Part shown: positions 1-64,000 of the stretch, piece by piece
Layout: each line of letters starts with the position of its first letter
Numbering within the stretch: position 1 is the stretch's first letter
Source of the DNA: a virus
Strand: one strand, 5' to 3'
Length of the DNA stretch: 64,000 nt
Virus record (IMG/VR): IMGVR_UViG_3300027754_000005
Coordinates: 1 to 64,000 of that record
Position numbers and translations under genes: made by a program
The notes under the pieces: generated by a model
What the model was told of the DNA's origin: nothing
Databases searched by the model: none
The model's input: the letters and a program-made list of their open reading frames with translations, nothing else

Positions 1-1982
1 ATACCAGATCCAGAATAGCCAGATATACCAGATCCAGAGTAGCCAGAGATTCCAGAGTAACCACTATAGCCAGATATACCAGATCCAGAATAGCCAGATA
101 TACCAGATCCAGAGTAGCCAGAGATTCCAGAGTAACCACTATAGCCAGATATACCAGATCCAGAATAGCCAGATATACCAGAGCCACTATATCCAGAAAT
201 GCCGCTGTAACCAGAAACTCCTGAAAATCCAGAATACCCAGAAATACCAGAACCGCTGTAGCCTGAAATGCCAGAACCGCTATACCCTGAAATACCGCTG
301 TAACCAGATATGCCTGATGTGCCACTATACCCACTTATACCACTACCGCTGTAACCTGAAATTCCTGAATATCCACTAATACCAGCAGTAATAGCTAAAA
401 ATAAATTATGATTATTAGAAAAGTTTGTAGTTCCTGAACCACTAGAAGAAGTTAAAGTAACAGGATAAGTCCAATAACTTGTAGAAGTTCCAGCGTTTGT
501 ATTTGTTGGTGCGCTATTAACAAGCCATATTTGATAGTTTGAACTTACATTTCTATCTTGAATAGTAAATGTCTGCCCTTGTTTTATTAAAGCTAAAAAT
601 ATATCTGCATCAATTACATTGGGATTATCTGTTAAATGACTTACATTAATAGATGTTGCACTTGCCTGTGTCGCATTATTCCAAAGCACATGACCATCAG
701 TAGGATAGCCAGATGTTAATGAAGTATTTGCTTGATATAAAAATACAGTTGAAGAAGTGCCTTGTGCGCCAGAATATCCTGAAATACCAGAGCCACTATA
801 TCCTGAAATACCAGAGTAACCACTGTAGCCAGATATACCAGAACCACTGTAGCCAGAGATACCAGAGCCTGAGTAACCAGAGATACCAGATCCACTGTAG
901 CCAGATAGACCAGATCCACTGTAGCCAGATAGACCAGATGCACCACTGTAGCCAGAAATACCAGAACCACTGTAGCCAGAGATACCACTATAACCAGAGA
1001 TACCAGATCCACTATAGCCTGAGATACCAGAACCACTGTAGCCAGAAATACCAGAACCACTGTAGCCAGAGATACCAAAGCCACTGTAGCCAGATATACC
1101 AGAACCACTATAACCAGATATACCGGAGTATCCAGATATACCAGCGCCGCTGTAGCCAGATATACCAGAGCCACTGTAACCAGATATACCAGAGCCACTA
1201 TATCCAGAGATACCGGAAGTGCCGGTATTACCACTATAGCCAGAAAAACCGGAAGCGCCTGTAGCACCACTGTAGCCAGAAAAACCGGAAGCGCCACTAT
1301 AACCTGATGCACCTTGTGCTCCAGAGTAACCAGAAATACCAGAACCAGAGTAACCAGATAGGCCGGCACCACCAGCAGAACCACTGTAACCCGACATACC
1401 AGAGTAACCAGAGAAACCAGCCGTACCCATGATGGAGTCCACCCACTGACAACCATCAACGTCACAGTAATAAATCTTTAACTTACCAGCAACGTCGTCC
1501 CACCACATTGCTCCTGCACCGGGGGACGGAGGAGGTGATGCTCCAATGTATACAGAGCCAGAATATCCAGACGCGCCAGAGTAACCTGAGATACCAACAA
1601 ATCCAGAGAATCCAGAAGTGCCACTGTAGCCAGAGATACCAGAATATCCTGATGCACCAAATCCACCAGATGTGCCAGATTGGCCTGACCAACCAGAAAT
1701 ACCTGAGTAACCGGATTTACCAGAGTAACCAGATAATCCAGAATATCCAGACGAGCCAGAGACAGGGCCAACAACTTCTGTTGATCCGTCGCTGTAGTAA
1801 ATTGTTAGATAACCAGTTGTTGGGTTATAGATAATATTGGTAATGAGTTTGCCGGGCGTGGCAGCGTTAGCGATCTGGGAGACAGACGCTTGTTTTGTTA
1901 CACCACCTTGTACAACTACCGTTTGCTCGTTACCTGTTAGGGTTGTAGCAACCGGTAGTCTGGTTATGGGCTGATCTGACAT
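1..1982 (-). CDS. Collagen-like tail fibre protein (C-terminus outside window)
   Basis: An open frame starts at ATG 1980-1982 and runs unbroken off the left edge, giving about 660 residues. The first ~85 residues (MSDQPITRLPVATTLTGNEQ...) look like a virion-anchoring head. Next come Gly-X-Ser/Gly-Tyr-Ser-Gly repeats (GYSG, GISGYSG, GASGFSG). These are interrupted by a short globular insert around residues 150-185 containing GAMWWDDVAGKLKIYYCD, and by a non-repetitive ~140-residue domain encoded at about 365-780. Glycine at every third position is the collagen triple-helix signature, known in phage fibres. Fibre function is inferred from this and from the virion gene context. It lies 8 bp behind the TIG-domain gene and shares promoter 3514-3546. 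A second gene with the same repeats is at 59560-61194. The many repeat-derived ORFs in other frames are shadows. Confidence 0.85.
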   Translation of the reverse strand, partial: MSDQPITRLPVATTLTGNEQTVVVQGGVTKQASVSQIANAATPGKLITNIIYNPTTGYLTIYYSDGSTEVVGPVSGSSGYSGLSGYSGKSGYSGISGWSGQSGTSGGFGASGYSGISGYSGTSGFSGFVGISGYSGASGYSGSVYIGASPPPSPGAGAMWWDDVAGKLKIYYCDVDGCQWVDSIMGTAGFSGYSGMSGYSGSAGGAGLSGYSGSGISGYSGAQGASGYSGASGFSGYSGATGASGFSGYSGNTGTSGISGYSGSGISGYSGSGISGYSGAGISGYSGISGYSGSGISGYSGFGISGYSGSGISGYSGSGISGYSGSGISGYSGISGYSGSGISGYSGASGLSGYSGSGLSGYSGSGISGYSGSGISGYSGSGISGYSGYSGISGYSGSGISGYSGAQGTSSTVFLYQANTSLTSGYPTDGHVLWNNATQASATSINVSHLTDNPNVIDADIFLALIKQGQTFTIQDRNVSSNYQIWLVNSAPTNTNAGTSTSYWTYPVTLTSSSGSGTTNFSNNHNLFLAITAGISGYSGISGYSGSGISGYSGTSGISGYSGISGYSGSGISGYSGSGISGYSGFSGVSGYSGISGYSGSGISGYSGSGISGYSGYSGISGYSGSGISGYSGSGISGYSGYSGISGYSGSGISGYSGSG

Positions 1983-1990
1983 TTATTTTA

Positions 1991-2605
1991 TTAGGTGTAA
2001 GTAAAGCTACCATGCAGAGTTGCTGTGCCAAATGTGGACGTAGCGCTCACGTCAACAATACCAGTGATTGGGTACACTGGAGTAGTTGCGTGAATCTCTG
2101 TGGAATTGATCAATGTGAATGTTGCTAAAGCTCCGCCGACTTTTACGTTTGTCACGTCGGTAAAGTTAGCACCCATGATTACGATTGGTGTGCCACCAGC
2201 CTGTGGGCCGGTGCTAGGCGATACTGTGTAGATAAACGGATTTAGCATCTGTGGCGATGGTGCCACGTTGCTGGCTCTGTTAAGATCGCCCTGTGCTCCG
2301 CCCGCAGGAGGAACGCCTTCAATGAAGAACGAATCTGCGCCTTGAGTAAAGCCACCGTCTGTCATAATCTGATTTGGTGTGAGCGCAACAGAGACGTCTG
2401 GGCGCGGGAAGCGCAACGCAATGTTTTCAGTCTGACGCGCAGGCAAACGCCATGGGTCGAACTGATCTAGGTCGTCCTTACATACCCGCATCCCTGGAAA
2501 ATTAGGGTCGGGCATTAATTCGGTATAGCCAAACTTTCTATTGCAGCGGTCGCAGACCGCTATAGACAGAACGCTATTACCTCGAGTATCGAGGTAAACT
2601 GGCAT
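1991..2605 (-). CDS. Virion protein with CxxC motif and C-terminal IPT/TIG domain
   Basis: 204 residues. The N-terminal ~60 residues carry a CDRCNRKFGYTE segment and a downstream MRVCKDD, a possible zinc-binding pair or knuckle. Residues ~115-204 read as an immunoglobulin-like IPT/TIG fold, with the typical SPSTGPQAGGTPIVIMG opening and a beta-rich GTATLHGSFTYT end. TIG domains in phages usually decorate capsids or tails and bind surface glycans. The exact role here is inferred from position, between a small head protein and the collagen-like fibre. The stop and start overlap the upstream gene at 2605, indicating coupling. Confidence 0.7.
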   Translation of the reverse strand: MPVYLDTRGNSVLSIAVCDRCNRKFGYTELMPDPNFPGMRVCKDDLDQFDPWRLPARQTENIALRFPRPDVSVALTPNQIMTDGGFTQGADSFFIEGVPPAGGAQGDLNRASNVAPSPQMLNPFIYTVSPSTGPQAGGTPIVIMGANFTDVTNVKVGGALATFTLINSTEIHATTPVYPITGIVDVSATSTFGTATLHGSFTYT

Positions 2606-2910
2606 TACTTAATTCCGGATTGAACTACAGTAAGTGTATCACCAGCGGTTGCACCAGACAAACGAATAGCACGATATGGTTGTGCTAAAAACGTTGCAGT
2701 GTTTGGTGCAGATGTTGGTGCTGTAATCCAAGTAAAAGTTGGTGCTGTAAAAACACTATTTACTACAGGATACGGGTCGGTTTGTGAAACTTGAACCGTG
2801 CCGGAGCCAGAATTTACATAACTAACTTGGAATGGTGCAATGTACTGGTCGAGCACAACCGCATCGGTTGTTGTCCCAGCGGTTGGTACTGTTACGATTA
2901 TTTCACGCAT
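2605..2910 (-). CDS. Small beta-rich putative virion protein
   Basis: 101 residues, rich in Thr, Val and Ala, with no membrane segment or cysteine. I do not recognise the family. It sits in the unit driven from about 3514-3546, between the 153-residue putative decoration protein and the TIG protein. It starts at ATG 2910 behind an AGGAG-like Shine-Dalgarno (cctttt/aggag on the minus strand near 2920). A minor head or tail component is inferred from the neighbours only. Confidence 0.6.
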   Translation of the reverse strand: MREIIVTVPTAGTTTDAVVLDQYIAPFQVSYVNSGSGTVQVSQTDPYPVVNSVFTAPTFTWITAPTSAPNTATFLAQPYRAIRLSGATAGDTLTVVQSGIK

Positions 2911-2958
2911 GATTTCTCCTAAAAGGTTAAAAGAGGCGGGACTAGCCCGCCATCTAAA

Positions 2959-3420
2959 TTAGCTATTTGTTAAGCCAGAACCGTAAGGAGTAATTGTGCC
3001 ATCAGAGTTGCGACCAGTGTACTGAATAGACAGTGTACCAGCAGAAGCTGCTTCAGAAGCTAAAGTAACTGTGCAGTCGTATGCACCAACGTTAGCTAAC
3101 AAGTTAGCCACAGCAGCAGAGGCTGTAAATACTACAGCAACTTTACCTAAGGCAGTAGTTGTCAATGTGCCGACAGCAGTAGTTGTGCCGTTAACAGTCA
3201 AACTAACTGCGCGTGAAGCTGCTCCAACTACGTTTAAGTAGCCGTCGATTGAGTGAATGATTGAACCTGCAGGGATTACATCAGTTGCTGCCGCACCAGC
3301 CACAATAGTGGTCTGTTGTGAAATCATTGTAGCACCAGTGTTGTCAGCAGAAATTGTGCCGTCGTTGCTGGTTGTTTGACGTGTGTTAAGACGTAGCGGG
3401 ATTGTAAAAGTTGATGACAT
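2959..3420 (-). CDS. Putative capsid decoration or fibre-like virion protein
   Basis: 153 residues, Ala/Thr/Val rich with alternating hydrophobics typical of beta-sandwich virion proteins (TVNGTTTAVGTLTTTALGKV). No catalytic motif is visible. It is the first gene of a transcription unit. The promoter-like element at 3514-3546 lies about 95 bp upstream, and the terminator of the capsid unit lies beyond that. Its position right after the major capsid unit would suit a decoration protein, but this is inference. Confidence 0.6.
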   Translation of the reverse strand: MSSTFTIPLRLNTRQTTSNDGTISADNTGATMISQQTTIVAGAAATDVIPAGSIIHSIDGYLNVVGAASRAVSLTVNGTTTAVGTLTTTALGKVAVVFTASAAVANLLANVGAYDCTVTLASEAASAGTLSIQYTGRNSDGTITPYGSGLTNS

Positions 3421-3513
3421 GTTTAATTCCTTATCTTAGTGGGTATCCCAAACTGTCTCTAAGTCGTCTCACCGGGAAGTAGCGGTGGTCAGAGTGGGAT
3501 TATCTTCCTAATA

Positions 3514-3546
3514 CTACTTATGCAAAATGAAGAGAAAAAACGCCCT
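3514..3546 (-). promoter_or_regulatory. Phage promoter-like element, copy A
   Basis: The minus strand reads AGGGCG (3541-3546), 14 nt, then TTTGCATAAGTAG (3514-3526). The hexamer is an exact consensus match. It lies just past the capsid-unit terminator and about 95 bp before the gene starting at 3420. One of ten copies in the window. Confidence 0.75.
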
Positions 3547-3551
3547 AAAAG

Positions 3552-3576
3552 CAAAAAACCCCGCCGAAGCGGGGTT
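3552..3576 (-). terminator. Rho-independent terminator after the capsid gene
   Basis: The minus strand reads AACCCCGC-TTCG-GCGGGGTT followed by a T run, an 8-bp GC-rich stem with a stable UUCG loop. It lies 28 bp after the major capsid stop codon and directly before promoter copy A. Confidence 0.9.
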
Positions 3577-3603
3577 CCAAAGTGCCTTTGTGGGGCTTTT
3601 TGA

Positions 3604-4521
3604 TTAAACGCCTTGAGTACCAAAAACGTTACGTGCATCATGCCAGCCGGTCGCATAGCGCTCGGTAGCTTTGTAACGCATAGAGTCAGTCTCGAAGTCG
3701 CCTTCCATGGATTTCTCCATTGGACGACGGGATACGAGCATGAGTCCGTTTTCAGCATCAGTCTGAACAAACCAGGCTTTGCTTGAGGACAAACGTGTTA
3801 CCACGTGTGTGCCTTTAGGCAGCATGCCTGTTGATTTGATAGGGTTCAAATCATTATCGGCTGTACCAGAACGGAGAACCGATTTCAGAATTACTTCTGA
3901 CTGGAACTCGAGTGCTGGAGGAACAACTAACTGCTCAGCTTTCAGACGAATACGCTTACCGTTATTGTCGATAGCGCCACGGATTTGAATCAAAATCTGT
4001 TCAACAGAAGTTTGGCTCAATGAAGCAGCGGTTGACAATTTATTGCTGTATGTTTGACCATTAGCAATAGGGTGAGCTGTACTAATCAAAACTACGCCGT
4101 CGCCACCAGTGTAACCGCTTGTGAACGCAAAGTTCAACAAGTTAGCACACAAAGTTTCCTTAGTTTCAATCATAGACTGAGCTAAGTGTTTAGCGAAGGT
4201 AGAGCCGATACGGATGTGATCGCCGTCTTCCATCAAAACTTTGGTCAAGGCATAAGCCAAGCCATAGATTTGGTAGATGAAACGGGTGATGTACAATGTA
4301 CCACCTTGATCATAGCTGACAGGAGTACCGTCAGGCATGGCAGGTGCAGCATTCATACCGAAGAGCATTACTTCTTCGTGATAGTTACGTGGAATACCTT
4401 GGATCTGTTCTACAAATCCTTTCCACTCGTCGGCGCGTTGTTCGTATACGCCATCAAAGACTTCGTTGATAATCGGTTCGACTACCGCACGAAAGTCGGT
4501 ACTACGCATTGGGGTTGCCAT
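3604..4521 (-). CDS. Major capsid protein
   Basis: 305 residues. The sequence has the features of Mu gpT/HK97-fold capsid proteins: an N-terminal helix region (FRAVVEPIINEVFDGVYEQ), a central DNNGKRIRLKAEQLVVPP segment, and a C-terminal region ending RYATGWHDARNVFGTQGV, which is typical of the P-domain/A-domain end. It is followed by a strong terminator. It is preceded by a 223-residue head protein, a 184-residue protein and the scaffold-like gene, which is the standard order scaffold to capsid. High expression is likely given the clean Shine-Dalgarno (aaggaat upstream of ATG 4521) and the unit's own terminator. Confidence 0.8.
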   Translation of the reverse strand: MATPMRSTDFRAVVEPIINEVFDGVYEQRADEWKGFVEQIQGIPRNYHEEVMLFGMNAAPAMPDGTPVSYDQGGTLYITRFIYQIYGLAYALTKVLMEDGDHIRIGSTFAKHLAQSMIETKETLCANLLNFAFTSGYTGGDGVVLISTAHPIANGQTYSNKLSTAASLSQTSVEQILIQIRGAIDNNGKRIRLKAEQLVVPPALEFQSEVILKSVLRSGTADNDLNPIKSTGMLPKGTHVVTRLSSSKAWFVQTDAENGLMLVSRRPMEKSMEGDFETDSMRYKATERYATGWHDARNVFGTQGV

Positions 4522-4546
4522 TTGCTATTCCTTTTCTTTCGTTATA

Positions 4547-5218
4547 TTAAGAGTAAGCGACCGAAACAGACGGAGCGACTAATTGACTGTTAGCGATTTG
4601 AACTTGTACGATTGTGTAAGTGTCAGCCCAGGCATTTGTTTGCCCTGTTGGCCAAGCAGTTTCACGACCTAAACCAACCACTTTAACTTGACCTTGAGCA
4701 CCGGTTGCTACTGGTGATGCAGCCAAAGCTGTTTGTGAGAAGCCAGCGCCACCGTTGCCGATAGATTGACCTACCGTTGGGTTATTTGTTGCATCAAAAT
4801 CGTAAGCCTTGCCAATAGCCGTAGTTGCCACTGAACCATTACACTGAGCTTCGTAAACCAATTGAGGATCTGTGAAGAGCCAAAAAATGATTTGTGTAGA
4901 AGCATCAAGAGTTAGTTTAGAAGCCCATTTAGCTACTGAACGACGACCTTGTGAGTCTGTAAATTCAACGCCATCAAATACGCCAAACATTTTGCCAGTT
5001 GCGGCTAATGTAGGTGCTGGGATCAATTGACCCGATGTGTTGATTCCTACTGGTTGATATTGATAGAAAGCCTGACCAGTTGTGAGACCGTAAGGTGCAT
5101 TGTAAGTATTGTCAGTAGCAGCTTGAAAGCTGTTGGTACCCACAAACTGAGTTGCACGATCCAGACCACTTGGGTGGTAGGCAGGCTTCATACCAAAGGG
5201 AAGATATGTCGTAGACAT
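4547..5218 (-). CDS. Head-associated structural protein
   Basis: 223 residues (MSTTYLPFGMKPAYHPSG...). It is Gly/Thr/Gln rich and mostly beta, with no enzymatic motif. It lies immediately upstream of the major capsid gene. Phages of this type often have a protein with this FGMKPAYHPSG start next to the capsid gene, annotated only as structural. A decoration or minor capsid role is inferred. The ribosome-binding site aaaaggaat precedes ATG 5218. Confidence 0.65.
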   Translation of the reverse strand: MSTTYLPFGMKPAYHPSGLDRATQFVGTNSFQAATDNTYNAPYGLTTGQAFYQYQPVGINTSGQLIPAPTLAATGKMFGVFDGVEFTDSQGRRSVAKWASKLTLDASTQIIFWLFTDPQLVYEAQCNGSVATTAIGKAYDFDATNNPTVGQSIGNGGAGFSQTALAASPVATGAQGQVKVVGLGRETAWPTGQTNAWADTYTIVQVQIANSQLVAPSVSVAYS

Positions 5219-5251
5219 GTAATTTTATTCCTTTTGTTTTTTTGAAGAATG

Positions 5252-5806
5252 TTAATCGAAGCGGATATTACTATTCGCCTTTGCGGCCTCTTTTTCCATT
5301 TCCAAAACTCCACCTTCAAGAATTGAGCGTCCGCCCTTACCTTCTTGTGCAGTATTACGCACATTTGCGGTAATGTTGCGTTGATGATCTAGCGGATCCT
5401 CTAGGTGCATCATGCGCATCACTTCTTGATAGATTTCTTCTGGTAACTTGAAGAGAACCATCTCGTTACAGCTAACACAGCCTTCAAACTTGCCCGAGCT
5501 CATTTTGCCTAGTCCTTCAAAGCCTTTTCCTAATTCGGAGGCTTTAACTGGCTCATAACCCAATGCTACGCGTTTGTCGATACTGTCATAATTATTTGTA
5601 GTGGATAACCAGCACAAATGAAAGCCAGGGATAATCCCCGCTGGCAAGTCTGGCAATGCGCTATTTTGCCATTTATCTCTGAACGCCTCTGCACGTTCGC
5701 GCTTGGTTTTATTGCTAGGATCTTCTGTTGCAATCCGTTCTTTAGTTTCTTGTACACGATCCGCTAAGCGGTCTTCGATGTCACGTTTAATTCTTGTGTT
5801 TGCCAT
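5252..5806 (-). CDS. Conserved phage protein of unknown function, head gene cluster
   Basis: 184 residues, charged, with a helical N-terminus (RIKRDIEDRLADRVQETKER), a single CVSCNE motif near the middle and a C-terminal helix (LEMEKEAAKA). It has no signal peptide or membrane segment. Between the scaffold-like gene (5 bp upstream) and the head proteins, it is probably an assembly factor or minor head component. I do not recognise a named family. Confidence 0.6.
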   Translation of the reverse strand: MANTRIKRDIEDRLADRVQETKERIATEDPSNKTKRERAEAFRDKWQNSALPDLPAGIIPGFHLCWLSTTNNYDSIDKRVALGYEPVKASELGKGFEGLGKMSSGKFEGCVSCNEMVLFKLPEEIYQEVMRMMHLEDPLDHQRNITANVRNTAQEGKGGRSILEGGVLEMEKEAAKANSNIRFD

Positions 5807-5811
5807 GATAA

Positions 5812-6789
5812 TTAACCTTTATTTTCACGATCATACTGTGCATAAGCACGGATCATTTTGTTTCGTTTTTCTACATCGTCCCACGCACCAGCGTCTTTAA
5901 TTGCATTAACACGATCACGAGAAAGTGTGATGGTGCCAGCTTTTTGACTGGTGGTATTTGCAACCCTACTTGATGCTGTGGGGTTTGCCCGCCTATTACT
6001 TCCGCCTTTTGATACATAGCGGTGCGGTAAACGACTTGCTAAACGACTGTCTAACTCTTCCCAATACTCGGAATCACTAGGATCCCAACCATCGGCAGCG
6101 AGTTCTTGGTCAACTACTTTGGCAATTCTACTATCTGTATCTCGAGCTTGTGGATCGTACCAAGCGTTTTTCTTTAACCAACGAGTAGCATTTTCTTGTA
6201 CTTCATTACTAATTGGGTTAGGAACATTTTGCTTTGGCGCTTTAGCAGCCTCGAGCTGTTGTTTCTTGTAATATTGAGCTTGATTGAGACGCTGTTTAGC
6301 ATCTGTCAATTGCTCTAAATACTCTACTTGAGCTGATGCATCATTAGCTTGCGTTGCTTGCAACATCTTCATTTTTGCGTATTCAACTCTTGTAGCTTCG
6401 TCTTCGATAGCTTTATCAAGTTGTGCAAATTGATACGATGATGCTGTATTTTCTACTTTAGCAAGGCGTTCTGCTAGGTCTGCATTGTGACGCTCAAGCA
6501 TTTTAATCTTGTTTTGCGCCGAAAAATCACGCTGTTTCTTTAACTCTTTTTTGAGTCTGCGTTCTTCTCTACGAGCTTCACGGATCGCTTCACGCTCATC
6601 ATCTGAGACATCATCAGTTTCATCCGCATCTGCGTCAGCATCTTCTTCACGCTCTTCATCAGTGCGTTCGTCAGCATGCGTTTCTTCTTTTTCGACTTCA
6701 TCAACGCTATCTGGTATTTCTACCTTGGCGAGGACAGAGCCATCTTCTTGTTCCTTAATTGGAACGTCTTTCTTTTCATTTTCTGCCAT
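5812..6789 (-). CDS. Scaffolding protein
   Basis: 325 residues. The first ~70 are strongly acidic (EVEKEETHADERTDEEREED...). A long heptad-rich helical region follows (residues ~70-200, REARREERRLKKELKKQRDF...). The C-terminus is basic (VNAIKDAGAWDDVEKRNKMIRAYAQYDRENKG). An acidic head, a coiled coil and a basic capsid-binding tail, encoded just before the capsid genes, is the usual scaffold layout. The call rests on composition and position rather than a sequence signature. No protease gene is visible nearby. Confidence 0.7.
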   Translation of the reverse strand: MAENEKKDVPIKEQEDGSVLAKVEIPDSVDEVEKEETHADERTDEEREEDADADADETDDVSDDEREAIREARREERRLKKELKKQRDFSAQNKIKMLERHNADLAERLAKVENTASSYQFAQLDKAIEDEATRVEYAKMKMLQATQANDASAQVEYLEQLTDAKQRLNQAQYYKKQQLEAAKAPKQNVPNPISNEVQENATRWLKKNAWYDPQARDTDSRIAKVVDQELAADGWDPSDSEYWEELDSRLASRLPHRYVSKGGSNRRANPTASSRVANTTSQKAGTITLSRDRVNAIKDAGAWDDVEKRNKMIRAYAQYDRENKG

Positions 6790-6807
6790 TTTGTACTTTC
6801 TACAAAG

Positions 6808-7248
6808 TTAATCTACAAACGCTTTCATTTTCTGTGCCGCTTCAAATGACTTGATCTTAGAGATCACTTCACGCGCCTGTAGTGTAATAAACACCACTGG
6901 AGCGCCATCGTCGTCTGGTTGCACAACAAAACGGTCGCCGCCGTACTTAATTGTACGAACTAAGTCACCAACGCTACACCAAGGGCCTTCTGGCCATGGG
7001 GTAAGGTCATCTGGGCTTTTATACGCCAGTGGACCAATATTGATTACTTTAGCTACTGTCTCGTTAAAACGTAAGGTTTGTTTGGTTTCATCAACTAAGA
7101 TGATACCGCCTTTACTTGTCGTCTTTTCCCTGCGCAACTGCACAAGTACTCTGTCTCCAAGAATCTCAACGCCCGAGTCTACCTCTGGAAAGCATTCCTG
7201 CTCTGAACGTAAATCTGGCTCACTTTTACTATTAAAATCAATTGGCAT
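6808..7248 (-). CDS. GroES-like co-chaperonin
   Basis: 146 residues. From residue ~28 the GroES beta-barrel can be followed: VEILGDRVLVQLRREKTTSKGGIILVDE corresponds to the conserved DRVLVK...SAGGIVLP start including the mobile loop, and later VGDLVRTIKYGGDRF corresponds to GDxVLFxxYxG. It would cap a GroEL ring, as T4 gp31 does with host GroEL, and help fold the capsid protein. No GroEL gene is in the window, so it presumably works with the host chaperonin. About 27 extra N-terminal residues and an insert (YKSPDDLTPWPEGPW) make it longer than bacterial GroES (~97). It lies just upstream of the scaffold gene. Confidence 0.85.
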   Translation of the reverse strand: MPIDFNSKSEPDLRSEQECFPEVDSGVEILGDRVLVQLRREKTTSKGGIILVDETKQTLRFNETVAKVINIGPLAYKSPDDLTPWPEGPWCSVGDLVRTIKYGGDRFVVQPDDDGAPVVFITLQAREVISKIKSFEAAQKMKAFVD

Positions 7249-7278
7249 ACGCCAACTCTCCTTACACCTTACGGCGCT

Positions 7279-7467
7279 TTAGTTTTCATCATCCTCTGTT
7301 AGGAGGTCTTCTAGAATTGCCATGGCTTGTTTTAAGCCATCACGATTACCCAATACTCTTTGATAAGAATCAAAGTTATGGATGTTGGAACCTGAAGCTA
7401 GAACTTCGGTTGTTTCTTTATCCGCTTCTTTCAAGCGGCTTATGTACTCAGAAAGTATGTCTCTCAT
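7279..7467 (-). CDS. Small protein at the head of the capsid transcription unit
   Basis: 62 residues (MRDILSEYISRLKEADKETT...), predicted helical and acidic, of unknown function. I choose ATG 7465-7467 because the promoter-like element ends only about 4 nt before it. A longer reading to 7506 would have to start inside the -35-like part of that element. The message would then be nearly or fully leaderless. It is followed by the GroES gene 31 bp downstream. Confidence 0.6.
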   Translation of the reverse strand: MRDILSEYISRLKEADKETTEVLASGSNIHNFDSYQRVLGNRDGLKQAMAILEDLLTEDDEN

Positions 7468-7471
7468 ATTA

Positions 7472-7504
7472 CTACTTATGCAAAGAGGCGAAATATTCCG
7501 CCCC
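7472..7504 (-). promoter_or_regulatory. Phage promoter-like element, copy B
   Basis: The minus strand reads GGGGCG (7499-7504), 14 nt, then TTTGCATAAGTAG (7472-7484). It drives the small gene, GroES, scaffold and capsid unit. The spacer carries a GGCG...CGCC hairpin followed by TCTTT, so it may also end transcription from the portal unit. Confidence 0.75.
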
Positions 7505-7509
7505 AAACA

Positions 7510-7719
7510 TTAATAAAAGTTACCGCCGTCGAGATCTTTAAGGTTCTTTCCTGGGCCAACTTTTTTGGATTTAGCCATTTTGTTTTGGTTCAAAACGGCA
7601 TTATTAGCACGTTTGGAACCAGATGAACCTGCGTCCAGATTTTTGTTTTCTGGGCCACCGCCAGATGACAGTTTGCCAGTTTCTTGATATGTTTGACGAA
7701 AGCCTTTTTGATCGGCCAT
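7510..7719 (-). CDS. Small basic protein downstream of portal
   Basis: 69 residues (MADQKGFRQTYQETGKLSSGGG...), rich in Gly, Lys, Asn and Ser, and probably disordered. It starts 1 bp after the portal stop, so it is translationally coupled to portal. Function unknown. Small disordered proteins here are often minor virion components. Confidence 0.6.
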   Translation of the reverse strand: MADQKGFRQTYQETGKLSSGGGPENKNLDAGSSGSKRANNAVLNQNKMAKSKKVGPGKNLKDLDGGNFY

Positions 7720-7720
7720 A

Positions 7721-10624
7721 TTATGCTCCTTGTGGGGGTGTTGGTTGGGGTGCTACTGCTTGTTGTTCTTGCATTTGAGCTATCTGTTGCTGATGAGCTT
7801 GATCTGCTTGCTGTAAACCTTGGACATGCTCTTGCTGAGATTGTTGTAATCCCATAGCATGCTCTTGGGCTGTTTGTTGTAATCCTTGGGCATGTTGCTC
7901 TTGGGCGCGTTGAGCTTCTAATTGATGCTGTACTTGTTGCGCTTGTTGCTCAAAAGATTGTTGTTGTACTGCCAAACCATGTTGACGAATGTCTGCGTTA
8001 GCAGCATTAATTGCTTCCATAGCAGAGGCATTTTGCTGGGCATCTAAGGCAACTTGCTGTTGGCTCATTTGTGCTTTGGCATTAATCATTGCAACACGCT
8101 CTTTAGCGGCATTATTGATGTTAGCCATTGCCACATTGGTTGCATTACGCTGATTGTCAATATTGGTTTGTGTAGAATACTTAACTTGTAATTCTTGAAC
8201 ATCTTGTTGCAACTCAGCCACTCGAATCTTAAAGTTTTCTTGGGCTTCTTGCAATTGTGCTTGTAATTTAGCTTGTGATTCTTGTGATTTACGCTGAGTT
8301 TCAGCCATCTGAGTTTTCATCAATACATTGGCAGTTGGGTCAGCTAAAGCTTGCATTTCAATCTGTTGTTGCTGTGCTTGTTGGGCTTTTTGGGCTAATT
8401 GCTGAATAACCGGCATAAATGACGCAAATTCTTGCTGGCTTTGTTGAGAAACAAGTTGTGCAGCAATTGCAAGAGCTTGTTGGCTTTCTTTATCCAATGT
8501 ACGCTCTTCATTTAACTTAAATGTGTCTTTTCCACCCGAGGCTTCTGCCACATAGTTGCGCATAGATTGCAAATAATGCAACGAAATATGTTGCTGGATG
8601 TGTTGCAAAAGATTAGAAATAAATGCGGGTCCAATAACGGGGCTTCCACCATAATTTGGGTCAACTGCAAAGATTAAATGGGTTCTAATGTGAGCCAAAT
8701 GATCTTGATCGGGAAAAGCAGCAGCCATTCTGCCCATAACCATGGAAACATTTTCCAAAGCGGGGTTAGATTCCACCACACCGTTGGGGCTTGGCAGAAT
8801 TTCTTGGATATTTGGTACTTTGAGCTGTTTAAGAATGCGTAAATGGGCTTCACGCATGTCATAAAGCTGTGGCGCACTGTTTGCAAGCTGTAAAATTGCT
8901 TGCGCTTGAGCCAAACGCTGAGTTTCTGAGAAAATATTAGGGTCAGAAACTGGTCTAATGTCATTATTGGTCGCAAAATCACGAATTTCGATCTCTTCAC
9001 CAGAGCCATTGTTCATTTCTTCCAAGTACCAATGGTTGATACGAGATAAAATGGCTAAAGACTTGGCTTGTGAACGATGTAAGCGAGCGTGAATGCTTGA
9101 AAACACCTTGGCACCTTGTTCAATCAGTGCTTGAGTAGTTCCAACGGGCGCATTGGCGTTAATGTCACCAATTTTTTCTTCAGAGGTGGTTACTACACCT
9201 TTGGCTGCGGCTGTTAACCAACCTAAAAGGCTGAATAAAACAGACGATGGTTGGTTAAATGGCAATGGCATTGCCAATTTACGCACATCATCAACACCTG
9301 GAGCGCCTTCAATTTCTACTACTTGGGTTGGCTCAATTCGGTCACTTTGACCGCCGATGCGACCACCTTTGAGTTTAAGCATTGTCTGGCTGTTATTAAT
9401 GTGTGCTGCATCCAGCAAAGCACGTAAAGAGCCAGTAAGGGCGGCAGCAAGACCACCAATAAGATGAGGAAGGCCAATAGCATAAGCACCCCTCCAAGGA
9501 ATGAACTTAAATTCAACATACCAGTCCAACTTCTCAAGTTTTTCATCGCCATATGCCCAGTTTCTGTAAAGTGCTAACACTTTAGAAGTTGAATCATCAA
9601 CTGTTAAAATGTATGGAGCACGCTTTCCTTCGGTTTCATTATCGTCATCTAAACGTAGAAAGCAAGTGATTTCATAAACTCGGCGCACACCATCCACATT
9701 CTTGGATGGTTTTGTAATACCTTCAATTTTGTCGTTGGCTTTTTTAGACTGGCTTTGTTGGTCTGTTTCTATGTCAGAAATATAATTGGTATCAATGTCA
9801 CGATAGATACCTTGATCTACTCGTTGCTTAAAGATATCTTCTGTAATATCTTGAATTTCAGTTACACGAGCAGAGGTGTAAAAATTGGTTGAGGCATAAG
9901 GCAACAAAATGTTGTCAATAGGCACCCATTCAGTAGTCGGACGCTTGAGCTCATAGTCATAACGCCATTTGAGATACTGTGATCCGCCTAGTGGCAGTTG
10001 AGTGAGCATTTGCTCCATCTCATCACGATACTCTGGGATTTGTTCGGTTAACTGCCAGTTGAGGAAGTTAACTTTTCGATCAGCTATTTCAGTACGCTCT
10101 TTGTTGTCGCCACCAAAAATTTGTGATTTTACAATGCCATCTGATGGCAATAGTTCACGAGAGGCTGACGCAGCAAAGTCAACGCAGGACTCTGCCATAA
10201 CAGGGTGAACGACTTTAGAGGCTCCATCAAAGGTTGCGCCTCCAGGCGCGTCCTTACCTAAACCGGTACGGCGTAATCCATCTTCATACTGCTTATCTCG
10301 TTCTTTACGAGCTTCACGATCTACTTCAATTAAGTCTAAAAATTCAAAAGAAAGGTCATCTAAAGTACTTTCATCAAATTCTTCTGCCAAGTTGGCATAA
10401 AATTCTGGATCTTTAAGAGGGCCTTCTGTAGGTGTTAAGTTGACAATAACAGAACCATCTTCTTGTTCAATGATATCTTCTTGGATATTCATCTCATCAT
10501 CAAGACCTAAAGCATCTGCGTAAGAATCAATCTCTTCATCACTCAACTCAATATCTTCTTTGGAATTATCCAAGGAAGATAGGTTGGCTCCTGTTTGAAT
10601 AGGAAGTTGTGGTGCTTGTGCCAT
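7721..10624 (-). CDS. Portal protein
   Basis: 967 residues. After an acidic N-terminus the body (residues ~100-650) has the features of podovirus-type portals: KERDKQYEDGLRRTG, DGASKVVHPVMAESCVDFAA, WVPIDNILLPYAS and a central LIGGLAAALTGSLRALLDAA segment. The portal ring is the DNA entry and exit channel that docks terminase and tail. The C-terminal ~280 residues are a long Gln/Ala-rich coiled coil (QQQQIEMQALADP, later QEHAMGLQQSQQEHVQGLQQ), giving an extended barrel. That makes it unusually long. The order terminase, 302-residue protein, portal fits a packaging cluster. Confidence 0.88.
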   Translation of the reverse strand: MAQAPQLPIQTGANLSSLDNSKEDIELSDEEIDSYADALGLDDEMNIQEDIIEQEDGSVIVNLTPTEGPLKDPEFYANLAEEFDESTLDDLSFEFLDLIEVDREARKERDKQYEDGLRRTGLGKDAPGGATFDGASKVVHPVMAESCVDFAASASRELLPSDGIVKSQIFGGDNKERTEIADRKVNFLNWQLTEQIPEYRDEMEQMLTQLPLGGSQYLKWRYDYELKRPTTEWVPIDNILLPYASTNFYTSARVTEIQDITEDIFKQRVDQGIYRDIDTNYISDIETDQQSQSKKANDKIEGITKPSKNVDGVRRVYEITCFLRLDDDNETEGKRAPYILTVDDSTSKVLALYRNWAYGDEKLEKLDWYVEFKFIPWRGAYAIGLPHLIGGLAAALTGSLRALLDAAHINNSQTMLKLKGGRIGGQSDRIEPTQVVEIEGAPGVDDVRKLAMPLPFNQPSSVLFSLLGWLTAAAKGVVTTSEEKIGDINANAPVGTTQALIEQGAKVFSSIHARLHRSQAKSLAILSRINHWYLEEMNNGSGEEIEIRDFATNNDIRPVSDPNIFSETQRLAQAQAILQLANSAPQLYDMREAHLRILKQLKVPNIQEILPSPNGVVESNPALENVSMVMGRMAAAFPDQDHLAHIRTHLIFAVDPNYGGSPVIGPAFISNLLQHIQQHISLHYLQSMRNYVAEASGGKDTFKLNEERTLDKESQQALAIAAQLVSQQSQQEFASFMPVIQQLAQKAQQAQQQQIEMQALADPTANVLMKTQMAETQRKSQESQAKLQAQLQEAQENFKIRVAELQQDVQELQVKYSTQTNIDNQRNATNVAMANINNAAKERVAMINAKAQMSQQQVALDAQQNASAMEAINAANADIRQHGLAVQQQSFEQQAQQVQHQLEAQRAQEQHAQGLQQTAQEHAMGLQQSQQEHVQGLQQADQAHQQQIAQMQEQQAVAPQPTPPQGA

Positions 10625-10627
10625 TAA

Positions 10628-11536
10628 TTATTTTCCAGAAATGTGTTTTTGAATTAGCATTTTGCTAATATCTTTAAATGGTTTTACTTTGCCACCTTTT
10701 TTAAAACCAGCAGCGTTGCCCATTATATCAACATTTGGCATTTGTGCGGGTTCTTGTGGTGCGTCTTTATCAATCACCGGAATCGGAGGAGGTGGGACTG
10801 GATTATGATACGCATCCCGAATAGTGTTTAAAAGTTCAGTATTTTTTGGATGGCTAACATAATCCATGTTTGCTTTCATACCAGCCAAATATTGTGGGCT
10901 GGTTTGTTTATCTTCACTAATGCCAGTGCCAAACCAATGGTTAAATGGGTCGCCACCTTTTAATTTTGCTTTTGCGTGGGCATCATAAATTGCTGGCCCA
11001 AATCCAGCGGCTGCAGGATCGTAACCTTCTTTTACTAGGTTACGATAAATCTCTAAAGACTTTGGATCTCGGTAGTTAAACTGGTTATATCCAAGATTGG
11101 TTCTACCTTCTTTAAACACCATAGCAGCTAACTGTTCTGGTGAGAATTGTGGCACGCCATGTTTTTCACCAGCACGCATAACACTGATCCAATTTTTTAA
11201 TGCGTTAGAGTCAATTTCACTAGGAAGTGTTTCCAAACCTTCTTTTGTGGTGTGTTTTGGAATTGTCCCACGGCGGTGGTACTTTACAGGCGCTGAATCT
11301 TGAAAATAGAAAAACTCAGGTTGTCCATGATACATTGGCATCTGAACATCTGAGGGTAGATCTTTTGGTGTTACCGATGGAGCTCTTCCCATTGCCAAAC
11401 CAGCAGATGGTGCTGCCGCTGCTAATGCCGCTTGCATCTGTGCTTGAGATGGAGTTTTGCCACCAGCTTGCATATGAGGAATGCCAGCTTGCTCAAGAAT
11501 CATTTGATTGGGAGTTTTAATAAGGGAGAGCGTCAT
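10628..11536 (-). CDS. Putative virion-associated protein, possibly lysozyme-like
   Basis: 302 residues. Residues 1-55 are Ala/Gln rich. The central part (ISVMRAGEKHGVPQFSPEQLAAMVFKEGRTNLGYNQFNY) has a helix-Glu-Gly arrangement reminiscent of lytic transglycosylase/lysozyme folds, but I cannot confirm a catalytic set. The C-terminus is a glycine-lysine segment (AAGFKKGGKVKPF) seen in several virion proteins of this phage. It lies directly upstream of portal (3 bp), headed by promoter copy C, with its ATG 8 nt from the element. Confidence 0.55.
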   Translation of the reverse strand: MTLSLIKTPNQMILEQAGIPHMQAGGKTPSQAQMQAALAAAAPSAGLAMGRAPSVTPKDLPSDVQMPMYHGQPEFFYFQDSAPVKYHRRGTIPKHTTKEGLETLPSEIDSNALKNWISVMRAGEKHGVPQFSPEQLAAMVFKEGRTNLGYNQFNYRDPKSLEIYRNLVKEGYDPAAAGFGPAIYDAHAKAKLKGGDPFNHWFGTGISEDKQTSPQYLAGMKANMDYVSHPKNTELLNTIRDAYHNPVPPPPIPVIDKDAPQEPAQMPNVDIMGNAAGFKKGGKVKPFKDISKMLIQKHISGK

Positions 11537-11544
11537 ATCTATAA

Positions 11545-11577
11545 CTACTTATGCAAAATAGCTTGTATGTTCGCCCT
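11545..11577 (-). promoter_or_regulatory. Phage promoter-like element, copy C
   Basis: The minus strand reads AGGGCG (11572-11577), 14 nt, then TTTGCATAAGTAG (11545-11557). The -35-like hexamer overlaps the terminase stop codon. The start codon of the next gene (11536) lies 8 nt beyond the element. Confidence 0.75.
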
Positions 11578-13018
11578 AAACTGCATAGGGGTTATAACGT
11601 TTCTTATTTCGGTCGTCGGCGTAGTCCATATCTCGAGTTGGAAGCAAATCAAGCTGAATCCATCCAGAATCACGCAGGACACGCAATGCTTGGGACAAAA
11701 CGTCCACATAGTCATCGTGCCCGCCAGACTCTGGAAACGAACACACCTGCCGTATAAAGCGTTTTGCCCATGGTGCTACCTCGCCGGGTTTGTCGGGATC
11801 TTCTGGGATGTAGACTTTACCTTTAGCAATTAGCGGTGCAACAATGTTGATACGCTGGACTTTGTCAGCACGCCCTGGGTTATAACCTCGCACAGGAACG
11901 CCAGATCCTTGAAGTTCTTGAATCAGTGAGATACCAGCCGATTTGTCTTCCATGAGGATGAGGTCGGCTTTCCTACCTTTGGCAAACTCATTGTCCGAAC
12001 CATACACCACTTCTTTAAAATCGTTGATCACTTTACGGCGTAGCTCTGGATAACCTAAGTGCTGATCCCATGCATCTAAAAGAATGATTGCCGTGCCAAT
12101 GTCTACCGACTCAAAGATACCGAACACACCGCACGCTGTTGGGTCGTTGGCGGTTTTTTCTGAGGTAGCGGGGTCGTAGCTGGCAATCACATACTCAAGT
12201 ACTGGAGACGGCTTTTTGGCTGGCCATGTTTTAAACCAGCGCCGTTTGACAATACCCGCATCTTCTGGATCCAGAATAGCGCCATAGATCTCTTGCTTAC
12301 CAAGGTCGGTGCCTTCATAGGTTTCAAGCGCTTTAAAGAACGATGACGATAGGTTAGCTCGGTTTTCATAGGAGCTGGCGTTGACCACAAACACATCGCC
12401 ACCAATTTTGCCTTCGTTCAAATCCACGATCAGTTCTCTGGGCTTGGGTGTCGTGGTGATGATCTGCTGAACTCGAGCAATCCGAGGGTCACGCAGACGC
12501 ATGGTGAACTGCGCTTGATCCCATGCGTCGTCCAGATAGTCGAACGCGGCTAACTCGTCATACCAGCCACCATGGAACTGCTTACCACGATAACGCTCTG
12601 GTTCGGAAGCTGGGATGCCTTGGATAATCGAGCCATTCTTAAGCGTAATCTCAAACAACGATTTGTTGTAGGTCTCAATCAATTCTGGCGGGATGATGTT
12701 TAAAAGACCAGAGTCACCTTCAAAGCAGGTTGCCCTAATGTCGTTGGAGGTTGGTGCTGTGACCAACCAACGTGTGCCACTGAACTGGGCTGCACGTTGT
12801 CCAATCCAATTTGAGGCGGTGTAGGTCTTACCAGCGCCCCGCCCCGCCAACATGAGCATAATGTCATACTCGCCGTCCTCGGGCTCACGCTGATGCTTAA
12901 GCGCTTGTACTTCCCAACGGATCTGCCAGAGCGCAAGAGCTAGTTGATCTTTTGGCCAGTGTTGTCGTTTTGCTGCAAAGCTGGCAAGCAGCTTTTCTTG
13001 AATTGCGTTTAATGCCAT
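11576..13018 (-). CDS. terL: Terminase large subunit
   Basis: 480 residues, full length. It has an N-terminal packaging ATPase: Walker A in MLAGRGAGKT (about residues 57-66), an adaptor/Walker B-like GGWYDELAAFD near 150 and TTTPKPRE near 190. The C-terminal RNase H-like nuclease shows three acidic sites: ASYDPATSE, LILMEDKSAG and SGGHDDYVD. It cuts concatemers and drives DNA into the head through the portal. ATG 13016-13018 overlaps the end of the intein-like gene (ATGGCATTAA). The catalytic sites are uninterrupted, so it should be active. The small subunit lies far away at 34230, on the other strand. Confidence 0.93.
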   Translation of the reverse strand: MALNAIQEKLLASFAAKRQHWPKDQLALALWQIRWEVQALKHQREPEDGEYDIMLMLAGRGAGKTYTASNWIGQRAAQFSGTRWLVTAPTSNDIRATCFEGDSGLLNIIPPELIETYNKSLFEITLKNGSIIQGIPASEPERYRGKQFHGGWYDELAAFDYLDDAWDQAQFTMRLRDPRIARVQQIITTTPKPRELIVDLNEGKIGGDVFVVNASSYENRANLSSSFFKALETYEGTDLGKQEIYGAILDPEDAGIVKRRWFKTWPAKKPSPVLEYVIASYDPATSEKTANDPTACGVFGIFESVDIGTAIILLDAWDQHLGYPELRRKVINDFKEVVYGSDNEFAKGRKADLILMEDKSAGISLIQELQGSGVPVRGYNPGRADKVQRINIVAPLIAKGKVYIPEDPDKPGEVAPWAKRFIRQVCSFPESGGHDDYVDVLSQALRVLRDSGWIQLDLLPTRDMDYADDRNKKRYNPYAV

Positions 13019-13986
13019 ATTGGTAGAAATCCCTGACCGACCACAAACGGCGCATCTGTTTCGATGTGTACTGTGGGCGCGGGATCTATTCTCTCCACTT
13101 TAGTTATCATGCGGCGCTTATGACCCTTGATACCCTTTTTGGTTTGTTGCTTGGGGTGCAACTGGATATCGGTCTTAAACGTAAATTGGTGCGTGAGCGA
13201 TGAGCGGTTATCAAACACATAGCTCTTCATTCCCAGCGATTCACAGATCGATTGCAGAGTGATCAGAAACCGCAGGTCACGGGAGAAGACAAGAAACCGA
13301 TCTAGTCGTGCATTGTAGCTCCCTGGTTTCATCGCAACAATTCCCTTGAGAAACTCAATCCGCTGTTCGATACTGCCGAAAGTGTATTCGATTGGCAGTG
13401 TGGTTGGAATGCTGGAATAGCGGGTTAGAAATGAGACGCCAATGGATTGCTTAAATGTAAGGGTGTTTCCTTTTCGATCGGTGTGCCACCCCAAAGCGCG
13501 GATCTTCTTTTGCACTGGGTCAACCCAGTCTGGATCAAAGGTAAAGACCACCTTGCCTTTTTGTTTGGCTGCCCACAATCCCACAATGAATGGTGGCACA
13601 GGATGATCCTCATAGGGAAAATGTATTGGATCGGTGTTTTCAATCGAGAACACATTCCAGCCTCGTTTGTCCCTCAGTCCCTTTTCAAGCAAGTCGTCTG
13701 GTGTGTAATAGCGCTGGATGTAGTGGCGTTTGTATTTACCTTGATGCCGAGATTCTCTCTGGCGGTTTCTAGTGGTGAAGGCTGGAAACCGAGTGTGTTG
13801 GTCGACTTCCAGATAAACTCCATCTTTTAACTGCACATCAAACATCTGGGTTGGGGTGTAGTGCTGAATGGTTTTAATCGGTAGTGGATAGCCATCCCAC
13901 GAAAAGACATAATCTTTTGTAGTTAACTGACCCGCCAGTTTCCAGCCTCCCAATACGGGGACTGGGGTGTTACTTGCTATGCCCAA
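13009..13986 (-). CDS. Free-standing intein-like (Hint plus LAGLIDADG-type) protein, apparently inactivated
   Basis: 325 residues from a TTG start (13984-13986); no ATG is available and a stop lies six codons upstream. Residues 4-60 match the start of Hint/intein domains (NTPVPVLGGWKLAGQL, VFSWDGYPLPIKTI), with DQHTRFPAF as block B. The C-terminus (TKVERIDPAPTVHIETD, FVVGQGFLPIWH) matches intein blocks F and G but stops at His, lacking the Asn and following Cys/Ser/Thr needed to splice. Between them are two LAGLIDADG-like helices (PPFIVGLWAAKQKG and RIEFLKGIVAMKPGSY) where the usual catalytic Asp/Glu are absent. Terminase inteins with this layout are known. Here it is a separate gene overlapping terL by 10 bp. 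I infer loss of splicing and probably of nuclease activity. Confidence 0.75.
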   Translation of the reverse strand: MGIASNTPVPVLGGWKLAGQLTTKDYVFSWDGYPLPIKTIQHYTPTQMFDVQLKDGVYLEVDQHTRFPAFTTRNRQRESRHQGKYKRHYIQRYYTPDDLLEKGLRDKRGWNVFSIENTDPIHFPYEDHPVPPFIVGLWAAKQKGKVVFTFDPDWVDPVQKKIRALGWHTDRKGNTLTFKQSIGVSFLTRYSSIPTTLPIEYTFGSIEQRIEFLKGIVAMKPGSYNARLDRFLVFSRDLRFLITLQSICESLGMKSYVFDNRSSLTHQFTFKTDIQLHPKQQTKKGIKGHKRRMITKVERIDPAPTVHIETDAPFVVGQGFLPIWH

Positions 13987-14260
13987 TGGTATTCTCTTTG
14001 ATTACCCAATTATCTAACCACTGGTTCATAGGTGAGCGGATTCTGTTTTGAATCGTGATGGGTAGCTTTCTCACATCAACAAATTCATTCACACTTAATC
14101 GAAACTTTAAATAATCAAGGGTGCTTTTATCAAAGATACTTGCTGGCACATCAACTGAATCAAAGAAGTCTTTAGAACACAGTAGTACCCTCATGCCTCC
14201 AATCTCCTTGTTGGGCTTTTCAAGGATGCCCTTGATTTGGTAAACATATAACTTAGACAT
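13970..14260 (-). CDS. Small protein of unknown function in terminase unit
   Basis: 96 residues from ATG 14258-14260 (MSKLYVYQIKGILEKP...). I chose this start because ATGTCTAA overlaps the stop of the upstream gene. The longer frame adds a Cys-rich stretch that merely mirrors that gene. The protein is mixed alpha/beta with one Cys and unrecognised. Its 3' end overlaps the TTG start of the intein-like gene by 17 bp, so the three genes are tightly coupled. Confidence 0.6.
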   Translation of the reverse strand: MSKLYVYQIKGILEKPNKEIGGMRVLLCSKDFFDSVDVPASIFDKSTLDYLKFRLSVNEFVDVRKLPITIQNRIRSPMNQWLDNWVIKENTIGHSK

Positions 14261-14489
14261 GAGCTGGCACCATTTTGAACACCCGAGGCAGCTTCCCAGC
14301 TTGCCGTCGTTTTTTACATTTCGCTGCCTTGTCTCGCTCAAGTGCTCGTTGGAACGCTTCTAGACTGAGCCAGCGTTCGCCACGAAAACCATTGGCAAGC
14401 ACATCAGTGCGGTAGTTGTAAAACACCATTCCCTCGTAAACGTCGCCGAGCTTGAATGGTTGTTTTGTTTTGGGATTAAGTCTCTTCAT
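14253..14489 (-). CDS. Small basic protein at head of terminase unit
   Basis: 78 residues from ATG 14487-14489 (MKRLNPKTKQPFKLGDVYEG...). The upstream in-frame extension would run through promoter copy D, so I reject it. The N-terminal half suggests a small beta-barrel (FKLGDVYEGMVFYNYRTD) and the C-terminal half is Lys/Arg rich (RDKAAKCKKRRQAGKLPR), consistent with nucleic-acid binding. Function unknown. The start codon is 4 nt from the promoter element, suggesting a leaderless message. Confidence 0.6.
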   Translation of the reverse strand: MKRLNPKTKQPFKLGDVYEGMVFYNYRTDVLANGFRGERWLSLEAFQRALERDKAAKCKKRRQAGKLPRVFKMVPAHV

Positions 14490-14493
14490 ACAT

Positions 14494-14526
14494 CTACTTA
14501 TGCAAACTCTATACACATGCCGCCCT
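14494..14526 (-). promoter_or_regulatory. Phage promoter-like element, copy D
   Basis: The minus strand reads AGGGCG (14521-14526), 14 nt, then TTTGCATAAGTAG (14494-14506). It is the only copy heading the terminase unit and marks the left border of the strand-switch region. Confidence 0.75.
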
Positions 14527-14604
14527 ACTGTTGCGTTCATCCTAGTTCTATACACTCCCTGTCTCCAGTAAGTCTTTGATTCCAAAGTAGATTCCGCTTT
14601 GAAA

Positions 14605-14745
14605 GACAGGGTATCCATAGAAGACAGGGTCAAAACGCATATTAGGTGTACCTATTTATTTTATTTTTTTAAATTAAAAATAAAAAATAAAGAAATACTA
14701 TGGATACTATGGATACCCTGTCTTTTAAAACAAAAAAGCTATACG
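14605..14745. repeat. AT-rich module flanked by GGATACCCTGTC-type repeats, left copy
   Basis: It contains CCATAGAAGACAGGGT, then AGGTGTACCTA, an A/T tract of about 50 bp, then TACTATGGATACCCTGTCTT. The same components recur in opposite orientation at 24,855-25,025, next to the primase-helicase gene. Confidence 0.6.
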
Positions 14746-15033
14746 GATCAAAAGGTTATAGGAGACAGGGAGTGTATAGAACTAGACAGGGAAGACAGGG
14801 AGTGTATAGAACTCAATGTTGCTTTGAGCCTAGTTCTATACAAGTCTTCTAATAATTTACAAAAAAAAATAAAAAATTACAGAGAAAATTCAACAAGCTT
14901 GCTTTTGGTTGGAGCCTCCCGCGCCCAAGCCGCAGGGAGTCGTAAAAGGTGGTGTGGCGTCAAAACAACACCGCCCAGCCATATTGCAAGGAAACAACCT
15001 GACAATCTGACAACTATGGTGCGGTGCAACATA

Positions 15034-15160
15034 TTGCAACGCAACAATCTGCTACTAGGGTTTACCCCAGGTTGAAGTGAGTGCTTACTTACTTGCTGCA
15101 ACGCAACAATCTGCCAGTCTTCTATATTGTTGCAATGCAACATATTGCAACGCAACAATT
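15034..15160. repeat. TTGCAACGCAACAAT iteron-like repeats
   Basis: Copies begin near 15,034, 15,096 and 15,145, with partial ones at 14,983 and 15,263. The core TTGC-aac-GCAA is an inverted repeat. They are clustered only here, which suggests protein-binding iterons. Confidence 0.55.
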
Positions 15161-15389
15161 AGTCACGCTGATAATGTTAGTAGTTACTAACTTGTCAGGT
15201 TGTCATGCGTGCGTGAGAGCGTGCTAGAGAGTCGGCACAATTTACCAACAATCCGACAATGATGCAATGCAACAATATGGCCTTAGGGTAAACACCTATT
15301 GACAAGGTAATAGTGTTGTATTCCGGCAACTAAGGGTAAACACCTATTGTTTTGCTGCCAGTTTTAATATATTTTGGGGACCAGATCCC

Positions 15390-15459
15390 AGGGTAAACCC
15401 TAACGATCAGAACGCACGCTATGCCATTATCACAACCCTCCTAATACACTTATTCCAAG
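15390..15459. repeat. 70-bp direct repeat, copy 1
   Basis: It matches 16,670-16,739 at 67 of 70 positions. It begins with AGGGTAAACCCTAACGATCA and ends ACACTTATTCCAAG. Both copies flank the Gp88 gene block and lie outside genes. Confidence 0.85.
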
Positions 15460-15640
15460 CAATATTAAAACCGCTATAAACCCTCTTAAAACCCTTTTAA
15501 ATTGATTTGCCTATTTTTTAAGCAATGCATTTATACATTCCGCTGCTAGGGTAAACACCTATATAGATATTGTTGCAAGTGTTTAAAATATATAGTATTA
15601 GGTAAGCAATATCCTAATTAACTAAACTACTGGAGGATGT

Positions 15641-15844
15641 ATGTATTTTGATAGATTTGATATAGCGGAGGCATATTACCTAGCATTTACCCATTGCCAT
15701 AATGGGCAATATTCTAGGGAATATGCAAGATTATGCAAAATGCAACAATATTTTAAACCTAGCATTCTATTAGATTGTGAGTCATTAACAGAAAATGGCA
15801 AGGCAATTTATGACAATGTATGCTCTAAACTATTAGGAAAATAA
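15641..15844 (+). CDS. Small early protein of unknown function
   Basis: 67 residues (MYFDRFDIAEAYYLAFTHCHNGQYSREYARL...), with a GGAGG Shine-Dalgarno 6 nt upstream of ATG 15641. It is helical and aromatic-rich, with Cys at three sites. It is the first gene after the strand switch and lies 3 bp before the Gp88-family gene. An AGGGTAAACACCTAT motif lies about 80 bp upstream. Family not recognised. Confidence 0.65.
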   Translation: MYFDRFDIAEAYYLAFTHCHNGQYSREYARLCKMQQYFKPSILLDCESLTENGKAIYDNVCSKLLGK

Positions 15845-15847
15845 ACC

Positions 15848-16495
15848 ATGCAACAAAAACAATTAATTAAAACCATTAAGCAAGCAATGGAAATTATCGG
15901 AGGGTTATCTGCTCCTAGTAAAATGCCATGCTCTAGCTATTCTATTTCCGCTAAGCGTTGCAATACTGGATCAAAGCTTGCAAAAATAGAGGGTACAGTT
16001 TGCCATAACTGTTATGCATTAAAGGGCAATTATATCCGCTATGCAAAAACTATAGATATCGCTCATGAGCGGAGATATCAAGCTTTATCTAATCCACAAT
16101 GGATTGATGCAATGTCTTTTATTATTAATAAGCAAGCAATGCAATATTTTAGATGGCATGATAGCGGAGATATTCAGTCATTCCAGCATCTATTAAATAT
16201 TGTGAGCGTTGCAGACAATTGCCCTAATACTCAATTTTGGATACCAACAAAGGAAAGTAACCTAGTAAAGCAATATTTAGATACTTTTGGATCATTCCCT
16301 AATAATTTGATTGTGAGAGTATCCGCTACTAAACGAGATAGTAATCCGCCAAAATTTGAGCATACATCTACAGTACATCTAGCTAATAATTCAATTGGCA
16401 CAGAATGCCCTAGTTATAAGCAAGCTGGAAAATGCTTAGATTGTCGCAATTGTTGGGATAAATCAATCCCTAATGTATCTTATAAATACCATTAG
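15848..16495 (+). CDS. Gp88-family Cys-rich protein
   Basis: 215 residues. The N-terminal KMPCSSYSISAKRCNTGSKL...GTVCHNCYALKGNYIRY, the central YFRWHDSGDIQSFQHL and the C-terminal TECPSYKQAGKCLDCRNCWD match the phage 'gene product 88' family as I know it. The Cys clusters at both ends suggest a metal or iron-sulphur site. No biochemical function is established to my knowledge. It is followed by a strong terminator, so with the 67-residue gene it forms a two-gene early unit. Confidence 0.75.
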   Translation: MQQKQLIKTIKQAMEIIGGLSAPSKMPCSSYSISAKRCNTGSKLAKIEGTVCHNCYALKGNYIRYAKTIDIAHERRYQALSNPQWIDAMSFIINKQAMQYFRWHDSGDIQSFQHLLNIVSVADNCPNTQFWIPTKESNLVKQYLDTFGSFPNNLIVRVSATKRDSNPPKFEHTSTVHLANNSIGTECPSYKQAGKCLDCRNCWDKSIPNVSYKYH

Positions 16496-16515
16496 ATCAA
16501 TTCACTATCACAACA

Positions 16516-16540
16516 ACCCGCCACTAGGCGGGTTTTTTTT
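16516..16540 (+). terminator. Rho-independent terminator after the Gp88 gene
   Basis: AACCCGCC-ACTA-GGCGGGTT followed by a run of eight T. It starts 20 bp after the stop codon at 16495. Confidence 0.9.
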
Positions 16541-16947
16541 GATTGTTGCGTAGCAGCCACAAACCAGGGTTAACCCTAATAGACCAGATCCCAAAATTAT
16601 GCTAAGTCTGGCCTAAGGGTAAACCCCTATAGACAAATCAAATTAATTGTGAAATTGACAAATCCGGTAAGGGTAAACCCTAACGATCAGATCGCACGCT
16701 ATGCCACGATCACAACCCTCCTAATACACTTATTCCAAGTGACATCAAAACCCGCCAAAACCCCATTAAATCGATTTTGGAGGGTTTGCCCATAATTGAC
16801 ATTTTGACCCCAGCACAAAACCAGGGTTTACCCTTAAGGGAATGTCCTAATATGAATTTTATACAGAATTGATATTATGGATATGGGGAAATTATATTTT
16901 TTATTTTGACCCCAGCACTTTAAGGGTAAACCCTAATAGGAGAAATT
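16541..16947. other. Intergenic control region with AGGGTAAACCC motifs and second long repeat
   Basis: No gene is seen. It holds motif copies at 16,566, 16,616, 16,670, 16,823 and 16,923, a GACCAGATCCCA repeat shared with 15,379, two copies of TTTTGACCCCAGCAC (16,803 and 16,903), and a hairpin CCAAAA...TTTTGG near 16,755-16,785. The last motif copy is 8 bp before the start region of the next gene, which suits an operator or promoter role. Confidence 0.6.
16670..16739. repeat. 70-bp direct repeat, copy 2
   Basis: Partner of 15,390-15,459, with three mismatches. After it, the two copies diverge at once. Confidence 0.85.
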
Positions 16948-17154
16948 ATGCAACATATTGAATTAAATTTGACAATTCGTCAAGCTGATTTGGTATTGGC
17001 ATCATTACGCAACCAGTTAAGAGAATTAAATCATTCTCTTAATAATGAAGTATTGAGTAGTGCTGAGTCAATCGACATTCAGTCTAGTGCGAATGTAATT
17101 AGATCCACAATGCAAGTATTAAAAGACTTAATTTATAAATCAGAAAGAGAGTAA
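16948..17154 (+). CDS. Small helical early protein
   Basis: 68 residues (MQHIELNLTIRQADLVLASLRNQL...). A beta-like start is followed by two amphipathic helices, which could form a small coiled-coil dimer. There is AGGAGA 6 nt before ATG 16948, directly after an AGGGTAAACCCTAAT motif. First gene of the long run of small genes to 22,255. Function unknown. Confidence 0.65.
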   Translation: MQHIELNLTIRQADLVLASLRNQLRELNHSLNNEVLSSAESIDIQSSANVIRSTMQVLKDLIYKSERE

Positions 17155-17157
17155 AAA

Positions 17158-17397
17158 ATGGAAAATAGATCAATCTCAAGCATTGCGAGAGATATTAAAA
17201 GTGTATGGATTAAACCATATTTCGGAGCAAAACCATATTTAGATGCAATGACTCAATTGCATAGCATCAATGACAAGTTTTATGAAGATAGTGCAAGCTC
17301 AGTAGTAATGTATTTTTTGGCTAATGCCAGCACTTTTAGAGGCAATGATGCCAAGGTATTAAAACTTGAATTAAAAAACTTATTGAAAGGCAATTAA
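17158..17397 (+). CDS. Small early protein of unknown function
   Basis: 79 residues (MENRSISSIARDIKSVWIKPYFGAKPYLDAM...). The pattern SSIARDIKxxWxKPYFGAxPYLxAM resembles a recurrent uncharacterised phage and plasmid family, though I cannot name it. Mostly helical, no cysteine. It starts 3 bp after the preceding stop, so the two are coupled. Confidence 0.65.
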   Translation: MENRSISSIARDIKSVWIKPYFGAKPYLDAMTQLHSINDKFYEDSASSVVMYFLANASTFRGNDAKVLKLELKNLLKGN

Positions 17398-17399
17398 TT

Positions 17400-17579
17400 A
17401 TGACAATGGATAGCTATCAAGCAGTAGGATTGGCAGAGGGTTTTATTGAGGCAGAAAGTGAAGAGCAAGTACTGGAGGCATGGCAGTACTTGCACGACAC
17501 TAGATTGGGTTATGGTTTGCAAGGGTTTTTTGGTCGAACTATTCGACAATTATTAGAAGAGGGTTTAATTAACCCATAG
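17400..17579 (+). CDS. Small acidic early protein
   Basis: 59 residues (MTMDSYQAVGLAEGFIEAES...), from ATG 17400 right behind the preceding TAA. Helical and acidic. The pattern AxGLAEGFIEAxSEEQVLEAWQxL is shared, from memory, with many small phage proteins of unknown function. It ends just before an AGGGTAAACCCCTGG motif. Confidence 0.6.
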   Translation: MTMDSYQAVGLAEGFIEAESEEQVLEAWQYLHDTRLGYGLQGFFGRTIRQLLEEGLINP

Positions 17580-17694
17580 GCAGCCCCATAAGGGTAAACC
17601 CCTGGAATTTAGTTCTAAGGGTTTTCCCTGATTGTGTTGCAGTAAACAGTCAGTAGTATTGAATTGTAGTCAACCAAAACAAAGGAGAATTTTT

Positions 17695-17988
17695 ATGGCA
17701 AATTGGAAATATCAAATCGATCTGTCAGATATCTTCAGCAAATTTAATGACGATGGTGAAATCACAACCGATGAACCCATCCAAAAAATTGCAATGGATA
17801 TCTATCATCGGTTTTCAAAATTTATGGATGCCCATCCCGATATGTTCGAGGATGATTATTCCACAGAAGACAATATCGACAATTTAAAGTATTGCGATAA
17901 TGTAGAAGAGATTGACACAATATTGTGTGAACTCTATGATTTTTGTGATGCAAATCGTATTTGGATAAACACTTGGGAGATAGCATGA
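17695..17988 (+). CDS. Small acidic early protein of unknown function
   Basis: 97 residues from ATG 17695 (MANWKYQIDLSDIFSKFNDD...). The start is fixed by AAAGGAGA 8 nt upstream. It is strongly acidic, with many Asp, Glu and Ile and a few Cys. Acidic small proteins of this sort can be DNA mimics, but nothing specific supports that here. It overlaps the next gene by ATGA. Confidence 0.65.
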   Translation: MANWKYQIDLSDIFSKFNDDGEITTDEPIQKIAMDIYHRFSKFMDAHPDMFEDDYSTEDNIDNLKYCDNVEEIDTILCELYDFCDANRIWINTWEIA

Positions 17989-18413
17989 ATTTTCAAATTA
18001 AAGCTTTTAAGCATTGGCAAACCGAAGATGGAGGTGGATATCAATTCAACCTTTATCTTGATGGCAAAAAGTTTGCATGGGTGCATAACGATGGCAATGG
18101 TGGAGGCATCGATATGACTTTTGCCGACTCAGATTTCAAAACCATATGGGATGACTATGTCAAATCATTAGGGCAATGGAAATCATCTTGGGGTGCAATT
18201 AATGGTCAAGAATTTTTTGATCATTCTGACGATACCGCAATTGGAATTTTGGTGGAAGAGTATGAGATGTCTAAGCATCGTAAAAAGGGCATTCTGTTTC
18301 GACTGACAGACGATAGTGAGAATTCATTCCGCACTATCAAAACCCAAGATATGGATTTGGCAGTTAAGCATTTAGATAAAACCTTTGGCAAGGGCAAGTA
18401 CGAACTTGTGTAA
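17985..18413 (+). CDS. Early protein of unknown function
   Basis: 142 residues from ATG 17985 (MNFQIKAFKHWQTEDGGGYQ...). The N-terminal half is beta-rich with aromatic and glycine turns (FNLYLDGKKFAWVHNDGNGGGIDMTF), reminiscent of a small globular fold. The C-terminal half is alpha/beta. It is the largest protein of the small-gene array. It is followed by a hairpin and a 14-bp palindrome. Family not recognised. Confidence 0.65.
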   Translation: MNFQIKAFKHWQTEDGGGYQFNLYLDGKKFAWVHNDGNGGGIDMTFADSDFKTIWDDYVKSLGQWKSSWGAINGQEFFDHSDDTAIGILVEEYEMSKHRKKGILFRLTDDSENSFRTIKTQDMDLAVKHLDKTFGKGKYELV

Positions 18414-18421
18414 TGTTGCCT

Positions 18422-18463
18422 AGTAAAGCATTCTGAGAGTGCTTTACTGGATCAATATTGATC
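18422..18463. promoter_or_regulatory. Hairpin plus 14-bp palindrome between small-gene blocks
   Basis: AGTAAAGCA (18,422) pairs with TGCTTTACT (18,440), with no following T run. Next is the perfect palindrome GATCAATATTGATC (18,450-18,463). It lies 22 bp before the next start codon. A dimeric repressor or activator site is plausible, and the hairpin may slow transcription or protect an RNA end. Confidence 0.5.
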
Positions 18464-18484
18464 ACATAAATACAGGGAGTTGAG

Positions 18485-18664
18485 ATGACTAAAAAAATTA
18501 AAGTGCGTATCAGTACGCAATTTGATATCGAGGTATCGGAAGATTACCTTGAGAAAATGCGTAAGTATGATATCAAGTGGGAATTACTTGATAAGTGTTT
18601 TAAAAATAATCCTATGACAGTTAACCACGCAACAATGGAGGTATTGAGCGATGAAACAGTTTGA
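18485..18664 (+). CDS. Small early protein
   Basis: 59 residues from ATG 18485 (MTKKIKVRISTQFDIEVSED...), with GGGAGTTGAG upstream. Basic beta-strand start, then a helix with Cys. It overlaps the next start by 14 nt. Function unknown. Confidence 0.55.
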   Translation: MTKKIKVRISTQFDIEVSEDYLEKMRKYDIKWELLDKCFKNNPMTVNHATMEVLSDETV

Positions 18665-18854
18665 ATGTTTTTGGGGTGATGGGTATAGGGATGCCAGTAA
18701 TAAATCCATCCTTGAATATCACGATGAAGGGTTTTTTAATAACTTCAGAGGGTATGAGGATGAGCATATTTACAAAATCCAAGATCTTGAAATTGGTGAT
18801 GTTGCTGATTTAACTGAGATGACTGGGCAACATTGGGTGCGGAGGATGTCATGA
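18651..18854 (+). CDS. Small early protein
   Basis: 67 residues (MKQFECFWGDGYRDASNKSI...), acidic and aromatic. The motif EIGDVADLTEMTGQHWVRR near the end resembles a short beta-hairpin and helix seen in small phage proteins, and I know no function for it. It overlaps the next gene by ATGA. Confidence 0.6.
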   Translation: MKQFECFWGDGYRDASNKSILEYHDEGFFNNFRGYEDEHIYKIQDLEIGDVADLTEMTGQHWVRRMS

Positions 18855-19060
18855 AAAAATGGCAAATACAAGCATTGTTTTTTAATGAGGGATGGGAATG
18901 CCCCGAAGATGTTCCAACCTTGTACGATAGCAAGGAAGAGGCAGAACTTGAATTGCAAGATCACATCGAGTCGATGGCATTGGCAGTCGAAGAGGGTTTT
19001 ATGATTGATTACGATGCCCATGATTGGCGAGTTGCGGAAGTGGATGTACCGCAGCCCTAA
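18851..19060 (+). CDS. Small early protein
   Basis: 69 residues from ATG 18851 (MKKWQIQALFFNEGWECPED...). The arrangement beta-strand, PTLYDSKEEAELELQDHIESMA helix, then DWRVAEVDVP strand looks like a compact beta-alpha-beta fold. Coupled to the preceding gene. Unknown function. Confidence 0.6.
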   Translation: MKKWQIQALFFNEGWECPEDVPTLYDSKEEAELELQDHIESMALAVEEGFMIDYDAHDWRVAEVDVPQP

Positions 19061-19159
19061 AAGTAAATAGGGGTTTACCCTGGGGCCCGGAATCAGGGTA
19101 ACTACCTATGTACTTTTGTTGTAGTACCAGTACAATTGAACTTTTACAAGGGAGGTGGT

Positions 19160-19354
19160 ATGAAATTTAGTATTTCAATAGATATTTTAGATTGTGACAT
19201 TGACGAAGTGATGGAATTGAACCATTGCACTAAGCAAGAGGCAATTGATCAAATCACCAATGTATTTTATTTAGGTTTATCTTGCATTGATGGTATGTTA
19301 CATCGTGTAACTGGCATTGATGGCACAGATTCTTATGTGGAGAAAACAGAATGA
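19160..19354 (+). CDS. Small early protein
   Basis: 64 residues from ATG 19160 (MKFSISIDILDCDIDEVMEL...). GGGAGGTGGT upstream is a very strong Shine-Dalgarno and decides the start over 19136. An AGGGTAACTACCTATG motif lies 50 bp upstream, so it may open a new early unit. It overlaps the next gene by ATGA. Confidence 0.6.
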   Translation: MKFSISIDILDCDIDEVMELNHCTKQEAIDQITNVFYLGLSCIDGMLHRVTGIDGTDSYVEKTE

Positions 19355-19545
19355 TATACATTACTAAAACTGAAACATACAATACTGGTGGTGGGTGCAT
19401 GGTAGATATACTGACACTCTCAACTGGGAAAGTGCTTTGTATTTCCGATGAGTATGTGGGTTTGTACCATTCTATTGACGATATGTTGGAAGACGATGGT
19501 ACAAAATGCATCAATGGTTTTTGGATCAATGGAGAAACTGTATGA
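19351..19545 (+). CDS. Small early protein
   Basis: 64 residues (MIYITKTETYNTGGGCMVDI...). Beta-rich with two Cys, ending NGFWINGETV. It overlaps both neighbours by ATGA. Unknown function. Confidence 0.6.
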   Translation: MIYITKTETYNTGGGCMVDILTLSTGKVLCISDEYVGLYHSIDDMLEDDGTKCINGFWINGETV

Positions 19546-19706
19546 TTAATGACCAATACTTAAACGCTTTGGATGATGCCATTTTGACAATGTTGCACAA
19601 TGACATCGAACCAACATCAGCATTAAAGCAATGTGCATCTGACAATGGCATTGCGTATGGTGAAGACATGGGCAAATTTATTGAATGGGCAAGGGAGCAA
19701 TTATGA
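19542..19706 (+). CDS. Small early protein
   Basis: 54 residues from ATG 19542 (MINDQYLNALDDAILTMLHN...), acidic and all-helical. The longer frame from 19506 would read through the previous gene, so the ATGA-coupled start is preferred. It overlaps the next gene by ATGA. Confidence 0.55.
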   Translation: MINDQYLNALDDAILTMLHNDIEPTSALKQCASDNGIAYGEDMGKFIEWAREQL

Positions 19707-19888
19707 AATTTCAGCAAGTATTAATTGACCAGTACATTGATTTTTTCAATAACTATTTGACGATTGCTAAGTACGCTGAAGATAATGGATTGTCCATCCA
19801 ACAAGCCCAGACTGTAATCAGTTTGGGTAAACAGTTACATGGAATGCAGTTTATTGAAGATCATTTTCAATTTATTAAGGTGGGCTAA
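19703..19888 (+). CDS. Small helical early protein with HTH-like pattern
   Basis: 61 residues from ATG 19703 (MKFQQVLIDQYIDFFNNYLT...). The segment LTIAKYAEDNGLSIQQAQTVISLGKQL has the spacing of a helix-turn-helix (A-x3-G-L-S-x5-V), so a small DNA-binding role is possible but untested. The next gene starts 1 bp after its stop. Confidence 0.55.
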   Translation: MKFQQVLIDQYIDFFNNYLTIAKYAEDNGLSIQQAQTVISLGKQLHGMQFIEDHFQFIKVG

Positions 19889-19889
19889 T

Positions 19890-20102
19890 ATGAAAGCAAT
19901 CTTCGGAGCGTTTTATGACAGTCGCAATTTCTCATTCGAGGCATTTAGCGATGATCCAAGAAAAGCAAAGGCAACCCTCATCAAGGGTTTGCGGGATCAT
20001 GGTAAAGAGTACAAGTGCGAACCTAACTGGTGGTACAAGGACGATGTATATGTAGTCGAGTACCAATTAAACATTCCCTATAGAGATAAGGACACAATAT
20101 GA
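19890..20102 (+). CDS. Small early protein
   Basis: 70 residues from ATG 19890 (MKAIFGAFYDSRNFSFEAFS...). It has a beta-alpha-beta layout with WWYKDDVYVVEYQLNIPY near the end. Basic in the middle, unknown function. It overlaps the next gene by 4 nt. Confidence 0.6.
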   Translation: MKAIFGAFYDSRNFSFEAFSDDPRKAKATLIKGLRDHGKEYKCEPNWWYKDDVYVVEYQLNIPYRDKDTI

Positions 20103-20260
20103 AATACTACAACATTGACGATTTGTTTTTCTCAGTCAACGATATTTATACCCAGTTTGATGAGGGAAAAATCCCTCTTGCAAACGCTCAAGAAATATTA
20201 GTAAGATGTTGCAAAGCTTTTATCCAATTTAACGACAAGGTAACCGATGAAAAAAACTAA
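20099..20260 (+). CDS. Small early protein
   Basis: 53 residues from ATG 20099 (MKYYNIDDLFFSVNDIYTQF...), acidic and helical with paired Cys (VRCCKAF). Coupled on both sides (ATGA at the start; the next start lies 14 nt inside its end). Unknown function. Confidence 0.55.
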   Translation: MKYYNIDDLFFSVNDIYTQFDEGKIPLANAQEILVRCCKAFIQFNDKVTDEKN

Positions 20261-20561
20261 TTACGATAAAGCAGTAGAGATTTACAACCAAGGTGGGCAG
20301 TACGCAGTCTATGATGCAGTCGAGGCTGGCATTCTCAAGGCTGACTCAATGCGTGACTGTGCTCCATGTGAGGACAGAACCCCACACGATGGTGATTGTT
20401 GCCTTGTTTGTGGCACAGACAACCCTCCGCAGCCCGACCAAAACCAGGATCTGAACCACTCAATTTACTTTGAGAGAGCCGATACTTTGTGGGAGTGGCT
20501 TGAGGAAAACCAATTAACCGACCCAGTAACATTAACCATTCACTTAGGAGCAAAGAAATGA
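20247..20561 (+). CDS. Small protein with putative zinc-binding cysteines
   Basis: 104 residues. A helical N-terminus (YDKAVEIYNQGGQYAVYDAVEAG) is followed by CAPCEDRTPHDGDCCLVCG, where two CxxC pairs (CAPC, CLVC) could coordinate zinc, then an acidic C-terminus (TLWEWLEENQLTDPVTLTIH). Zinc knuckles in small early phage proteins often mediate protein or nucleic-acid contacts. The partner is unknown. It overlaps the next gene by ATGA. Confidence 0.65.
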   Translation: MKKTNYDKAVEIYNQGGQYAVYDAVEAGILKADSMRDCAPCEDRTPHDGDCCLVCGTDNPPQPDQNQDLNHSIYFERADTLWEWLEENQLTDPVTLTIHLGAKK

Positions 20562-20713
20562 AAATTAAACCAATAATGATCGAGCATTGGATTGGTAGTG
20601 ATCACCAAAATATTCAAGAATATCTTCAGTTGTTGACCGAACTGGTCAATGGTGAGTATAGTGTTGAAGAGTTTAAAGCTGACATCATGGATTTATGGGA
20701 GGGAACAGTATGA
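20558..20713 (+). CDS. Small early protein
   Basis: 51 residues from ATG 20558 (MKIKPIMIEHWIGSDHQNIQ...), acidic and helical, ending DLWEGTV. Both ends overlap neighbours by 4 nt. Unknown function. Confidence 0.5.
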   Translation: MKIKPIMIEHWIGSDHQNIQEYLQLLTELVNGEYSVEEFKADIMDLWEGTV

Positions 20714-20907
20714 ACCCAAATGATTACCCGCAAGGCAATGGCATGAAGTTGGTGCTTGTCATCACAGCCGATGATCCAGTATCATTGGATGAGGGTTTGC
20801 GTAATGCCCTTAAAGATATGCAGTTTGGTGTACAGTCAACAAAACAAGCATCAGATGATTATTTTTATGCGTTTGAAATACTTAATCGTAAAAAGGAGAC
20901 AGTATGA
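20710..20907 (+). CDS. Small early protein
   Basis: 65 residues from ATG 20710 (MNPNDYPQGNGMKLVLVITA...). Beta strand, then DDPVSLDEGLRNALKDMQFG helix, then DYFYAFEILNRKK strand, a ferredoxin-like half-fold. Unknown function. ATGA-coupled on both sides. Confidence 0.55.
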   Translation: MNPNDYPQGNGMKLVLVITADDPVSLDEGLRNALKDMQFGVQSTKQASDDYFYAFEILNRKKETV

Positions 20908-21128
20908 ACTGGGAACAACAATTCGTGGAAAGCTTTATTACCAAGTTGGTAAATCCTAAACCGCAACCCATCGAGATTAAGATGCATACTACAATCTACT
21001 GGGAAGTGCCAGAGGGTCGTGATCCAGAAGAGTATATGCAAGAACTTTCAGAGATGTCTAAATTAGATGCTCTGGCAAAAGCCACCGACTTTGGTGACGA
21101 TCAATTAGAAGTTAATGGGGAGTATTGA
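20904..21128 (+). CDS. Small protein with shared WEQQFVESF N-terminal module, paralogue 1
   Basis: 74 residues (MNWEQQFVESFITKLVNPKP...). Its first ~18 residues are nearly identical to the gene at 21284, while the C-terminus (YWEVPEGRDPEEYMQELSEM) is unrelated. The shared part is encoded by 33 identical nucleotides (20,907-20,939 and 21,290-21,322). It looks like a docking or localisation tag joined to different cargo domains. Function unknown. Confidence 0.65.
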   Translation: MNWEQQFVESFITKLVNPKPQPIEIKMHTTIYWEVPEGRDPEEYMQELSEMSKLDALAKATDFGDDQLEVNGEY

Positions 21129-21129
21129 T

Positions 21130-21291
21130 ATGATGGACTATTTAACCCTTTGGCAAAAAGGTAGCGAGTATTTTGATGAGTGGATTGGCGATTCCACTAT
21201 GACTTATACCGAAGAGGACAGAATGTTATTTGTAGCTGGTTTTATTAAAGGCTATTTACATTTAAACCAATTGGAGATCAATTATGCCTAA
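21130..21291 (+). CDS. Small early protein
   Basis: 53 residues from ATG 21130 (MMDYLTLWQKGSEYFDEWIG...), acidic and aromatic. It sits between the two WEQQFVESF paralogues and overlaps the second by 8 nt. Unknown function. Confidence 0.5.
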   Translation: MMDYLTLWQKGSEYFDEWIGDSTMTYTEEDRMLFVAGFIKGYLHLNQLEINYA

Positions 21292-21487
21292 CTGGGAACA
21301 ACAATTCGTGGAAAGCTTTATTGCCAAACTGGTAAACCCAAGAGAAAAGCATCGATTGGAGCAAGTATCAGAGCAAGGTTATAAGGTGATCGATACCAGC
21401 ACCAACGAGTGCTTGTGGGATATTCGCAATGGGTGTAATGTATTTACCTTGGAAGAGGCAGAACAATTTATAAAGGAACAAATATGA
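21284..21487 (+). CDS. Small protein with shared WEQQFVESF N-terminal module, paralogue 2
   Basis: 67 residues (MPNWEQQFVESFIAKLVNPR...). The N-terminal tag matches 20904. The C-terminal part (YKVIDTSTNECLWDIRNGCNVFTLEEAEQFI) is a different beta-alpha domain. It overlaps the next gene by ATGA. Confidence 0.65.
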   Translation: MPNWEQQFVESFIAKLVNPREKHRLEQVSEQGYKVIDTSTNECLWDIRNGCNVFTLEEAEQFIKEQI

Positions 21488-21681
21488 AATACTTTGTACA
21501 CTTAGAAATGACCTTTTGTGCAATCATAGATGATGCACAATCGCTTGAAGAGGCAAAAGAAATTGTTGAATCAATGTATGTTAATGATGAAATGTTTGAT
21601 ACTAAATATGACACTCATTATGAGTGGGATATACTAGATGATAAATCTTATGAGTTTGAAGACGAAGAGGAGGTAGCATAA
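21484..21681 (+). CDS. Small acidic early protein
   Basis: 65 residues (MKYFVHLEMTFCAIIDDAQS...). Beta, then SLEEAKEIVESMYVN helix, then a very acidic tail (YEFEDEEEVA). Compact alpha/beta fold, unknown function. Its stop TAATG overlaps the next start by one base. Confidence 0.6.
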   Translation: MKYFVHLEMTFCAIIDDAQSLEEAKEIVESMYVNDEMFDTKYDTHYEWDILDDKSYEFEDEEEVA

Positions 21682-21968
21682 TGGGTAATATGTACGATGG
21701 ATGGCTTGAATCCGGAATTCAAGATGGCTACGATGACCAAGATCAAAGGGCAGAGGAGATTGCTTACTGGGTCGAGCAAGATATTAAACCCGATGGCAGA
21801 TGCTACCCATTTTCAGCACCAAACTGGGCAGAGGCAATCTCTCAGTTAGGGCTGGCTGAAGAGCTCCAAGATATCGATCCAGTAACCGCAGCCCAAGAGT
21901 TGCGTGACAAAGTGGTAGCCTATTGGTATGATGTAGCTGAGTATATCAATGAGCGAGACTGTGTATGA
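21681..21968 (+). CDS. Small acidic early protein
   Basis: 95 residues (MGNMYDGWLESGIQDGYDDQ...). Helical, strongly acidic and rich in Trp and Tyr, with two Cys. Unknown function. It overlaps the secreted-protein gene by ATGA. Confidence 0.6.
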   Translation: MGNMYDGWLESGIQDGYDDQDQRAEEIAYWVEQDIKPDGRCYPFSAPNWAEAISQLGLAEELQDIDPVTAAQELRDKVVAYWYDVAEYINERDCV

Positions 21969-22255
21969 TCTTAAAAACCCTTACTGTTGCGTTCATCCTA
22001 ACTTCATTCCATCCAGCACAAGCTGACGAGTACTTTGCTTTTGCTCCCAACACAATTGGTGGGTGGACGATGCTGACCGAGAACCCATGTCGGTACGACA
22101 AGCACCTACCCGAGGCATACGCAACCAACCAAAAGAATGAAAAGGCTTATGGGTGTTACTGGTTTGGGAATAAGGTGATTTACTTTCGAGATTCCCAAGG
22201 CAATGTGCGTTACATGGAAAAGAAAGATTTTATACTACGCAGAAATATGCTATAA
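21965..22255 (+). CDS. Small secreted (periplasmic) protein
   Basis: 96 residues. The first ~20 (MILKTLTVAFILTSFHPAQA) form a classic signal peptide with a PAQA cleavage site. The mature part is ~76 residues with two Cys (NPCRY, YGCYW) that could form a disulphide, and a beta-rich C-terminus (NKVIYFRDSQGNVRYMEKKDF). It is the only clearly exported product in the early array. A role in the envelope, such as superinfection exclusion, is a guess. A promoter-like TGCTATAAT overlaps its stop codon. Confidence 0.7.
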   Translation: MILKTLTVAFILTSFHPAQADEYFAFAPNTIGGWTMLTENPCRYDKHLPEAYATNQKNEKAYGCYWFGNKVIYFRDSQGNVRYMEKKDFILRRNML

Positions 22256-22256
22256 T
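22248..22256 (+). promoter_or_regulatory. Extended -10 promoter of the sigma-factor gene
   Basis: TGCTATAAT is a perfect extended -10 for host sigma-70, overlapping the stop codon of the preceding gene. Transcription would begin around 22,263, upstream of the TTG start at 22289. Confidence 0.6.
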
Positions 22257-22288
22257 GGGTGACCCCCAATCCAATTGGAGATTCCCTA

Positions 22289-22864
22289 TTGAAAACCCGC
22301 AAAAATGCGTTGACTGATTATATGCAGTCGTTGTACAAGATCCCCACGCTGACCCTTGAGGAAGAGGCAAAGCTGGGGATTCTGATCGCTCAAGGTGACG
22401 AGGCAGCCCTCGATAGATTAGTAACTCACAACCTACGCTTTGTAGTTTCAGTCATTAAAAAGATGCCGAACTGGGCGCATTCCAATATGCCCATGGAAGA
22501 CCTTTTATCATTCGGCAACGAGGCTTTGCTCAATGCAGCCCGATCCTGGAAACCGATGGGCAAAATCCGGTTTGCCTCCTATGCCAAGAAATTCATACAC
22601 TTCGATGTCAACCGGGGTGTTGCCAATACCAAGAACATTATTCGACTGCCAGTAAACATTACTGAAGAGATCCGAAGAATCAAATATACCGAGCGCGTGC
22701 TGAGTCAAACCCTCCAGCGTGAGCCGACCGACACAGAACTGGCCGACAGGCTGGGAGTGTCAACCACGCGCATTGCATACATTAATTCCATAATCAGTAA
22801 AGAGCCAGTAAGCTTAGAGATATTTAATTCCGAACATTTAGAACAAGAAGGATACGATGACTGA
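22289..22864 (+). CDS. Truncated sigma-70-family factor (regions 1.2-3, no region 4)
   Basis: 191 residues from TTG 22289, chosen because GGAG lies 8 nt upstream and the -10 box sits just before it. GTG 22259 is an alternative with no Shine-Dalgarno. Region 2 is clear: LVTHNLRFVVSVIKKM, MPMEDLLSFGNEALLNAA and KIRFASYAKKFIHFDVNRGV, the core-binding and -10 recognition parts. A region-3-like helix-turn-helix follows (REPTDTELADRLGVSTTRIA). The protein ends at the beginning of linker 3.2 (EPVSLEIFNSE), so region 4, which reads -35 boxes, is absent. It should direct host RNA polymerase to phage promoters, most likely the TTTGCATAAGTAG elements. That link is inference. Confidence 0.85.
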   Translation: MKTRKNALTDYMQSLYKIPTLTLEEEAKLGILIAQGDEAALDRLVTHNLRFVVSVIKKMPNWAHSNMPMEDLLSFGNEALLNAARSWKPMGKIRFASYAKKFIHFDVNRGVANTKNIIRLPVNITEEIRRIKYTERVLSQTLQREPTDTELADRLGVSTTRIAYINSIISKEPVSLEIFNSEHLEQEGYDD

Positions 22865-23192
22865 AGAACAGATTCGAGCTTATAATAGATTTATTCGTGC
22901 TCGTGATAGAGTCAAACTAGTAAAAACCAAAGAGAACTTTAAAAATGCTTATATTCCTCATCGTGATTTTATTGATAGTATACATATCAATGGATTGAAC
23001 CATCCGCTTTTTGTGGTGAACGATGAGTGGATTGAATACAAAGAGGCATCATCAGCATGGTGGGCGATTGAACCCAGATACCGCCATGAAGAACGCTTAA
23101 GGGCAACCCGAGGCGATTATGGAGATTCAGATAACTGGGATGAACCAAATGAAGTTGAAACATTAGACACTTTCTTCAAGGAGGAGAAATGA
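22857..23192 (+). CDS. Protein of unknown function between sigma factor and methyltransferase
   Basis: 111 residues (MTEEQIRAYNRFIRARDRVK...). Helical and basic N-terminus, aromatic middle (EASSAWWAIEPRYRHEERL), acidic C-terminus. No known motif. It overlaps the sigma gene by 8 nt and the methyltransferase start by ATGA. Confidence 0.6.
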   Translation: MTEEQIRAYNRFIRARDRVKLVKTKENFKNAYIPHRDFIDSIHINGLNHPLFVVNDEWIEYKEASSAWWAIEPRYRHEERLRATRGDYGDSDNWDEPNEVETLDTFFKEEK

Positions 23193-24565
23193 AATACTTA
23201 TCAGTATGCTCTGGAGTTGAGGCTGCCACAGTAGCATGGCATGACTTGGGCTTTGAGCCAGTAGCATTCTCGGAGATTGAAAAATTTCCGAGTGAGGTGT
23301 TGAACTTTCGTTACCCCAATGTACCAAACATGGGTGACATGACTAAATATAAGGAGTGGAAATTAAATGAATCAATCGACCTTCTTGTGGGAGGAACCCC
23401 ATGCCAATCTTTTAGCGTCGCAGGGCTTAGAAAGGGACTCGAAGACCCTCGAGGAAACCTCATGCTCACATATGTTGGAATTCTTGACAAGTTTAGACCC
23501 AAGTGGTGCGTTTGGGAAAACGTGCCAGGTGTCCTCAGTTCCAACGGAGGACGGGATTTTGGTTCCTTCCTCGGGGCGCTGGGCGAACTCGGGTATGGGT
23601 GGGCCTTCCGTGTCCTTGATGCTCAGCACTTTGGAGTACCACAAAGACGCCGCAGAGTCTTCGTTGTTGGATGTCTTGGAGACTGGGTCAGTCCCGCAAA
23701 GGTTCTTTTTGAGCCCGAAAGCTTGCGCCGGAATAATCCGAAGAGCAAAGGTAAGAAACAAAGTGCTCCCGCCTTTACTTCATCAAGCTTTGGAGGCTAC
23801 AGTGAAGGAGTCGGGACAATCCGAGCTGCTGGAGGAGATCTCGGTGGCGGATCAGAAACTCTGATTGCTACACCCGATGGTAACCACACCACTGGCTCAC
23901 TACTTGCCAGAGATTACAAAGGGATTGGAAATCAAGATTTAACCGATGGTCGTGGATTGGTTGTGTATGAAAACCATCCATCGGATTCAAGAGTTAAAGA
24001 GATGGGTGATGTATGTCAAACTGTGACTAGTAGCTGGGGAACTGGTGGTGGCAACATACCATTTGTTCAACCGATTGCGTTAGCTGAGAACACCATTGGT
24101 CGCAAACCATTAAATGGTGGTAATGGAACTGGTTATACCGAAGGTGGACCTATGTACACATTGAACGCTACTGGGGTACATGGTGTTGCAGTTGATATGT
24201 ACAACCTTACATTGAATGACAAGACTACTCAAACCCTTAGAGGTTTTGGACACATTGACCATGTAGGTGGAACTTTTGAGCCCATTGTGTTGGAAGATCA
24301 AGGTGGTAGCGTGATGCGTGTTACCAATAGTGGCGTTGTAGGTACATTGCGCAGAGAATCACATGGGCATGAACCTAGCGTTATACACAACATGGCAGTC
24401 AGAAGGCTTACACCGATTGAATGCGAGCGTTTACAGGGTTTTCCCGATGACTACACTAACATCAAAGCAAAATGTCCCGATGGGCCTCGTTACAAGGCTA
24501 TGGGCAACAGCATGGCAGTACCGGTTATGAAGTGGATTGGACAACGAATAAAGGAAATGTCATGA
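23189..24565 (+). CDS. DNA (cytosine-5) methyltransferase
   Basis: 458 residues. All key C5-MTase motifs are visible: SAM motif I (SVCSGVEAATVAWHDLG, residues 5-21), motif IV GGTPCQSFS with the catalytic Cys (~68-76), motif VI WENVPG (~109-114), motif VIII FGVPQRRRRVFVVG (~149-162) and C-terminal motifs IX-X (RRLTPIECERLQGFPDDY, AMGNSMAVPV). A ~230-residue Gly/Thr-rich stretch (residues ~180-410) forms the target-recognition region and is longer than usual. It methylates cytosine in the phage DNA, probably against host restriction. No cognate restriction gene is nearby. Confidence 0.93.
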   Translation: MKYLSVCSGVEAATVAWHDLGFEPVAFSEIEKFPSEVLNFRYPNVPNMGDMTKYKEWKLNESIDLLVGGTPCQSFSVAGLRKGLEDPRGNLMLTYVGILDKFRPKWCVWENVPGVLSSNGGRDFGSFLGALGELGYGWAFRVLDAQHFGVPQRRRRVFVVGCLGDWVSPAKVLFEPESLRRNNPKSKGKKQSAPAFTSSSFGGYSEGVGTIRAAGGDLGGGSETLIATPDGNHTTGSLLARDYKGIGNQDLTDGRGLVVYENHPSDSRVKEMGDVCQTVTSSWGTGGGNIPFVQPIALAENTIGRKPLNGGNGTGYTEGGPMYTLNATGVHGVAVDMYNLTLNDKTTQTLRGFGHIDHVGGTFEPIVLEDQGGSVMRVTNSGVVGTLRRESHGHEPSVIHNMAVRRLTPIECERLQGFPDDYTNIKAKCPDGPRYKAMGNSMAVPVMKWIGQRIKEMS

Positions 24566-24756
24566 TAGTAATACCATCGGATGTATACGACAAGGATGGC
24601 AATCTATTGAGGATTGAATTTTACAACGAATTGGGTTCGTTTGAGATTCAGTCGTTGTGGGATCCAGCGGATGAACAAACCAGTGAAAACCGAAATGAAT
24701 TTCGAAAATGGAGTTACACCATGGTCAAAAGGCAAAATTATGAAGTGGCTAACTAA
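24562..24756 (+). CDS. Small protein after the methyltransferase
   Basis: 64 residues from ATG 24562 (MIVIPSDVYDKDGNLLRIEF...), overlapping the methyltransferase stop by ATGA. The frame upstream belongs to the methyltransferase shadow. Beta-rich, acidic middle, unknown function. Last gene before the 324-bp non-coding stretch. Confidence 0.55.
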   Translation: MIVIPSDVYDKDGNLLRIEFYNELGSFEIQSLWDPADEQTSENRNEFRKWSYTMVKRQNYEVAN

Positions 24757-24854
24757 ATTGTTGCAGTGCATCCTGTCTACCCTGTCTCTATTGTGGCGCA
24801 TCATAATATGCCAAAAGCACTAGATGTAGTGGTTGACTAGGTGCAAACCTACTG

Positions 24855-25028
24855 GAAATCCATAGAAGACATAGAAGACATAGTAATATTGAATTATTTC
24901 TTTTTAAAATTAAAATAAAATAAAAAGATATAGGGTAAAGTGAGTTAGACCGTGGATACCCTGTCTTCTATGGCGAATCATAACTAAAAGTAATAAGCTA
25001 TATAACTAAAAATTATATAGGTACACCA
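24855..25028. repeat. AT-rich module flanked by GGATACCCTGTC-type repeats, right copy
   Basis: Read on the minus strand it gives GGTGTACCTAT, CCATAGAAGACAGGGTATCC, an A/T tract, and TACTATGTCTTCTATG, the same components as 14,605-14,745. It lies just before the replication primase-helicase gene, so an origin or regulator site is plausible. Confidence 0.55.
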
Positions 25029-25044
25029 CCAAAAGTGCCTATAA

Positions 25045-25057
25045 TTTGCATAAGTAG
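25045..25057 (+). promoter_or_regulatory. Phage promoter-like element, copy G
   Basis: TTTGCATAAGTAG, 23 bp before ATG 25081. Unlike most copies, the hexamer 14 nt upstream (ACCACC) does not match AGGGCG, so this may be a weaker or differently read site. Confidence 0.65.
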
Positions 25058-25080
25058 AAGAGCACAGAAGAGGAAAACAG

Positions 25081-27387
25081 ATGAAGCCGAAGGTCTTACC
25101 AGTATTATTCCAAAATATACCTCTTGCACTACGCACAATCCCACGCTGGACACTGTGGAATTATGTAGAAGTGGGAGAGAATGAAACAAAACGCTGGTCA
25201 AAACTGCCAGTACAACCCTCTGGCAAGGCTGCCAGTTCAACAAACGCATCAACATGGACAGACTTTCATTCTGTCGAGGCAGCATACCTAACCGCCAAGT
25301 TTGATGGCATTGGATTTGTATTTACAAAAGATGACCATATTGTTGGCGTTGATATGGACGATTGCTTTGATGAGCAAACCCTTAAGTTCACCAACCCCAT
25401 GTTAGAGGCGATTGCCAGTAAGATTGATGGTTACATGGAGATCAGCCCATCGGGTACTGGGGTCAAAATATTTACACTGGGCGACATCCCTAGTGCATTT
25501 GTTGACCACAGCATTGGTCTTGAAGTGTACAAAATGGGTCGGTACTTTACTGTTACAGGGCAAAAGATTCGTGGAGAGTTACCAACCGAGTTGCAAGACT
25601 TTACTGACATCATCCCCGAGCGCACAGTACGCTTAACTGGTGATGCCTTTGCTGACTACAACCCACCGCTTGATGGTTGGGACTTAGCTAAAGTTGAAAC
25701 AGAACTACTACCAAACTTTGACCCAACTTACTACACCGATTGGTTGCAAGTGGGGATGTGTTTACATCATCAATTCCAGGGCGACATCGAGGCTTGTGAG
25801 GCATGGGATCGCTGGTCATATGGTGATGGTAGCGTGGAAAGTTATAACAATAATGCGTGCGAGAACAAGTGGAAAACCTTTAGTCAAAAGAGTGGTGGAG
25901 CAACGCTACGCACATTGACTTATAAAATATCATCGAACAAACGCAACGATGCGTTAGCCAAGGGTGATGTGATTCTGTCTGCAGCTCCATTGGAGAATGC
26001 TCAGACTTTTCTAGACTCAAAGTTCTCATCTGAAGAAGGTATCAAGCTAGTGCATTACTCGGGCGATTTTTTTAGTTACCAAGGTACGCACTATTCTGAG
26101 GTTGAAGAGTCAACCATTCGCTCTGAGTTGTATAAGTTTTTAGACAAGTGTAAGAAACAAGATCGCAAAGGTAATATTGTTGCGTTTGCCCCAAATCCAG
26201 CAAGCGTGAGTGGTGCGATGGATGGCATCAAGGCATTGACCCACCTACAGAATCAAGCCAATACACGCCCGCCAGTATGGCTCGATGGTTACAGCGCCAA
26301 TCGTCCCGAGGCGAGTAAACTGGTCAGCGTTAAGAATGGTTTGTTTCACTTAGAAGATAACATCCTACTGCCACACTCATTAGGTTTGTATACACAGAAC
26401 TCATTGCCATTTGCATATGACCCGATGGCGCAATGCCCACTGTGGATGAAGTTCTTAGATGATGTTTGGGGAATGGATCAGCAGTCAATTGATTGCTTGC
26501 AAGAGATGTTTGGATACATATTATCGGGCGATACAGCACAGCAAAAGTTTTTTAACATCATTGGACCACGTCGTTCGGGTAAAGGCACAATCAACAAAAT
26601 CTTAGTGGCGTTGCTTGGGCAACACAATACAGTAGCACCACAACTGGAGGAACTTTGTGATACATTTGGTTTGCAACCTTGGCTGGGTAAGCTCCTCGCT
26701 TCTTTTACTGATGCGAGAGCACCTGAACGAAACAGATCTTCTGTTGTATCTCAGCTTCTGCGGATTGTGGGCGGGGACACTATTACCGTTAACCGTAAGA
26801 ACAAGGAGAGTTGGAATGGTTATTTGCCTACTCGCATTGTTATTTACAGTAACGAGGTTCTTCAATTAACAGAGAACTCTAATGCACTTACTGGTCGTAT
26901 GGTAGTGCTCAAGATGACACACAGTTTTTATAACAAGGAAGATACTAACCTATCAAACAAATTGATGGTTGAATTATCGGGCATTTTTAATTGGGCGATG
27001 GTTGGATTAAGTAGGCGGATTGAGCGTGGTGGGTATTTTGTGCAACCAGACAGTGGTAAAGAATTATTGGAAACCATGGAAGAGATGAGCAATCCAATTG
27101 GTGCGTTTATAGAGCAAGTTATGGAGTATGATCCCGAAGGTGAAGTAGATAAGGATCACGCTTTTATTTGTTATAAGCGTTGGGCAACAAAGCATGGGCT
27201 CAATCCAGGAAATGATCTATCCTTTAAGCGTAGATTCCTTGCATCAACACAAGATAAGAATGTAATATCAAGCGCCATCCGAGTCGATGGTAAACGACAA
27301 CACAAATACTTGGGTATCAAGCTGACAGAAAAAGCTCTGGCCTATGTAGAAAAGCAAGTATACTTTGAGGAAGAGGAAATATTTTGA
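25081..27387 (+). CDS. Primase-helicase (PrimPol-like domain plus SF3/D5-type helicase)
   Basis: 768 residues. The N-terminal domain (1-~190) has PrimPol traits: GVDMDDCFDEQ with metal-binding Asp (~88-98) and EISPSGTGVKIF (~120). Residues ~200-285 resemble a primase C-terminal PriCT-2 domain (WLQVGMCLHHQFQG...AWDRWS). The C-terminal helicase has Walker A GPRRSGKGT (~495-503), LLASFTDARAPERN and IVIYSNEVLQ as B/C motifs, and a D5-type end. It should unwind the origin and synthesise primers, in the same pathway as the polymerase at 39161. AGAGGAAAACAG precedes the ATG. Confidence 0.9.
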   Translation: MKPKVLPVLFQNIPLALRTIPRWTLWNYVEVGENETKRWSKLPVQPSGKAASSTNASTWTDFHSVEAAYLTAKFDGIGFVFTKDDHIVGVDMDDCFDEQTLKFTNPMLEAIASKIDGYMEISPSGTGVKIFTLGDIPSAFVDHSIGLEVYKMGRYFTVTGQKIRGELPTELQDFTDIIPERTVRLTGDAFADYNPPLDGWDLAKVETELLPNFDPTYYTDWLQVGMCLHHQFQGDIEACEAWDRWSYGDGSVESYNNNACENKWKTFSQKSGGATLRTLTYKISSNKRNDALAKGDVILSAAPLENAQTFLDSKFSSEEGIKLVHYSGDFFSYQGTHYSEVEESTIRSELYKFLDKCKKQDRKGNIVAFAPNPASVSGAMDGIKALTHLQNQANTRPPVWLDGYSANRPEASKLVSVKNGLFHLEDNILLPHSLGLYTQNSLPFAYDPMAQCPLWMKFLDDVWGMDQQSIDCLQEMFGYILSGDTAQQKFFNIIGPRRSGKGTINKILVALLGQHNTVAPQLEELCDTFGLQPWLGKLLASFTDARAPERNRSSVVSQLLRIVGGDTITVNRKNKESWNGYLPTRIVIYSNEVLQLTENSNALTGRMVVLKMTHSFYNKEDTNLSNKLMVELSGIFNWAMVGLSRRIERGGYFVQPDSGKELLETMEEMSNPIGAFIEQVMEYDPEGEVDKDHAFICYKRWATKHGLNPGNDLSFKRRFLASTQDKNVISSAIRVDGKRQHKYLGIKLTEKALAYVEKQVYFEEEEIF

Positions 27388-27938
27388 AGAAGAAACTTTA
27401 CCATGTAATTAAAGTGCCAATTTTTCCAGCAAACATTCATGTGTGCTTGGATGAAATGTCATTTAAACAAGCACTGAAAGACAAGAATGTAGTGCAAAAA
27501 GTGGAAATTATGGAAAATGGGGCGATGGCAGAAACCCATTCTGTACCAACAGCCGATGGTAGAACTTTCATTGGTTTATTGCTTGATCTAAATGCAATTG
27601 ATGATTTAGATGCAACACTGGTTCATGAATCTGTACATTTGGTGTATCGTATTTTTGAATACATGTGCGAAGAAACACCCGGTGAAGAAACAAGGGCTTA
27701 TCTTACAGAGTATGTTTATAAAGAAATAAGGAGAGTGTTAGATGAGCCTAGTGTTAGAAAAAGACATAGAGAATTACTTGAACAAAAAAATCAAGCAGTC
27801 ATCGGGGCTCTCATACAAATGGCTGAGCAGCGTGACGGGAGTACCAGATCGGATAGTAATTCTCAACCAAAAGATCCTATTCATAGAACTAAAAACACAG
27901 ACAGGAAAACTGTCACCAAGGCAAGAGCTGGTATTTGA
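27384..27938 (+). CDS. Putative HExxH metal-dependent protein
   Basis: 184 residues from TTG 27384, which overlaps the primase stop; no ATG is near. Around residue 75 is DATLVHESVHLVYRIFEY, an HExxH zinc-peptidase-like motif, followed by EETRAYLTEYVYKEI. From residue ~120 the frame runs through the first 197 bp of the VRR-NUC gene in another frame. That tail is polar and low complexity (RTKNTDRKTVTKARAGI). The domain is recognisable, but the substrate is unknown and the catalytic claim rests on a short motif. Confidence 0.6.
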   Translation: MKKKLYHVIKVPIFPANIHVCLDEMSFKQALKDKNVVQKVEIMENGAMAETHSVPTADGRTFIGLLLDLNAIDDLDATLVHESVHLVYRIFEYMCEETPGEETRAYLTEYVYKEIRRVLDEPSVRKRHRELLEQKNQAVIGALIQMAEQRDGSTRSDSNSQPKDPIHRTKNTDRKTVTKARAGI

Positions 27939-28026
27939 TGAACTGGGCGAAGCTGGATTTCCAGTTCATGTGTTGCGCTCTAAAGAAGATGTTGATGACT
28001 TTATAATAGAGGCGACCCGTGGCTAG
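27742..28026 (+). CDS. VRR-NUC family nuclease
   Basis: 94 residues. The compact PD-(D/E)XK layout is visible: GLSYKWLSSVTGVPDRIVIL (Asp), ILFIELKTQTGKLSPRQ (ELK) and a final VHVLRSKEDVDDF helix. Stand-alone VRR-NUC proteins cleave branched DNA and are often encoded beside SNF2-type helicases in phages, as here (28392). A Holliday-junction or fork-processing role is likely. It overlaps the HNH-like gene by 8 bp. Confidence 0.85.
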   Translation: MSLVLEKDIENYLNKKIKQSSGLSYKWLSSVTGVPDRIVILNQKILFIELKTQTGKLSPRQELVFDELGEAGFPVHVLRSKEDVDDFIIEATRG

Positions 28027-28828
28027 AAAAGAAGTGTATCACAATGAAAAAAAATACAGACAAACAAAACGTGGTCATATTAGTAGAGCAATGGGTGCGG
28101 CATCAACTCGAGCAAGAAATGAATGTTTAGATTTTGATTTGGATTTAGATTATTTGGAATTGATTGCAACTGATTTTTGCCCAGTTTTTGGAACGCCATT
28201 TAACTGGGGTCAAGGAGAAAAAGTAAACGATTGGTCTCCGTCGTTAGATAAAATTATTCCAGAATTTGGGTACATCAAACACAATGTTATATTTATCAGT
28301 ATGCTTGCTAATAAAATAAAGCAAGATGTTACTGAGAATGAAATTTATTTGGTAGGCGACTGGTTACACGAAGAAAGAAAGAAGACTTTAGATGCTCTCA
28401 AAAGATCAGCTCCACCCGTACCAATTGAACATGTTGTCATTAGCAAAGCAAATTCCGCATATCGGCTTATTTATGGAACCCGGACTTGGGAAGACCGCTA
28501 CGGCGCTGACTATAATCAAGGAGAGCAAACCTGGGAAGACCTTGGTAGTTGCCCCGAAGCGAGTGGCAGAAACAGTATGGTCACAGGAATGTGGCAAATG
28601 GGAACACTTGAAATCTTTTACAGTGGCAAAGGTTATCGGTACGCCAGCGCAACGGGAATTAGCACTGAAGAGCTCCAGCGACTTATATATTATAAACTTA
28701 GAGAACTTGGTTTGGCTATTGGATCAAAATCCAAAATTCGATTATCTGATAATAGACGAGAGCAGTCGGTTCAAGGATCCCTCGACCAAGAGATTCAAAG
28801 CCCTCAAAAAGCATTTGAAGGGTTTTAA
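28019..28828 (+). CDS. HNH/endonuclease VII-like protein with long out-of-frame C-terminal extension
   Basis: 269 residues. Starts GTG (28019). Residues ~50-125 (DFCPVFGTPFNW, SPSLDKIIPEFGYIKHNVIFIS, LANKIKQDVTENE) resemble a phage HNH-like family whose usual form is C...SLDRIDP..GYV.GNV..IS..AN.IK. Such proteins normally end near here. This one lacks a stop and continues ~145 residues through the start of the helicase gene in another frame, with no recognisable fold. Either a native stop was lost or the two genes truly share 437 bp. The conserved zinc Cys pairs of classical HNH proteins are largely absent (one Cys seen). Confidence 0.65.
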   Translation: MARKEVYHNEKKYRQTKRGHISRAMGAASTRARNECLDFDLDLDYLELIATDFCPVFGTPFNWGQGEKVNDWSPSLDKIIPEFGYIKHNVIFISMLANKIKQDVTENEIYLVGDWLHEERKKTLDALKRSAPPVPIEHVVISKANSAYRLIYGTRTWEDRYGADYNQGEQTWEDLGSCPEASGRNSMVTGMWQMGTLEIFYSGKGYRYASATGISTEELQRLIYYKLRELGLAIGSKSKIRLSDNRREQSVQGSLDQEIQSPQKAFEGF

Positions 28829-29720
28829 AAGGCGTATAATACTCACTGGTACACCCACCCCTCAAGGGATGGCTGATCTCTGGTCACAGGTAGGTATATT
28901 GGACTTAGGTGAGCGTTTGGAAAGCAGTCTTACTCGGTTTCGTGATAAATATATGAACCCAGGGCAACGTAATCGGCACACTGGGGTAATTTACAATTGG
29001 ATATTAAAAGATGGTGCGGATAAAAGTATTACAGATAAGATTTCAGATATATGTTATTCGCTTAAGGCTGAAGATTATCTGCAGTTGCCTACGCTTACGA
29101 CGCTATTTCATAATGTGGAATTAGATAAACCTATACGAGCAAAGTATAATGAACTTAGAAAAAACATGGTCGCTGAAATCGGTAAAGAACAGATCACAGC
29201 TCCAACAGCAGCGACATTGGCGGGGAAATTGCTCCAGTTTACATCGGGCGCTGTTTATGCCGAAAATGGAAAAGCGCAAGAGATACACCGCGCTAAATTG
29301 GAATATCTTGAGTCGATCATGGAAGAGTCTTCCTCCCCTACGCTGGTCTTCTACCACTTCAAACACTCGCTCCAACGGATACGTCTTCAATTCCCGCAAG
29401 CTGTGGTGCTGGACGATGACAACATTGCAGCGTGGCGTCGTGGCGAGATTCGTATGCTCCTTGCCCATCCCCAGAGTGGGGGAATCGGGCTCAATCTACA
29501 GTGCAACATTGGAGAGACAGCCCAAACGGTGTGGTTCGATCTACCATGGAGTTCAGAAAACTACATCCAGGCTAACGCTCGGATCTATCGCCAAGGGCAA
29601 GAAAAACCGGTTATTATACACCATTTAGTGGTGTCCAATAGCATTGATGGGCATGTAGTAAATGTATTAAATGGCAAAATAACAATTCAAGATGCTTTAA
29701 TGGATGCTTTAAATACATGA
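28392..29720 (+). CDS. SNF2-type DEXD/H helicase
   Basis: 442 residues. Motifs in order: Q-like LHPYQLNML (7-15), Walker A EPGLGKTATAL (29-39), Walker B DESSRFKDPSTKRF (~120), motif III LTGTPTPQGMADLW (~150), and helicase C-terminal motifs LVFYHF, HPQSGGIGLNLQ and ARIYRQGQEKPV (~396). It is the minimal phage form of SNF2/RapA-like translocases and probably acts with VRR-NUC in recombination-dependent replication. The start lies inside the HNH-like ORF. It overlaps the next gene by ATGA. Confidence 0.92.
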   Translation: MLSKDQLHPYQLNMLSLAKQIPHIGLFMEPGLGKTATALTIIKESKPGKTLVVAPKRVAETVWSQECGKWEHLKSFTVAKVIGTPAQRELALKSSSDLYIINLENLVWLLDQNPKFDYLIIDESSRFKDPSTKRFKALKKHLKGFKRRIILTGTPTPQGMADLWSQVGILDLGERLESSLTRFRDKYMNPGQRNRHTGVIYNWILKDGADKSITDKISDICYSLKAEDYLQLPTLTTLFHNVELDKPIRAKYNELRKNMVAEIGKEQITAPTAATLAGKLLQFTSGAVYAENGKAQEIHRAKLEYLESIMEESSSPTLVFYHFKHSLQRIRLQFPQAVVLDDDNIAAWRRGEIRMLLAHPQSGGIGLNLQCNIGETAQTVWFDLPWSSENYIQANARIYRQGQEKPVIIHHLVVSNSIDGHVVNVLNGKITIQDALMDALNT

Positions 29721-30016
29721 GAATAATAATAAATTGTAGTAAACCTCGTTTATCAGATGAAGAGGTAGATCCTTTAGAATTGGATGACATTGATGCATTT
29801 GCTGGACATTTAGACAGTGGGTGGTTACCCTGGGATTTAGATGACTTAATTGATATTGAGCGTATTATAGCGGAGCGTATGCCCAAAAAACAAAAATATG
29901 TTATTGAAGCATTTTTAACAGGTAGAACTTATTTAGATATAGGCGTTACTGAAAAACACTGGCGGTATCATTATGACAAAGCAATAGATTTTATTAAAGA
30001 GGAATTGAAATTATGA
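29717..30016 (+). CDS. Sigma region 4-like small protein
   Basis: 99 residues. The acidic first half (RLSDEEVDPLELDDIDAFAG) precedes IIAERMPKKQKYVIEAFLTG then RTYLDIGVTEKHWRYHYDKAIDF, which has the spacing of sigma-70 region 4 or ArpU/RinA-type helix-turn-helix (P..Q..VI..FL.G.SY.DIG.T..HV..H...A). It is the only such domain in the window and is physically separate from the sigma gene at 22289, which lacks region 4. A partner role, like T4 gp33 with gp55, is an attractive inference; a free transcription activator is the alternative. Confidence 0.6.
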   Translation: MRIIINCSKPRLSDEEVDPLELDDIDAFAGHLDSGWLPWDLDDLIDIERIIAERMPKKQKYVIEAFLTGRTYLDIGVTEKHWRYHYDKAIDFIKEELKL

Positions 30017-30198
30017 ACACTTTTGTAGTAGAGCATGAGTACAAGGGTCATCCTATGTTTGAAACCATCACGGGTGTCGAAGATATTGACTTATCTATGT
30101 TTGATAAGATATTGACATTGTGGGTATGTGATAACCAAGAAGAAGTAAATGCTGTTGAAAGCGAGTTAAGGAGAAAACATGCACGACACAGTAAATAG
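30013..30198 (+). CDS. Small protein of unknown function
   Basis: 61 residues (MNTFVVEHEYKGHPMFETIT...). Alpha/beta with a basic end (SELRRKHARHSK). ATGA-coupled to the preceding gene and overlapping DUF3310 by 20 nt. Unknown. Confidence 0.6.
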   Translation: MNTFVVEHEYKGHPMFETITGVEDIDLSMFDKILTLWVCDNQEEVNAVESELRRKHARHSK

Positions 30199-30424
30199 TC
30201 CTAAACATTATATTAGTCATCCCAGTGGTATAGATTGTATTCAGATTACTGAACACATGAGTTTTAATTTAGGTAATGCCATTAAATATATTTGGAGAGC
30301 CGATTTAAAACACGATGCAATTGAAGATTTGCGTAAAGCGCATTGGTATATTGAACGTGAAATTAAAAAGCGTATTAACCCAATTGAAGTTAATAACCAT
30401 GTGGATAAGGAATGTGGAAAATGA
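30179..30424 (+). CDS. DUF3310 protein
   Basis: 81 residues with the DUF3310 signature: VNSPKHYISHPSGIDCIQITEHM, NLGNAIKYIWRADLKHD and IEDLRKAHWYIEREI. DUF3310 is common in phages, including the C-terminal part of T7 gp1.7, a nucleotide kinase. The short form here has no kinase part I can see. Starts at ATG 30179. Confidence 0.85.
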   Translation: MHDTVNSPKHYISHPSGIDCIQITEHMSFNLGNAIKYIWRADLKHDAIEDLRKAHWYIEREIKKRINPIEVNNHVDKECGK

Positions 30425-30639
30425 TATTAGAACTTGATGATGATTTTACTGATGAAATTACAAGAGTTAATTTGGCTGAAAGTTATGTCGGCGTTTTAGG
30501 CATGATGAAAAATGGCGACGCTTGGCATGAAGATGATGTCAAAGCCTGGAAAGAATTACTTCCAGCAATTAAATTGGTTGGCAGTTGGTACAGTACAGAT
30601 TTTGATGCGGATATTAAAAAGGCAAAGAAAAGAAAATGA
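30421..30639 (+). CDS. Small acidic protein
   Basis: 72 residues from ATG 30421 (MILELDDDFTDEITRVNLAE...). I chose it for the ATGA overlap; ATG 30412 would add three residues. Helical with YVGVLGMMKNGDAWHEDDVKAWKELLPAIKLVGSWY, resembling a recurrent small phage protein of unknown function. Confidence 0.65.
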   Translation: MILELDDDFTDEITRVNLAESYVGVLGMMKNGDAWHEDDVKAWKELLPAIKLVGSWYSTDFDADIKKAKKRK

Positions 30640-30923
30640 ATTCAAAAATTGATTTAGAATCAGCAATTATGTTGGCGTGGCAAACCAGTGATGATATTAA
30701 TTTGTTGTACAAACATCATGGTGACCATCCAGTTCCGATGACAGAAGATGATGTGGGTAATGCTTTATGGGGCATCAAAGTTTTACATGACATGCGCATG
30801 GAAAAATTGATGGATACCTACTGTCGCAAAATGGAACTTAACGAGTATTGCACCGACCCAGAAAAACTAGCAGCAAGAGAAACCATGTTTCAAACCCCAA
30901 AAAAGAAAGGTAGTAAAAAATGA
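30636..30923 (+). CDS. Small protein of unknown function
   Basis: 95 residues (MNSKIDLESAIMLAWQTSDD...). The pattern IMLAWQTSDDINLLYKHHGD resembles small proteins common in podophage and cyanophage replication clusters. Helical, basic C-terminus (TPKKKGSKK). ATGA overlaps on both sides. Confidence 0.65.
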   Translation: MNSKIDLESAIMLAWQTSDDINLLYKHHGDHPVPMTEDDVGNALWGIKVLHDMRMEKLMDTYCRKMELNEYCTDPEKLAARETMFQTPKKKGSKK

Positions 30924-31138
30924 CTGAAGAAATTAAAAAAGACCCATTAGACAATGAGATTATTAATTTTTCATTTACAGTAGCACAGGTAAATGGTTTG
31001 TTGCAAATCCTAGCCAATACGCCCTATGTTGTATCAGCGGGATTAATTGGTTTGATTAACATGCAAGGCGAGCCGCAGTTTAGGGCCGCAATTGACCGAG
31101 TAAATAAGGAAAAAAATGAATCTCAAACAACTTCTTAA
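30920..31138 (+). CDS. Small protein of unknown function
   Basis: 72 residues. The core FSFTVAQVNGLLQILANTPYVVSAGLIGLI resembles a conserved small phage family whose members usually have this FTVxQVNxLLxxLxxxPY pattern; no function is established. Overlaps on both sides. Confidence 0.65.
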   Translation: MTEEIKKDPLDNEIINFSFTVAQVNGLLQILANTPYVVSAGLIGLINMQGEPQFRAAIDRVNKEKNESQTTS

Positions 31139-31337
31139 TATGGCTGGTGTTCGTAATGACATTGCCAAAGCAGTCGAAAAAAAACAGTTAACAGCCGAAC
31201 AAGAACTTAAAGTTCAAGAAGAGGCTATGGCAATGACCAAAATGATTCTTAATGATGCTCTTCGATATCGTAAAGAACATGGTAACAACACACCTCCTTC
31301 AGAGCCTAAAAAGACTATTATCATGCCTAATGAATAA
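31116..31337 (+). CDS. Small helical protein
   Basis: 73 residues (MNLKQLLNMAGVRNDIAKAV...), Lys/Glu-rich helices with a Pro-rich end (NTPPSEPKKTIIMPNE). The start overlaps the preceding gene by 23 nt and is weaker. Unknown. Confidence 0.5.
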   Translation: MNLKQLLNMAGVRNDIAKAVEKKQLTAEQELKVQEEAMAMTKMILNDALRYRKEHGNNTPPSEPKKTIIMPNE

Positions 31338-31506
31338 TAACCAATTAGAACCGCTTACTGATGAAATGATGTGTGAAATTGCAGCAGATGCTATGTTTGA
31401 TGTAATGACCTATGCCATGACAACGGGCTATGTATCATTGCAAGATGTTCATTTAGCAATTGGTCGAGCAATTGAGCAAGCTCATGGAATTGGAATTAAG
31501 CAGTGA
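31330..31506 (+). CDS. Small protein with RAIxxAHGIG tail
   Basis: 58 residues from ATG 31330 (MNNNQLEPLTDEMMCEIAAD...). The ending AIGRAIEQAHGIG is shared with the gene at 32657, showing a common C-terminal module. It overlaps the next GTG start by 4 nt. Confidence 0.6.
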   Translation: MNNNQLEPLTDEMMCEIAADAMFDVMTYAMTTGYVSLQDVHLAIGRAIEQAHGIGIKQ

Positions 31507-31568
31507 AAAGGTTTAACTTTCGCAAGACGTACGGCAGACGTAAACCAATCGGATCATTTAGGAGATAA
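31503..31568 (+). CDS. Possible tiny Arg/Lys-rich peptide
   Basis: 21 residues from GTG 31503 (MKRFNFRKTYGRRKPIGSFR...), with an ATGA-like coupling (GTGA) and the next gene's Shine-Dalgarno at its end. Strongly basic. It may be real or only a spacer; no other ORF fills this gap. Confidence 0.35.
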   Translation: MKRFNFRKTYGRRKPIGSFRR

Positions 31569-31569
31569 C

Positions 31570-31767
31570 ATGGAACTTTATAAATTAGAACGTGGTGATA
31601 ACTTCAAGATCATCGACCAAGAGACCAAGGTGCCACCAGCAGCACCACAACCAGCCGACAACGTAACGTACAAGTACACCCACGTCGACGGCATGTACGC
31701 ACCATGCGAAGGCACAGACGGTGAGCGCTACTACTTTGCGGCATGGACAGAGGTAGAGAAGGTATGA
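31570..31767 (+). CDS. Small protein of unknown function
   Basis: 65 residues (MELYKLERGDNFKIIDQETK...). Opens like a small beta-barrel (LERGDNFKII), has a Pro/Ala linker (VPPAAPQPADN) and ends with YKYTHVDGMYAPC...YFAAWTEVE. GGAGAT lies 4 nt upstream. The DNA here is GC-richer than its neighbours, perhaps a recent acquisition. Confidence 0.6.
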   Translation: MELYKLERGDNFKIIDQETKVPPAAPQPADNVTYKYTHVDGMYAPCEGTDGERYYFAAWTEVEKV

Positions 31768-31916
31768 ACGCAAATGAACTAGCTGAAATAATCCAGCACC
31801 TTGAAAACGCAAAGTATGTTGGTGCAAGTAAAGCCGCCACAATGCTACGCCAGCAACAAGCTGAAATAGAGTATTGGAAAGAGAAGTTTAACAAAGCTAT
31901 GGAGTTAAATAAATGA
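31764..31916 (+). CDS. Small coiled-coil protein with MNANELA module
   Basis: 50 residues (MNANELAEIIQHLENAKYVG...). Its first 7 residues and the LRQQQAEIE core match the gene at 32331, so the two are paralogues; this one ends shortly after, with a short coiled coil (YWKEKFNKAMELNK). Coupled to both neighbours. Confidence 0.55.
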   Translation: MNANELAEIIQHLENAKYVGASKAATMLRQQQAEIEYWKEKFNKAMELNK

Positions 31917-32161
31917 ACAATGAACCAGTAGCGTGGATGCTTGCCGACAAAGAAAAAGAACATATACGTAGCATTATGGCGGTGCAACATGATTTTGTTC
32001 CTGAAGGATGCGTTGAAATTCCACTCTACACCCATCCAGCAAAAGAATTAGGTTACAACGACATTATGGGAACATGGTGGGAAACAATGCCCAATGCAAA
32101 AAGTTGTGAAGGTGTATTTGAATTTGCTAGAGCAATACTAAGAAAGGCACAAGAGAAATGA
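31913..32161 (+). CDS. Small phage protein with EPVAWM and PLYTHP motifs
   Basis: 82 residues. NNEPVAWMLADKEKEH and EIPLYTHPAKEL are hallmarks of a widespread, uncharacterised small phage protein type. The C-terminus (GVFEFARAILRKAQEK) belongs to the same shuffled C-terminal modules as 32158 and 32657. ATGA overlaps. Confidence 0.6.
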   Translation: MNNEPVAWMLADKEKEHIRSIMAVQHDFVPEGCVEIPLYTHPAKELGYNDIMGTWWETMPNAKSCEGVFEFARAILRKAQEK

Positions 32162-32334
32162 ACGGAATAACATTTAACAAGCAACCTAAAACCATTGGAT
32201 ATTGGCGATTATCTTATGGAGGTAGTAGTTATACACAATTTGCTATGTTTGGCAAACCAACAGACGAGCAAATTAAAAACACCGAAGAATTGCTTGGCTG
32301 GAAATGGGTTGATGAAAAGGCACAAGAGAAATGA
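32158..32334 (+). CDS. Small protein of unknown function
   Basis: 58 residues from ATG 32158 (MNGITFNKQPKTIGYWRLSY...). Aromatic and Gly/Ser-rich, ending KAQEK like its upstream neighbour, an apparent shared tail (AGGCACAAGAGAAATGAAC repeated at both gene ends). Confidence 0.55.
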   Translation: MNGITFNKQPKTIGYWRLSYGGSSYTQFAMFGKPTDEQIKNTEELLGWKWVDEKAQEK

Positions 32335-32660
32335 ACGCAAATGAACTAGCTGATTACATTACACAAAATTCCTATATTGGAACTGTAACTATGGAAGATG
32401 TAGCCACCACGCTTCGCCAACAACAAGCTGAAATTGAGGCGTTGAATCAGCGCATTGAGTACATGAGAGAAAAAGCAAGTCTTTGGGAGGCAGAGGCACA
32501 CGCCGGTGGCTTTGAGGCTGGCAGGCAACAGGGCATGAAGCAAGAGCGGGCATTGTGGGAACTAGCGGCATCAACACAGGAGGCCTACATTTTAGAACTA
32601 GAAAACGGTTTGGAGTCTTCAATTAATTTAAACAAAGCACAAGCGGAGCGTAACAAATGA
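32331..32660 (+). CDS. Coiled-coil protein with MNANELA module
   Basis: 109 residues. MNANELADYITQNSYIG and TLRQQQAEIEALNQRIEYMR show a conserved opening followed by a coiled coil, then ELAASTQEAYILELENGLE. Long form of the 31764 paralogue, likely dimeric or trimeric. Function unknown. Confidence 0.6.
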   Translation: MNANELADYITQNSYIGTVTMEDVATTLRQQQAEIEALNQRIEYMREKASLWEAEAHAGGFEAGRQQGMKQERALWELAASTQEAYILELENGLESSINLNKAQAERNK

Positions 32661-32830
32661 CCACATTCACCACAGAAGACAGGTTACATGCGGGAGAGTA
32701 CCCATTAACCGATGAGCAGATTAAAGAACTGATGCCACTTAAACCATACGAAGAATATACAGAAATGGAAGCGCCGGATTTAATTGCGTTCGCCCGCGCC
32801 ATCGAACGCGCCCATGGAATAGGAGAATAA
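32657..32830 (+). CDS. Small protein with RAIERAHGIGE tail
   Basis: 57 residues from ATG 32657 (MTTFTTEDRLHAGEYPLTDE...). Acidic, ends IAFARAIERAHGIGE, the same tail module as 31330. Unknown function. Confidence 0.55.
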   Translation: MTTFTTEDRLHAGEYPLTDEQIKELMPLKPYEEYTEMEAPDLIAFARAIERAHGIGE

Positions 32831-32831
32831 G

Positions 32832-33029
32832 ATGAGCATAACATTTACAGGTGGCCACGATACCATAGAAAAAGCTCAAGCAGAATTAAATAAACGAAAA
32901 TATAAGGACAAATATACAATAGCCACTGTGTATTGCATGGAAAAAGAAAACGGAACTTTACATTTTGTAATACCAATTAAAGCCGTTGATTTGTTAATGG
33001 AATTTGACGAAAGAAACGAAAATGACTGA
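32832..33029 (+). CDS. Small protein of unknown function
   Basis: 65 residues (MSITFTGGHDTIEKAQAELN...). Beta-alpha-beta with a basic helix (NKRKYKDKY) and one Cys. GGAGAA upstream. It overlaps the membrane protein gene by ATGA. Confidence 0.6.
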   Translation: MSITFTGGHDTIEKAQAELNKRKYKDKYTIATVYCMEKENGTLHFVIPIKAVDLLMEFDERNEND

Positions 33030-33207
33030 AATTGCAATATCATTCTTTATTGGCTTTATGGTCGGTCTTGTTATGCGCCCAAAAGACCCCGAGTTGAAAC
33101 AGCAAATTGAGATATCCAACCGTAACTATCAGAAATATGAAGAAGAACTGAAATATTATAAAGATTTATGTAAATGGCATGCTGATCAAAAAAGGGCGGA
33201 TTCTTAA
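33022..33207 (+). CDS. Small membrane protein with coiled-coil tail
   Basis: 61 residues from ATG 33022. Residues ~4-20 (AISFFIGFMVGLVM) form one transmembrane helix, followed by a charged coiled coil (QIEISNRNYQKYEEELKYYK). N-in or N-out cannot be decided. It is encoded in the replication region rather than the lysis cluster, so it may tether something to the membrane. Its end overlaps the -35-like hexamer of promoter copy H. Confidence 0.6.
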   Translation: MTEIAISFFIGFMVGLVMRPKDPELKQQIEISNRNYQKYEEELKYYKDLCKWHADQKRADS

Positions 33208-33225
33208 AGTTTTTTGCATAAGTAG
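33193..33225 (+). promoter_or_regulatory. Phage promoter-like element, copy H
   Basis: AGGGCG (33193-33198), 14 nt, TTTGCATAAGTAG (33213-33225): an exact match on the plus strand. It heads the unit 33357-34619, which includes the small terminase. Confidence 0.78.
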
Positions 33226-33356
33226 ATATAGGACACGCTGTGAAGCGCTCCTGCCCTCACTTTGGCTGTAAATAAAGCCACAGGTTCCCAGCTCACCTGC
33301 ATAGAAAACTGGGATTTTTATACACATCATACACAACATACATAGAAAGTAACAAA
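33226..33356 (+). ncRNA. Possible structured leader RNA
   Basis: The 131-nt leader after promoter H contains CGCT-GTGA-AGCG, a GNRA-loop hairpin at about 33,237-33,250, TGGCT...AGCCA around 33,262-33,280, and CCCAG...CTGGG ending in ATTTTTA near 33,285-33,320. It resembles the gap at 33,615-33,745 in layout. No known RNA family is recognised; structure and function are inferred. Confidence 0.35.
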
Positions 33357-33614
33357 ATGAATCCATTTGAACTACGCTTTTCCATTTTTAATACCGCTAA
33401 AGATTTAATGATCAAGCAACACGAAGCTAATTTAGCTGCTTGGGAAGTCATTAATAAGACTACCAAAGAAGCTGAAGAATTGGCTCCACAGTTTCCAACC
33501 ATGGAAGAGATCATTGACAAGGCTATTGAAATTAATACCTTTATTAGCGGCAGCACAACAAGAGAACTAACTAGCCTAGCCAAGAAAATGACTGGCGTTG
33601 GCATAGTATTTTAA
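33357..33614 (+). CDS. Conserved small phage protein
   Basis: 85 residues (MNPFELRFSIFNTAKDLMIK...). All-helical. The opening and the PTMEEIIDKAIEINTFIS segment resemble a small protein common in T4-like cyanophages and pelagic phages, with no function known to me. It is the first gene after promoter H. Confidence 0.7.
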   Translation: MNPFELRFSIFNTAKDLMIKQHEANLAAWEVINKTTKEAEELAPQFPTMEEIIDKAIEINTFISGSTTRELTSLAKKMTGVGIVF

Positions 33615-33745
33615 GTTTTGAGATTAGGCAAGGTGTGACCGGAGGCATCGGCACTTAATATCACCAGACCCGTAGGTAACCAACTCCAAGATTGGGATTT
33701 CCTGCCTAGTATCAATTCTTTACAATAAAAGGTAAAAACTTTACA
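33615..33745 (+). ncRNA. Possible structured RNA between small genes
   Basis: No ORF is present. TTAGGCA (about 33,624) can pair with TGCCTAG (about 33,701), closing a ~85-nt domain that holds CCGG...CGG and CCAA...TTGG hairpins and a GGGATTTCCT element like that of the 33.3-kb leader. Candidate only. Confidence 0.35.
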
Positions 33746-33895
33746 ATGGCAACTAAACCTGGATTGTACGCAAATATCCACGCTAAACAGGAACGTATCA
33801 AGGCAGGCTCTGGCGAAAAGATGCGCAAGCCAGGTGCCAAGGGCGCACCCACAGCTAAACAATTTAAGGAGTCTGCAAAGACTGCAAAAAAATGA
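33746..33895 (+). CDS. Small basic conserved phage protein
   Basis: 49 residues (MATKPGLYANIHAKQERIKA...), Lys-rich and probably disordered, with GSGEKMRKPGAKGAPTAKQF. Similar short basic proteins accompany virion or terminase genes in many podophages. Its stop overlaps the next gene (ATGA). Unknown role; DNA or virion binding is plausible. Confidence 0.65.
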   Translation: MATKPGLYANIHAKQERIKAGSGEKMRKPGAKGAPTAKQFKESAKTAKK

Positions 33896-33984
33896 ACGAA
33901 CTAGACCCACCATTAGAAAACCTACAAGCCCCAGCCAATGAGGCACCTCCAGCAGAACCAACTCCAGTAGAAAATGGCAACTAA
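33892..33984 (+). CDS. Possible tiny Pro/Glu-rich peptide
   Basis: 30 residues (MNELDPPLENLQAPANEAPP...), disordered. ATGA-coupled upstream and overlapping the next start by 11 nt. The tight fit suggests it is translated, but it may only couple its neighbours. Confidence 0.4.
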   Translation: MNELDPPLENLQAPANEAPPAEPTPVENGN

Positions 33985-34240
33985 AAAGAAAGCTCCTTCC
34001 CTTGCAATTGGTCGTGGCGAAAAACTACCAGCATCTCAAGGTGCTGGACTGACAGCCAAAGGCCGTGCTAAATATAATGCGGCTACTGGATCGCATTTAA
34101 AAGCTCCTCAACCAGAAGGTGGCGCTCGTAAAGATTCATTCTGTGCTCGCATGTCTGGCGTTAAAGGCCCGATGAAAGACGAGAATGGCAAACCAACACG
34201 CAAAGCAGCAGCACTAAAAAGGTGGAAATGTGGCAGTTAG
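33974..34240 (+). CDS. DUF6321-like basic phage protein
   Basis: 88 residues. LPASQGAGLTAKGRAKYNAATG, HLKAPQPEGGARKDSFCARM and a final RKAAALKRWKC match a conserved small phage family (DUF6321 by memory) usually near terminase or virion genes. Lys/Arg rich with two Cys; may bind DNA. It overlaps terS by 11 nt. Confidence 0.7.
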   Translation: MATKKKAPSLAIGRGEKLPASQGAGLTAKGRAKYNAATGSHLKAPQPEGGARKDSFCARMSGVKGPMKDENGKPTRKAAALKRWKCGS

Positions 34241-34619
34241 AAAATATACTTTTACCCAAGACATGTGCGATCGTATGATCGAACTGGGTACTCAAGGCGC
34301 ATCTCAAAAAATGATTTGGGCTGATCTTGGTATTACTAAAGATGTGGCAGCCAATTGGCGTAAAAAATACCCAGAGTTTGCAGATGCTTTGGATATGGCT
34401 TTAGTACACTCACAAGCATATTGGGAGCGGGAGATGCTTGCCAATGTGGGCAATAAAGCATTTAACAGTCGCATTGCAGAAATTGCCCTTCGTGGCCAGT
34501 TTCCACAAGACTACAAAGATGTGCGTGAAATCAAAGCGGACATTAAACAAGAAGTTAAAATTGACTTTGCTGGCGAGGTAAATGACCTAATCAAGCAGTT
34601 ACGAGCAAACGCTACTTAA
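34230..34619 (+). CDS. terS: Terminase small subunit
   Basis: 129 residues. The N-terminal helix-turn-helix (FTQDMCDRMIELGTQGASQK, DLGITKDVAANWRKKYPEF) is the DNA-binding part. The helical middle (AYWEREMLANVGNKAFN) oligomerises. The C-terminus (AGEVNDLIKQLRAN) is the tail that contacts TerL. This layout is typical of small terminases that choose the packaging site. It lies about 21 kb from terL and on the other strand, so the two subunits are made from different units. A terminator follows. Confidence 0.8.
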   Translation: MAVRKYTFTQDMCDRMIELGTQGASQKMIWADLGITKDVAANWRKKYPEFADALDMALVHSQAYWEREMLANVGNKAFNSRIAEIALRGQFPQDYKDVREIKADIKQEVKIDFAGEVNDLIKQLRANAT

Positions 34620-34647
34620 ACTTTAAAACTTTTTCACATTATGAAAT

Positions 34648-34676
34648 GGGCTAGGTATAAAAACCTAGCCCATTTT
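34648..34676 (+). terminator. Terminator after small terminase, fused to promoter I
   Basis: GGGCTAGGT-ATAAAA-ACCTAGCCC with an ATTTT tail. The tail Ts are also the first bases of the TTTGCATAAGTAG element, so end and start of transcription are fused. Confidence 0.88.
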
Positions 34677-34686
34677 GCATAAGTAG
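34674..34686 (+). promoter_or_regulatory. Phage promoter-like element, copy I
   Basis: TTTGCATAAGTAG, 41 bp before ATG 34728. The hexamer at the usual distance (GGTATA) matches AGGGCG poorly because that place is used by the terminator stem. Confidence 0.72.
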
Positions 34687-34727
34687 ATGTACAATTAAAG
34701 AAATTCAGACAAACAAGGAAAACAGTT

Positions 34728-35855
34728 ATGACAGCACACGCTATACTTTCGGCTTCGGGTTCCAAACGGTGGCTTTCTTGCACACCATCTGCCCGATTAG
34801 AAGCCACACTTCCAGAACAAAAGAAAGCCACTGGATCATTTGATCATTCTGCTGAAGGCACTTTGGCGCATTCATTGGCTGAAATTAAATTGCGTCTTCA
34901 ATTCAATCAAATAGGACATGAAGAATATGACCGTGAAATCCAAATTATCCAAGCCAGCCCGTATTACAACGAAGAGTTTGAAAACTACGTCGATAATTAT
35001 GTCGTATACACCCGAAGTCAAATCGGAGAAGGCGATAAGCCTTTATTTGAACAACGTGTGGACTTCTCTGATTGGGTTCCTGACGGCTTTGGCACAGCCG
35101 ATGTGGTTATTCTTTCTAAGCACGCCATTCGGGTCATCGACCTCAAGTTTGGAAAAGGAATCCCTGTTTCCGCTGTTGACAATACCCAACTCCGACTCTA
35201 CGCCCTCGGTGCGTGGAGCAAGTTCAAAGACGAGTTCCCAGAAATTAAAGAAGTCAGTTATACGATACATCAGCCCCGACTTGACAGTATCAGTACCGAT
35301 GGTACCAGCGTCAGTAAACTGGTCGACTGGGCCAACTACTTCGTCAAACCCAAAGCCAAGAAAGCGTGGGGCGGTACAGGCGAGTTCCTCCCAGGTGACT
35401 GGTGCCAGTTCTGCCGCGCCAAAGCCACGTGCAAAGCGCGTTCGGACTTTACCAACGAAATAGCATCGCTGGATTTCAGACCAGCACCACTCTTAACTGA
35501 AGAAGAGTTTGAACTGGTATTATCTCGTGCATCACAATTAAAGTCTTATGTAAACGACATTGAGGCTTATGCAACACAAAGGGCAATTGATGAAGACATC
35601 ATCCCAGTGGGTTTTAAATTAGTAGTGCCAAAGGGTCATCGCAAGTTTTCTGATTTTGCTTTAGCTGAAGTAATTCTTTTAGAAAAACTAAATATTCAAA
35701 AAGAAGATTTGTACGAAACCAAACCCAAGTCTGTACCCCAGATTATTAAGCTTGGTAAAAAGGGACAAATTGAAAGTGCGTTAGGGGACTTAATTGTTAG
35801 ACCCGATTCTGCACCAAAGTTGGTTCCAGACAACACTGTGGAAGATTTTGCATGA
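34728..35855 (+). CDS. DUF2800, Cas4/RecB-like PD-(D/E)XK nuclease
   Basis: 375 residues. HAILSASGSKRWLSCTPSARLE and AEGTLAHSLAEI form the N-terminal part. The nuclease core is DGFGTADVVIL then RVIDLKFGKGIPVSA (Asp and D-x-K) and QLRLYALGAW. The C-terminal Cys pattern (DWCQFCRAKATCKAR) may, with an upstream Cys, bind an iron-sulphur cluster as in Cas4/AddB-type exonucleases. It is usually found beside DUF2815 in phage recombination modules, as here, so it is probably the 5'-3' exonuclease of an annealing system. Confidence 0.88.
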   Translation: MTAHAILSASGSKRWLSCTPSARLEATLPEQKKATGSFDHSAEGTLAHSLAEIKLRLQFNQIGHEEYDREIQIIQASPYYNEEFENYVDNYVVYTRSQIGEGDKPLFEQRVDFSDWVPDGFGTADVVILSKHAIRVIDLKFGKGIPVSAVDNTQLRLYALGAWSKFKDEFPEIKEVSYTIHQPRLDSISTDGTSVSKLVDWANYFVKPKAKKAWGGTGEFLPGDWCQFCRAKATCKARSDFTNEIASLDFRPAPLLTEEEFELVLSRASQLKSYVNDIEAYATQRAIDEDIIPVGFKLVVPKGHRKFSDFALAEVILLEKLNIQKEDLYETKPKSVPQIIKLGKKGQIESALGDLIVRPDSAPKLVPDNTVEDFA

Positions 35856-35995
35856 GTACACCTTTAATTATCATTTCAACTCTGATATACTTAGGCGTAG
35901 CAATAGATCAGTACATGAAGGGTGCAGTTGGACCCGCAGTAATGTTTTTAGGGTACACCATCGGAAATTGTGGTATACTCTTGACAGTACGGTAG
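35852..35995 (+). CDS. Small two-helix membrane protein
   Basis: 47 residues from ATG 35852 (MSTPLIIISTLIYLGVAIDQ...). Two hydrophobic segments (residues ~4-19 and ~27-45) with a short polar link. ATGA-coupled to the nuclease gene. Unknown function. The 234-bp ORF in another frame here is a shadow. Confidence 0.55.
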   Translation: MSTPLIIISTLIYLGVAIDQYMKGAVGPAVMFLGYTIGNCGILLTVR

Positions 35996-36045
35996 AGATT
36001 GACACCGATAAAGTTCAATCAATTTAATGTAAATAAGGAAGCAAG

Positions 36046-36561
36046 ATGGCTACTAAAAATCCTCGTGTTGTAACTGGCAAAGTTCGTTTCTCATATGCCA
36101 ATGTATTCTCACCAATGGACAAGGGTGATGGCAAGACACCTAAGTATTCTGTGTCTATCATTATCCCAAAATCTGACAAAGAAACAATTGCAAAAATCAA
36201 TAAAGCTTTTGAAGAAGCTAAAGCAAATTCCGCTGGTTACTTTAAAGGCACTATTCCCAAGTTACTTAAAGGTGGCTTGCGTGATGGTGATTTAGAAAAA
36301 GAAGATGCAGCATACGCTGGTTCTTTTTTTATCAATGCAAACTCTGTTAAAAAACCAGGTATCGTTGATGCCGACATGAATGCCATTATTGACTTAGAAG
36401 AGTTCTATTCTGGTTGTTATGGTCGTGCCGCTATTGAGTTCTACCCATACGAAGTGGAAGGATCAAAAGGTATTGCATGCGGTCTTGGTAATGTGCAAAA
36501 GCTTGAAGATGGCGAGCGTCTTGGCGGTGGCGGTGTATCAGCCGCTGTAGATTTCGCTTAA
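36046..36561 (+). CDS. Enc34-type ssDNA-binding protein (DUF2815)
   Basis: 171 residues. PRVVTGKVRFSYANVF, DGKTPKYSVSIIIPKSDKET, GSFFINANSVKKPGIVD and GRAAIEFYPYEVEGSKGI are landmarks of the DUF2815 OB-fold family, whose Enc34 member binds ssDNA. It should coat replication intermediates, with the nuclease upstream and polymerase downstream. A Gly-rich acidic end (LGGGGVSAAVDFA) resembles SSB tails that recruit partners. GGAAGCAAG precedes ATG 36046. Confidence 0.9.
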   Translation: MATKNPRVVTGKVRFSYANVFSPMDKGDGKTPKYSVSIIIPKSDKETIAKINKAFEEAKANSAGYFKGTIPKLLKGGLRDGDLEKEDAAYAGSFFINANSVKKPGIVDADMNAIIDLEEFYSGCYGRAAIEFYPYEVEGSKGIACGLGNVQKLEDGERLGGGGVSAAVDFA

Positions 36562-36594
36562 CAGTTTTACCGTAGTCCTCCTCCTGTAGTGCCT

Positions 36595-36625
36595 TGCCCC
36601 ACCGAAGTCTGGTGGGGCATTTTTC
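36595..36625 (+). terminator. Terminator after ssDNA-binding protein gene
   Basis: TGCCCCACC-GAAGTCT-GGTGGGGCA followed by TTTTT. A strong 9-bp stem, 34 bp after the stop. Confidence 0.9.
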
Positions 36626-36651
36626 CCTCCAACCTATAACTAAAAAGAACC

Positions 36652-37077
36652 ATGGAACAATATTACGTGTATCAACACATAGACCCAGAAACTGGTGAGA
36701 TTTTATACATCGGAATGGGTAGTTATGAAAGAGCTTGGCTATGCCGAGGTTCTAATAGAAAAAAAAATCACCAAGAGCGATTAAATGAGTTGTTTTCTTT
36801 AGGTTATACTATGCAAGATGTTGTAAGCATACTGGCAAGTTATTTAAGCAAAGAAGCAGCATTAAGTTTAGAATTAACTAAAATTGAAAAGTTTAAACCA
36901 AAATTTAACAATCACAGTAACCCCAATTGGAAATATCCATCAAAATTTGCGGATGAAGTCATAACAATGGTAAAAGCATTAAAAGAAATGGGATATGGCC
37001 CACAGAACACCGCCTTTTTAATGGGTGGTGATAAGAATAAAAACGCAATGACAATGTGGAGAATGGTAAATGAGTAA
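36652..37077 (+). CDS. GIY-YIG family endonuclease-like protein
   Basis: 141 residues. YYVYQHIDPETGEILYIGMG (residues 4-23) corresponds to the GIY...YIG core, followed by RAWLC (the conserved Arg) and LSLELTKIEKFKP, where the Glu of the GIY-YIG centre is expected. A C-terminal helix-turn-helix-like part (ADEVITMVKALKEMGYGPQN) suggests DNA binding. It is a free-standing homing-endonuclease-like gene next to a ribonucleotide reductase gene, a common site for such elements. It overlaps nrdJ by 8 bp. Confidence 0.8.
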   Translation: MEQYYVYQHIDPETGEILYIGMGSYERAWLCRGSNRKKNHQERLNELFSLGYTMQDVVSILASYLSKEAALSLELTKIEKFKPKFNNHSNPNWKYPSKFADEVITMVKALKEMGYGPQNTAFLMGGDKNKNAMTMWRMVNE

Positions 37078-38968
37078 TAAAAAATATAACGAAATGGACA
37101 GCTACCAAGAATATATTGGAATGAGCAGATACGCCCGATTTGTAGATGACAAGGGTCGTCGTGAAAATTGGGGCGAAACAGTAACTCGTTTTGTAGAATA
37201 TATTTTTACTAGAACACCAGCTATTACAGAAAACATTAAATTAAAAGAAGAGATTTACAAATCGATTTATAACCTAGAATTAATGCCGTCCATGCGTGCC
37301 ATGATGACGGCAGGAAAGAGTGCCGATCGTGACAATACTTGCGTATATAATTGCTCGTATCTCCCAGTGGATGATCCCAAGTCCTTTGACGAAGCTATGT
37401 TTATTTTGCTCTGTGGAACTGGGGTTGGATTTTCCGTTGAGCAAAAATACATTGCACAACTGCCCGAGGTGCCAGAGAAACTATTTGAATCAGACCATAC
37501 AATCGCAGTTCACGATTCCAAAGAAGGCTGGGCAAAGTCATTACGTCTACTCCTTGCAAACCTTTGGGCTGGAGAAATCCCAAAGTGGGATGTCAGCAAT
37601 GTTAGACCTGCCGGAGCACGACTCAAAACATTTGGTGGAAGAGCTTCAGGGCCGCAACCATTAGTAGATTTATTTGAATTTACTGTAGCTACATTTAAAC
37701 ATGCTAAAGGTCGCCGTTTGCATTCATTGGAATGCCACGACCTAATGTGTAAAATTGGAGAAGTTGTAGTAGTGGGCGGTGTGCGTCGCTCAGCTATGAT
37801 TTCACTTTCCGACCTAGATGATGAAAGGATTCGTCATGCAAAAGCTGGCCCTTGGTGGGACACTGCGCCTCACCGTGCACTCGCCAATAATAGCGCAGTT
37901 TATAATGAAACGCCTACCGTTGGAAAGTTTATGGAGGAGTGGGTTTCTCTTTACAATTCACATTCCGGTGAACGAGGCATTTTTAATCGGGAGGCTGCTA
38001 AAAAGACGGTTGAAAAATACGGGCATCGAGATCCAAATTTTGAGTTCGGTACAAATCCGTGCTCAGAGATCATTTTGCGACCATACCAATTTTGCAATCT
38101 TAGTGAATGTGTAGTACGCCATGATGACACCAAAGAAACCTTACTGCGCAAAGTGCGGTTGGCCTCCGTCCTTGGTACAATCCAAAGTACCTTCACAAAG
38201 TTCCCTTACTTGCGAAAAGTGTGGCAACGCAATACCGAAGAAGAGCGACTCCTTGGAGTCTCACTCACGGGGATCTATGACAACCCTTTACTCACCACAC
38301 AAGGAGAAGAGTTAAATGCCTTACTTACCGAACTTAGAGAGACAGCTAGAACAGCCAATGAGGAATTTGCAAGCTTGCTTGGAATACCTAAGAGTGCTGC
38401 AATTACTTGCGTTAAGCCCAGCGGAACCGTCAGCCAACTCGTTGATAGCGCTTCTGGAATCCACCCTAGACACGCTAAGTACTACATCCGCAGAGTTAGA
38501 GGAGATAAGAAAGACCCTCTCTCCCAATTCTTAATTAACCAAGGAGTACCCAATGAAGCTTGCGTTTATAAACCAGATCAGACGGTGGTGTTTAGCTTTC
38601 CTCAAAAAGCACCCGCCGGCATCGTCCGAGCAGATGTCACTCCTTTATCACATTTGGAACTCTGGCTCACGTATCAGCGACATTGGTGTGAGCATAAGCC
38701 TAGTGTCACCATCTCCGTTGAAGAAAAAGACTGGCCAGAAGTCGGTGCGTGGACGTGGAAAAACTTTGACGAAATCTCCGGTGTTTCCTATCTTCCCTAT
38801 GACGGAGGAACGTATCGCCAAGCGCCATACGAAGAATGCACCGAAGAAGAGTACGAAACCCTCAAAGCCAGCATTCCTAAAATCAACTGGGAAGATCTCA
38901 AAGAAAATACAGACAACGTAGAGGGCGCTCAGATGCTTGCTTGCTCGGCTGGTGTTTGTGAGATTTAA
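37070..38968 (+). CDS. nrdJ: Class II (B12-dependent) ribonucleotide reductase
   Basis: 632 residues. LMPSMRAMMTAGKSADRDN, the NCSYLPVDDPKSFDEAMFIL segment, GTGVGFSVEQ, NPCSEIIL (~328, active-site Cys and Glu) and PSGTVSQLVDSASGIHPRH match the monomeric adenosylcobalamin-dependent reductase (RTPR type). C-terminal Cys 625 and 630 (CSAGVC) are the redox pair that recharges the site. No small subunit is needed, and none is present. It supplies dNTPs for replication. The host must provide cobalamin. Confidence 0.93.
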   Translation: MSNKKYNEMDSYQEYIGMSRYARFVDDKGRRENWGETVTRFVEYIFTRTPAITENIKLKEEIYKSIYNLELMPSMRAMMTAGKSADRDNTCVYNCSYLPVDDPKSFDEAMFILLCGTGVGFSVEQKYIAQLPEVPEKLFESDHTIAVHDSKEGWAKSLRLLLANLWAGEIPKWDVSNVRPAGARLKTFGGRASGPQPLVDLFEFTVATFKHAKGRRLHSLECHDLMCKIGEVVVVGGVRRSAMISLSDLDDERIRHAKAGPWWDTAPHRALANNSAVYNETPTVGKFMEEWVSLYNSHSGERGIFNREAAKKTVEKYGHRDPNFEFGTNPCSEIILRPYQFCNLSECVVRHDDTKETLLRKVRLASVLGTIQSTFTKFPYLRKVWQRNTEEERLLGVSLTGIYDNPLLTTQGEELNALLTELRETARTANEEFASLLGIPKSAAITCVKPSGTVSQLVDSASGIHPRHAKYYIRRVRGDKKDPLSQFLINQGVPNEACVYKPDQTVVFSFPQKAPAGIVRADVTPLSHLELWLTYQRHWCEHKPSVTISVEEKDWPEVGAWTWKNFDEISGVSYLPYDGGTYRQAPYEECTEEEYETLKASIPKINWEDLKENTDNVEGAQMLACSAGVCEI

Positions 38969-39160
38969 GTTAACCCGACAGGGAAAGTATCAAGAACGTG
39001 GTGATTTTTCGGGTTTCTATCCACGGTATCAACGAATTGGCAGGCGTAGCTTGTGCCTTTCCTAACTATTTCACATGGTGGTGAGTTTGGGCTCCTTCGG
39101 GAGCCCTTTTTTATGTTACAATTTTTATTCCGCCAATTCGTTGGTTTGCCATAGGAGCAT
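38969..39160 (+). other. Non-coding gap with inverted repeats and possible pseudoknot
   Basis: AACCCGA (38,972) pairs with TCGGGTT (39,009), while CGTGG (38,997) pairs with CCACG (39,021). These stems cross, as in an H-type pseudoknot. CAACGAATTGGC (39,030-39,041) is exactly inverted at 39,132-39,143 and encloses the terminator. Functional RNA is possible. Confidence 0.45.
39089..39112 (+). terminator. Terminator after ribonucleotide reductase
   Basis: GGGCTCC-TTC-GGGAGCCC followed by TTTTTT. Clear intrinsic terminator, 120 bp after the stop. Confidence 0.92.
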
Positions 39161-41083
39161 ATGATGATTTATTCAATTGACTTTGAAACCCGCAGTTTTG
39201 CTGATCTGCCCGAGATAGGGCTAGACAAATACGCTAATTGCTTATCTACACAAGTGTTGTGTATTGCATTTGGCACCACACCAGAGACCATCAAGGTCAA
39301 AGCACCACAAAACCCCAGCACAAATGAGTTGTGGCCACTGATGCAACATGTATCAAAAGGTGGCAAGATTGCAGCATGGAACGCCATGTTCGAGTACGCT
39401 ATTTGGAACTGTGTCTGCGTGCCTAAGTATGGCTGGCCACCGCTCAAATTGGAGCAATGCATTGACACCATGGCAATTGCTGCCAGTAATAACATACCCC
39501 AGAATTTGGATGATGCTGGTCAGTTTATGGATGCCAAATACCAAAAAGACCCCATGGGCAAAAAGTTGATTCAAAAGCTATGTAAACCCAACAAAAAGGG
39601 TCAGTTTAATAACGACCCAGAACTTATGGCTCAGTTATTTGAATATTGTGCCCAAGACGTTCGTACAGAAATGGCTATAGGAAGCGTTTTAAGGGGTCTT
39701 ACAGACACCGAACAGGAAGTTTGGTACCTGACCCAACGAATCAACCTCAGAGGCGTTCCTGTGGACTATAATGAGCTCCATAACGCTGTCCTTGCTGTGG
39801 TAAGGGCGCAAGATGCCTTAGACAATGAATTGGTGGCTCTGACGGGCTGTAAACCTTCTGAGAGGGCTAAATTGTTGGGTTGGCTTAATGCCCAAGGTGC
39901 CGATATGGCAAACATGACCGCTGAGATGGTTAGTGCTAAGTTAGTGGACACTAACTTATCTAAAAAAGTTCGTAGGGCGTTAGAATTACGCCAAGAAGGA
40001 AGCCAAACTAGCGTGGCTAAGTACGCTAAGATGATGGAGATACAACGTGAAGGACGGATTAGGAATACATTGGTATATCATGGCGCTAGTACTGGCCGCT
40101 GGGCGAGCCGTGGTGGGCTCAATTTACAGAACATTGCTCGTCCCACACTATCGGATGAAGAAATTGAATCAGCTATACCGAGTGTCTTCAATGAAGGAGT
40201 GGGCACGATGCAACAACTATCATCATTGGTTAGAAGCGGCATTAGAGCTCCGAGAGGAAAAACCTTCGTTGACGTGGATTTTAGCTCAATTGAAAACCGA
40301 GTTGGGGTTTGGCTCGCAGGACAAAACGACAAAGTCGAATTGTTCCGGAAAGGATTAGATGAGTATAAAGCATTTGCATCTAGTTCTTTGTACGATGTTC
40401 CTTATGAGGAAGTCACTAAGGAGCAAAGACAAATAGCCAAGTCGGCTGTGCTTGGCTGTATGTTTGGTCAGGGCTCAAAGGGATTGGTGGCGTATGCCGA
40501 GGGGATGGGAGTTAAGTTGACTGAAGAACAAAGTCAAAAGGCAGTTAATGCGTATCGAACAGATTACCAAAAAGTCAAAAACTTTTGGTACCAATGTCAA
40601 TCAGCCGCGATTGTTGCGATCAAGCAACCAAGCGACATGCAAGATGCTGGGTTGTTGCGTTTCATGTACGCCAAAGATGTGTTGTGGATGAAGTTGCCCA
40701 GTGGGCGATTCATTTGTTGGCGGGATCCCAAGGTCGAGGATCAATTGACACCATGGGGTGAAACTCGAGAGGGTGTCACTGTGCTCAATCAAAACACCTT
40801 CACTCGTAAGTGGGGACGCAACAATTTGATCGGTAGCAGTATCTTCCAATCGGCTGTCCAAGGTACTGCTCGGGACATGCTGGCAGAGGCTTGTTTGTTG
40901 CTGGAGAAGAACGGCTTTGAAGTTCTCAACTTGATCCATGACGAAGTCCTCATGTTGGTGGACGAGAATCAGGCAGAAAGCGCCTTAGATCGTGTAGTCA
41001 AATTAATGACTACACCGCCTAAGTGGGCTTCAGATTTTCCACTAGCTGCGGAAGGTTGGGTTGGAAAGCGTTATCGGAAGTGA
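39161..41083 (+). CDS. Family A DNA polymerase with 3'-5' exonuclease
   Basis: 640 residues. Exonuclease motif I IDFETRS (6-12), AAWNAMFEYAIWN as motif II and YCAQDVRTEM as motif III (~160). Polymerase motifs: YHGASTGRW (~306), motif A DVDFSSIENR (~372), motif B RQIAKSAVLGCMFGQGSKGL (~424) and motif C LIHDEVLML (~590). It is the short T7-like/phage Pol I form without a 5' nuclease domain. It replicates the genome together with the primase-helicase, Enc34-like SSB and nucleases. GGAGCATATG gives the start. The stop abuts the convergent virion gene with no gap. Confidence 0.95.
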   Translation: MMIYSIDFETRSFADLPEIGLDKYANCLSTQVLCIAFGTTPETIKVKAPQNPSTNELWPLMQHVSKGGKIAAWNAMFEYAIWNCVCVPKYGWPPLKLEQCIDTMAIAASNNIPQNLDDAGQFMDAKYQKDPMGKKLIQKLCKPNKKGQFNNDPELMAQLFEYCAQDVRTEMAIGSVLRGLTDTEQEVWYLTQRINLRGVPVDYNELHNAVLAVVRAQDALDNELVALTGCKPSERAKLLGWLNAQGADMANMTAEMVSAKLVDTNLSKKVRRALELRQEGSQTSVAKYAKMMEIQREGRIRNTLVYHGASTGRWASRGGLNLQNIARPTLSDEEIESAIPSVFNEGVGTMQQLSSLVRSGIRAPRGKTFVDVDFSSIENRVGVWLAGQNDKVELFRKGLDEYKAFASSSLYDVPYEEVTKEQRQIAKSAVLGCMFGQGSKGLVAYAEGMGVKLTEEQSQKAVNAYRTDYQKVKNFWYQCQSAAIVAIKQPSDMQDAGLLRFMYAKDVLWMKLPSGRFICWRDPKVEDQLTPWGETREGVTVLNQNTFTRKWGRNNLIGSSIFQSAVQGTARDMLAEACLLLEKNGFEVLNLIHDEVLMLVDENQAESALDRVVKLMTTPPKWASDFPLAAEGWVGKRYRK

Positions 41084-44053
41084 TTATTGTTGGGGAGCTA
41101 AACCTTCTGCAATTATTCGTTCAATAACATGTCTTTGCGTTTCATCGGAATAATTGTTTAAGTTATAGCTAATTGGATCTGCTTCCATTACTTGACCAAG
41201 ATTTTGTCTTGTCAAAGGGTCATTCATGACATTATCAATATATTGTGGGTGCCTAGTACGAATTGCTTGACTAGCAGTTTCATAAGCTCGTTGTCTAACT
41301 CCTTGAGCATAATTAAGTTCCTCTGGCTCCATGTTTTGAATTGCATCAGCTATTTGATTTAATTCATTAACTCTTCCAGCTTCGTTACGCAATTTTTGAA
41401 TTACCTGCCTACGAACGTCTGTAGAATACATACCCAATCCATAAGCTTGCGGACGTTCTTCAATTTCTCTAATGATTCCATCTAAGGCAGCATTGTTGCG
41501 ATTAGAAAAAGCATCTCTGACATAAGTATCAGTAAAAGTGTCGACAATTTGTTGACTTACTGCTTCATAAGCTTCTCGAACCGCTGTTGATTCTACAGAA
41601 GGTCTATTGGTGTGAATTGGGTCTTCAGTTAAATCAATTTGCTTATTACTGGCTAGAGCTTCAAAATCTTTATCATCAAAGAAACGGGGCAATAGGTTGT
41701 TATCACGAGCATTTATTAAAAGGTTTTCAATGGCAACAGAACTCCAATCTTGGTGTTTGCTTTCTAATAAATTATTAGCACTATGAGCATTACGAAGATC
41801 AAAAATCTCACCTTTTAATCGATCCATATCCACACGATCAAAATCAGCATGTTGGTTTAACCATTCTTTAACATGTGAAATGTATTCTGGTTTAATTTCA
41901 CCATTGTCGTAACCTTTCATTTCGGTTATGTATTTTTCTGGAGCCGGTTTAAAATAGTCGTTAAAATCATTTCGCAAATTTGGAGTATTTTCTATCATGG
42001 CAAACAAATCACCAGATGAACGGTTTTCAAAGTTATCTAAAATAGGTTGCCATTCCATTGCATTTTCGTTTCCAATTTGAATTTGTTGTTGTATCCAGTT
42101 TTTAACAAATTGTCTATGATCTTTTGGAGTACCCAATGGATTACCAGCACTACGAACCATAATATTAGCAGTAAATTGGGAAACACCATTAGGATCTTTT
42201 AAGGAAGCAATTTCCCTACTACCTTTTTCTAAACCTTCAAAATAAGAAGGATATCTAAAAATACTATTACTACCTTTTGGTGGTTTGCCAGTATGCGGTT
42301 CTAACACGGGACCATGGTTTGGGTATTCTTCAGTACCATGGCAACCAGAACCAATACATTGATGTAAGTCTTTAGTAATTTGTGATAAATCCCGAGTTAG
42401 CATCAATGGGTCTTTATCGTAATCTGCTTTAGTAAAGACCACCATTTTAGAACCATCTGAATATGTTAAGTCTGTTGGTAATTCTTTGTTACGGGCAACA
42501 CGATAAGATTCAGCCAAATCTTTATTTGACTGCAATGCTTTTTGTCTTGCCATTTCATCTTTAATTAACTGACGAGCCACAACCGCTGGAGTTAAATTAG
42601 AAAGCTTGCTAACATCTAAATTACCAGCAATTAAATCGTTTAATACTCTTTTTTGAATGCTTGGTAATCCTGTTGTTTCGTTAACAGAACTATTTATAAA
42701 ATCATTAATTACCGTATCGTGTGATACTTTATTTGCATAAGGGTATCCTTCTTTAGGAGAAAAAGCATATATGCCTTTCGGGTATAAAGAAGCATCTAAA
42801 GCATTTTCAATAGCTATTCCAGCGGGGCTTGTAGCAGTTTGTTTTCCAATATTTACATTTTCTGGAGCAGTTAAATCAAAACTATTATGGCCATAATTAG
42901 TTAAACTTTTAATATAATCTTTGCGGCGAGATTCTGCTCGTGCAATATCGCTTTCTGGCTGGTAATCTGGAGCATTAATAAGTTTTGTAAGATCGTTAAC
43001 AGGTATATTGGTTTCGTTAAATGCTTGCACCAACGGATCTGAAGATAATCCAGTACCCATTTGATTGGTAATGTACTTTTGATACGGACCCATTACCCAA
43101 GAGTTATATTGAGGTGCTACTCGTTCAAACTCACTTGGTGGTGTAATTAAAGGTTGACCTTGTGCTTCTCGTTTAGCATTTTGTTCTTTAGTAAATTCTT
43201 CTGCATATGCTTGCTTTTGTGGCGGTGTTAAATTACCATGTTCTGACATCAATTTATCAACATAGCGTTCCCAATCCCAACGCACTTGACGTGGTAAATA
43301 CGCAAACCATTTTGCAGCAGGATCACTAATTTGAGTATCTGCAAGGTGCATACCAAACTCACCTTGTTCCGATAATCTATTAGTTGCGCCCAAGTTAGTA
43401 GGCCAGTTGCCACCCTTTGGTTTGACAGCATAGTTGGCAATAGGAATATCTGGCATACCCATAGGCATTCTAATACCACCAGTTTCCATGACTTGGTTAT
43501 TGATGGTTTCGGCTAAAGGTTTAATTGCTTGACCGAATGTTTCGGTAGCACCAGCGGCGCGAGATCCCAAAGTGGAGTAGTCACGAGTAATGCCAGCTTG
43601 GGCATTTGTGTAATCTGATGGGAAGTTGCGGATGTCTTCGATGGCTGTTTTACCAGCAACACGAAGATCGTCTGGTGAAAAACGCATGCGAGTATTCCAC
43701 AACTCTGGTAGTGGGCCAGTAGCCTCGCCTACTTTGTTGTAGGCATTGTAGATATCTTGACCAGCTTGTGTGGGAGGATTGTAATGCAGTGCTTGAGCGA
43801 CTTGTTGAGCGTCAGCATAGGCTTGATTACCAGCTTGGCGGTTACCTAATTGACCACTAAGGGCTTGTTTACCAACACCATAAAGGTTGCCAGCTAAACC
43901 ACCTAATAAATCAGAGCCCGCAGCTAAGCCAGCTTGAGCCACGCCAGCTCCCGGCATATTTTGATATGCCGCTTGGATGGCTTTTATGAAATTGGGTGTG
44001 TCAATAGCACCGATGTTTAATTCGGCGCGTAACTTTGCTAAATCATCAACCAT
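41084..44053 (-). CDS. Large virion (internal/ejection) protein with PcfJ-like segment
   Basis: 989 residues. The N-terminal ~120 residues have Gly/Ala-rich helices (AQAGLAAGSDLLGGLAGNL) typical of ejected inner-core proteins. Residues ~555-650 (SQITKDLHQCIGSG, EIASLKDPNGVSQFTANIMV) resemble a PcfJ-like pattern (LHHCVG...SLRD...TIEV); the function of PcfJ in phages is not settled. The rest is mostly helical without clear motifs. It is the last gene of the 51,455-41,084 unit and faces the DNA polymerase tail to tail. Confidence 0.6.
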   Translation of the reverse strand: MVDDLAKLRAELNIGAIDTPNFIKAIQAAYQNMPGAGVAQAGLAAGSDLLGGLAGNLYGVGKQALSGQLGNRQAGNQAYADAQQVAQALHYNPPTQAGQDIYNAYNKVGEATGPLPELWNTRMRFSPDDLRVAGKTAIEDIRNFPSDYTNAQAGITRDYSTLGSRAAGATETFGQAIKPLAETINNQVMETGGIRMPMGMPDIPIANYAVKPKGGNWPTNLGATNRLSEQGEFGMHLADTQISDPAAKWFAYLPRQVRWDWERYVDKLMSEHGNLTPPQKQAYAEEFTKEQNAKREAQGQPLITPPSEFERVAPQYNSWVMGPYQKYITNQMGTGLSSDPLVQAFNETNIPVNDLTKLINAPDYQPESDIARAESRRKDYIKSLTNYGHNSFDLTAPENVNIGKQTATSPAGIAIENALDASLYPKGIYAFSPKEGYPYANKVSHDTVINDFINSSVNETTGLPSIQKRVLNDLIAGNLDVSKLSNLTPAVVARQLIKDEMARQKALQSNKDLAESYRVARNKELPTDLTYSDGSKMVVFTKADYDKDPLMLTRDLSQITKDLHQCIGSGCHGTEEYPNHGPVLEPHTGKPPKGSNSIFRYPSYFEGLEKGSREIASLKDPNGVSQFTANIMVRSAGNPLGTPKDHRQFVKNWIQQQIQIGNENAMEWQPILDNFENRSSGDLFAMIENTPNLRNDFNDYFKPAPEKYITEMKGYDNGEIKPEYISHVKEWLNQHADFDRVDMDRLKGEIFDLRNAHSANNLLESKHQDWSSVAIENLLINARDNNLLPRFFDDKDFEALASNKQIDLTEDPIHTNRPSVESTAVREAYEAVSQQIVDTFTDTYVRDAFSNRNNAALDGIIREIEERPQAYGLGMYSTDVRRQVIQKLRNEAGRVNELNQIADAIQNMEPEELNYAQGVRQRAYETASQAIRTRHPQYIDNVMNDPLTRQNLGQVMEADPISYNLNNYSDETQRHVIERIIAEGLAPQQ

Positions 44054-44056
44054 GGA

Positions 44057-44944
44057 TTATCTCAAGTAAACTAAACCGCCGGTTGCTTTCTTTTGCAACT
44101 TATCTTGCTCTTCTAAATGGCGTTGAGCATAGCCTGTTAAACCAGAACCCACAGCACCAGCAATGTTTGACCATGGGCTGGCTGGAGTTGGTGCAATCGT
44201 AGCAACATTACTGACAACGCCAGCAACGTCTAGTAACTCACGAGCGGGATTGCCTTCTTTAAAGTGATTCCATAGACGCACTAAGTTTTCGCCACCTTCC
44301 CACAAACCACCTACAGCGCCAGCGCCTCTTGCAATAGGGGAATTTGCTGCACCTTTAACTACTTGCATAGCTCTTTGGGTTGCAGTCAATGGTGGAGGTG
44401 CTGGTGGTGCTCCAGCGGGCATTGCGCCACCCATAGGAGGCATAGCACCACCTTGAGGTGGAGGAGCTGTAGGAGCACCATAGGTGCCCTCTGGGGTTAG
44501 TATCCTACTGTTACCTTTTAATTCAAATCCACGCTCTGGGTTTGCAGCAACATTGGCATAAACTGGATTGGCAGTGGCTTGGTCAACATTATGCAAAGCA
44601 TTCTTAACAGCTCCTGGGCCAAACCCATGTTCAGTAACCATTTGAGGTGCGTGAAACTCACCCACAGTCGTGGGTATAGGTGGTTTAGGAGGAGCTTCTA
44701 TTGCCGCCGCTGCTGGAGCCCCCACTTTTTCAAAAAGATTTTTTGCGACTTTAAGTGCGTTTGACTTCATAACGCCCTCAATTGTTTTGGCACCAGCAAT
44801 TGCGGGAATACCCAAGGCTTCAGCAGCAATACCGCCAGTAACAGGATCTACTTGTTCAGTTTTGGCTTTATTGACATGAAAACGCTGGTACTCGTGAAGA
44901 TCACTTTCTGGTACTGGTTCGTATTCTACTTTTTGATCGCTCAT
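44057..44944 (-). CDS. Pro/Ala-rich virion protein
   Basis: 295 residues. The N-terminus is polar, then Ala-rich helices (PAAAAIEAPPKPPIP), a Pro/Gly-rich linker (PPPQGGAMPPMGGAMPAGAP), and a C-terminal helical region with Gly-rich hydrophobic turns (PWSNIAGAVGSGLTGYAQRH). Such sequences are typical of ejection proteins that form trans-envelope channels. No enzyme motif. It overlaps the 577-residue gene by ATGA. Confidence 0.55.
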   Translation of the reverse strand: MSDQKVEYEPVPESDLHEYQRFHVNKAKTEQVDPVTGGIAAEALGIPAIAGAKTIEGVMKSNALKVAKNLFEKVGAPAAAAIEAPPKPPIPTTVGEFHAPQMVTEHGFGPGAVKNALHNVDQATANPVYANVAANPERGFELKGNSRILTPEGTYGAPTAPPPQGGAMPPMGGAMPAGAPPAPPPLTATQRAMQVVKGAANSPIARGAGAVGGLWEGGENLVRLWNHFKEGNPARELLDVAGVVSNVATIAPTPASPWSNIAGAVGSGLTGYAQRHLEEQDKLQKKATGGLVYLR

Positions 44945-46674
44945 TGTTTCACTCTCATAGGTTGACCATTTTGATAGATAATTGGGTTGCCATTTTTATC
45001 GGTATCTTTAGTACCATCTTTTGGCTTATTCATTACTTTGCCAATTTTATTAGACAGCTCTAAATCGTATTTAGTAATAATGCCTTGTACTTTAGGAGTA
45101 TTCATAAAGGCATATGGGTCAGGATTTTTTATAGTTGTTTTGTATTTGTCCCACTCTTTTGCTAATTCTTTATTTCTATCGTGAACAATTTGCACAGTCA
45201 ATGCTTGGGCAATATTTTGCTCTGGAGGGTACTTAGAACTTAAACCTTTAGCAGCTTGAGAAATGGTTGTTAACTGAGCACCCATTTTGGAGCCTGTACC
45301 ACCAAATTGTTCTTTCTCATACGCAATACCAAGCTGTTTAGCCAAGTTGTCTAAACGAGAGCGTTTTGTCATAGCATCTTCACCAGAGAAAAACTCTTTC
45401 ATGCCAGTTAAAATACCACTTTCTCGTTGACCAGTTTCACCTTGAGTATCTTCAGTGCGACCAGTGAGTTTCATTAAGAAACCAACAGGATCTTTCTTGT
45501 AGCCATAACCAAAGTATTCTGGATGATCGGTAGCCATATCAATAATTTCTTGAGCTTGTTGGTTAGTAGTCGGACCGAAAGATTGATTTGTTATATCTGC
45601 AATAAACTTACCAGCAGCAATACGCTCTTCTTCCATTGATTTTAATTCTGCTGAGTTTTTTGATTGCTCTTGTTGCAAACCACTTTGTTGCCCACGACCA
45701 GCAAACTCTGGGTTAAAAGAATAGTCTATTGCTGGTGCTGGCGACACAGTTACTTTGCCTTGAATTGGAGGCGCTGCTTGAGCATTGCCGCTACCAGTTA
45801 ATGCACTAATAATGTTTTCTGCCATACTGCCTTGTGGGGCGGCTTGCGCAATTGGGGCTTGATTCATCGGCATTGGGGTTGGCATTGGAGCCATTGGAGC
45901 GTTTTCTGGTTGAGCACCATCAGCCATATAGCGAATTGAGCCACCCATGGCTTTTTTCTGAACGGGTTGGATTTTAGGATCTTGCAAAACACCTCTAAAT
46001 TGCGGAGGAACAATCTGTCTGTCTTGCCAATTTTGAAGATCCGCTTTAGTAATTTTGGCTGAAAAGTTACGATACTGACCAGTAGTGTCATATCCGCTAA
46101 CAGTAGCATCAACAACATCCATACCTTTGTATTCTGCTCCAGCTCGAGCATAAATATCTGAAAGAGATTTAAATGCGGATTTAAATCCTGCAACATCGTT
46201 TGTATCGGCGTAGTTTTTTAAATTTTGGTAATCATAAATAGACAAAGGCACACCATTAAATGTGTAGCCACTGTCTTGTCCTCTTGCGGCTTTTACATCA
46301 CCGCCTTGAGGTTGTGTGCCAGCTTGTGGCATTGCTCCTGTCTGACCAAAACCAGATTTAATAGAGCCAAGTTGTTGTCTCATTAAGTCAGCTTGCGCTG
46401 TGAGCATGCCAATGTTTTGTAATTCTTGAGCTTCTTTAGCCCGCTTTTCACCAAGCATAGTAACACCAGCTTCTGGATGATACGCTGTACGAGCAACCAT
46501 TTCATCTAGATTGCCTTGAAGTGCTTTCCAAGGGCTACTTAATTCAGCAGCACGACGCTGTAAGTTTTGTAAAATTTCAGACGAATTAGGAGACGCAGCA
46601 ATAGTCTCAGCATTGTATTCTGCTGTTGATTTTGGTCTTGGTTGTAATGCGTCTAGTGGTTGTGTATCTGCCAT
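44941..46674 (-). CDS. Putative internal virion protein
   Basis: 577 residues, Gln/Ala/Met-rich with long helices. It includes KAMGGSIRYMADG, a Gly-rich segment also seen in other virion proteins here, and a Pro/Met linker (PMAPMPTPMPMNQAP). The C-terminal ~200 residues are helical and basic. Position between two Gln/Asn-rich virion proteins implies the inner core or ejection apparatus. The family is unknown. Confidence 0.55.
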   Translation of the reverse strand: MADTQPLDALQPRPKSTAEYNAETIAASPNSSEILQNLQRRAAELSSPWKALQGNLDEMVARTAYHPEAGVTMLGEKRAKEAQELQNIGMLTAQADLMRQQLGSIKSGFGQTGAMPQAGTQPQGGDVKAARGQDSGYTFNGVPLSIYDYQNLKNYADTNDVAGFKSAFKSLSDIYARAGAEYKGMDVVDATVSGYDTTGQYRNFSAKITKADLQNWQDRQIVPPQFRGVLQDPKIQPVQKKAMGGSIRYMADGAQPENAPMAPMPTPMPMNQAPIAQAAPQGSMAENIISALTGSGNAQAAPPIQGKVTVSPAPAIDYSFNPEFAGRGQQSGLQQEQSKNSAELKSMEEERIAAGKFIADITNQSFGPTTNQQAQEIIDMATDHPEYFGYGYKKDPVGFLMKLTGRTEDTQGETGQRESGILTGMKEFFSGEDAMTKRSRLDNLAKQLGIAYEKEQFGGTGSKMGAQLTTISQAAKGLSSKYPPEQNIAQALTVQIVHDRNKELAKEWDKYKTTIKNPDPYAFMNTPKVQGIITKYDLELSNKIGKVMNKPKDGTKDTDKNGNPIIYQNGQPMRVKQ

Positions 46675-46675
46675 A

Positions 46676-47644
46676 TTAACCTACCTCTCCTTGACTTAAA
46701 CTAGTATCAGTACCTGGCAATGGATTGTATGTAGTATTACCACCCGTTGGATCTAATATTCCCATATTTACATTAGCTGCTGTTTGATTTGCAGCTGCTT
46801 GAGATGCCGCATCTGAACCACCAAAAATGCTATTCCAAGATGGTAATAAACCAGGTGGTATATAACCAGAAGTTCCTGGTGTCCCAGCTCCTTTACCAAA
46901 TATACTATTTAATAAATTAGTACCCACTGATGGCAAACCAGCCAGTGTGCTAACCATTTGTAATGGGGATTGTTGATTTTGTTGCGATACAGTTGCGGGA
47001 ACATTGACTGAATTAATCAAGTTAGAATAGTTAGTAGCACCTTGGAATGGAGCATTCATTTGTGCTGCGCCTGTTGTCAAGCCAGCGGTAATACCTTGTG
47101 CGCCTACATTGCCTAATGCACCACCAGCGGTAGCACCAGTTTGTTGGTTTTGTAATGCGGCTTGCATTTGTTGGGCTTGTAATGTAGACAGTGCATTTGT
47201 CTTAGCAGTGTCAACCGCTGTTTGGGCACGCAAACCACCAAAACCACCAGAACCAATTCCAGAAGCTTGTGTTGGCGCAATAGCTGTTGGCATAAGTTGA
47301 TTTAATTGCTGGTTTTGTGCTTGAAATAAACCACCCAAAGCTGTTTGAGTATTAGGACTAACTTGACCAGTTACTGGATCAGTAATCCAAGGATTGGCTG
47401 CACCTTGAGCAATGGTATTTAAACTACCTTGTGCTTGGGTAAAAGGATTAGCTTGACCTTGAAGGGTATTAACAGCGCCTTGAGCTGTTGTATTCCCAAA
47501 TGTGGGTGCTTGTCCTAACGCACTACCAGCTTGGTTAACAACATTTTGTTGCGCTGTATCGTACCAAGATGGTAGTGTCGTTTGTACCTGATTAGTACTT
47601 GACAGTATATTGTTTAATCCGGAGGAGTTTGTTGTCCCAGCCAT
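46676..47644 (-). CDS. Gln/Asn-rich putative virion protein
   Basis: 322 residues, strikingly rich in Gln, Asn, Ala, Thr and Gly (AQNQQLNQLMPTAIAPTQAS), with almost no charged residues. Helical stretches are broken by Gly. Low-charge, Gln-rich proteins next to portal- and ejection-type genes are common in podophages. It overlaps the 1144-residue gene by one base (ATG/TAA). Confidence 0.55.
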   Translation of the reverse strand: MAGTTNSSGLNNILSSTNQVQTTLPSWYDTAQQNVVNQAGSALGQAPTFGNTTAQGAVNTLQGQANPFTQAQGSLNTIAQGAANPWITDPVTGQVSPNTQTALGGLFQAQNQQLNQLMPTAIAPTQASGIGSGGFGGLRAQTAVDTAKTNALSTLQAQQMQAALQNQQTGATAGGALGNVGAQGITAGLTTGAAQMNAPFQGATNYSNLINSVNVPATVSQQNQQSPLQMVSTLAGLPSVGTNLLNSIFGKGAGTPGTSGYIPPGLLPSWNSIFGGSDAASQAAANQTAANVNMGILDPTGGNTTYNPLPGTDTSLSQGEVG

Positions 47645-50600
47645 TATTTTTTCACCTTACGTTTTGCTTCTAATAAATAACCCAATGCACCTTTGCTATC
47701 TAAAGACCGATGCTTGGTGTCATGTTTTTGTTTTTGTGATTTGATTGCTTTTAAAAATGAATCTAATACTTTAGCGCCTTGATCATTACTACCATTTCCC
47801 AATGCTGAAACTACATTGGCTGGAATTACAAATTCACCATTTGATAACATCGCTGGAATACTATCGCTTGTTCCAGTACCGGGGCCTTGCACATACTTGT
47901 TTTGCATAGATCCAAGACCACCCTCGCTGTAAAACTGAGGATTAAAACCTTGAGGAATAGATCCTCCATCAGCTTTACTAGGTATTGGATATAATGGTAT
48001 ACCACCCAAACCAAATAGATTGGCGTGTTGAGTTTGTTTACCACGCATTAATACGGGTTTTAAAGATAAATCATCGTCAGCTTTACCGCCAGTAGCAAGA
48101 TGCATTATACCACCATCGGCTGCGTTTTCAATTTCTTCCAAAGAGTTTGGATTAGGAGCTGGAGTAGCATAACTAACTGTTGGTACATTAAAGCTACCTA
48201 AAGGAGAAGCAATTTGCGATCCTTTTACAAAAGTACCTTTTGGTGCCGTTGGTGCTGTGGTTGCTAAAGAAGATAATCCTGCTGATGTGCCTGTTCCTAA
48301 TTTTAAACCAGCTAAAGCAGCAGCTAACCCAGCGGCAGTTAAACCCGCTGTTGCACCACTACTACCAGTTGTTGATGTTGTGCCACCACTGGTTGTACCA
48401 CCAGCTACTGTACCGCCACCATCAGTGGTACCACCAGCTACTGTACCGCCACCATCAGCTACTGTACCGCCACCACCAGCTACTGTGCCGCCACCATCAG
48501 TTGTGCCACCAGCTACTGTGCCACTACCATCAGTTGTGCCACCAGCTACTGTGCCACTACCAGTTGTTGTACCAGCTACTGTACCGCCACCATCAGTTGT
48601 GCCACCAGCTACTGTGCCACTACCAGTTGTTGTACCACTAGTACCAGTTTCAGTAGGTAGGTTACTAATAATATCCGTAGGAGTAAGGGCTGTTGGCGTT
48701 TCTGTAGGTAGATTATTTACTGGAGCATTAACAGTTTCTACTGGAGTAGGTGTTACTGGAGCATTAACAGTTTCTACTGGAGTAGGTGTTACTGGAGCAT
48801 TAACAGTTTCTACTGGAGTAGGTGTTACTGGAGCATTAACAGTTTCTACTGGAGTAGGTGTTGGTGTTACAGGCAGAGCACCAGTTTCTACTGGAGTAGG
48901 TGTTGGTGTTACAGGCAGAGCACCAGTTTCTACTGGAGTAGGTGTTGGTGTTACAGGCAGAGCACCAGTTTCTACTGGAGTAGGGGCATTATCCGTTGGT
49001 AAATTGCTAAGAATATCAATTGGTGAAACACCAGCATCCGTAGGTTGTGAAGTCGAATTTAAAATCTCTCCGGTATTTGGATCTGAAACAACTATACTAC
49101 CATCACCCATTGTTTCCGTAACAGTACCATCGGAGTTTTTAGTAGTATCAACCACAGTTTGTGATGGATCTTCTGCCACTGGCGTTTGAATGGGCACATA
49201 TGGAATAGGCGAACCACCACCAACATCAGTCATTGTGGGTGGAGCTCCTTCAACTGTTACATTTGCAGCAGTTTGACTCCCTGTAGTTGGTGGTTGATCT
49301 GGGTTAGCAAACGCATCAGCTAATTGATTGTAATATGAATCCGCTGTAGCGCTATTGGTTGGGGCTTGCATTGTGGCTACACCAGGAGACCAATTACTTG
49401 CTAATTGACCCTGTGAAATTTGATCTAAACCATGAAGATCATTAGCAATCACATTAGAAGTTTTAGCTAAATCTGCGTTGGTGTTAGAGTAATCAGTTAA
49501 CGCTGTTTTTAAACCATCCGAACTTGTTGTAAACGCTGTATATAAAGGTTCAATACTGGTTTTATATACATTAGCTAAATTTTGATTTGCTGTATCATAA
49601 GCAGCATATGCAGTATTAAATTGTGGTATTAAACTATTTAGTTGTGGTGCAAGACTGTTTGCTAAATCGTACGATGTTTTATCAGTTCTACCAGAAGCAT
49701 CATATTTTGCAACAGCACTATCATATTGTTTTTGTATTGGAACAACTTGATCGTACAAAGTTTTTGCGGTAGTTGCTAATTGTGTTGTATTGTCACGAAG
49801 ATCATTATATCCAGTTTTACTAATAGCATCAGATAACGCCATTTTATCTGTTTGATTTTGAGAATAAATACCATTTGCTTTATTTGCTGCATCGGCTAAA
49901 CTAGCTTGTTGTTCAGCCAATGTTGGATAATATTTAGCTAAATCGTCAGAAATTTTATCCGATTGGTTTTTTAAATACTGCGATGCTATATCCATAGTCA
50001 TCGGACCTTCAATACCAGCCAATGAAACAGTGCCATTGGGGGTTGGGGTACTGTAGTCGTGGATAGTAGCGGGTTCCGCACTAGCCGATGGAGCTGTTAA
50101 TAAACCTTTTCCTGCGTTTATACCAGCGCCTAAACCCATTCCTAAAGTAGAACCAATTGCTGCGTTTTCAGCACCAGTTAATACATCACCGCCAGTAGCT
50201 CCCGCTTTTGCTGCACCGACTCCCGTGCTTGCTAATATTTTAGATATGTTAGGATCAATACCAGCTTGTGTTAAACCAGTTGATGCCTGATTACCTAAAT
50301 ACGAAAGTCCTGTATTTAATGCAGTGTTGGCTAACATTGTCGAAGGATTTGCACCAGAAGCTAAACTTTTACTAGCAGATAATATTGCACTGCTTAACGC
50401 TGGACTATTAATACCATATTGCGCTAAAGTTTGACCAATACCACTTAATGATGCACCAGTAAGACCACCCATTAATGCACCAGTTAATGCGCCTTTTAAA
50501 GGATCTGTTCCTCTTATTAAGCTATTAACAGTGCCCATACCGCCACCATATAATGAACCACTACCTGCACTACTTAAAAGTTGTGATGCTACGGATGGTG

Positions 50601-51078
50601 TAAGTGAATTTATTCCTGTGTAGCCTAATTCACCATATGTTGGTCCCATGGCACCGGGCCCCAAACCTGTATAGCCTAATTCAGCATATGTTGGCCCCAT
50701 GGCACCAGCACCAACACCAGTAAGGGCAGCGGCACCAGAACCACCAGCGGATCCCACAGTAGCACCTGCAGATCCAGCGGCAGAACCACTGGCAGAATAT
50801 CCTGCAGCATAGTCAGCTGCTTCTAAAGCTGGTGCGGCTTCTGCCAAAAAAGCAGCCATATATGGTGCTGCTATAGCTAATGCGGCAACACCTAAAGTTG
50901 CCCAACCACCAGGGATGTTGTCGCCAACCGCTTTGTCTAACTGAGCACCGGCTTTACCAATAGCAGGACCAGGATCAATTTTAGCTAAAGCGCCCAATAC
51001 TCCACCACCACTGCCGTCTGTTCCTAGGGCTTTTGATACCGTATCAGTTATTGCACTAAATGGATTTACGCCGCTCAT
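47644..51078 (-). CDS. Large multi-domain virion protein with repeat linkers
   Basis: 1144 residues. The N-terminal ~340 are Gly/Ala/Ser-rich with hydrophobic helices (SGAAALTGVGAGAMG...). Residues ~370-560 form a helical, coiled-coil zone. Then come PVETVNAPVTPT and PTPTPVETGALPV repeats (about 705-790) and GTVAGGTTDGG repeats (about 815-900). The C-terminal ~100 residues hold GTGTSDSIPAMLSNGEFVIP, a motif widespread in phage virion proteins, followed by a basic tail. Membrane-penetration or tail-hub function is inferred. DNA repeats of 36 and 42 bp encode the linkers. Confidence 0.65.
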   Translation of the reverse strand: MSGVNPFSAITDTVSKALGTDGSGGGVLGALAKIDPGPAIGKAGAQLDKAVGDNIPGGWATLGVAALAIAAPYMAAFLAEAAPALEAADYAAGYSASGSAAGSAGATVGSAGGSGAAALTGVGAGAMGPTYAELGYTGLGPGAMGPTYGELGYTGINSLTPSVASQLLSSAGSGSLYGGGMGTVNSLIRGTDPLKGALTGALMGGLTGASLSGIGQTLAQYGINSPALSSAILSASKSLASGANPSTMLANTALNTGLSYLGNQASTGLTQAGIDPNISKILASTGVGAAKAGATGGDVLTGAENAAIGSTLGMGLGAGINAGKGLLTAPSASAEPATIHDYSTPTPNGTVSLAGIEGPMTMDIASQYLKNQSDKISDDLAKYYPTLAEQQASLADAANKANGIYSQNQTDKMALSDAISKTGYNDLRDNTTQLATTAKTLYDQVVPIQKQYDSAVAKYDASGRTDKTSYDLANSLAPQLNSLIPQFNTAYAAYDTANQNLANVYKTSIEPLYTAFTTSSDGLKTALTDYSNTNADLAKTSNVIANDLHGLDQISQGQLASNWSPGVATMQAPTNSATADSYYNQLADAFANPDQPPTTGSQTAANVTVEGAPPTMTDVGGGSPIPYVPIQTPVAEDPSQTVVDTTKNSDGTVTETMGDGSIVVSDPNTGEILNSTSQPTDAGVSPIDILSNLPTDNAPTPVETGALPVTPTPTPVETGALPVTPTPTPVETGALPVTPTPTPVETVNAPVTPTPVETVNAPVTPTPVETVNAPVTPTPVETVNAPVNNLPTETPTALTPTDIISNLPTETGTSGTTTGSGTVAGGTTDGGGTVAGTTTGSGTVAGGTTDGSGTVAGGTTDGGGTVAGGGGTVADGGGTVAGGTTDGGGTVAGGTTSGGTTSTTGSSGATAGLTAAGLAAALAGLKLGTGTSAGLSSLATTAPTAPKGTFVKGSQIASPLGSFNVPTVSYATPAPNPNSLEEIENAADGGIMHLATGGKADDDLSLKPVLMRGKQTQHANLFGLGGIPLYPIPSKADGGSIPQGFNPQFYSEGGLGSMQNKYVQGPGTGTSDSIPAMLSNGEFVIPANVVSALGNGSNDQGAKVLDSFLKAIKSQKQKHDTKHRSLDSKGALGYLLEAKRKVKK
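48390..48985. repeat. Tandem repeats encoding the linkers of the 1144-residue protein
   Basis: About four 36-bp units at 48,720-48,850 and three 42-bp units at 48,850-48,985 (encode PVETVNAPVTPT and PTPTPVETGALPV types), plus short GTVAGGTTDGG-type units at 48,390-48,640. The perfect repetition suggests recent slippage or recombination. Confidence 0.85.
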
Positions 51079-51455
51079 AAGTCAGCCATCCATTTATAAC
51101 GCTCAATGTTTGAATTTTGTATTTTTAAACCAAGGCTAGTTAATAGCTGTAATGTTTTTTGTAAAATAGGACCGCCGTCTTCACCATACACGCGTTTAAA
51201 TCCACCTTTTTTGGTTTCTTTAATAAAGTGTTGCATGGCGCTTTTTACTTTTTGTGGGGTATCGCAAGTGAAAAAATTAATTTCTCCACAGCCTTTTCCC
51301 AAGTTTATTAAAAACAAAACAGAGTCATTAAATTGTATAACTATTGCCTGATGTTTATTTTTCATTGCCACCATCGTTTCCAATAGACGAGCAGTGTCTT
51401 CTTGGCTATGGCCAAAACGTTTCTGGTCTTCGGTAATAATCTCAGATGGTGTCAT
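51075..51455 (-). CDS. Small alpha/beta protein of unknown function
   Basis: 126 residues (MTPSEIITEDQKRFGHSQED...). Helical start, then strand-helix-strand (QAIVIQFNDSVLFLINLGKG, NFFTCDTPQKVKSAMQHF), then LGLKIQNSNIERYKWMADL. Reminiscent of small GNAT-like or chaperone-like proteins seen beside phage virion genes, but I cannot assign it. First gene of its unit behind the degenerate promoter copy J. It overlaps the 1144-residue gene by ATGA. Confidence 0.6.
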   Translation of the reverse strand: MTPSEIITEDQKRFGHSQEDTARLLETMVAMKNKHQAIVIQFNDSVLFLINLGKGCGEINFFTCDTPQKVKSAMQHFIKETKKGGFKRVYGEDGGPILQKTLQLLTSLGLKIQNSNIERYKWMADL

Positions 51456-51464
51456 AGTCTATTT

Positions 51465-51497
51465 ATACTAATACGCAGTTTTGGAGTTTTGTGCCCT
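51465..51497 (-). promoter_or_regulatory. Degenerate phage promoter-like element, copy J
   Basis: The minus strand reads AGGGCA (51492-51497), then 14 nt, then TGCGTATTAGTAT (51465-51477), which matches TTTGCATAAGTAG at 8 of 13 positions. The spacing is exactly as in the strong copies. It is followed by TATAAATAG, 10 bp before the start codon at 51455. Confidence 0.5.
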
Positions 51498-51500
51498 AAA

Positions 51501-51767
51501 TCAACGACTTGGGCCGTTGATTGATAATGCTAAGTCTCTAGCCCAATCCTGCCAGTTTTCATAATTTGCTGGGTCAGATACTGGGTACGCCGAAAAGGTT
51601 TGTAGCTGTGCTATCTGTGAGGCGATGGTTTTCCAGTCGTCCTCTATACTTGTGCCAATTGGCTCTTGTCCATAGTAAATGATAAAATTACCATTCCAAT
51701 CTTCCCAGCTCATGTAATCTGGAGAAAACGGAAAAAATGCTTCAGTTTTACGGACGCTCATCACCAA
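51501..51767 (-). CDS. Small virion-associated protein
   Basis: 88 residues (or 86 from ATG 51761). Aromatic-rich (FFPFSPDYMSWEDWNGNFII), with a helix (DWKTIASQIAQLQTF) and YENWQDWARDLALSING. Similar small proteins sit behind tail-hub genes in podophages, and I know no function. It overlaps the 708-residue gene by 20 nt. Confidence 0.6.
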   Translation of the reverse strand: MVMSVRKTEAFFPFSPDYMSWEDWNGNFIIYYGQEPIGTSIEDDWKTIASQIAQLQTFSAYPVSDPANYENWQDWARDLALSINGPSR

Positions 51768-53874
51768 ACTCAGCAGTAATTAGGTTACGCCCCATCTCGT
51801 AGTTACCATCAATGTCGTTAGAAACAAATTGTAAACGAACTAAGCGGTGCTCTACTCGTAGGTCAATCTTACCAGTTTCTTGGGTAAAGTAGTACGGGCC
51901 AGAGTTTTCTTCGTACTGACCAGATGCAAACTTACGTCCTAAAATAGTCATCGCCATGGTGCCAGATTGTAAAAAGTTAGGCTCAACGCGGCGTAAGTGC
52001 ATACGACGATTGATTCCCATAAAGCTCTCTTGGCTTGGTGTACCAGTTAACCAACTAATATCGTTAGTAGTAATGCTGGAGTACACAGCTAGTTCGTTTT
52101 GCGGAGTTACTTGGTTTAGTCCATGCTCATGTTGCCAAATTGTGTAGCCACCAGAAATAGGGAACACTAACGTGCCAGCGGGTACGGAGACAGTAATTGC
52201 TGTTGCCAATGTGACTAACGTGGAGTTGTATGTAAAGTCAAAAACACTGGCAGTTACATCATAAACTTTTCTTGGGTCGTTTAAGTCAGTAGAAAACACA
52301 ACGTGACTACCTGGAGGTAGTGTTCCAGAAATGTTTCCTTCTAAGTAAAATTGACTTGATGTCGGTGCTGGTGCACCTACTGGTGTTGTAATAATTGTGT
52401 CTGGGTTACTAACTGTTGTATCGTACTCCCAACCAGCCCAAATAGGCGTTGGAAATAACTCAGTAGTGTAGCCACAAGAACGACGAGCACCAATAGCAGA
52501 ACCTGCGTCATACCACAACTTATCTTTTACATTGTAAATAATAGCATCGGTACACTCAGTTGCCGTGCCTCTAGGATAGAAAAACCAAATCTCGTTGTAC
52601 CTTGGAACCTTGGTAGCCCAAACTTTTTGACGTTGTGTATAGTTAATGTTATCAAATAACCAGTTTACGTTCTTGTCGTTTGGCAATACTTGCACAGTAC
52701 CACCGTACAAGTAAAATCTATCAACACCCATCCAGAAGAATATGCCATCCATTTCAACGACAGCGTTGGACGACATGATAGAGATTTGGCTAGAAACAAT
52801 GTCATAAGACCAATATACTTGTGTAGCTTGTGAGTTAAACGACACACGAATTAAGCTGTCAGTAGACCAAAACAAGCCAGACGGTGCGTTAGTACCACCA
52901 CGCATTGGCATACCTTTAACAATCTTTGATGAAGATACGTTTACTTGGTTAGCTAGTGGACCGTTCCAGTCGTATAAGGTTTGCTCGTTGTAAACATTGC
53001 TTACATTATTGTTGGCAATATATCCATGCGATCCATACACAAAGATAAATGGGTATAGTACACAAACACCACCATCTACAGAAATAGTTTGGTATGTTGG
53101 GTTTTGACCAGCACTGTCAGATAGTCCAGTAAAATTAAATTGATTATTCGGATCTGGAGATACATTACCCACTAATATTTGAGACTCAACACCGCTGTCA
53201 ATGTTTTGTAAGTTTAAGCCAGGGTGAGCAATTAAATTTAATGTTCCACCCGATGGGCTAAACTGCGCATCAAATTGCCAGTTATTTCTATCATCCGCTG
53301 TAAATAAAGTGCCTTTTAACCAGGTCTGCGTAATGGTTCCTGCAGGAGCCGCTGGACTAAATATAATAGTCGTGCTATTTGTGACCCCACCAGTGTACGT
53401 TGCTGAACTAACAGTATAGGCTGTTGCAACACTAGAATTGGTAAAAATAATTTCTTCGCCAGCAGCAAATACTGCAGTGCCGTCACCAGCAATAGTAATT
53501 TGTGTAGTAGTATTTGCAGTTACCGTAGCCTGAACAATTCCGGGTAACATGTTGGCAATGTACGGGCCACTACCAGAGCCATAAGTTGTTCCAGTGGTAA
53601 ATACATCTAAAGTATCAGCAGTTCCAGCAAAAACATAGTTAACACCATTGTACGGAATGTTAATCATGCCGCGGTAGATGCCATTAAAACTAGTGAACAA
53701 TGTGGCAAAGCCACCTATTTTCTTAGGGTCGCCACGTTGAAAACGGCACCATACGCCGTCGGTGTACTGATCAGCTTGGAACACGGTACCGTCGCGTTTA
53801 ATTCCAGGCTGTACTACTAGGCTGTAAATCCTTGTGTACTGCGACATGTCCTGTTGCTGATTATCAGCCGCCAT
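51748..53874 (-). CDS. P22 gp10-like tail stabilisation (tail hub) protein
   Basis: 708 residues. The opening (YSLVVQPGIKRDGTVFQADQYTDGVWCRF, in two pieces) and the all-beta propeller-like body (GVNYVFAGTADTLDVFTTG, FSTDLNDPRKVYDVTA) match tail-hub/stabilisation proteins of P22-type podoviruses, which plug the portal-adaptor channel after packaging. It sits next to the adaptor genes at 55138 and 55755. This supports a short-tailed virion. Starts at ATG 53874 right behind the 419-residue gene. Confidence 0.75.
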   Translation of the reverse strand: MAADNQQQDMSQYTRIYSLVVQPGIKRDGTVFQADQYTDGVWCRFQRGDPKKIGGFATLFTSFNGIYRGMINIPYNGVNYVFAGTADTLDVFTTGTTYGSGSGPYIANMLPGIVQATVTANTTTQITIAGDGTAVFAAGEEIIFTNSSVATAYTVSSATYTGGVTNSTTIIFSPAAPAGTITQTWLKGTLFTADDRNNWQFDAQFSPSGGTLNLIAHPGLNLQNIDSGVESQILVGNVSPDPNNQFNFTGLSDSAGQNPTYQTISVDGGVCVLYPFIFVYGSHGYIANNNVSNVYNEQTLYDWNGPLANQVNVSSSKIVKGMPMRGGTNAPSGLFWSTDSLIRVSFNSQATQVYWSYDIVSSQISIMSSNAVVEMDGIFFWMGVDRFYLYGGTVQVLPNDKNVNWLFDNINYTQRQKVWATKVPRYNEIWFFYPRGTATECTDAIIYNVKDKLWYDAGSAIGARRSCGYTTELFPTPIWAGWEYDTTVSNPDTIITTPVGAPAPTSSQFYLEGNISGTLPPGSHVVFSTDLNDPRKVYDVTASVFDFTYNSTLVTLATAITVSVPAGTLVFPISGGYTIWQHEHGLNQVTPQNELAVYSSITTNDISWLTGTPSQESFMGINRRMHLRRVEPNFLQSGTMAMTILGRKFASGQYEENSGPYYFTQETGKIDLRVEHRLVRLQFVSNDIDGNYEMGRNLITAEFGDERP

Positions 53875-55134
53875 TTAGAACGTTCCACCACTAATTAAGT
53901 CTGCTGTTAGTGTTGCATTAACTTTCATTTTTGGCAACAATGTGTTGGTGTTGTCCATGTATGCCATTTGAACACCATTGGCAGAAAAGCCAAGAATATT
54001 AGCGCCTACTAAGTACATGCCCGTGGTTGCGTCTGATATAAATGAATAGGACGGTGCTGCAGCAATGCCGTCAACGGCGTAGAAGAGGTTACTAGCCGTT
54101 GAAGTTAACAAGTACAAATTCTGGCTGTCACTTAAAACAGTGGCAATGTTGCCGGTAGTAACAACCAATGGTGGCTGTGCGCTACCTTGAATTTCAAACT
54201 CAATATTATAGTCTGCGTGACCTGTGTCATTTAAAAATATGTAAAGTTGTGTAGTAGCGGGCAACGTAACAGTTAGTGTTGTTGAGCGACTACCAGTCTG
54301 TGCAATGTAAGTTTGAATAATTGGCGCAAACGTTACTAAGCTAAACGTAGATCCAACAATAGAGTCAACGTCATAGGTTGCTGAAGTAAATGTTATGTTT
54401 GCTGGAGCGGCCAAGCCAACGGTTATAAAATTACCAGTGTTAACATCAAAAACAATAAACCCAGAATCGCCAGGGTTTGCTGTAACGCTACTAACGCCGT
54501 TGATTGTGTTTGGTGAAGGTGCATTGATAGCCAACGCACCAGTTCCATTGTTTCTAAATCCAATGTACCAACCAGTTGAAAGAGACGCAATTGTTGGTAA
54601 TGTAAATGTGCCAGCGCCACTGTTCCAAGAAAAAGTAGAGGCACGACTTGCGTCGTTAATTGTTGGGCTTGTGGTTACATTTACAATGTTTTGTGTGGTC
54701 GCTAATTGACCAGCTATGGTAGCTAAACCGGCGCCTTGAAGAGTTGCTGCGTCAGCGTACGATGTGCCCGCACCGAACTCAATGCTATCCCAAACACCAC
54801 CCACAGAGCTATTATCAGTAAGGTATACATAACGAGCCATGCCGACTGTGATTGTAATTGTCTGACCACCAGCCGCGTCTTCTAAAACAAAACTGTTTGC
54901 ACCCAGGTTACGAATAAGAATGTCTTCACCTACAGAACCCTGAGTGGCATCTGGTAAACTAATGGTTAGGCCGCTAGTAGAGGCAACGCAGTCCATAATA
55001 CGGGCAGAAGGTACTTGTGTAGGATTAACTACTGCAGGCCAATAAAGCTGAGTATCTTCACTAAACGACAGAGCGTAATACGATACGTCCGTTGGCTGGA
55101 TAACATTGCCGGTAAATGGGGAAGTAAAAGTCAT
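53875..55134 (-). CDS. Putative tail fibre or needle-like virion protein
   Basis: 419 residues, Thr/Ser/Ala/Gly-rich and beta-rich, with few charged residues. It has repeated strand-turn units (TFTLPTIASLSTGWYIGFRNNG) and ends with a short Ala/Leu/Thr segment (TLTADLISGGTF) that also suits trimeric fibres. No enzyme motif. It lies directly between the hub and adaptor genes (zero and 3 bp gaps). Tail needle or short fibre is inferred. Confidence 0.6.
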   Translation of the reverse strand: MTFTSPFTGNVIQPTDVSYYALSFSEDTQLYWPAVVNPTQVPSARIMDCVASTSGLTISLPDATQGSVGEDILIRNLGANSFVLEDAAGGQTITITVGMARYVYLTDNSSVGGVWDSIEFGAGTSYADAATLQGAGLATIAGQLATTQNIVNVTTSPTINDASRASTFSWNSGAGTFTLPTIASLSTGWYIGFRNNGTGALAINAPSPNTINGVSSVTANPGDSGFIVFDVNTGNFITVGLAAPANITFTSATYDVDSIVGSTFSLVTFAPIIQTYIAQTGSRSTTLTVTLPATTQLYIFLNDTGHADYNIEFEIQGSAQPPLVVTTGNIATVLSDSQNLYLLTSTASNLFYAVDGIAAAPSYSFISDATTGMYLVGANILGFSANGVQMAYMDNTNTLLPKMKVNATLTADLISGGTF

Positions 55135-55137
55135 ATA

Positions 55138-55758
55138 TTAAGGTTCCTGTACCGAAGTATTTCTGTCCACTCGGCGTGTATTGTCTTCTTTTTTCAAGGC
55201 GGCCAATGCGTCTGTATAGTAGCCCTTCCAAATAGGCAACTTATCTAATGCTTTTAAGTATCCTTGAGCTTGTAACAATGTGCCAAATAGCATTGCTTGA
55301 GGAGCTTCTCTAGTAAACAGATTTTGTTGATTGGATGTATCTAATGGTTGAATTTCACTGTAGTAAATAATTTCTACAGGATAGTCTGCGTCTGGTTCTG
55401 GAGCAAAAGCCCAATTATTGTAATCATACTCTCCATAATACAAGGGTACATTTGGGGTTGACTCAGACTGGTATTGTGCTATGTAGTCTTGTGAACGCAT
55501 TAGCATTGGCTTACCATTAGTCTTTAGTGAGACTGTTTTTCTCCAGCGGGCTGGCTTAGCAAGAACTACTTGGTTTTCAAGTAGTGTTGTTTCAACAACT
55601 GTCAACTGCAACAAAGTCTTTAACTCGGCAGCAATAGCAGACTCAGCCAATCCAATTAGGTTAGGAATCTGAGCAACAAATTGAGCGTCGTTGCGCTCCA
55701 TGTAGTTAATTACATCTTGTATGAGGTTATCATACGTCATCTGATATGCGCTGGTCAT
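55138..55758 (-). CDS. Head-to-tail adaptor-like protein
   Basis: 206 residues. Helical start (YDNLIQDVINYMERNDAQFV, IGLAESAIAAELKTLLQL), a central beta part and C-terminal helices (TLLQAQGYLKALDKLPIW). This helix-beta-helix layout is that of phage adaptor proteins (HK97 gp6/T7 gp11 type) that form the ring under the portal. It overlaps the 355-residue gene by 4 bp (ATGA). Confidence 0.7.
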   Translation of the reverse strand: MTSAYQMTYDNLIQDVINYMERNDAQFVAQIPNLIGLAESAIAAELKTLLQLTVVETTLLENQVVLAKPARWRKTVSLKTNGKPMLMRSQDYIAQYQSESTPNVPLYYGEYDYNNWAFAPEPDADYPVEIIYYSEIQPLDTSNQQNLFTREAPQAMLFGTLLQAQGYLKALDKLPIWKGYYTDALAALKKEDNTRRVDRNTSVQEP

Positions 55759-56822
55759 CTTGTGTAATAACTTATGTTAGGCTGAAAGTAAATAGGCGAC
55801 TTATCACGTTCTTCATCACTAGCTTGCAAAAATAATTTATCCGCTTGTTGTTCTAAATACGCAACACGCGCAAGATCGGTGTTCGGTAATTGCATAGACA
55901 ATTTATGCGATAACGAGGCTTGAACAGAAGCAATCCAGCGATTAGGAATGTACAGCTCATTTGTTAATGAGCCAACATCTTGCATTTGCTTTTCAATCAA
56001 CAATTGAAACATTTGAAAGTCGTTGTTTGGCACGGGCCATAGATACATCTTAGGCTCGATCTGACGATCGTACCAATACTGCAGTGAGCGTTGGCTTGGG
56101 AATTGTTTGTTTGGGAGATTCCAGTAATCGTCTTTGTTTAAGCGAGCCAAAGGAATAACTTGCTGGCTGGTTGAAAAAACGATTTGACGTACTGAAAAGG
56201 TTGTTGCTACTGTCTCTCTAAGACGGTAGAATGTGTTGACTGGAGTAATAGATAGAGGAAAATAAGCCCATTCTCTGTCTGATAAGGTGGTCTCTGGAAG
56301 CTGCAGTACTGTAGTCCAAGTAATTCCATCGGTACTGGTTTCGTATGCAAAGTTGTAGGTCTGCGTACCACCGCCAGTAGCGTAGCCATTAAAGCCGATG
56401 TAGTATACGCTTTGACCGCCTTGATAGTATAAACCAAACCAGTTCTCAAGTGCAGTAGAAGTAGAAACAATGTCTAAGTTCTGAGCAAATACTGCAGGGG
56501 AGTCTGGATTAGCAACTGGCAGATATTCGTCAGCTTCTGAGTTGATGATATAGACCCAATTGGCTTCACGCACATCAATTGTAGTAGCTGGAAGGTTAAG
56601 ATATTGTTGTGCTGTTACAGCACCAACCAATTTGTTTTCCAACAGCCAAAGGTTTACGCCTAAATTAGATAAATTTTGAAGATTGTAAAAAAGAGCTTGT
56701 TTACCCGCATTGATATATTCAGGCGTGATTTCTTCTGCTATTCTACCAGCATCACGATATGCATAAGAAATAAGTTGGTCAACATTGATTTTTGTGTCGC
56801 CAGTGGTGCCTGAATAAGCCAT
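55755..56822 (-). CDS. Adaptor-like tail protein with inserted beta domain
   Basis: 355 residues. The N-terminal helices (VDQLISYAYRDAGRIAEEIT) and C-terminal helices (SLSHKLSMQLPNTDLARVAYLEQQADKLF) match P22 gp4-type adaptors. Residues ~115-225 are an inserted beta sandwich (YYIGFNGYATGGGTQTYNFA) that resembles a carbohydrate-binding domain. It probably builds the portal-tail junction together with 55138. The insert may reach outward and decorate the tail. Confidence 0.7.
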   Translation of the reverse strand: MAYSGTTGDTKINVDQLISYAYRDAGRIAEEITPEYINAGKQALFYNLQNLSNLGVNLWLLENKLVGAVTAQQYLNLPATTIDVREANWVYIINSEADEYLPVANPDSPAVFAQNLDIVSTSTALENWFGLYYQGGQSVYYIGFNGYATGGGTQTYNFAYETSTDGITWTTVLQLPETTLSDREWAYFPLSITPVNTFYRLRETVATTFSVRQIVFSTSQQVIPLARLNKDDYWNLPNKQFPSQRSLQYWYDRQIEPKMYLWPVPNNDFQMFQLLIEKQMQDVGSLTNELYIPNRWIASVQASLSHKLSMQLPNTDLARVAYLEQQADKLFLQASDEERDKSPIYFQPNISYYTR

Positions 56823-56824
56823 TG

Positions 56825-56992
56825 TTAACGTCCTCTACCAGCGGTGCGTTTGGGCACTTTATTAGGTAATTTGTTTGATGATGGACCCGCTTTTACAAAC
56901 TCTTTGCCAACCTTTTTAGGAATGCCAAGAGTTGATTTACCAGCGGCGGCTGCGTACATAGCGCCCTTTTGAGCTTTAGATTCGTATGGCAT
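56825..56992 (-). CDS. Small basic virion-type protein
   Basis: 55 residues from ATG 56992 ([20 protein letters not shown]...). The [28 protein letters not shown] pattern recurs in small phage proteins near portals and adaptors. Basic, probably disordered, DNA-binding perhaps. TAATG overlap with the upstream gene. Confidence 0.65.
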
Positions 56993-57186
56993 TAGCAGGC
57001 CTTTCCGCCTTTTCTCATGGCACGACCACCGCCACAAAGTTTTGAAAGATTAGTTTTTTTGCCTTCATGTGACTGTTTGTCGTGCATAGCAAAAGCTTTT
57101 TTAATGATCTTTTTGTCCTGTTTGATATCATCCATATCAACAGAACCGCCAGCTTTCATTTTAGGAAGACACTTAAAATCGTCCAT
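56992..57186 (-). CDS. Small basic Cys-containing protein
   Basis: 64 residues from ATG 57186 ([20 protein letters not shown]...). Acidic start, then Lys/Gly-rich ([20 protein letters not shown]). AAAGGG lies upstream. Promoter copy E is 26 bp upstream. First gene of the tail-adaptor unit. Unknown function. Confidence 0.6.
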
Positions 57187-57211
57187 GGTATACCCTTTCA
57201 ATTATCTATAT

Positions 57212-57244
57212 CTACTTATGCAAAAAAGGAGCAATTTATGCCCC
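57212..57244 (-). promoter_or_regulatory. Phage promoter-like element, copy E
   Basis: The minus strand reads GGGGCA (57239-57244), 14 nt, TTTGCATAAGTAG (57212-57224). It heads the adaptor and tail-hub unit. Confidence 0.75.
57222..57244 (-). terminator. Terminator of lysis unit overlapping promoter E
   Basis: The minus strand reads GGGGCA-TAAAT-TGCTCC-TTTTTT, a 6-bp stem (one G-T pair) plus T run. The stem is also the -35-like hexamer and spacer of promoter E, and the T run leads into TTTGCATAAGTAG. Confidence 0.65.
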
Positions 57245-57754
57245 TAAAAACAACGCTCTTTCCCTTTGGCGGCGTTTAACCAGTACTTCGGGTTTGTTCC
57301 ACATGAGAATGGCATCTGCCGCACCTTTGTAGTCATTTTCGTTTAATTTACGAACCACAGTAGACTTCCTAAAGGCAGTCTCTCCAATATTGAAACAGAG
57401 GCTGTATAAGGCGTCAAATTGGTTCTGGGCTAGGGGTACCTTCACCGAAGTCTCTACGGCTTCGCTACACCACTTTAAATCGCTTTTAAGTAGATCTTTA
57501 ACTTCTTGATCTGATAGGGTTGCAGTAAGTAAATGCGGTTCAGAAGTTTTGATAAGATGGCCGACCCCGATTGTGAGTAAGCCTTTGGAGTCTTTATATG
57601 CTTTATTTTTAAACCCTTCTTCCTTAGTAATGAAAGATAGCGTGGATTCTGCGATTGCCATAATGTTCTCTTCAATATGGGTATATCGGTTTGTTAGGTG
57701 GATTGCCGCAAAGATACCAAGGCACCACAGCACTACAGCAATTAACTTTTTCAT
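57236..57754 (-). CDS. Endolysin, GH24 lysozyme with N-terminal membrane/signal segment
   Basis: 172 residues. Catalytic triad of T4-lysozyme type: Glu46, Asp55 and Thr61 in KEEGFKNKAYKDSKGLLTIG, with exactly the T4 spacing (9 and 6). VGHLIK and LVKRRQRERALFL complete the fold. Residues 4-20 (LIAVVLWCLGIFAAIHL) are a hydrophobic signal or signal-anchor. An internal ATG at residue 32 (GAAGAG upstream) could make a cytosolic form. It degrades peptidoglycan at lysis with the holin (58204) and spanin (57794). Confidence 0.9.
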   Translation of the reverse strand: MKKLIAVVLWCLGIFAAIHLTNRYTHIEENIMAIAESTLSFITKEEGFKNKAYKDSKGLLTIGVGHLIKTSEPHLLTATLSDQEVKDLLKSDLKWCSEAVETSVKVPLAQNQFDALYSLCFNIGETAFRKSTVVRKLNENDYKGAADAILMWNKPEVLVKRRQRERALFLGA

Positions 57755-57793
57755 TCGGGCTCCTTTTTGTGTAATATGTTACACAATTTGGGG

Positions 57794-58204
57794 TCATTTA
57801 CTTAATGTGTCGTATTGTTTGTAGCAAGCCTCTAGGCCGGCTCTTACTTCGTCTGCTCGGGCAGCTTCCCGTCTAAGAAAGATTGCATCCTCGGCGAAAA
57901 GGGTTGACCCAGTTCCACACGATCCAGAGCTGGCGCTTTCGGTACGACCGGGACGCTTACGCAGCTCGTTAACAGCATCAACGAGCTTAGAGTTAATATC
58001 ACGGATTTGAGCATTTTTGTAACTTTCTATTTGGGCGGCCTTGGCTTGGTAGTCTTTTTCAATTTGCGCTGTTTTGGTAGCCTGGTCTGCCTTATATTCC
58101 AAAAATCTATTATTGGCAAAACTAAAGCCAAGATACCAAGAAAAAGCCAGCACAGCCACACATAATCCCAGTTTGACATATTGTACCAAGGTTAACGGAA
58201 ACAT
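57794..58204 (-). CDS. Rz-like i-spanin
   Basis: 136 residues. One N-terminal transmembrane helix (residues ~11-30, LGLCVAVLAFSWYLGFSFA) is followed by a periplasmic coiled coil (DQATKTAQIEKDYQAKAAQI) and ELRKRPGR...SCGTGS..FAEDAIFLRREAARADEVRAGL, the DUF2514/Rz-type end. It fuses inner and outer membrane at the end of lysis. An embedded Rz1 lipoprotein was not identified by eye. Confidence 0.8.
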   Translation of the reverse strand: MFPLTLVQYVKLGLCVAVLAFSWYLGFSFANNRFLEYKADQATKTAQIEKDYQAKAAQIESYKNAQIRDINSKLVDAVNELRKRPGRTESASSGSCGTGSTLFAEDAIFLRREAARADEVRAGLEACYKQYDTLSK

Positions 58205-58392
58205 TATTTATCTAGGCCTTCGGTTGTGACAAATCGCAGCGTTGCCACGATAACGCCAACAAAAATCATTAGGCCGCCGTAGTACTTAGGATCAATAGTG
58301 GACTGCAGGTACTGTAGGTTGTCCATTAAGGCACCGAACACCACTAACGCCAAGGAGAACCAAAGTGTCTTGGATCTGCTCATGCGTTTCAT
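58204..58392 (-). CDS. Holin
   Basis: 62 residues. Two hydrophobic segments (LWFSLALVVFGALM, ~residues 9-23, and YGGLMIFVGVIVATLRFV, ~38-55) with a short polar loop. Small two-helix holin encoded between XhlA-like and spanin genes. The start MKRMSRSKT offers two in-frame Met, which recalls the dual-start motif of lambda S, so two isoforms may be made. ATGA overlap upstream, one-base junction downstream. Confidence 0.75.
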   Translation of the reverse strand: MKRMSRSKTLWFSLALVVFGALMDNLQYLQSTIDPKYYGGLMIFVGVIVATLRFVTTEGLDK

Positions 58393-58622
58393 CTGTCTGC
58401 CTTGTTGTCCAGTTTGTCCTCAATACGGTGAAGGGCTTTAAGCACCTCGTTCCAGCGGTCGTTGAAGTCGTCCTTAGAGACGTATTTAGTTGGTAGTTCT
58501 TCCCGCAGCTTGGCGAGGTCGTCTTTGAGGTCTTGAACGGCTGTCCAGAGCTCCCTACAAAACCAGCCTAGAATAGCGCAAGCGGTTGGCAGGATAAAGT
58601 TAATGAGTGATTGAAAGTCCAT
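58389..58622 (-). CDS. Small membrane-anchored coiled-coil protein of the lysis cluster
   Basis: 77 residues. N-terminal hydrophobic helix (SLINFILPTACAILGWFC) followed by a charged coiled coil (LTKYVSKDDFNDRWNEVLKAL-type). Resembles XhlA-like or other holin-accessory proteins in phage lysis cassettes. One-base overlap with the upstream gene. Confidence 0.65.
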   Translation of the reverse strand: MDFQSLINFILPTACAILGWFCRELWTAVQDLKDDLAKLREELPTKYVSKDDFNDRWNEVLKALHRIEDKLDNKADR

Positions 58623-58906
58623 TATGTTGTAGGTATTGCTGGTTTAGGTTGATTGGTTATAACTGCTGTGCCATTCCAAGTAAATCCAATACTGCCAGAT
58701 CCTAGGGACTCTACTAAAATGTAGTCAGTAATTACACCATCAACAATTACAGCTTGCCAAATCATCGCTGGAGTTGTTGACTGCACTAAAGCAATAGAAT
58801 TTGCTGGTGGTGTCCATATACTTGTATCGCCATTCCAAACTACAACGTTTGTAACAATGTTACTTTCAATAATTAAATAATTTTGATTTATAAATTCTTG
58901 TACCAT
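58622..58906 (-). CDS. Small beta-rich protein behind the fibre genes
   Basis: 94 residues (MVQEFINQNYLIIESNIVTN...). The pattern YLIIESNIVTNVVVWNGDTSIWTPP resembles the N-terminal part of phage tail-fibre accessory proteins, which pair with the fibre upstream. Could be a fibre tip or chaperone. Lies between the Gly-rich adhesin and the lysis cassette. Confidence 0.55.
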   Translation of the reverse strand: MVQEFINQNYLIIESNIVTNVVVWNGDTSIWTPPANSIALVQSTTPAMIWQAVIVDGVITDYILVESLGSGSIGFTWNGTAVITNQPKPAIPTT

Positions 58907-58918
58907 ATTTTTTCTCCA

Positions 58919-59542
58919 TTACCATTCAATTAAAACGACACCATTTGTTCCAGCCGCACCGGCGGGAGAAAACCCACCAGCACCACCAGCACCAAAAGCA
59001 GGATGAATAGCATTAGCTCCAGACGTGCCGTTTGGACCATAATTATAATTAGAACCACCACCACCAGCCAAACCTTTATATGGAAATCCGTTTTGTCCAT
59101 TGCCACCAGAGCCACCAGCAGGTCCGTTATAGCCACCATAGCCACCACCTGCGCTAATAGTGGTAATGGATTGAGTTCCGGAAGAAACAGATGAAGTTCC
59201 TCCATCTCCCGCAGTTCCTCCAGTATCAAAAGGGCCACCCGCACCTCCAGATCCAATAGTTACAGATAATGTATTACCAGGAGTCAAACCTGTAAGATAA
59301 GAAATAGCCCCACAACCACCGCCACCACCGCCACCGAAATACGAATTACCGCTGCCGCCACCACCACCGCCGCCGCCAGCACCACAAACTGTAATTTTAA
59401 GCGCTGTAATACCAGTGGGGATGGTAAATGTTCCACCAGAACCAAATCCTTGCCCACGACCACCAACATACGGTCCACCTGCAGTAGATTGTGTTGTTGA
59501 ATCTGGAAAAGTGATATTTGAACCGCCGACTGTAATTGTCAT
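58919..59542 (-). CDS. Gly-rich tail adhesin-like protein
   Basis: 207 residues. Residues ~1-45 (MTITVGGSNITFPDSTTQST...) form a short fibre-joining part found at phage tail tips. Residues ~55-207 contain many Gly runs (GAGGGGGGGGSG, FGGGGGGGCG), as in the polyglycine-sandwich receptor-binding proteins of the T4 gp38 type. It probably defines host receptor binding. Short tandem codon repeats make it prone to change. Confidence 0.75.
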   Translation of the reverse strand: MTITVGGSNITFPDSTTQSTAGGPYVGGRGQGFGSGGTFTIPTGITALKITVCGAGGGGGGGGSGNSYFGGGGGGGCGAISYLTGLTPGNTLSVTIGSGGAGGPFDTGGTAGDGGTSSVSSGTQSITTISAGGGYGGYNGPAGGSGGNGQNGFPYKGLAGGGGSNYNYGPNGTSGANAIHPAFGAGGAGGFSPAGAAGTNGVVLIEW

Positions 59543-59559
59543 AAATTAACTCCTAAAAA

Positions 59560-61194
59560 TTAAGGTGTTCCACCAGCAGTTTCACTGCCAAGTGTAATAA
59601 AGTTGCCAGAAGAATCTAATGATGCAATGTTAGTAGCTCCATATTTAAATATTAGCTTACCACCAGATTCAGTAATAGAAAAGTTGGTTGTGTTGTAATT
59701 TGTTGCAATGACTGTAGTTGCGCTAACAGAACCATTAACCAACAAATTACCAGCGCCTGCGCTAGATGCTGTTCCAATTGAAACACCGCCGCCACTAGTC
59801 AAGCGCATTCCCTCGGTGCCATTTGCTTTGAAAATCAACGGAGCGGCTACGTCGGTACCAAACACGAATATAATGTTGGATGCGTCGTAGTAGCCCTGCG
59901 CTCTTACCGTGCCGTTGTTGTACCAGCTCATTGTGGTGTACTGTGAGCCGTCGTTGTCAATAATTGCGTTATTGGAGTTGCCACCACGGACGTGCAATGT
60001 TGCTACTGGGGTGGCAATGCCGACACCTAGACGAACGTTGGTTGTGCTCCAGTTAAATAACGAGCTTGTGCTTAGCGCCGTAGACGAACCACCAAACGGT
60101 ATAAAGTTTGCAGAAATGGTATTTATGCCAGTGCCACCATGGCCAACTTGCAGTGGATCTGGTAGTGATGTAAACGAAGAGCCGTCTGTTGTGACAATTC
60201 CTGCAATAGGATAAGTTATAACGCCAGAATATCCACTAAAACCAGAACGACCACTATATCCAGAAACACCAGAGCCGGAATAGCCAGAGATACCGGAATA
60301 GCCAGAGATACCTGATATTCCATTAAATCCACTAAAACCAGAAGTTCCAACTGCGCCGCTATAACCAGAGATACCAGACGCACCACTATAGCCAGAGATA
60401 CCAGAGCCACTGTAGCCAGATAAACCAGCGCCGCTGTAACCAGAGATACCACTGTAGCCAGAGATACCAGATGCACCATTAGTTCCGGAGTAGCCACTAA
60501 ATCCTGATACCCCGTTAGTTCCGGAGTATCCACTTATCCCCGAGTATCCACTGGCAGCCGCTGCGCCAGCGGCACCGCTATATCCACTAAATCCTGAAAT
60601 GCCAGATCCTGAATAACCCGAAATACCAGAGCCAGAGTATCCGCTGTATCCTGACGCGCCGTTGCTACCAATTGTTCCATTGGTTCCGCTAAATCCGCTA
60701 TATCCTGATGCGCCATTAGTGCCACTGTATCCGGATGTTCCGTTTATGCCACTATAGCCGGAAATACCACTGTAGCCGGACGTACCGTTAACACCAATCG
60801 TTCCGTTAGTTCCGCTAAAACCAGAGATACCACTGTAGCCAGAGATACCACTGTAGCCAGATATACCACTAAAGCCACTGTAGCCACTAATGCCACTAAA
60901 ACCACTGTAGCCAGAGAATCCGCTGTAGCCAGAGATACCACTAAATCCACTGTAGCCACTAATGCCAGATCCGCTGTATCCTGAAATACCAGAGAAGCCA
61001 CTAAATCCACTAATGCCGCTGTAGCCAGAAATACCAGCTAATAAGGTAACTACACCAGAGCTATTTTTATAATACAGCTTTCCATCGGCTGTATTAATTG
61101 CCAACTCACCTGCGACCAAATTTGCCGCCAAGGGCACATTAGTTGCAGTGCTGCTGTAGTAAAGCTGTATTGGTGTAAAACCGGATGCGGCCAT
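59560..61194 (-). CDS. Collagen-like tail fibre protein 2
   Basis: 544 residues. The N-terminal ~55 residues (IQLYYSSTATNVPLAANLVA...ELAINTADGKLYYKN) are the common fibre opening. Residues ~57-320 are GYSGISG-type collagen repeats. The C-terminal 220 residues start with a GGTGINTISANFIPFGGSS segment and contain VATLHVRGG, then a beta-rich trimeric end. It shares its repeats with the gene at the left edge (1-1982). A long rod ending in a globular receptor-binding tip is inferred. Confidence 0.82.
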   Translation of the reverse strand: MAASGFTPIQLYYSSTATNVPLAANLVAGELAINTADGKLYYKNSSGVVTLLAGISGYSGISGFSGFSGISGYSGSGISGYSGFSGISGYSGFSGYSGFSGISGYSGFSGISGYSGISGYSGISGFSGTNGTIGVNGTSGYSGISGYSGINGTSGYSGTNGASGYSGFSGTNGTIGSNGASGYSGYSGSGISGYSGSGISGFSGYSGAAGAAAASGYSGISGYSGTNGVSGFSGYSGTNGASGISGYSGISGYSGAGLSGYSGSGISGYSGASGISGYSGAVGTSGFSGFNGISGISGYSGISGYSGSGVSGYSGRSGFSGYSGVITYPIAGIVTTDGSSFTSLPDPLQVGHGGTGINTISANFIPFGGSSTALSTSSLFNWSTTNVRLGVGIATPVATLHVRGGNSNNAIIDNDGSQYTTMSWYNNGTVRAQGYYDASNIIFVFGTDVAAPLIFKANGTEGMRLTSGGGVSIGTASSAGAGNLLVNGSVSATTVIATNYNTTNFSITESGGKLIFKYGATNIASLDSSGNFITLGSETAGGTP

Positions 61195-61197
61195 TTT

Positions 61198-61632
61198 TTA
61201 TTCCTTAAGATGTTCTAAAACGATCTTGGGTTTGACAAATCGTTCGTTCTGGTGGTCAACAAATTCCCACCAGAGAAATTGGTTTTCTGCTAAATGTTTT
61301 CTATCGGCTAGTAGGTTAATGTTTTCTGGGTGTCCGTATATTAATGGATCAGATACTCCCCACAACACAATTCCTTTTTTGCCTTCGTCCCATCCCAGGT
61401 GTTGAAAAAAGCTGTCACAAGAGATCCAGGTACGGCATTCTTGAATTAGCTTACGCAATTCTGTAATGGGTAAATTCTTTCTAAAGTCGGAAACTAACTG
61501 CTCTTCTCCCTCAATTCCAACCTGGACAATTGGCTCGTCAATCATTGCGATCAACTCTTTCCAGTACGGATAATTCTTTGGGTTTTGCTTACCGCTAAGT
61601 AATGCTTTGGAGTATGGTGAAATAATAATCAT
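61198..61632 (-). CDS. C-terminal half of a GT9-like (heptosyltransferase-like) protein
   Basis: 144 residues. ISPYSKALLSGKQNPKNYPYW, the CRTWISCDSFFQHLGWDEGKK segment and IVLWGVSDPLIYGHPENINL match the sugar-nucleotide-binding C-terminal Rossmann domain of GT9 heptosyltransferases (STG/SCDSxxxHLA, VxxFGxTDPxxxxP). The N-terminal Rossmann half is missing here but appears at the end of the upstream protein (61629). The two genes overlap by ATGA, so a split GT-B enzyme may assemble. Possibly modifies host or phage glycans. Confidence 0.7.
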   Translation of the reverse strand: MIIISPYSKALLSGKQNPKNYPYWKELIAMIDEPIVQVGIEGEEQLVSDFRKNLPITELRKLIQECRTWISCDSFFQHLGWDEGKKGIVLWGVSDPLIYGHPENINLLADRKHLAENQFLWWEFVDHQNERFVKPKIVLEHLKE

Positions 61633-62597
61633 AGGTACAGCTTTCTGTACGCATTCTCTAAACTATCTTTCCACTTCCACTGGTCCATCTTTTTATAGAC
61701 GTTCCAGTGATCTATGTCACCAAATAGGTGTTGTGCCTCTGCTATCGACTTCCCGGGAACCACTTCAGGGTAACAAGTAAACACTTCAGCATTAGGTATT
61801 GAAGGAAGTACATGGCTGAATACAAGATGGTCACCAAGACCACAATTAAGCACCACAATGGTACGATCACGATATTGTAAAATATTTCTAAAAATCTGTT
61901 CATCATGTTCATACATTTCCTTCTTTGTTTCGCTGCGAATTCCACCCTCGGGATTCTTCATGTGCCACGTTACTGCGTTGGGTACCGCTAAAATTTGGTA
62001 GCCTTTTTGTTTAAGGCCATAAGTAAACAACGTCTCTTCCCGATGTGCTACCCGTGAAAGACCCAAATTAAAATCGCACACGCCAGCACGATATAAGAAA
62101 GTGCAGTGTAAATGTTCAACTTGCTTTTCCTCTTTTATAACACCCCATTGGATGTTTGGTTCGGAGTCGATGTTATTAATTAGTCCAGTAACTTTTGAGG
62201 TGTCTGGCATATACGGTGGGGTTAATACTGAACCACCCACTGCACCAACACAGTCTTCAGTGTAATAGTAAAGCATTTCTAATACATTAGGCTCTGGTAT
62301 AGCATCGTCGTCAACGCGCCACACCCAATCATAACCCATCATATTGGCACGTTGGTGAATGTGGTGCTGACCTTTTTTGTCAGCAAACAACCATTCCCAC
62401 GCAATGCCCTTAATGTCTAACATCTGGAAAAAGTACTGGTAAATCATCTCACTGCGCATGTCTTGCGGCTCGTCGTTATCATCAAAGATGACCAGCTTGT
62501 CTACTGGTCTTGTCTGATTGATAATAGCGTTTAGTACTAAGGGCAGTGTAGTAAAGTACCTGCCCCGTGTTGCCACGGAGCAAAGGACTTTATTCAC
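61629..62597 (-). CDS. GT2-like glycosyltransferase fused to the N-terminal half of a GT9-like domain
   Basis: 322 residues. Residues 1-~235 are GT-A: SVATRGRYFTTLPLVLNAI, KLVIFDDND, the DxD site WRVDDDAIPE and a conserved CTFLYRAGVCDF. From ~250 on, IVVLNCGLGDHLVFSHVLP, EVFTCYPEVVPGKSI resembles the start of GT9 heptosyltransferases (xxGLGDxLxxxPxL). The protein stops there and the matching C-terminal half is the next gene. A two-step transferase acting on cell-surface or virion sugars is inferred. It overlaps its upstream gene by 8 bp. Confidence 0.72.
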   Translation of the reverse strand: MNKVLCSVATRGRYFTTLPLVLNAIINQTRPVDKLVIFDDNDEPQDMRSEMIYQYFFQMLDIKGIAWEWLFADKKGQHHIHQRANMMGYDWVWRVDDDAIPEPNVLEMLYYYTEDCVGAVGGSVLTPPYMPDTSKVTGLINNIDSEPNIQWGVIKEEKQVEHLHCTFLYRAGVCDFNLGLSRVAHREETLFTYGLKQKGYQILAVPNAVTWHMKNPEGGIRSETKKEMYEHDEQIFRNILQYRDRTIVVLNCGLGDHLVFSHVLPSIPNAEVFTCYPEVVPGKSIAEAQHLFGDIDHWNVYKKMDQWKWKDSLENAYRKLYL

Positions 62598-63864
62598 TAG
62601 CAGTCCACCTACAGATCATTAAATTGCAAGGATTGCTTTCGTCAATCTTTTGCGGCACATCTGTAATAGCGCCGTGTTCGTTGATGTAGTTAAACTCAAA
62701 GCCAGGGAAGTGACGCTCGTTTAATCCATGCAACTTGTGATGTGGTCCCCAGAAGCCTGGTGGCTCATTCATTGGTACGGTAATCAACAGACGCTTGCAG
62801 TGCTTCTTTAACTTCTCAACAATTTCCATGCCGGTGTCAAGGTGCTCAATTACTTCAAAGGCCACGATGGTGTCGTACTGCTCAAGCTCGTAGGTGTTAA
62901 TGTCGCACCACTCAAACTTAGCGTTGTATCCCCAGTCTTGCTCTTTGGCCACCTCAACAATAATTGGATCGTAGTCTACGCCGGTGTACTCAATGTCTTT
63001 TGGAAAAAACTGAATACCGTATCCGTCAGAACAACCAATCTCTAAAATCTTTTTACCAAGCAGGTTTTGCTCTGCCCAGGTGTATCTTGTTACTTCGCGC
63101 GGGAATACTGGATCGCCCTTGAGGAACACTGCGCGTTCCCAAAAGTTTGATAGTCTCCAGCGGTACCACTCCATGTTGTACTTCTTAGCTAACTTTAACG
63201 AGTTAGTTAAAAAGATGTTATCCCAGCCTTGTACCAAGTTAGGGTCGTGCATGGTGCCTTCGCCCTTGTGGTAGATTGGGAACATTCCTGTGTATTGCGT
63301 TCCGTCCCACAACTTTTCAAACACTTCTAGTACTTTAAAGCCAGCCTTTTCGGCCTCAATACAAAACTCGGTGTCTTCACCGCCACCAACGCCGTACTCT
63401 TCATTGAGTAGTCCGATGGTATCAAATACTTTTTTGTGTATCATTACACAGAAAAACACTAAGAAAAAGCGACCAGCCGGTTCTGAGTTGCCTTTGATGA
63501 TTCCAGAGATACCGCACTCTGGGTCATTGAACGGCTTGTCTAAGATGTCAAGCCACTGGTTCGTACTTTGTTCTAGCAGGACCGTGTCATTATTTAGCAG
63601 GACAATCTTGTCCGCTGTGGCCACCCTAATTGCGGCGTTATTGGCTCCAGAATATCCAAGAGCTTTGTCTGACCAAACAATCTTTAGGTTCGGTACGGCA
63701 GTAGCTAGGTAATCTAAATAGGCCTTAGTGTTGTCTGTGCAGCCATTGGCGCTGATAATCAGCTCAACATCGTCCATGTTGCTGTACTTGATTACCGAGT
63801 CTACACAGGGCTTTAGGTACTTTTCACAGTGATTGTACGTGGGTATTACTACGCTGTATTTCAT
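62590..63864 (-). CDS. Bifunctional GT2 glycosyltransferase and SAM methyltransferase
   Basis: 424 residues. GT2 domain: SVVIPTYNHCEKYLKPCVDS (4-23), ELIISANGCTD, LNNDTVLLEQ (DxD-like NND) and GGGEDTEFCIEAEKAGF (ED motif), to ~230. From ~255 a class I methyltransferase: KKILEIGCSDGYGIQFFP (SAM-binding motif I), YDTIVAFEVIEHLDTG and LLITVPMNEPPGFWGPHH. It likely adds a sugar and methylates it. Fusion of these activities is found in phage and bacterial glycan clusters. First gene of the unit, 48 bp from promoter F. Confidence 0.82.
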   Translation of the reverse strand: MKYSVVIPTYNHCEKYLKPCVDSVIKYSNMDDVELIISANGCTDNTKAYLDYLATAVPNLKIVWSDKALGYSGANNAAIRVATADKIVLLNNDTVLLEQSTNQWLDILDKPFNDPECGISGIIKGNSEPAGRFFLVFFCVMIHKKVFDTIGLLNEEYGVGGGEDTEFCIEAEKAGFKVLEVFEKLWDGTQYTGMFPIYHKGEGTMHDPNLVQGWDNIFLTNSLKLAKKYNMEWYRWRLSNFWERAVFLKGDPVFPREVTRYTWAEQNLLGKKILEIGCSDGYGIQFFPKDIEYTGVDYDPIIVEVAKEQDWGYNAKFEWCDINTYELEQYDTIVAFEVIEHLDTGMEIVEKLKKHCKRLLITVPMNEPPGFWGPHHKLHGLNERHFPGFEFNYINEHGAITDVPQKIDESNPCNLMICRWTASE

Positions 63865-63911
63865 GCTTTTCCTTTAAAGTTCATACGAACTTAGCTTAAA
63901 TGATTCTATAT

Positions 63912-63944
63912 CTACTTATGCAAAAAACGCTTAAAAAACTGCCT
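63912..63944 (-). promoter_or_regulatory. Phage promoter-like element, copy F
   Basis: The minus strand reads AGGCAG (63939-63944, 4 of 6 match), 14 nt, TTTGCATAAGTAG (63912-63924). It lies directly after the stop of the previous gene and heads the glycosyltransferase, fibre and lysis unit. Confidence 0.7.
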
Positions 63945-64000
63945 TTTTAAGTTGTTCTATTTCGGCCCGAAGTTTAATAACTTCTTTTGCCAATTCTATC
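63931..64000 (-). CDS. C-terminal end of an unknown protein (5' part outside window)
   Basis: The last ~23 codons are visible, ending VIKLRAEIEQLKKAVF and a TAA stop at 63931-63933. Heptad spacing of Leu/Ile suggests a coiled-coil tail. Everything else lies beyond the right edge. The stop codon is within the spacer of promoter F. Confidence 0.55.
   Translation of the reverse strand, partial: IELAKEVIKLRAEIEQLKKAVF

Follow-up and report, generated by a model that had tools for sequence, protein, structure and literature searches.

The DNA analysed here, called the window, is a stretch of 64,000 nucleotides that makes up most of a 67,829-base phage record. Two of its genes, given below with the evidence for each assignment, encode proteins that relate to different parts of a bacterial sigma factor.

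22289..22864, plus strand: truncated sigma factor of 191 amino acids, comprising regions 1.2-2-3 and the start of 3.2, without region 4 (Pfam, PDB alignment, relatives)
29717..30016, plus strand: putative region-4-like protein of 99 amino acids, with an acidic, disordered N-terminal third and a predicted four-helix sigma4-like domain at residues 37-99 (AlphaFold, Foldseek, profiles)

The sigma reading frame is open from 22259 (GTG), and the 191-residue product starts at 22289 with TTG. A GGAG resembling a Shine-Dalgarno sequence lies just 5' of this codon, and both features are kept in relatives. Sigma-70 regions 1.2, 2 and 3 all score above Pfam cut-offs, and the alignment with SigA of Thermus in the PDB (E 4e-23) runs up to EPVSLE, the motif that opens region 3.2. 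After EPVSL there follows a short acidic tail, with the stop at 15 residues. Pfam detects no region 4 in this chain. Relatives on independent metagenome contigs have the same C-terminal end, and in a wider sampling region 4 is absent from 45 of 45 distinct sigma ORFs, which all stop 13-15 residues after EPxSx. Because the truncation is shared by independent contigs and by every one of these ORFs, an assembly break or a frameshift cannot account for it, and the missing region 4 is a genuine, conserved truncation. An earlier, sequence-only reading of this DNA had placed the end of the protein just past region 3, and Pfam, the SigA alignment and the 45 relatives all agree with it. In E. coli sigma, two tryptophans and a glutamine open and read the start of the -10 element; in the alignment these residues are replaced in the window sigma, which would fit an altered -10 element.

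The 99-residue ORF at 29717-30016 is genuine and conserved in relatives. In an AlphaFold model built on a shallow alignment (12 sequences), residues 37-99 are predicted at pLDDT 88-95 with helices at 41-53, 57-67, 72-75 and 79-97, and residues 1-36 are acid-rich and disordered. The twelve best PDB folds ranked by Foldseek are all sigma factors or isolated region-4 domains, including 3hug, 3vep, 5fgm (1.9 A) and 6jhe (TM 0.72 of the target), with E-values that are weak (at least 0.9) and a ranking that is consistent. Among the viral structures in BFVD, the sole strong match is a phage relative with 41% identity, followed by phage sigma factors. A search of IMG/VR with a C-terminal sub-alignment, whose pattern included part of the recognition helix, returned 438 matching stretches, of which 80 were kept. 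A diverse 29-member profile of the family aligned colinearly by hhalign with a six-sequence profile of E. coli region 4 (E 6.7e-4, matched in 0 of 200 column shuffles); significance was reached only with the 29 sequences, the shallow 12-sequence profile scoring no higher than shuffles. Sigma-70 models account for eight of the 14 NCBIfam families that the family touches weakly (best 0.0045), and Pfam r4_2 was matched in five of the 29 members (best E 0.022), in both cases below curated cut-offs. Direct searches with the protein alone gave no family or PDB sequence match, PDB sequence profile searches with its family gave unrelated weak matches only, and searches of the genome with PF04545 and PF08281 gave none.

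The helix that precedes the recognition helix is about four residues shorter than in canonical region 4, so the domain is better described as region-4-like than as a textbook region 4. As modelled, the protein is an acidic linker joined to a region-4-like four-helix domain with a shortened helix-turn-helix. It had earlier been described as a region-4-type helix-turn-helix and little else, a description that holds once the disordered acidic N-terminal third is added, and the structure prediction suggested at that time as a check yields a region-4-like domain with sigma region 4 as its nearest neighbour. A Caulobacter phage RLK gene located after a SNF2 helicase gene, and syntenic with the gene at 29717, was considered and set aside, as it is not a homologue and its product is not region-4-like by eye.

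The sigma gene and the region-4 gene are separate, lying 7-10 kb apart, and they occur together across the group. Where region-4 loci retain at least 9 kb of upstream sequence, a truncated sigma is present on the same strand in 25 of 26, at a distance of 7.1-9.8 kb; conversely, all 11 sigma loci with enough downstream sequence contain the region-4 gene. This distribution suggests that the sigma2 and sigma4 parts are carried on separate proteins of one system.

The window also contains nine exact copies of TTTGCATAAGTAG, a 13-mer laid out as TTTG, a -10 hexamer (CATAAG) and TAG; 15 related contigs hold 47 exact copies, vs none for the reversed pattern. In its bipartite form, AGGGCG-N14-TTTGCATAAGTAG, the element occurs at seven window sites with up to three mismatches vs 0 expected. 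Sites were sorted into classes by the gene downstream, and the middle or late timing by which they are named below is one that we infer from gene content and function.

25045..25057, plus strand: middle-type (box-less) promoter element TTTGCATAAGTAG upstream of the primase operon, which includes the gene at 29717
34674..34686, plus strand: middle-type (box-less) promoter element before exonuclease, ssDNA-binding, RNR and polA genes
33193..33225, plus strand: late-type promoter AGGGCG-N14-TTTGCATAAGTAG upstream of the terminase small subunit
3514..3546, minus strand: late-type promoter after the major head protein gene
7472..7504, minus strand: late-type promoter (GGGGCG box) before GroES-like and head genes
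11545..11577, minus strand: late-type promoter before pre-portal and portal genes
14494..14526, minus strand: late-type promoter before the terminase large subunit
57212..57244, minus strand: late-type promoter (GGGGCA box) before the virion-side genes at 55-57 kb
63912..63944, minus strand: late-type promoter with a degenerate box (AGGCAG) before glycosyltransferase-like and tail-side genes

AGGGCG-N14, which the sequence-only reading had named together with the 13-mer, accompanies only the copies before virion genes; at 25045 and 34674 the box is absent. The existence of two promoter classes had escaped it.

In the window's clade, an AGGGCG-like box (at least 4/6) lies 14 nt upstream of TTTG at 29 of 29 virion-side sites, and none is found at the 22 replication-side sites. 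Twelve further contigs were compared, of which two keep the window's element and the others each have a repeated element of their own; the versions seen in other clades are TTTG-CATTAG, TTTG-CATTAT, TTTG-TATTAT, TTTG-CATTAA, TTTG-TATATA and TTGCG-TATTAG. In this wider set, which spans 13 phage genomes or groups and includes the extended -10 element in seven versions, AGGGCG (at least 5/6) stands exactly 18 bp upstream of the -10 hexamer at 72/80 virion-gene sites vs 0/64 replication-gene sites, counts that include related phages and hence sites that are not independent. Any other spacer accounts for at most three sites, and four bases of the box hardly vary. One clade has an element that is a base longer, and its spacer still measures 18 bp, which makes the hexamer the right point of reference. 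Judged by sequence, the arrangement of box, spacer and hexamer is the geometry of a putative -35/-10 promoter. Sigma regions 3.0, 2 and 1.2 are the ones that read the positions of the TTTG-hexamer-TA block, and these are the regions kept in the truncated sigma. Genes behind box promoters encode terminase, portal, head, tail and similar products. The region-4 gene itself sits in an operon behind a box-less primase promoter, and in seven contigs (G016, G020, G021, G022, G034, G035 and L049) it also has its own box-less element directly before it. In the relatives examined, the 400 nt preceding the sigma gene contain no element, none in 12 contigs stands directly before sigma, and a scan of the early region for sigma-70-like promoters did no better than shuffles.

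The two halves of the promoter appear to evolve differently. Element distance correlates with distance in sigma regions 2.3-3.0 (Mantel r 0.76, p 0.0002), and more weakly with that in whole sigma (r 0.55) and the region-4 protein (r 0.43), with phylogeny not removed from any of these values. Within the region-4 protein, conservation is highest in the putative recognition helix (mean distance 0.14 vs 0.42 for the other helices), partly through retrieval bias; this helix is also kept at loci retrieved via sigma (L176, L180, L183 and L190). Across the sequences compared, the -10 element changes with sigma regions 2.3-3.0, and the box and the putative region-4 recognition helix stay constant. The region-4 protein is probably the reader of the extra GGGCG box, which is found almost only before virion genes.

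A different factor could in principle read that box. The truncated sigma might recognise the 13-mer everywhere, with AGGGCG serving as the operator of another phage activator and the 29717 protein having some other role, such as remodelling or blocking host sigma. T4 has MotA-like activators that bind near -30 (PMC11598898), the phage has many small ORFs with no assigned function, and the link between 29717 and AGGGCG is drawn from sequence and model. However, the fold of 29717 is region-4-like and its gene accompanies that of the truncated sigma at almost every testable locus, and the box lies exactly within the reach of sigma region 4, 18 bp from the hexamer, at a spacing that does not drift; we consider a separate activator unlikely. 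Quite improbable, in our judgement, is that 29717 acts as a flap-binding coactivator without base-specific reading, in the manner of T4 gp33, and that AGGGCG is read by another factor or through DNA shape. The shortened helix-turn-helix would suit such a role, and gp33 holds the flap tip helix in the same way as sigma region 4 without binding DNA on its own (PMC7892883), but neither the conservation of the putative recognition helix nor the near invariance of four box bases would be expected of it. It is barely credible that the elements are unrelated to the phage sigma and serve as promoters for a phage single-subunit RNA polymerase or for a host holoenzyme. The 13-mer is long and strictly conserved, and TATAG(G/A) comes after it at many late sites, but the element is TTTG plus a -10-like hexamer with A and T fixed at positions 2-3, its sequence varies along with sigma regions 2.3-3.0, and a -35-position box accompanies it at 18 bp. 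A search for RNA_pol matches found none, either in the genome of the window or in six of the group's phages, while T7 as positive control scored 1e-109, which excludes a T7-type polymerase.

The reading we favour, and regard as likely, is that the phage sigma factor consists of two polypeptides made at different times, first the truncated sigma and then the region-4 protein, giving middle and then late promoters. Early genes, including the truncated sigma at 22289, would be transcribed by host RNA polymerase with host sigma, the latter being proposed for the sigma gene because no phage element precedes it. The truncated sigma (regions 1.2-2-3) would then bind host core and open promoters that have only the extended -10/discriminator TTTGCATAAGTAG, namely those of the replication operons and of the operon of the region-4 protein. 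The 29717 protein would join the holoenzyme at the beta flap, replacing the missing sigma domain 4, and in that position would read AGGGCG, located 18 bp upstream of the -10 hexamer, as a -35 element, opening the virion-gene promoters. The order host sigma, truncated sigma, sigma plus region-4 protein is suggested by a sigma gene without an element, a region-4 gene behind a box-less promoter and virion genes behind the box. The split sigma proposed in the sequence-only reading is thus backed by the region-4-like fold, the co-occurrence of the genes, the conserved truncation, the 18-bp -35/-10 geometry and the tracking of the -10 element with sigma; of its two alternatives, that both proteins together read both boxes would fit the late class, and that sigma alone reads the 13-mer would fit the middle class. 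We also lean slightly towards a broader proposal, in which region 4 supplied in trans would turn a holoenzyme for middle promoters, which is extended -10-only, into a -35/-10 holoenzyme for late ones, such that the addition of one domain is the middle-to-late switch of a widespread freshwater phage group whose -10 half evolves with sigma and whose -35 half is fixed.

Split sigma factors are already known, and several systems resemble this one in part. The SigO-RsoA (YvrI-YvrHa) pair of Bacillus subtilis is a two-subunit sigma with sigma4-like and sigma2-like domains on separate proteins that initiate jointly at specific promoters (PMC8103513). That system is cellular and both parts act at the same promoters, whereas here the genes belong to a phage and lie 7-10 kb apart, and the sigma piece is longer (1.2-2-3) and would work alone at one promoter class. 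The gp36 protein of phiEco32 is a phage sigma without region 4 that uses single-element promoters, and the small phage protein gp79 activates gp36-dependent transcription (PMC8948821); unlike the promoters described here, those of phiEco32 lack a -35 element and a late-only box. Neither gp36 nor gp79 shows similarity to the window proteins detectable by hhalign, and gp79 was set aside as a relative of 29717. In T4, the -10-only sigma gp55 works with gp33 (and gp45), gp33 being a separate flap-binding stand-in for region 4. The earlier appeal to gp33 as a region 4-like parallel was misplaced, as gp33 is structurally unrelated to sigma region 4 (PMC7892883), unlike the second piece here, which is region-4-like and accompanied by a conserved -35-position box; SigO-RsoA and phiEco32 gp36 are therefore nearer comparisons than T4. 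Phage 7-11 gp47 is a phage sigma that reads late two-element promoters with a fixed spacer (PMC8948821), but its region 4 is within the same chain. DUF1492-type phage region-4-like regulators have a predicted fold similar to that of 29717 (weak matches in BFVD), and no sequence family link to them was found. No report of a split phage sigma was found among the papers available to the search. What is new here is a region-4-like domain in trans that is tied to a box carried by only one promoter class.

Transcription research has long asked whether the domains of sigma can act as modules that are separable and separately timed, and T4, phiEco32 and SigO-RsoA have each supplied a partial answer. 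Sequence comparison suggests that a large group of bacterial viruses from freshwater carries its sigma factor in two separate pieces, and if this is true a two-piece sigma would give the virus a simple middle-to-late switch. The group offers natural replicates, since a single -35-type box occurs with seven -10-type elements and with sigma and region-4 proteins to match, so that purified host core and two small proteins would be enough to test the question. As the elements are recognisable from sequence alone, promoter maps also become available for a widespread, uncultivated phage group.

The division between the classes has some irregularities. The box falls below 5/6 at eight of the 80 late sites, several of them terminase-large sites, and terminase-large promoters in three contigs have a weak box or none. 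Five lysin promoters have no box, so lysin would be a middle gene, like T7 lysozyme, which is a class II gene.

A near-invariant TA followed by GG or GA (TATAGGA) lies near the expected start site of all late promoters, most of which have an AGGGCG box 18 bp upstream of the -10 hexamer, 12-16 nt past the start of that hexamer, and is less constant near the expected start site of the box-less, extended -10 middle promoters. Upstream of the latter (25045, before the primase operon; 34674, before the exonuclease and polA genes; and orthologous sites) lie the palindromes TATAACTAAAAGTTATA and TTTCTCACATTATGAAA, and several exonuclease and polA promoters adjoin a terminator-like hairpin, the T-run of which doubles as the promoter TTTT. 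Lysin genes of related phages also stand behind box-less promoters, as if expressed alongside the middle genes:

Contig G021, position 452, lysin-gene promoter
Contig G022, position 37327, lysin-gene promoter
Contig G033, position 32400, lysin-gene promoter
Contig G034, position 32830, lysin-gene promoter
Contig G035, position 3904, lysin-gene promoter

In the early control region, AGGGTWWACMCCTA occurs in nine copies against 0.12 expected (window 14981-17604, and 19068), and the palindrome TTGTTGCAAYGCAACAA is clustered at 14981-15275; together these constitute a candidate origin or set of operators.

In a related phage, contig L143 carries at 890-1204 a second, divergent paralogue of the region-4-like protein (33% identity to the one encoded at 29717), in addition to its first copy. 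Shortly downstream of the sigma gene lies a Dcm-type cytosine methyltransferase gene (window 23189-24565). The terminase large subunit is split across more than one ORF (window 11576-14633), and within this region ORF 13009-13986 looks intein-like by eye (LGIASNTPVPVLGG...). GISGYSG repeats occur in a long tail-side protein (window 59560-61194 and record 63000-67829).
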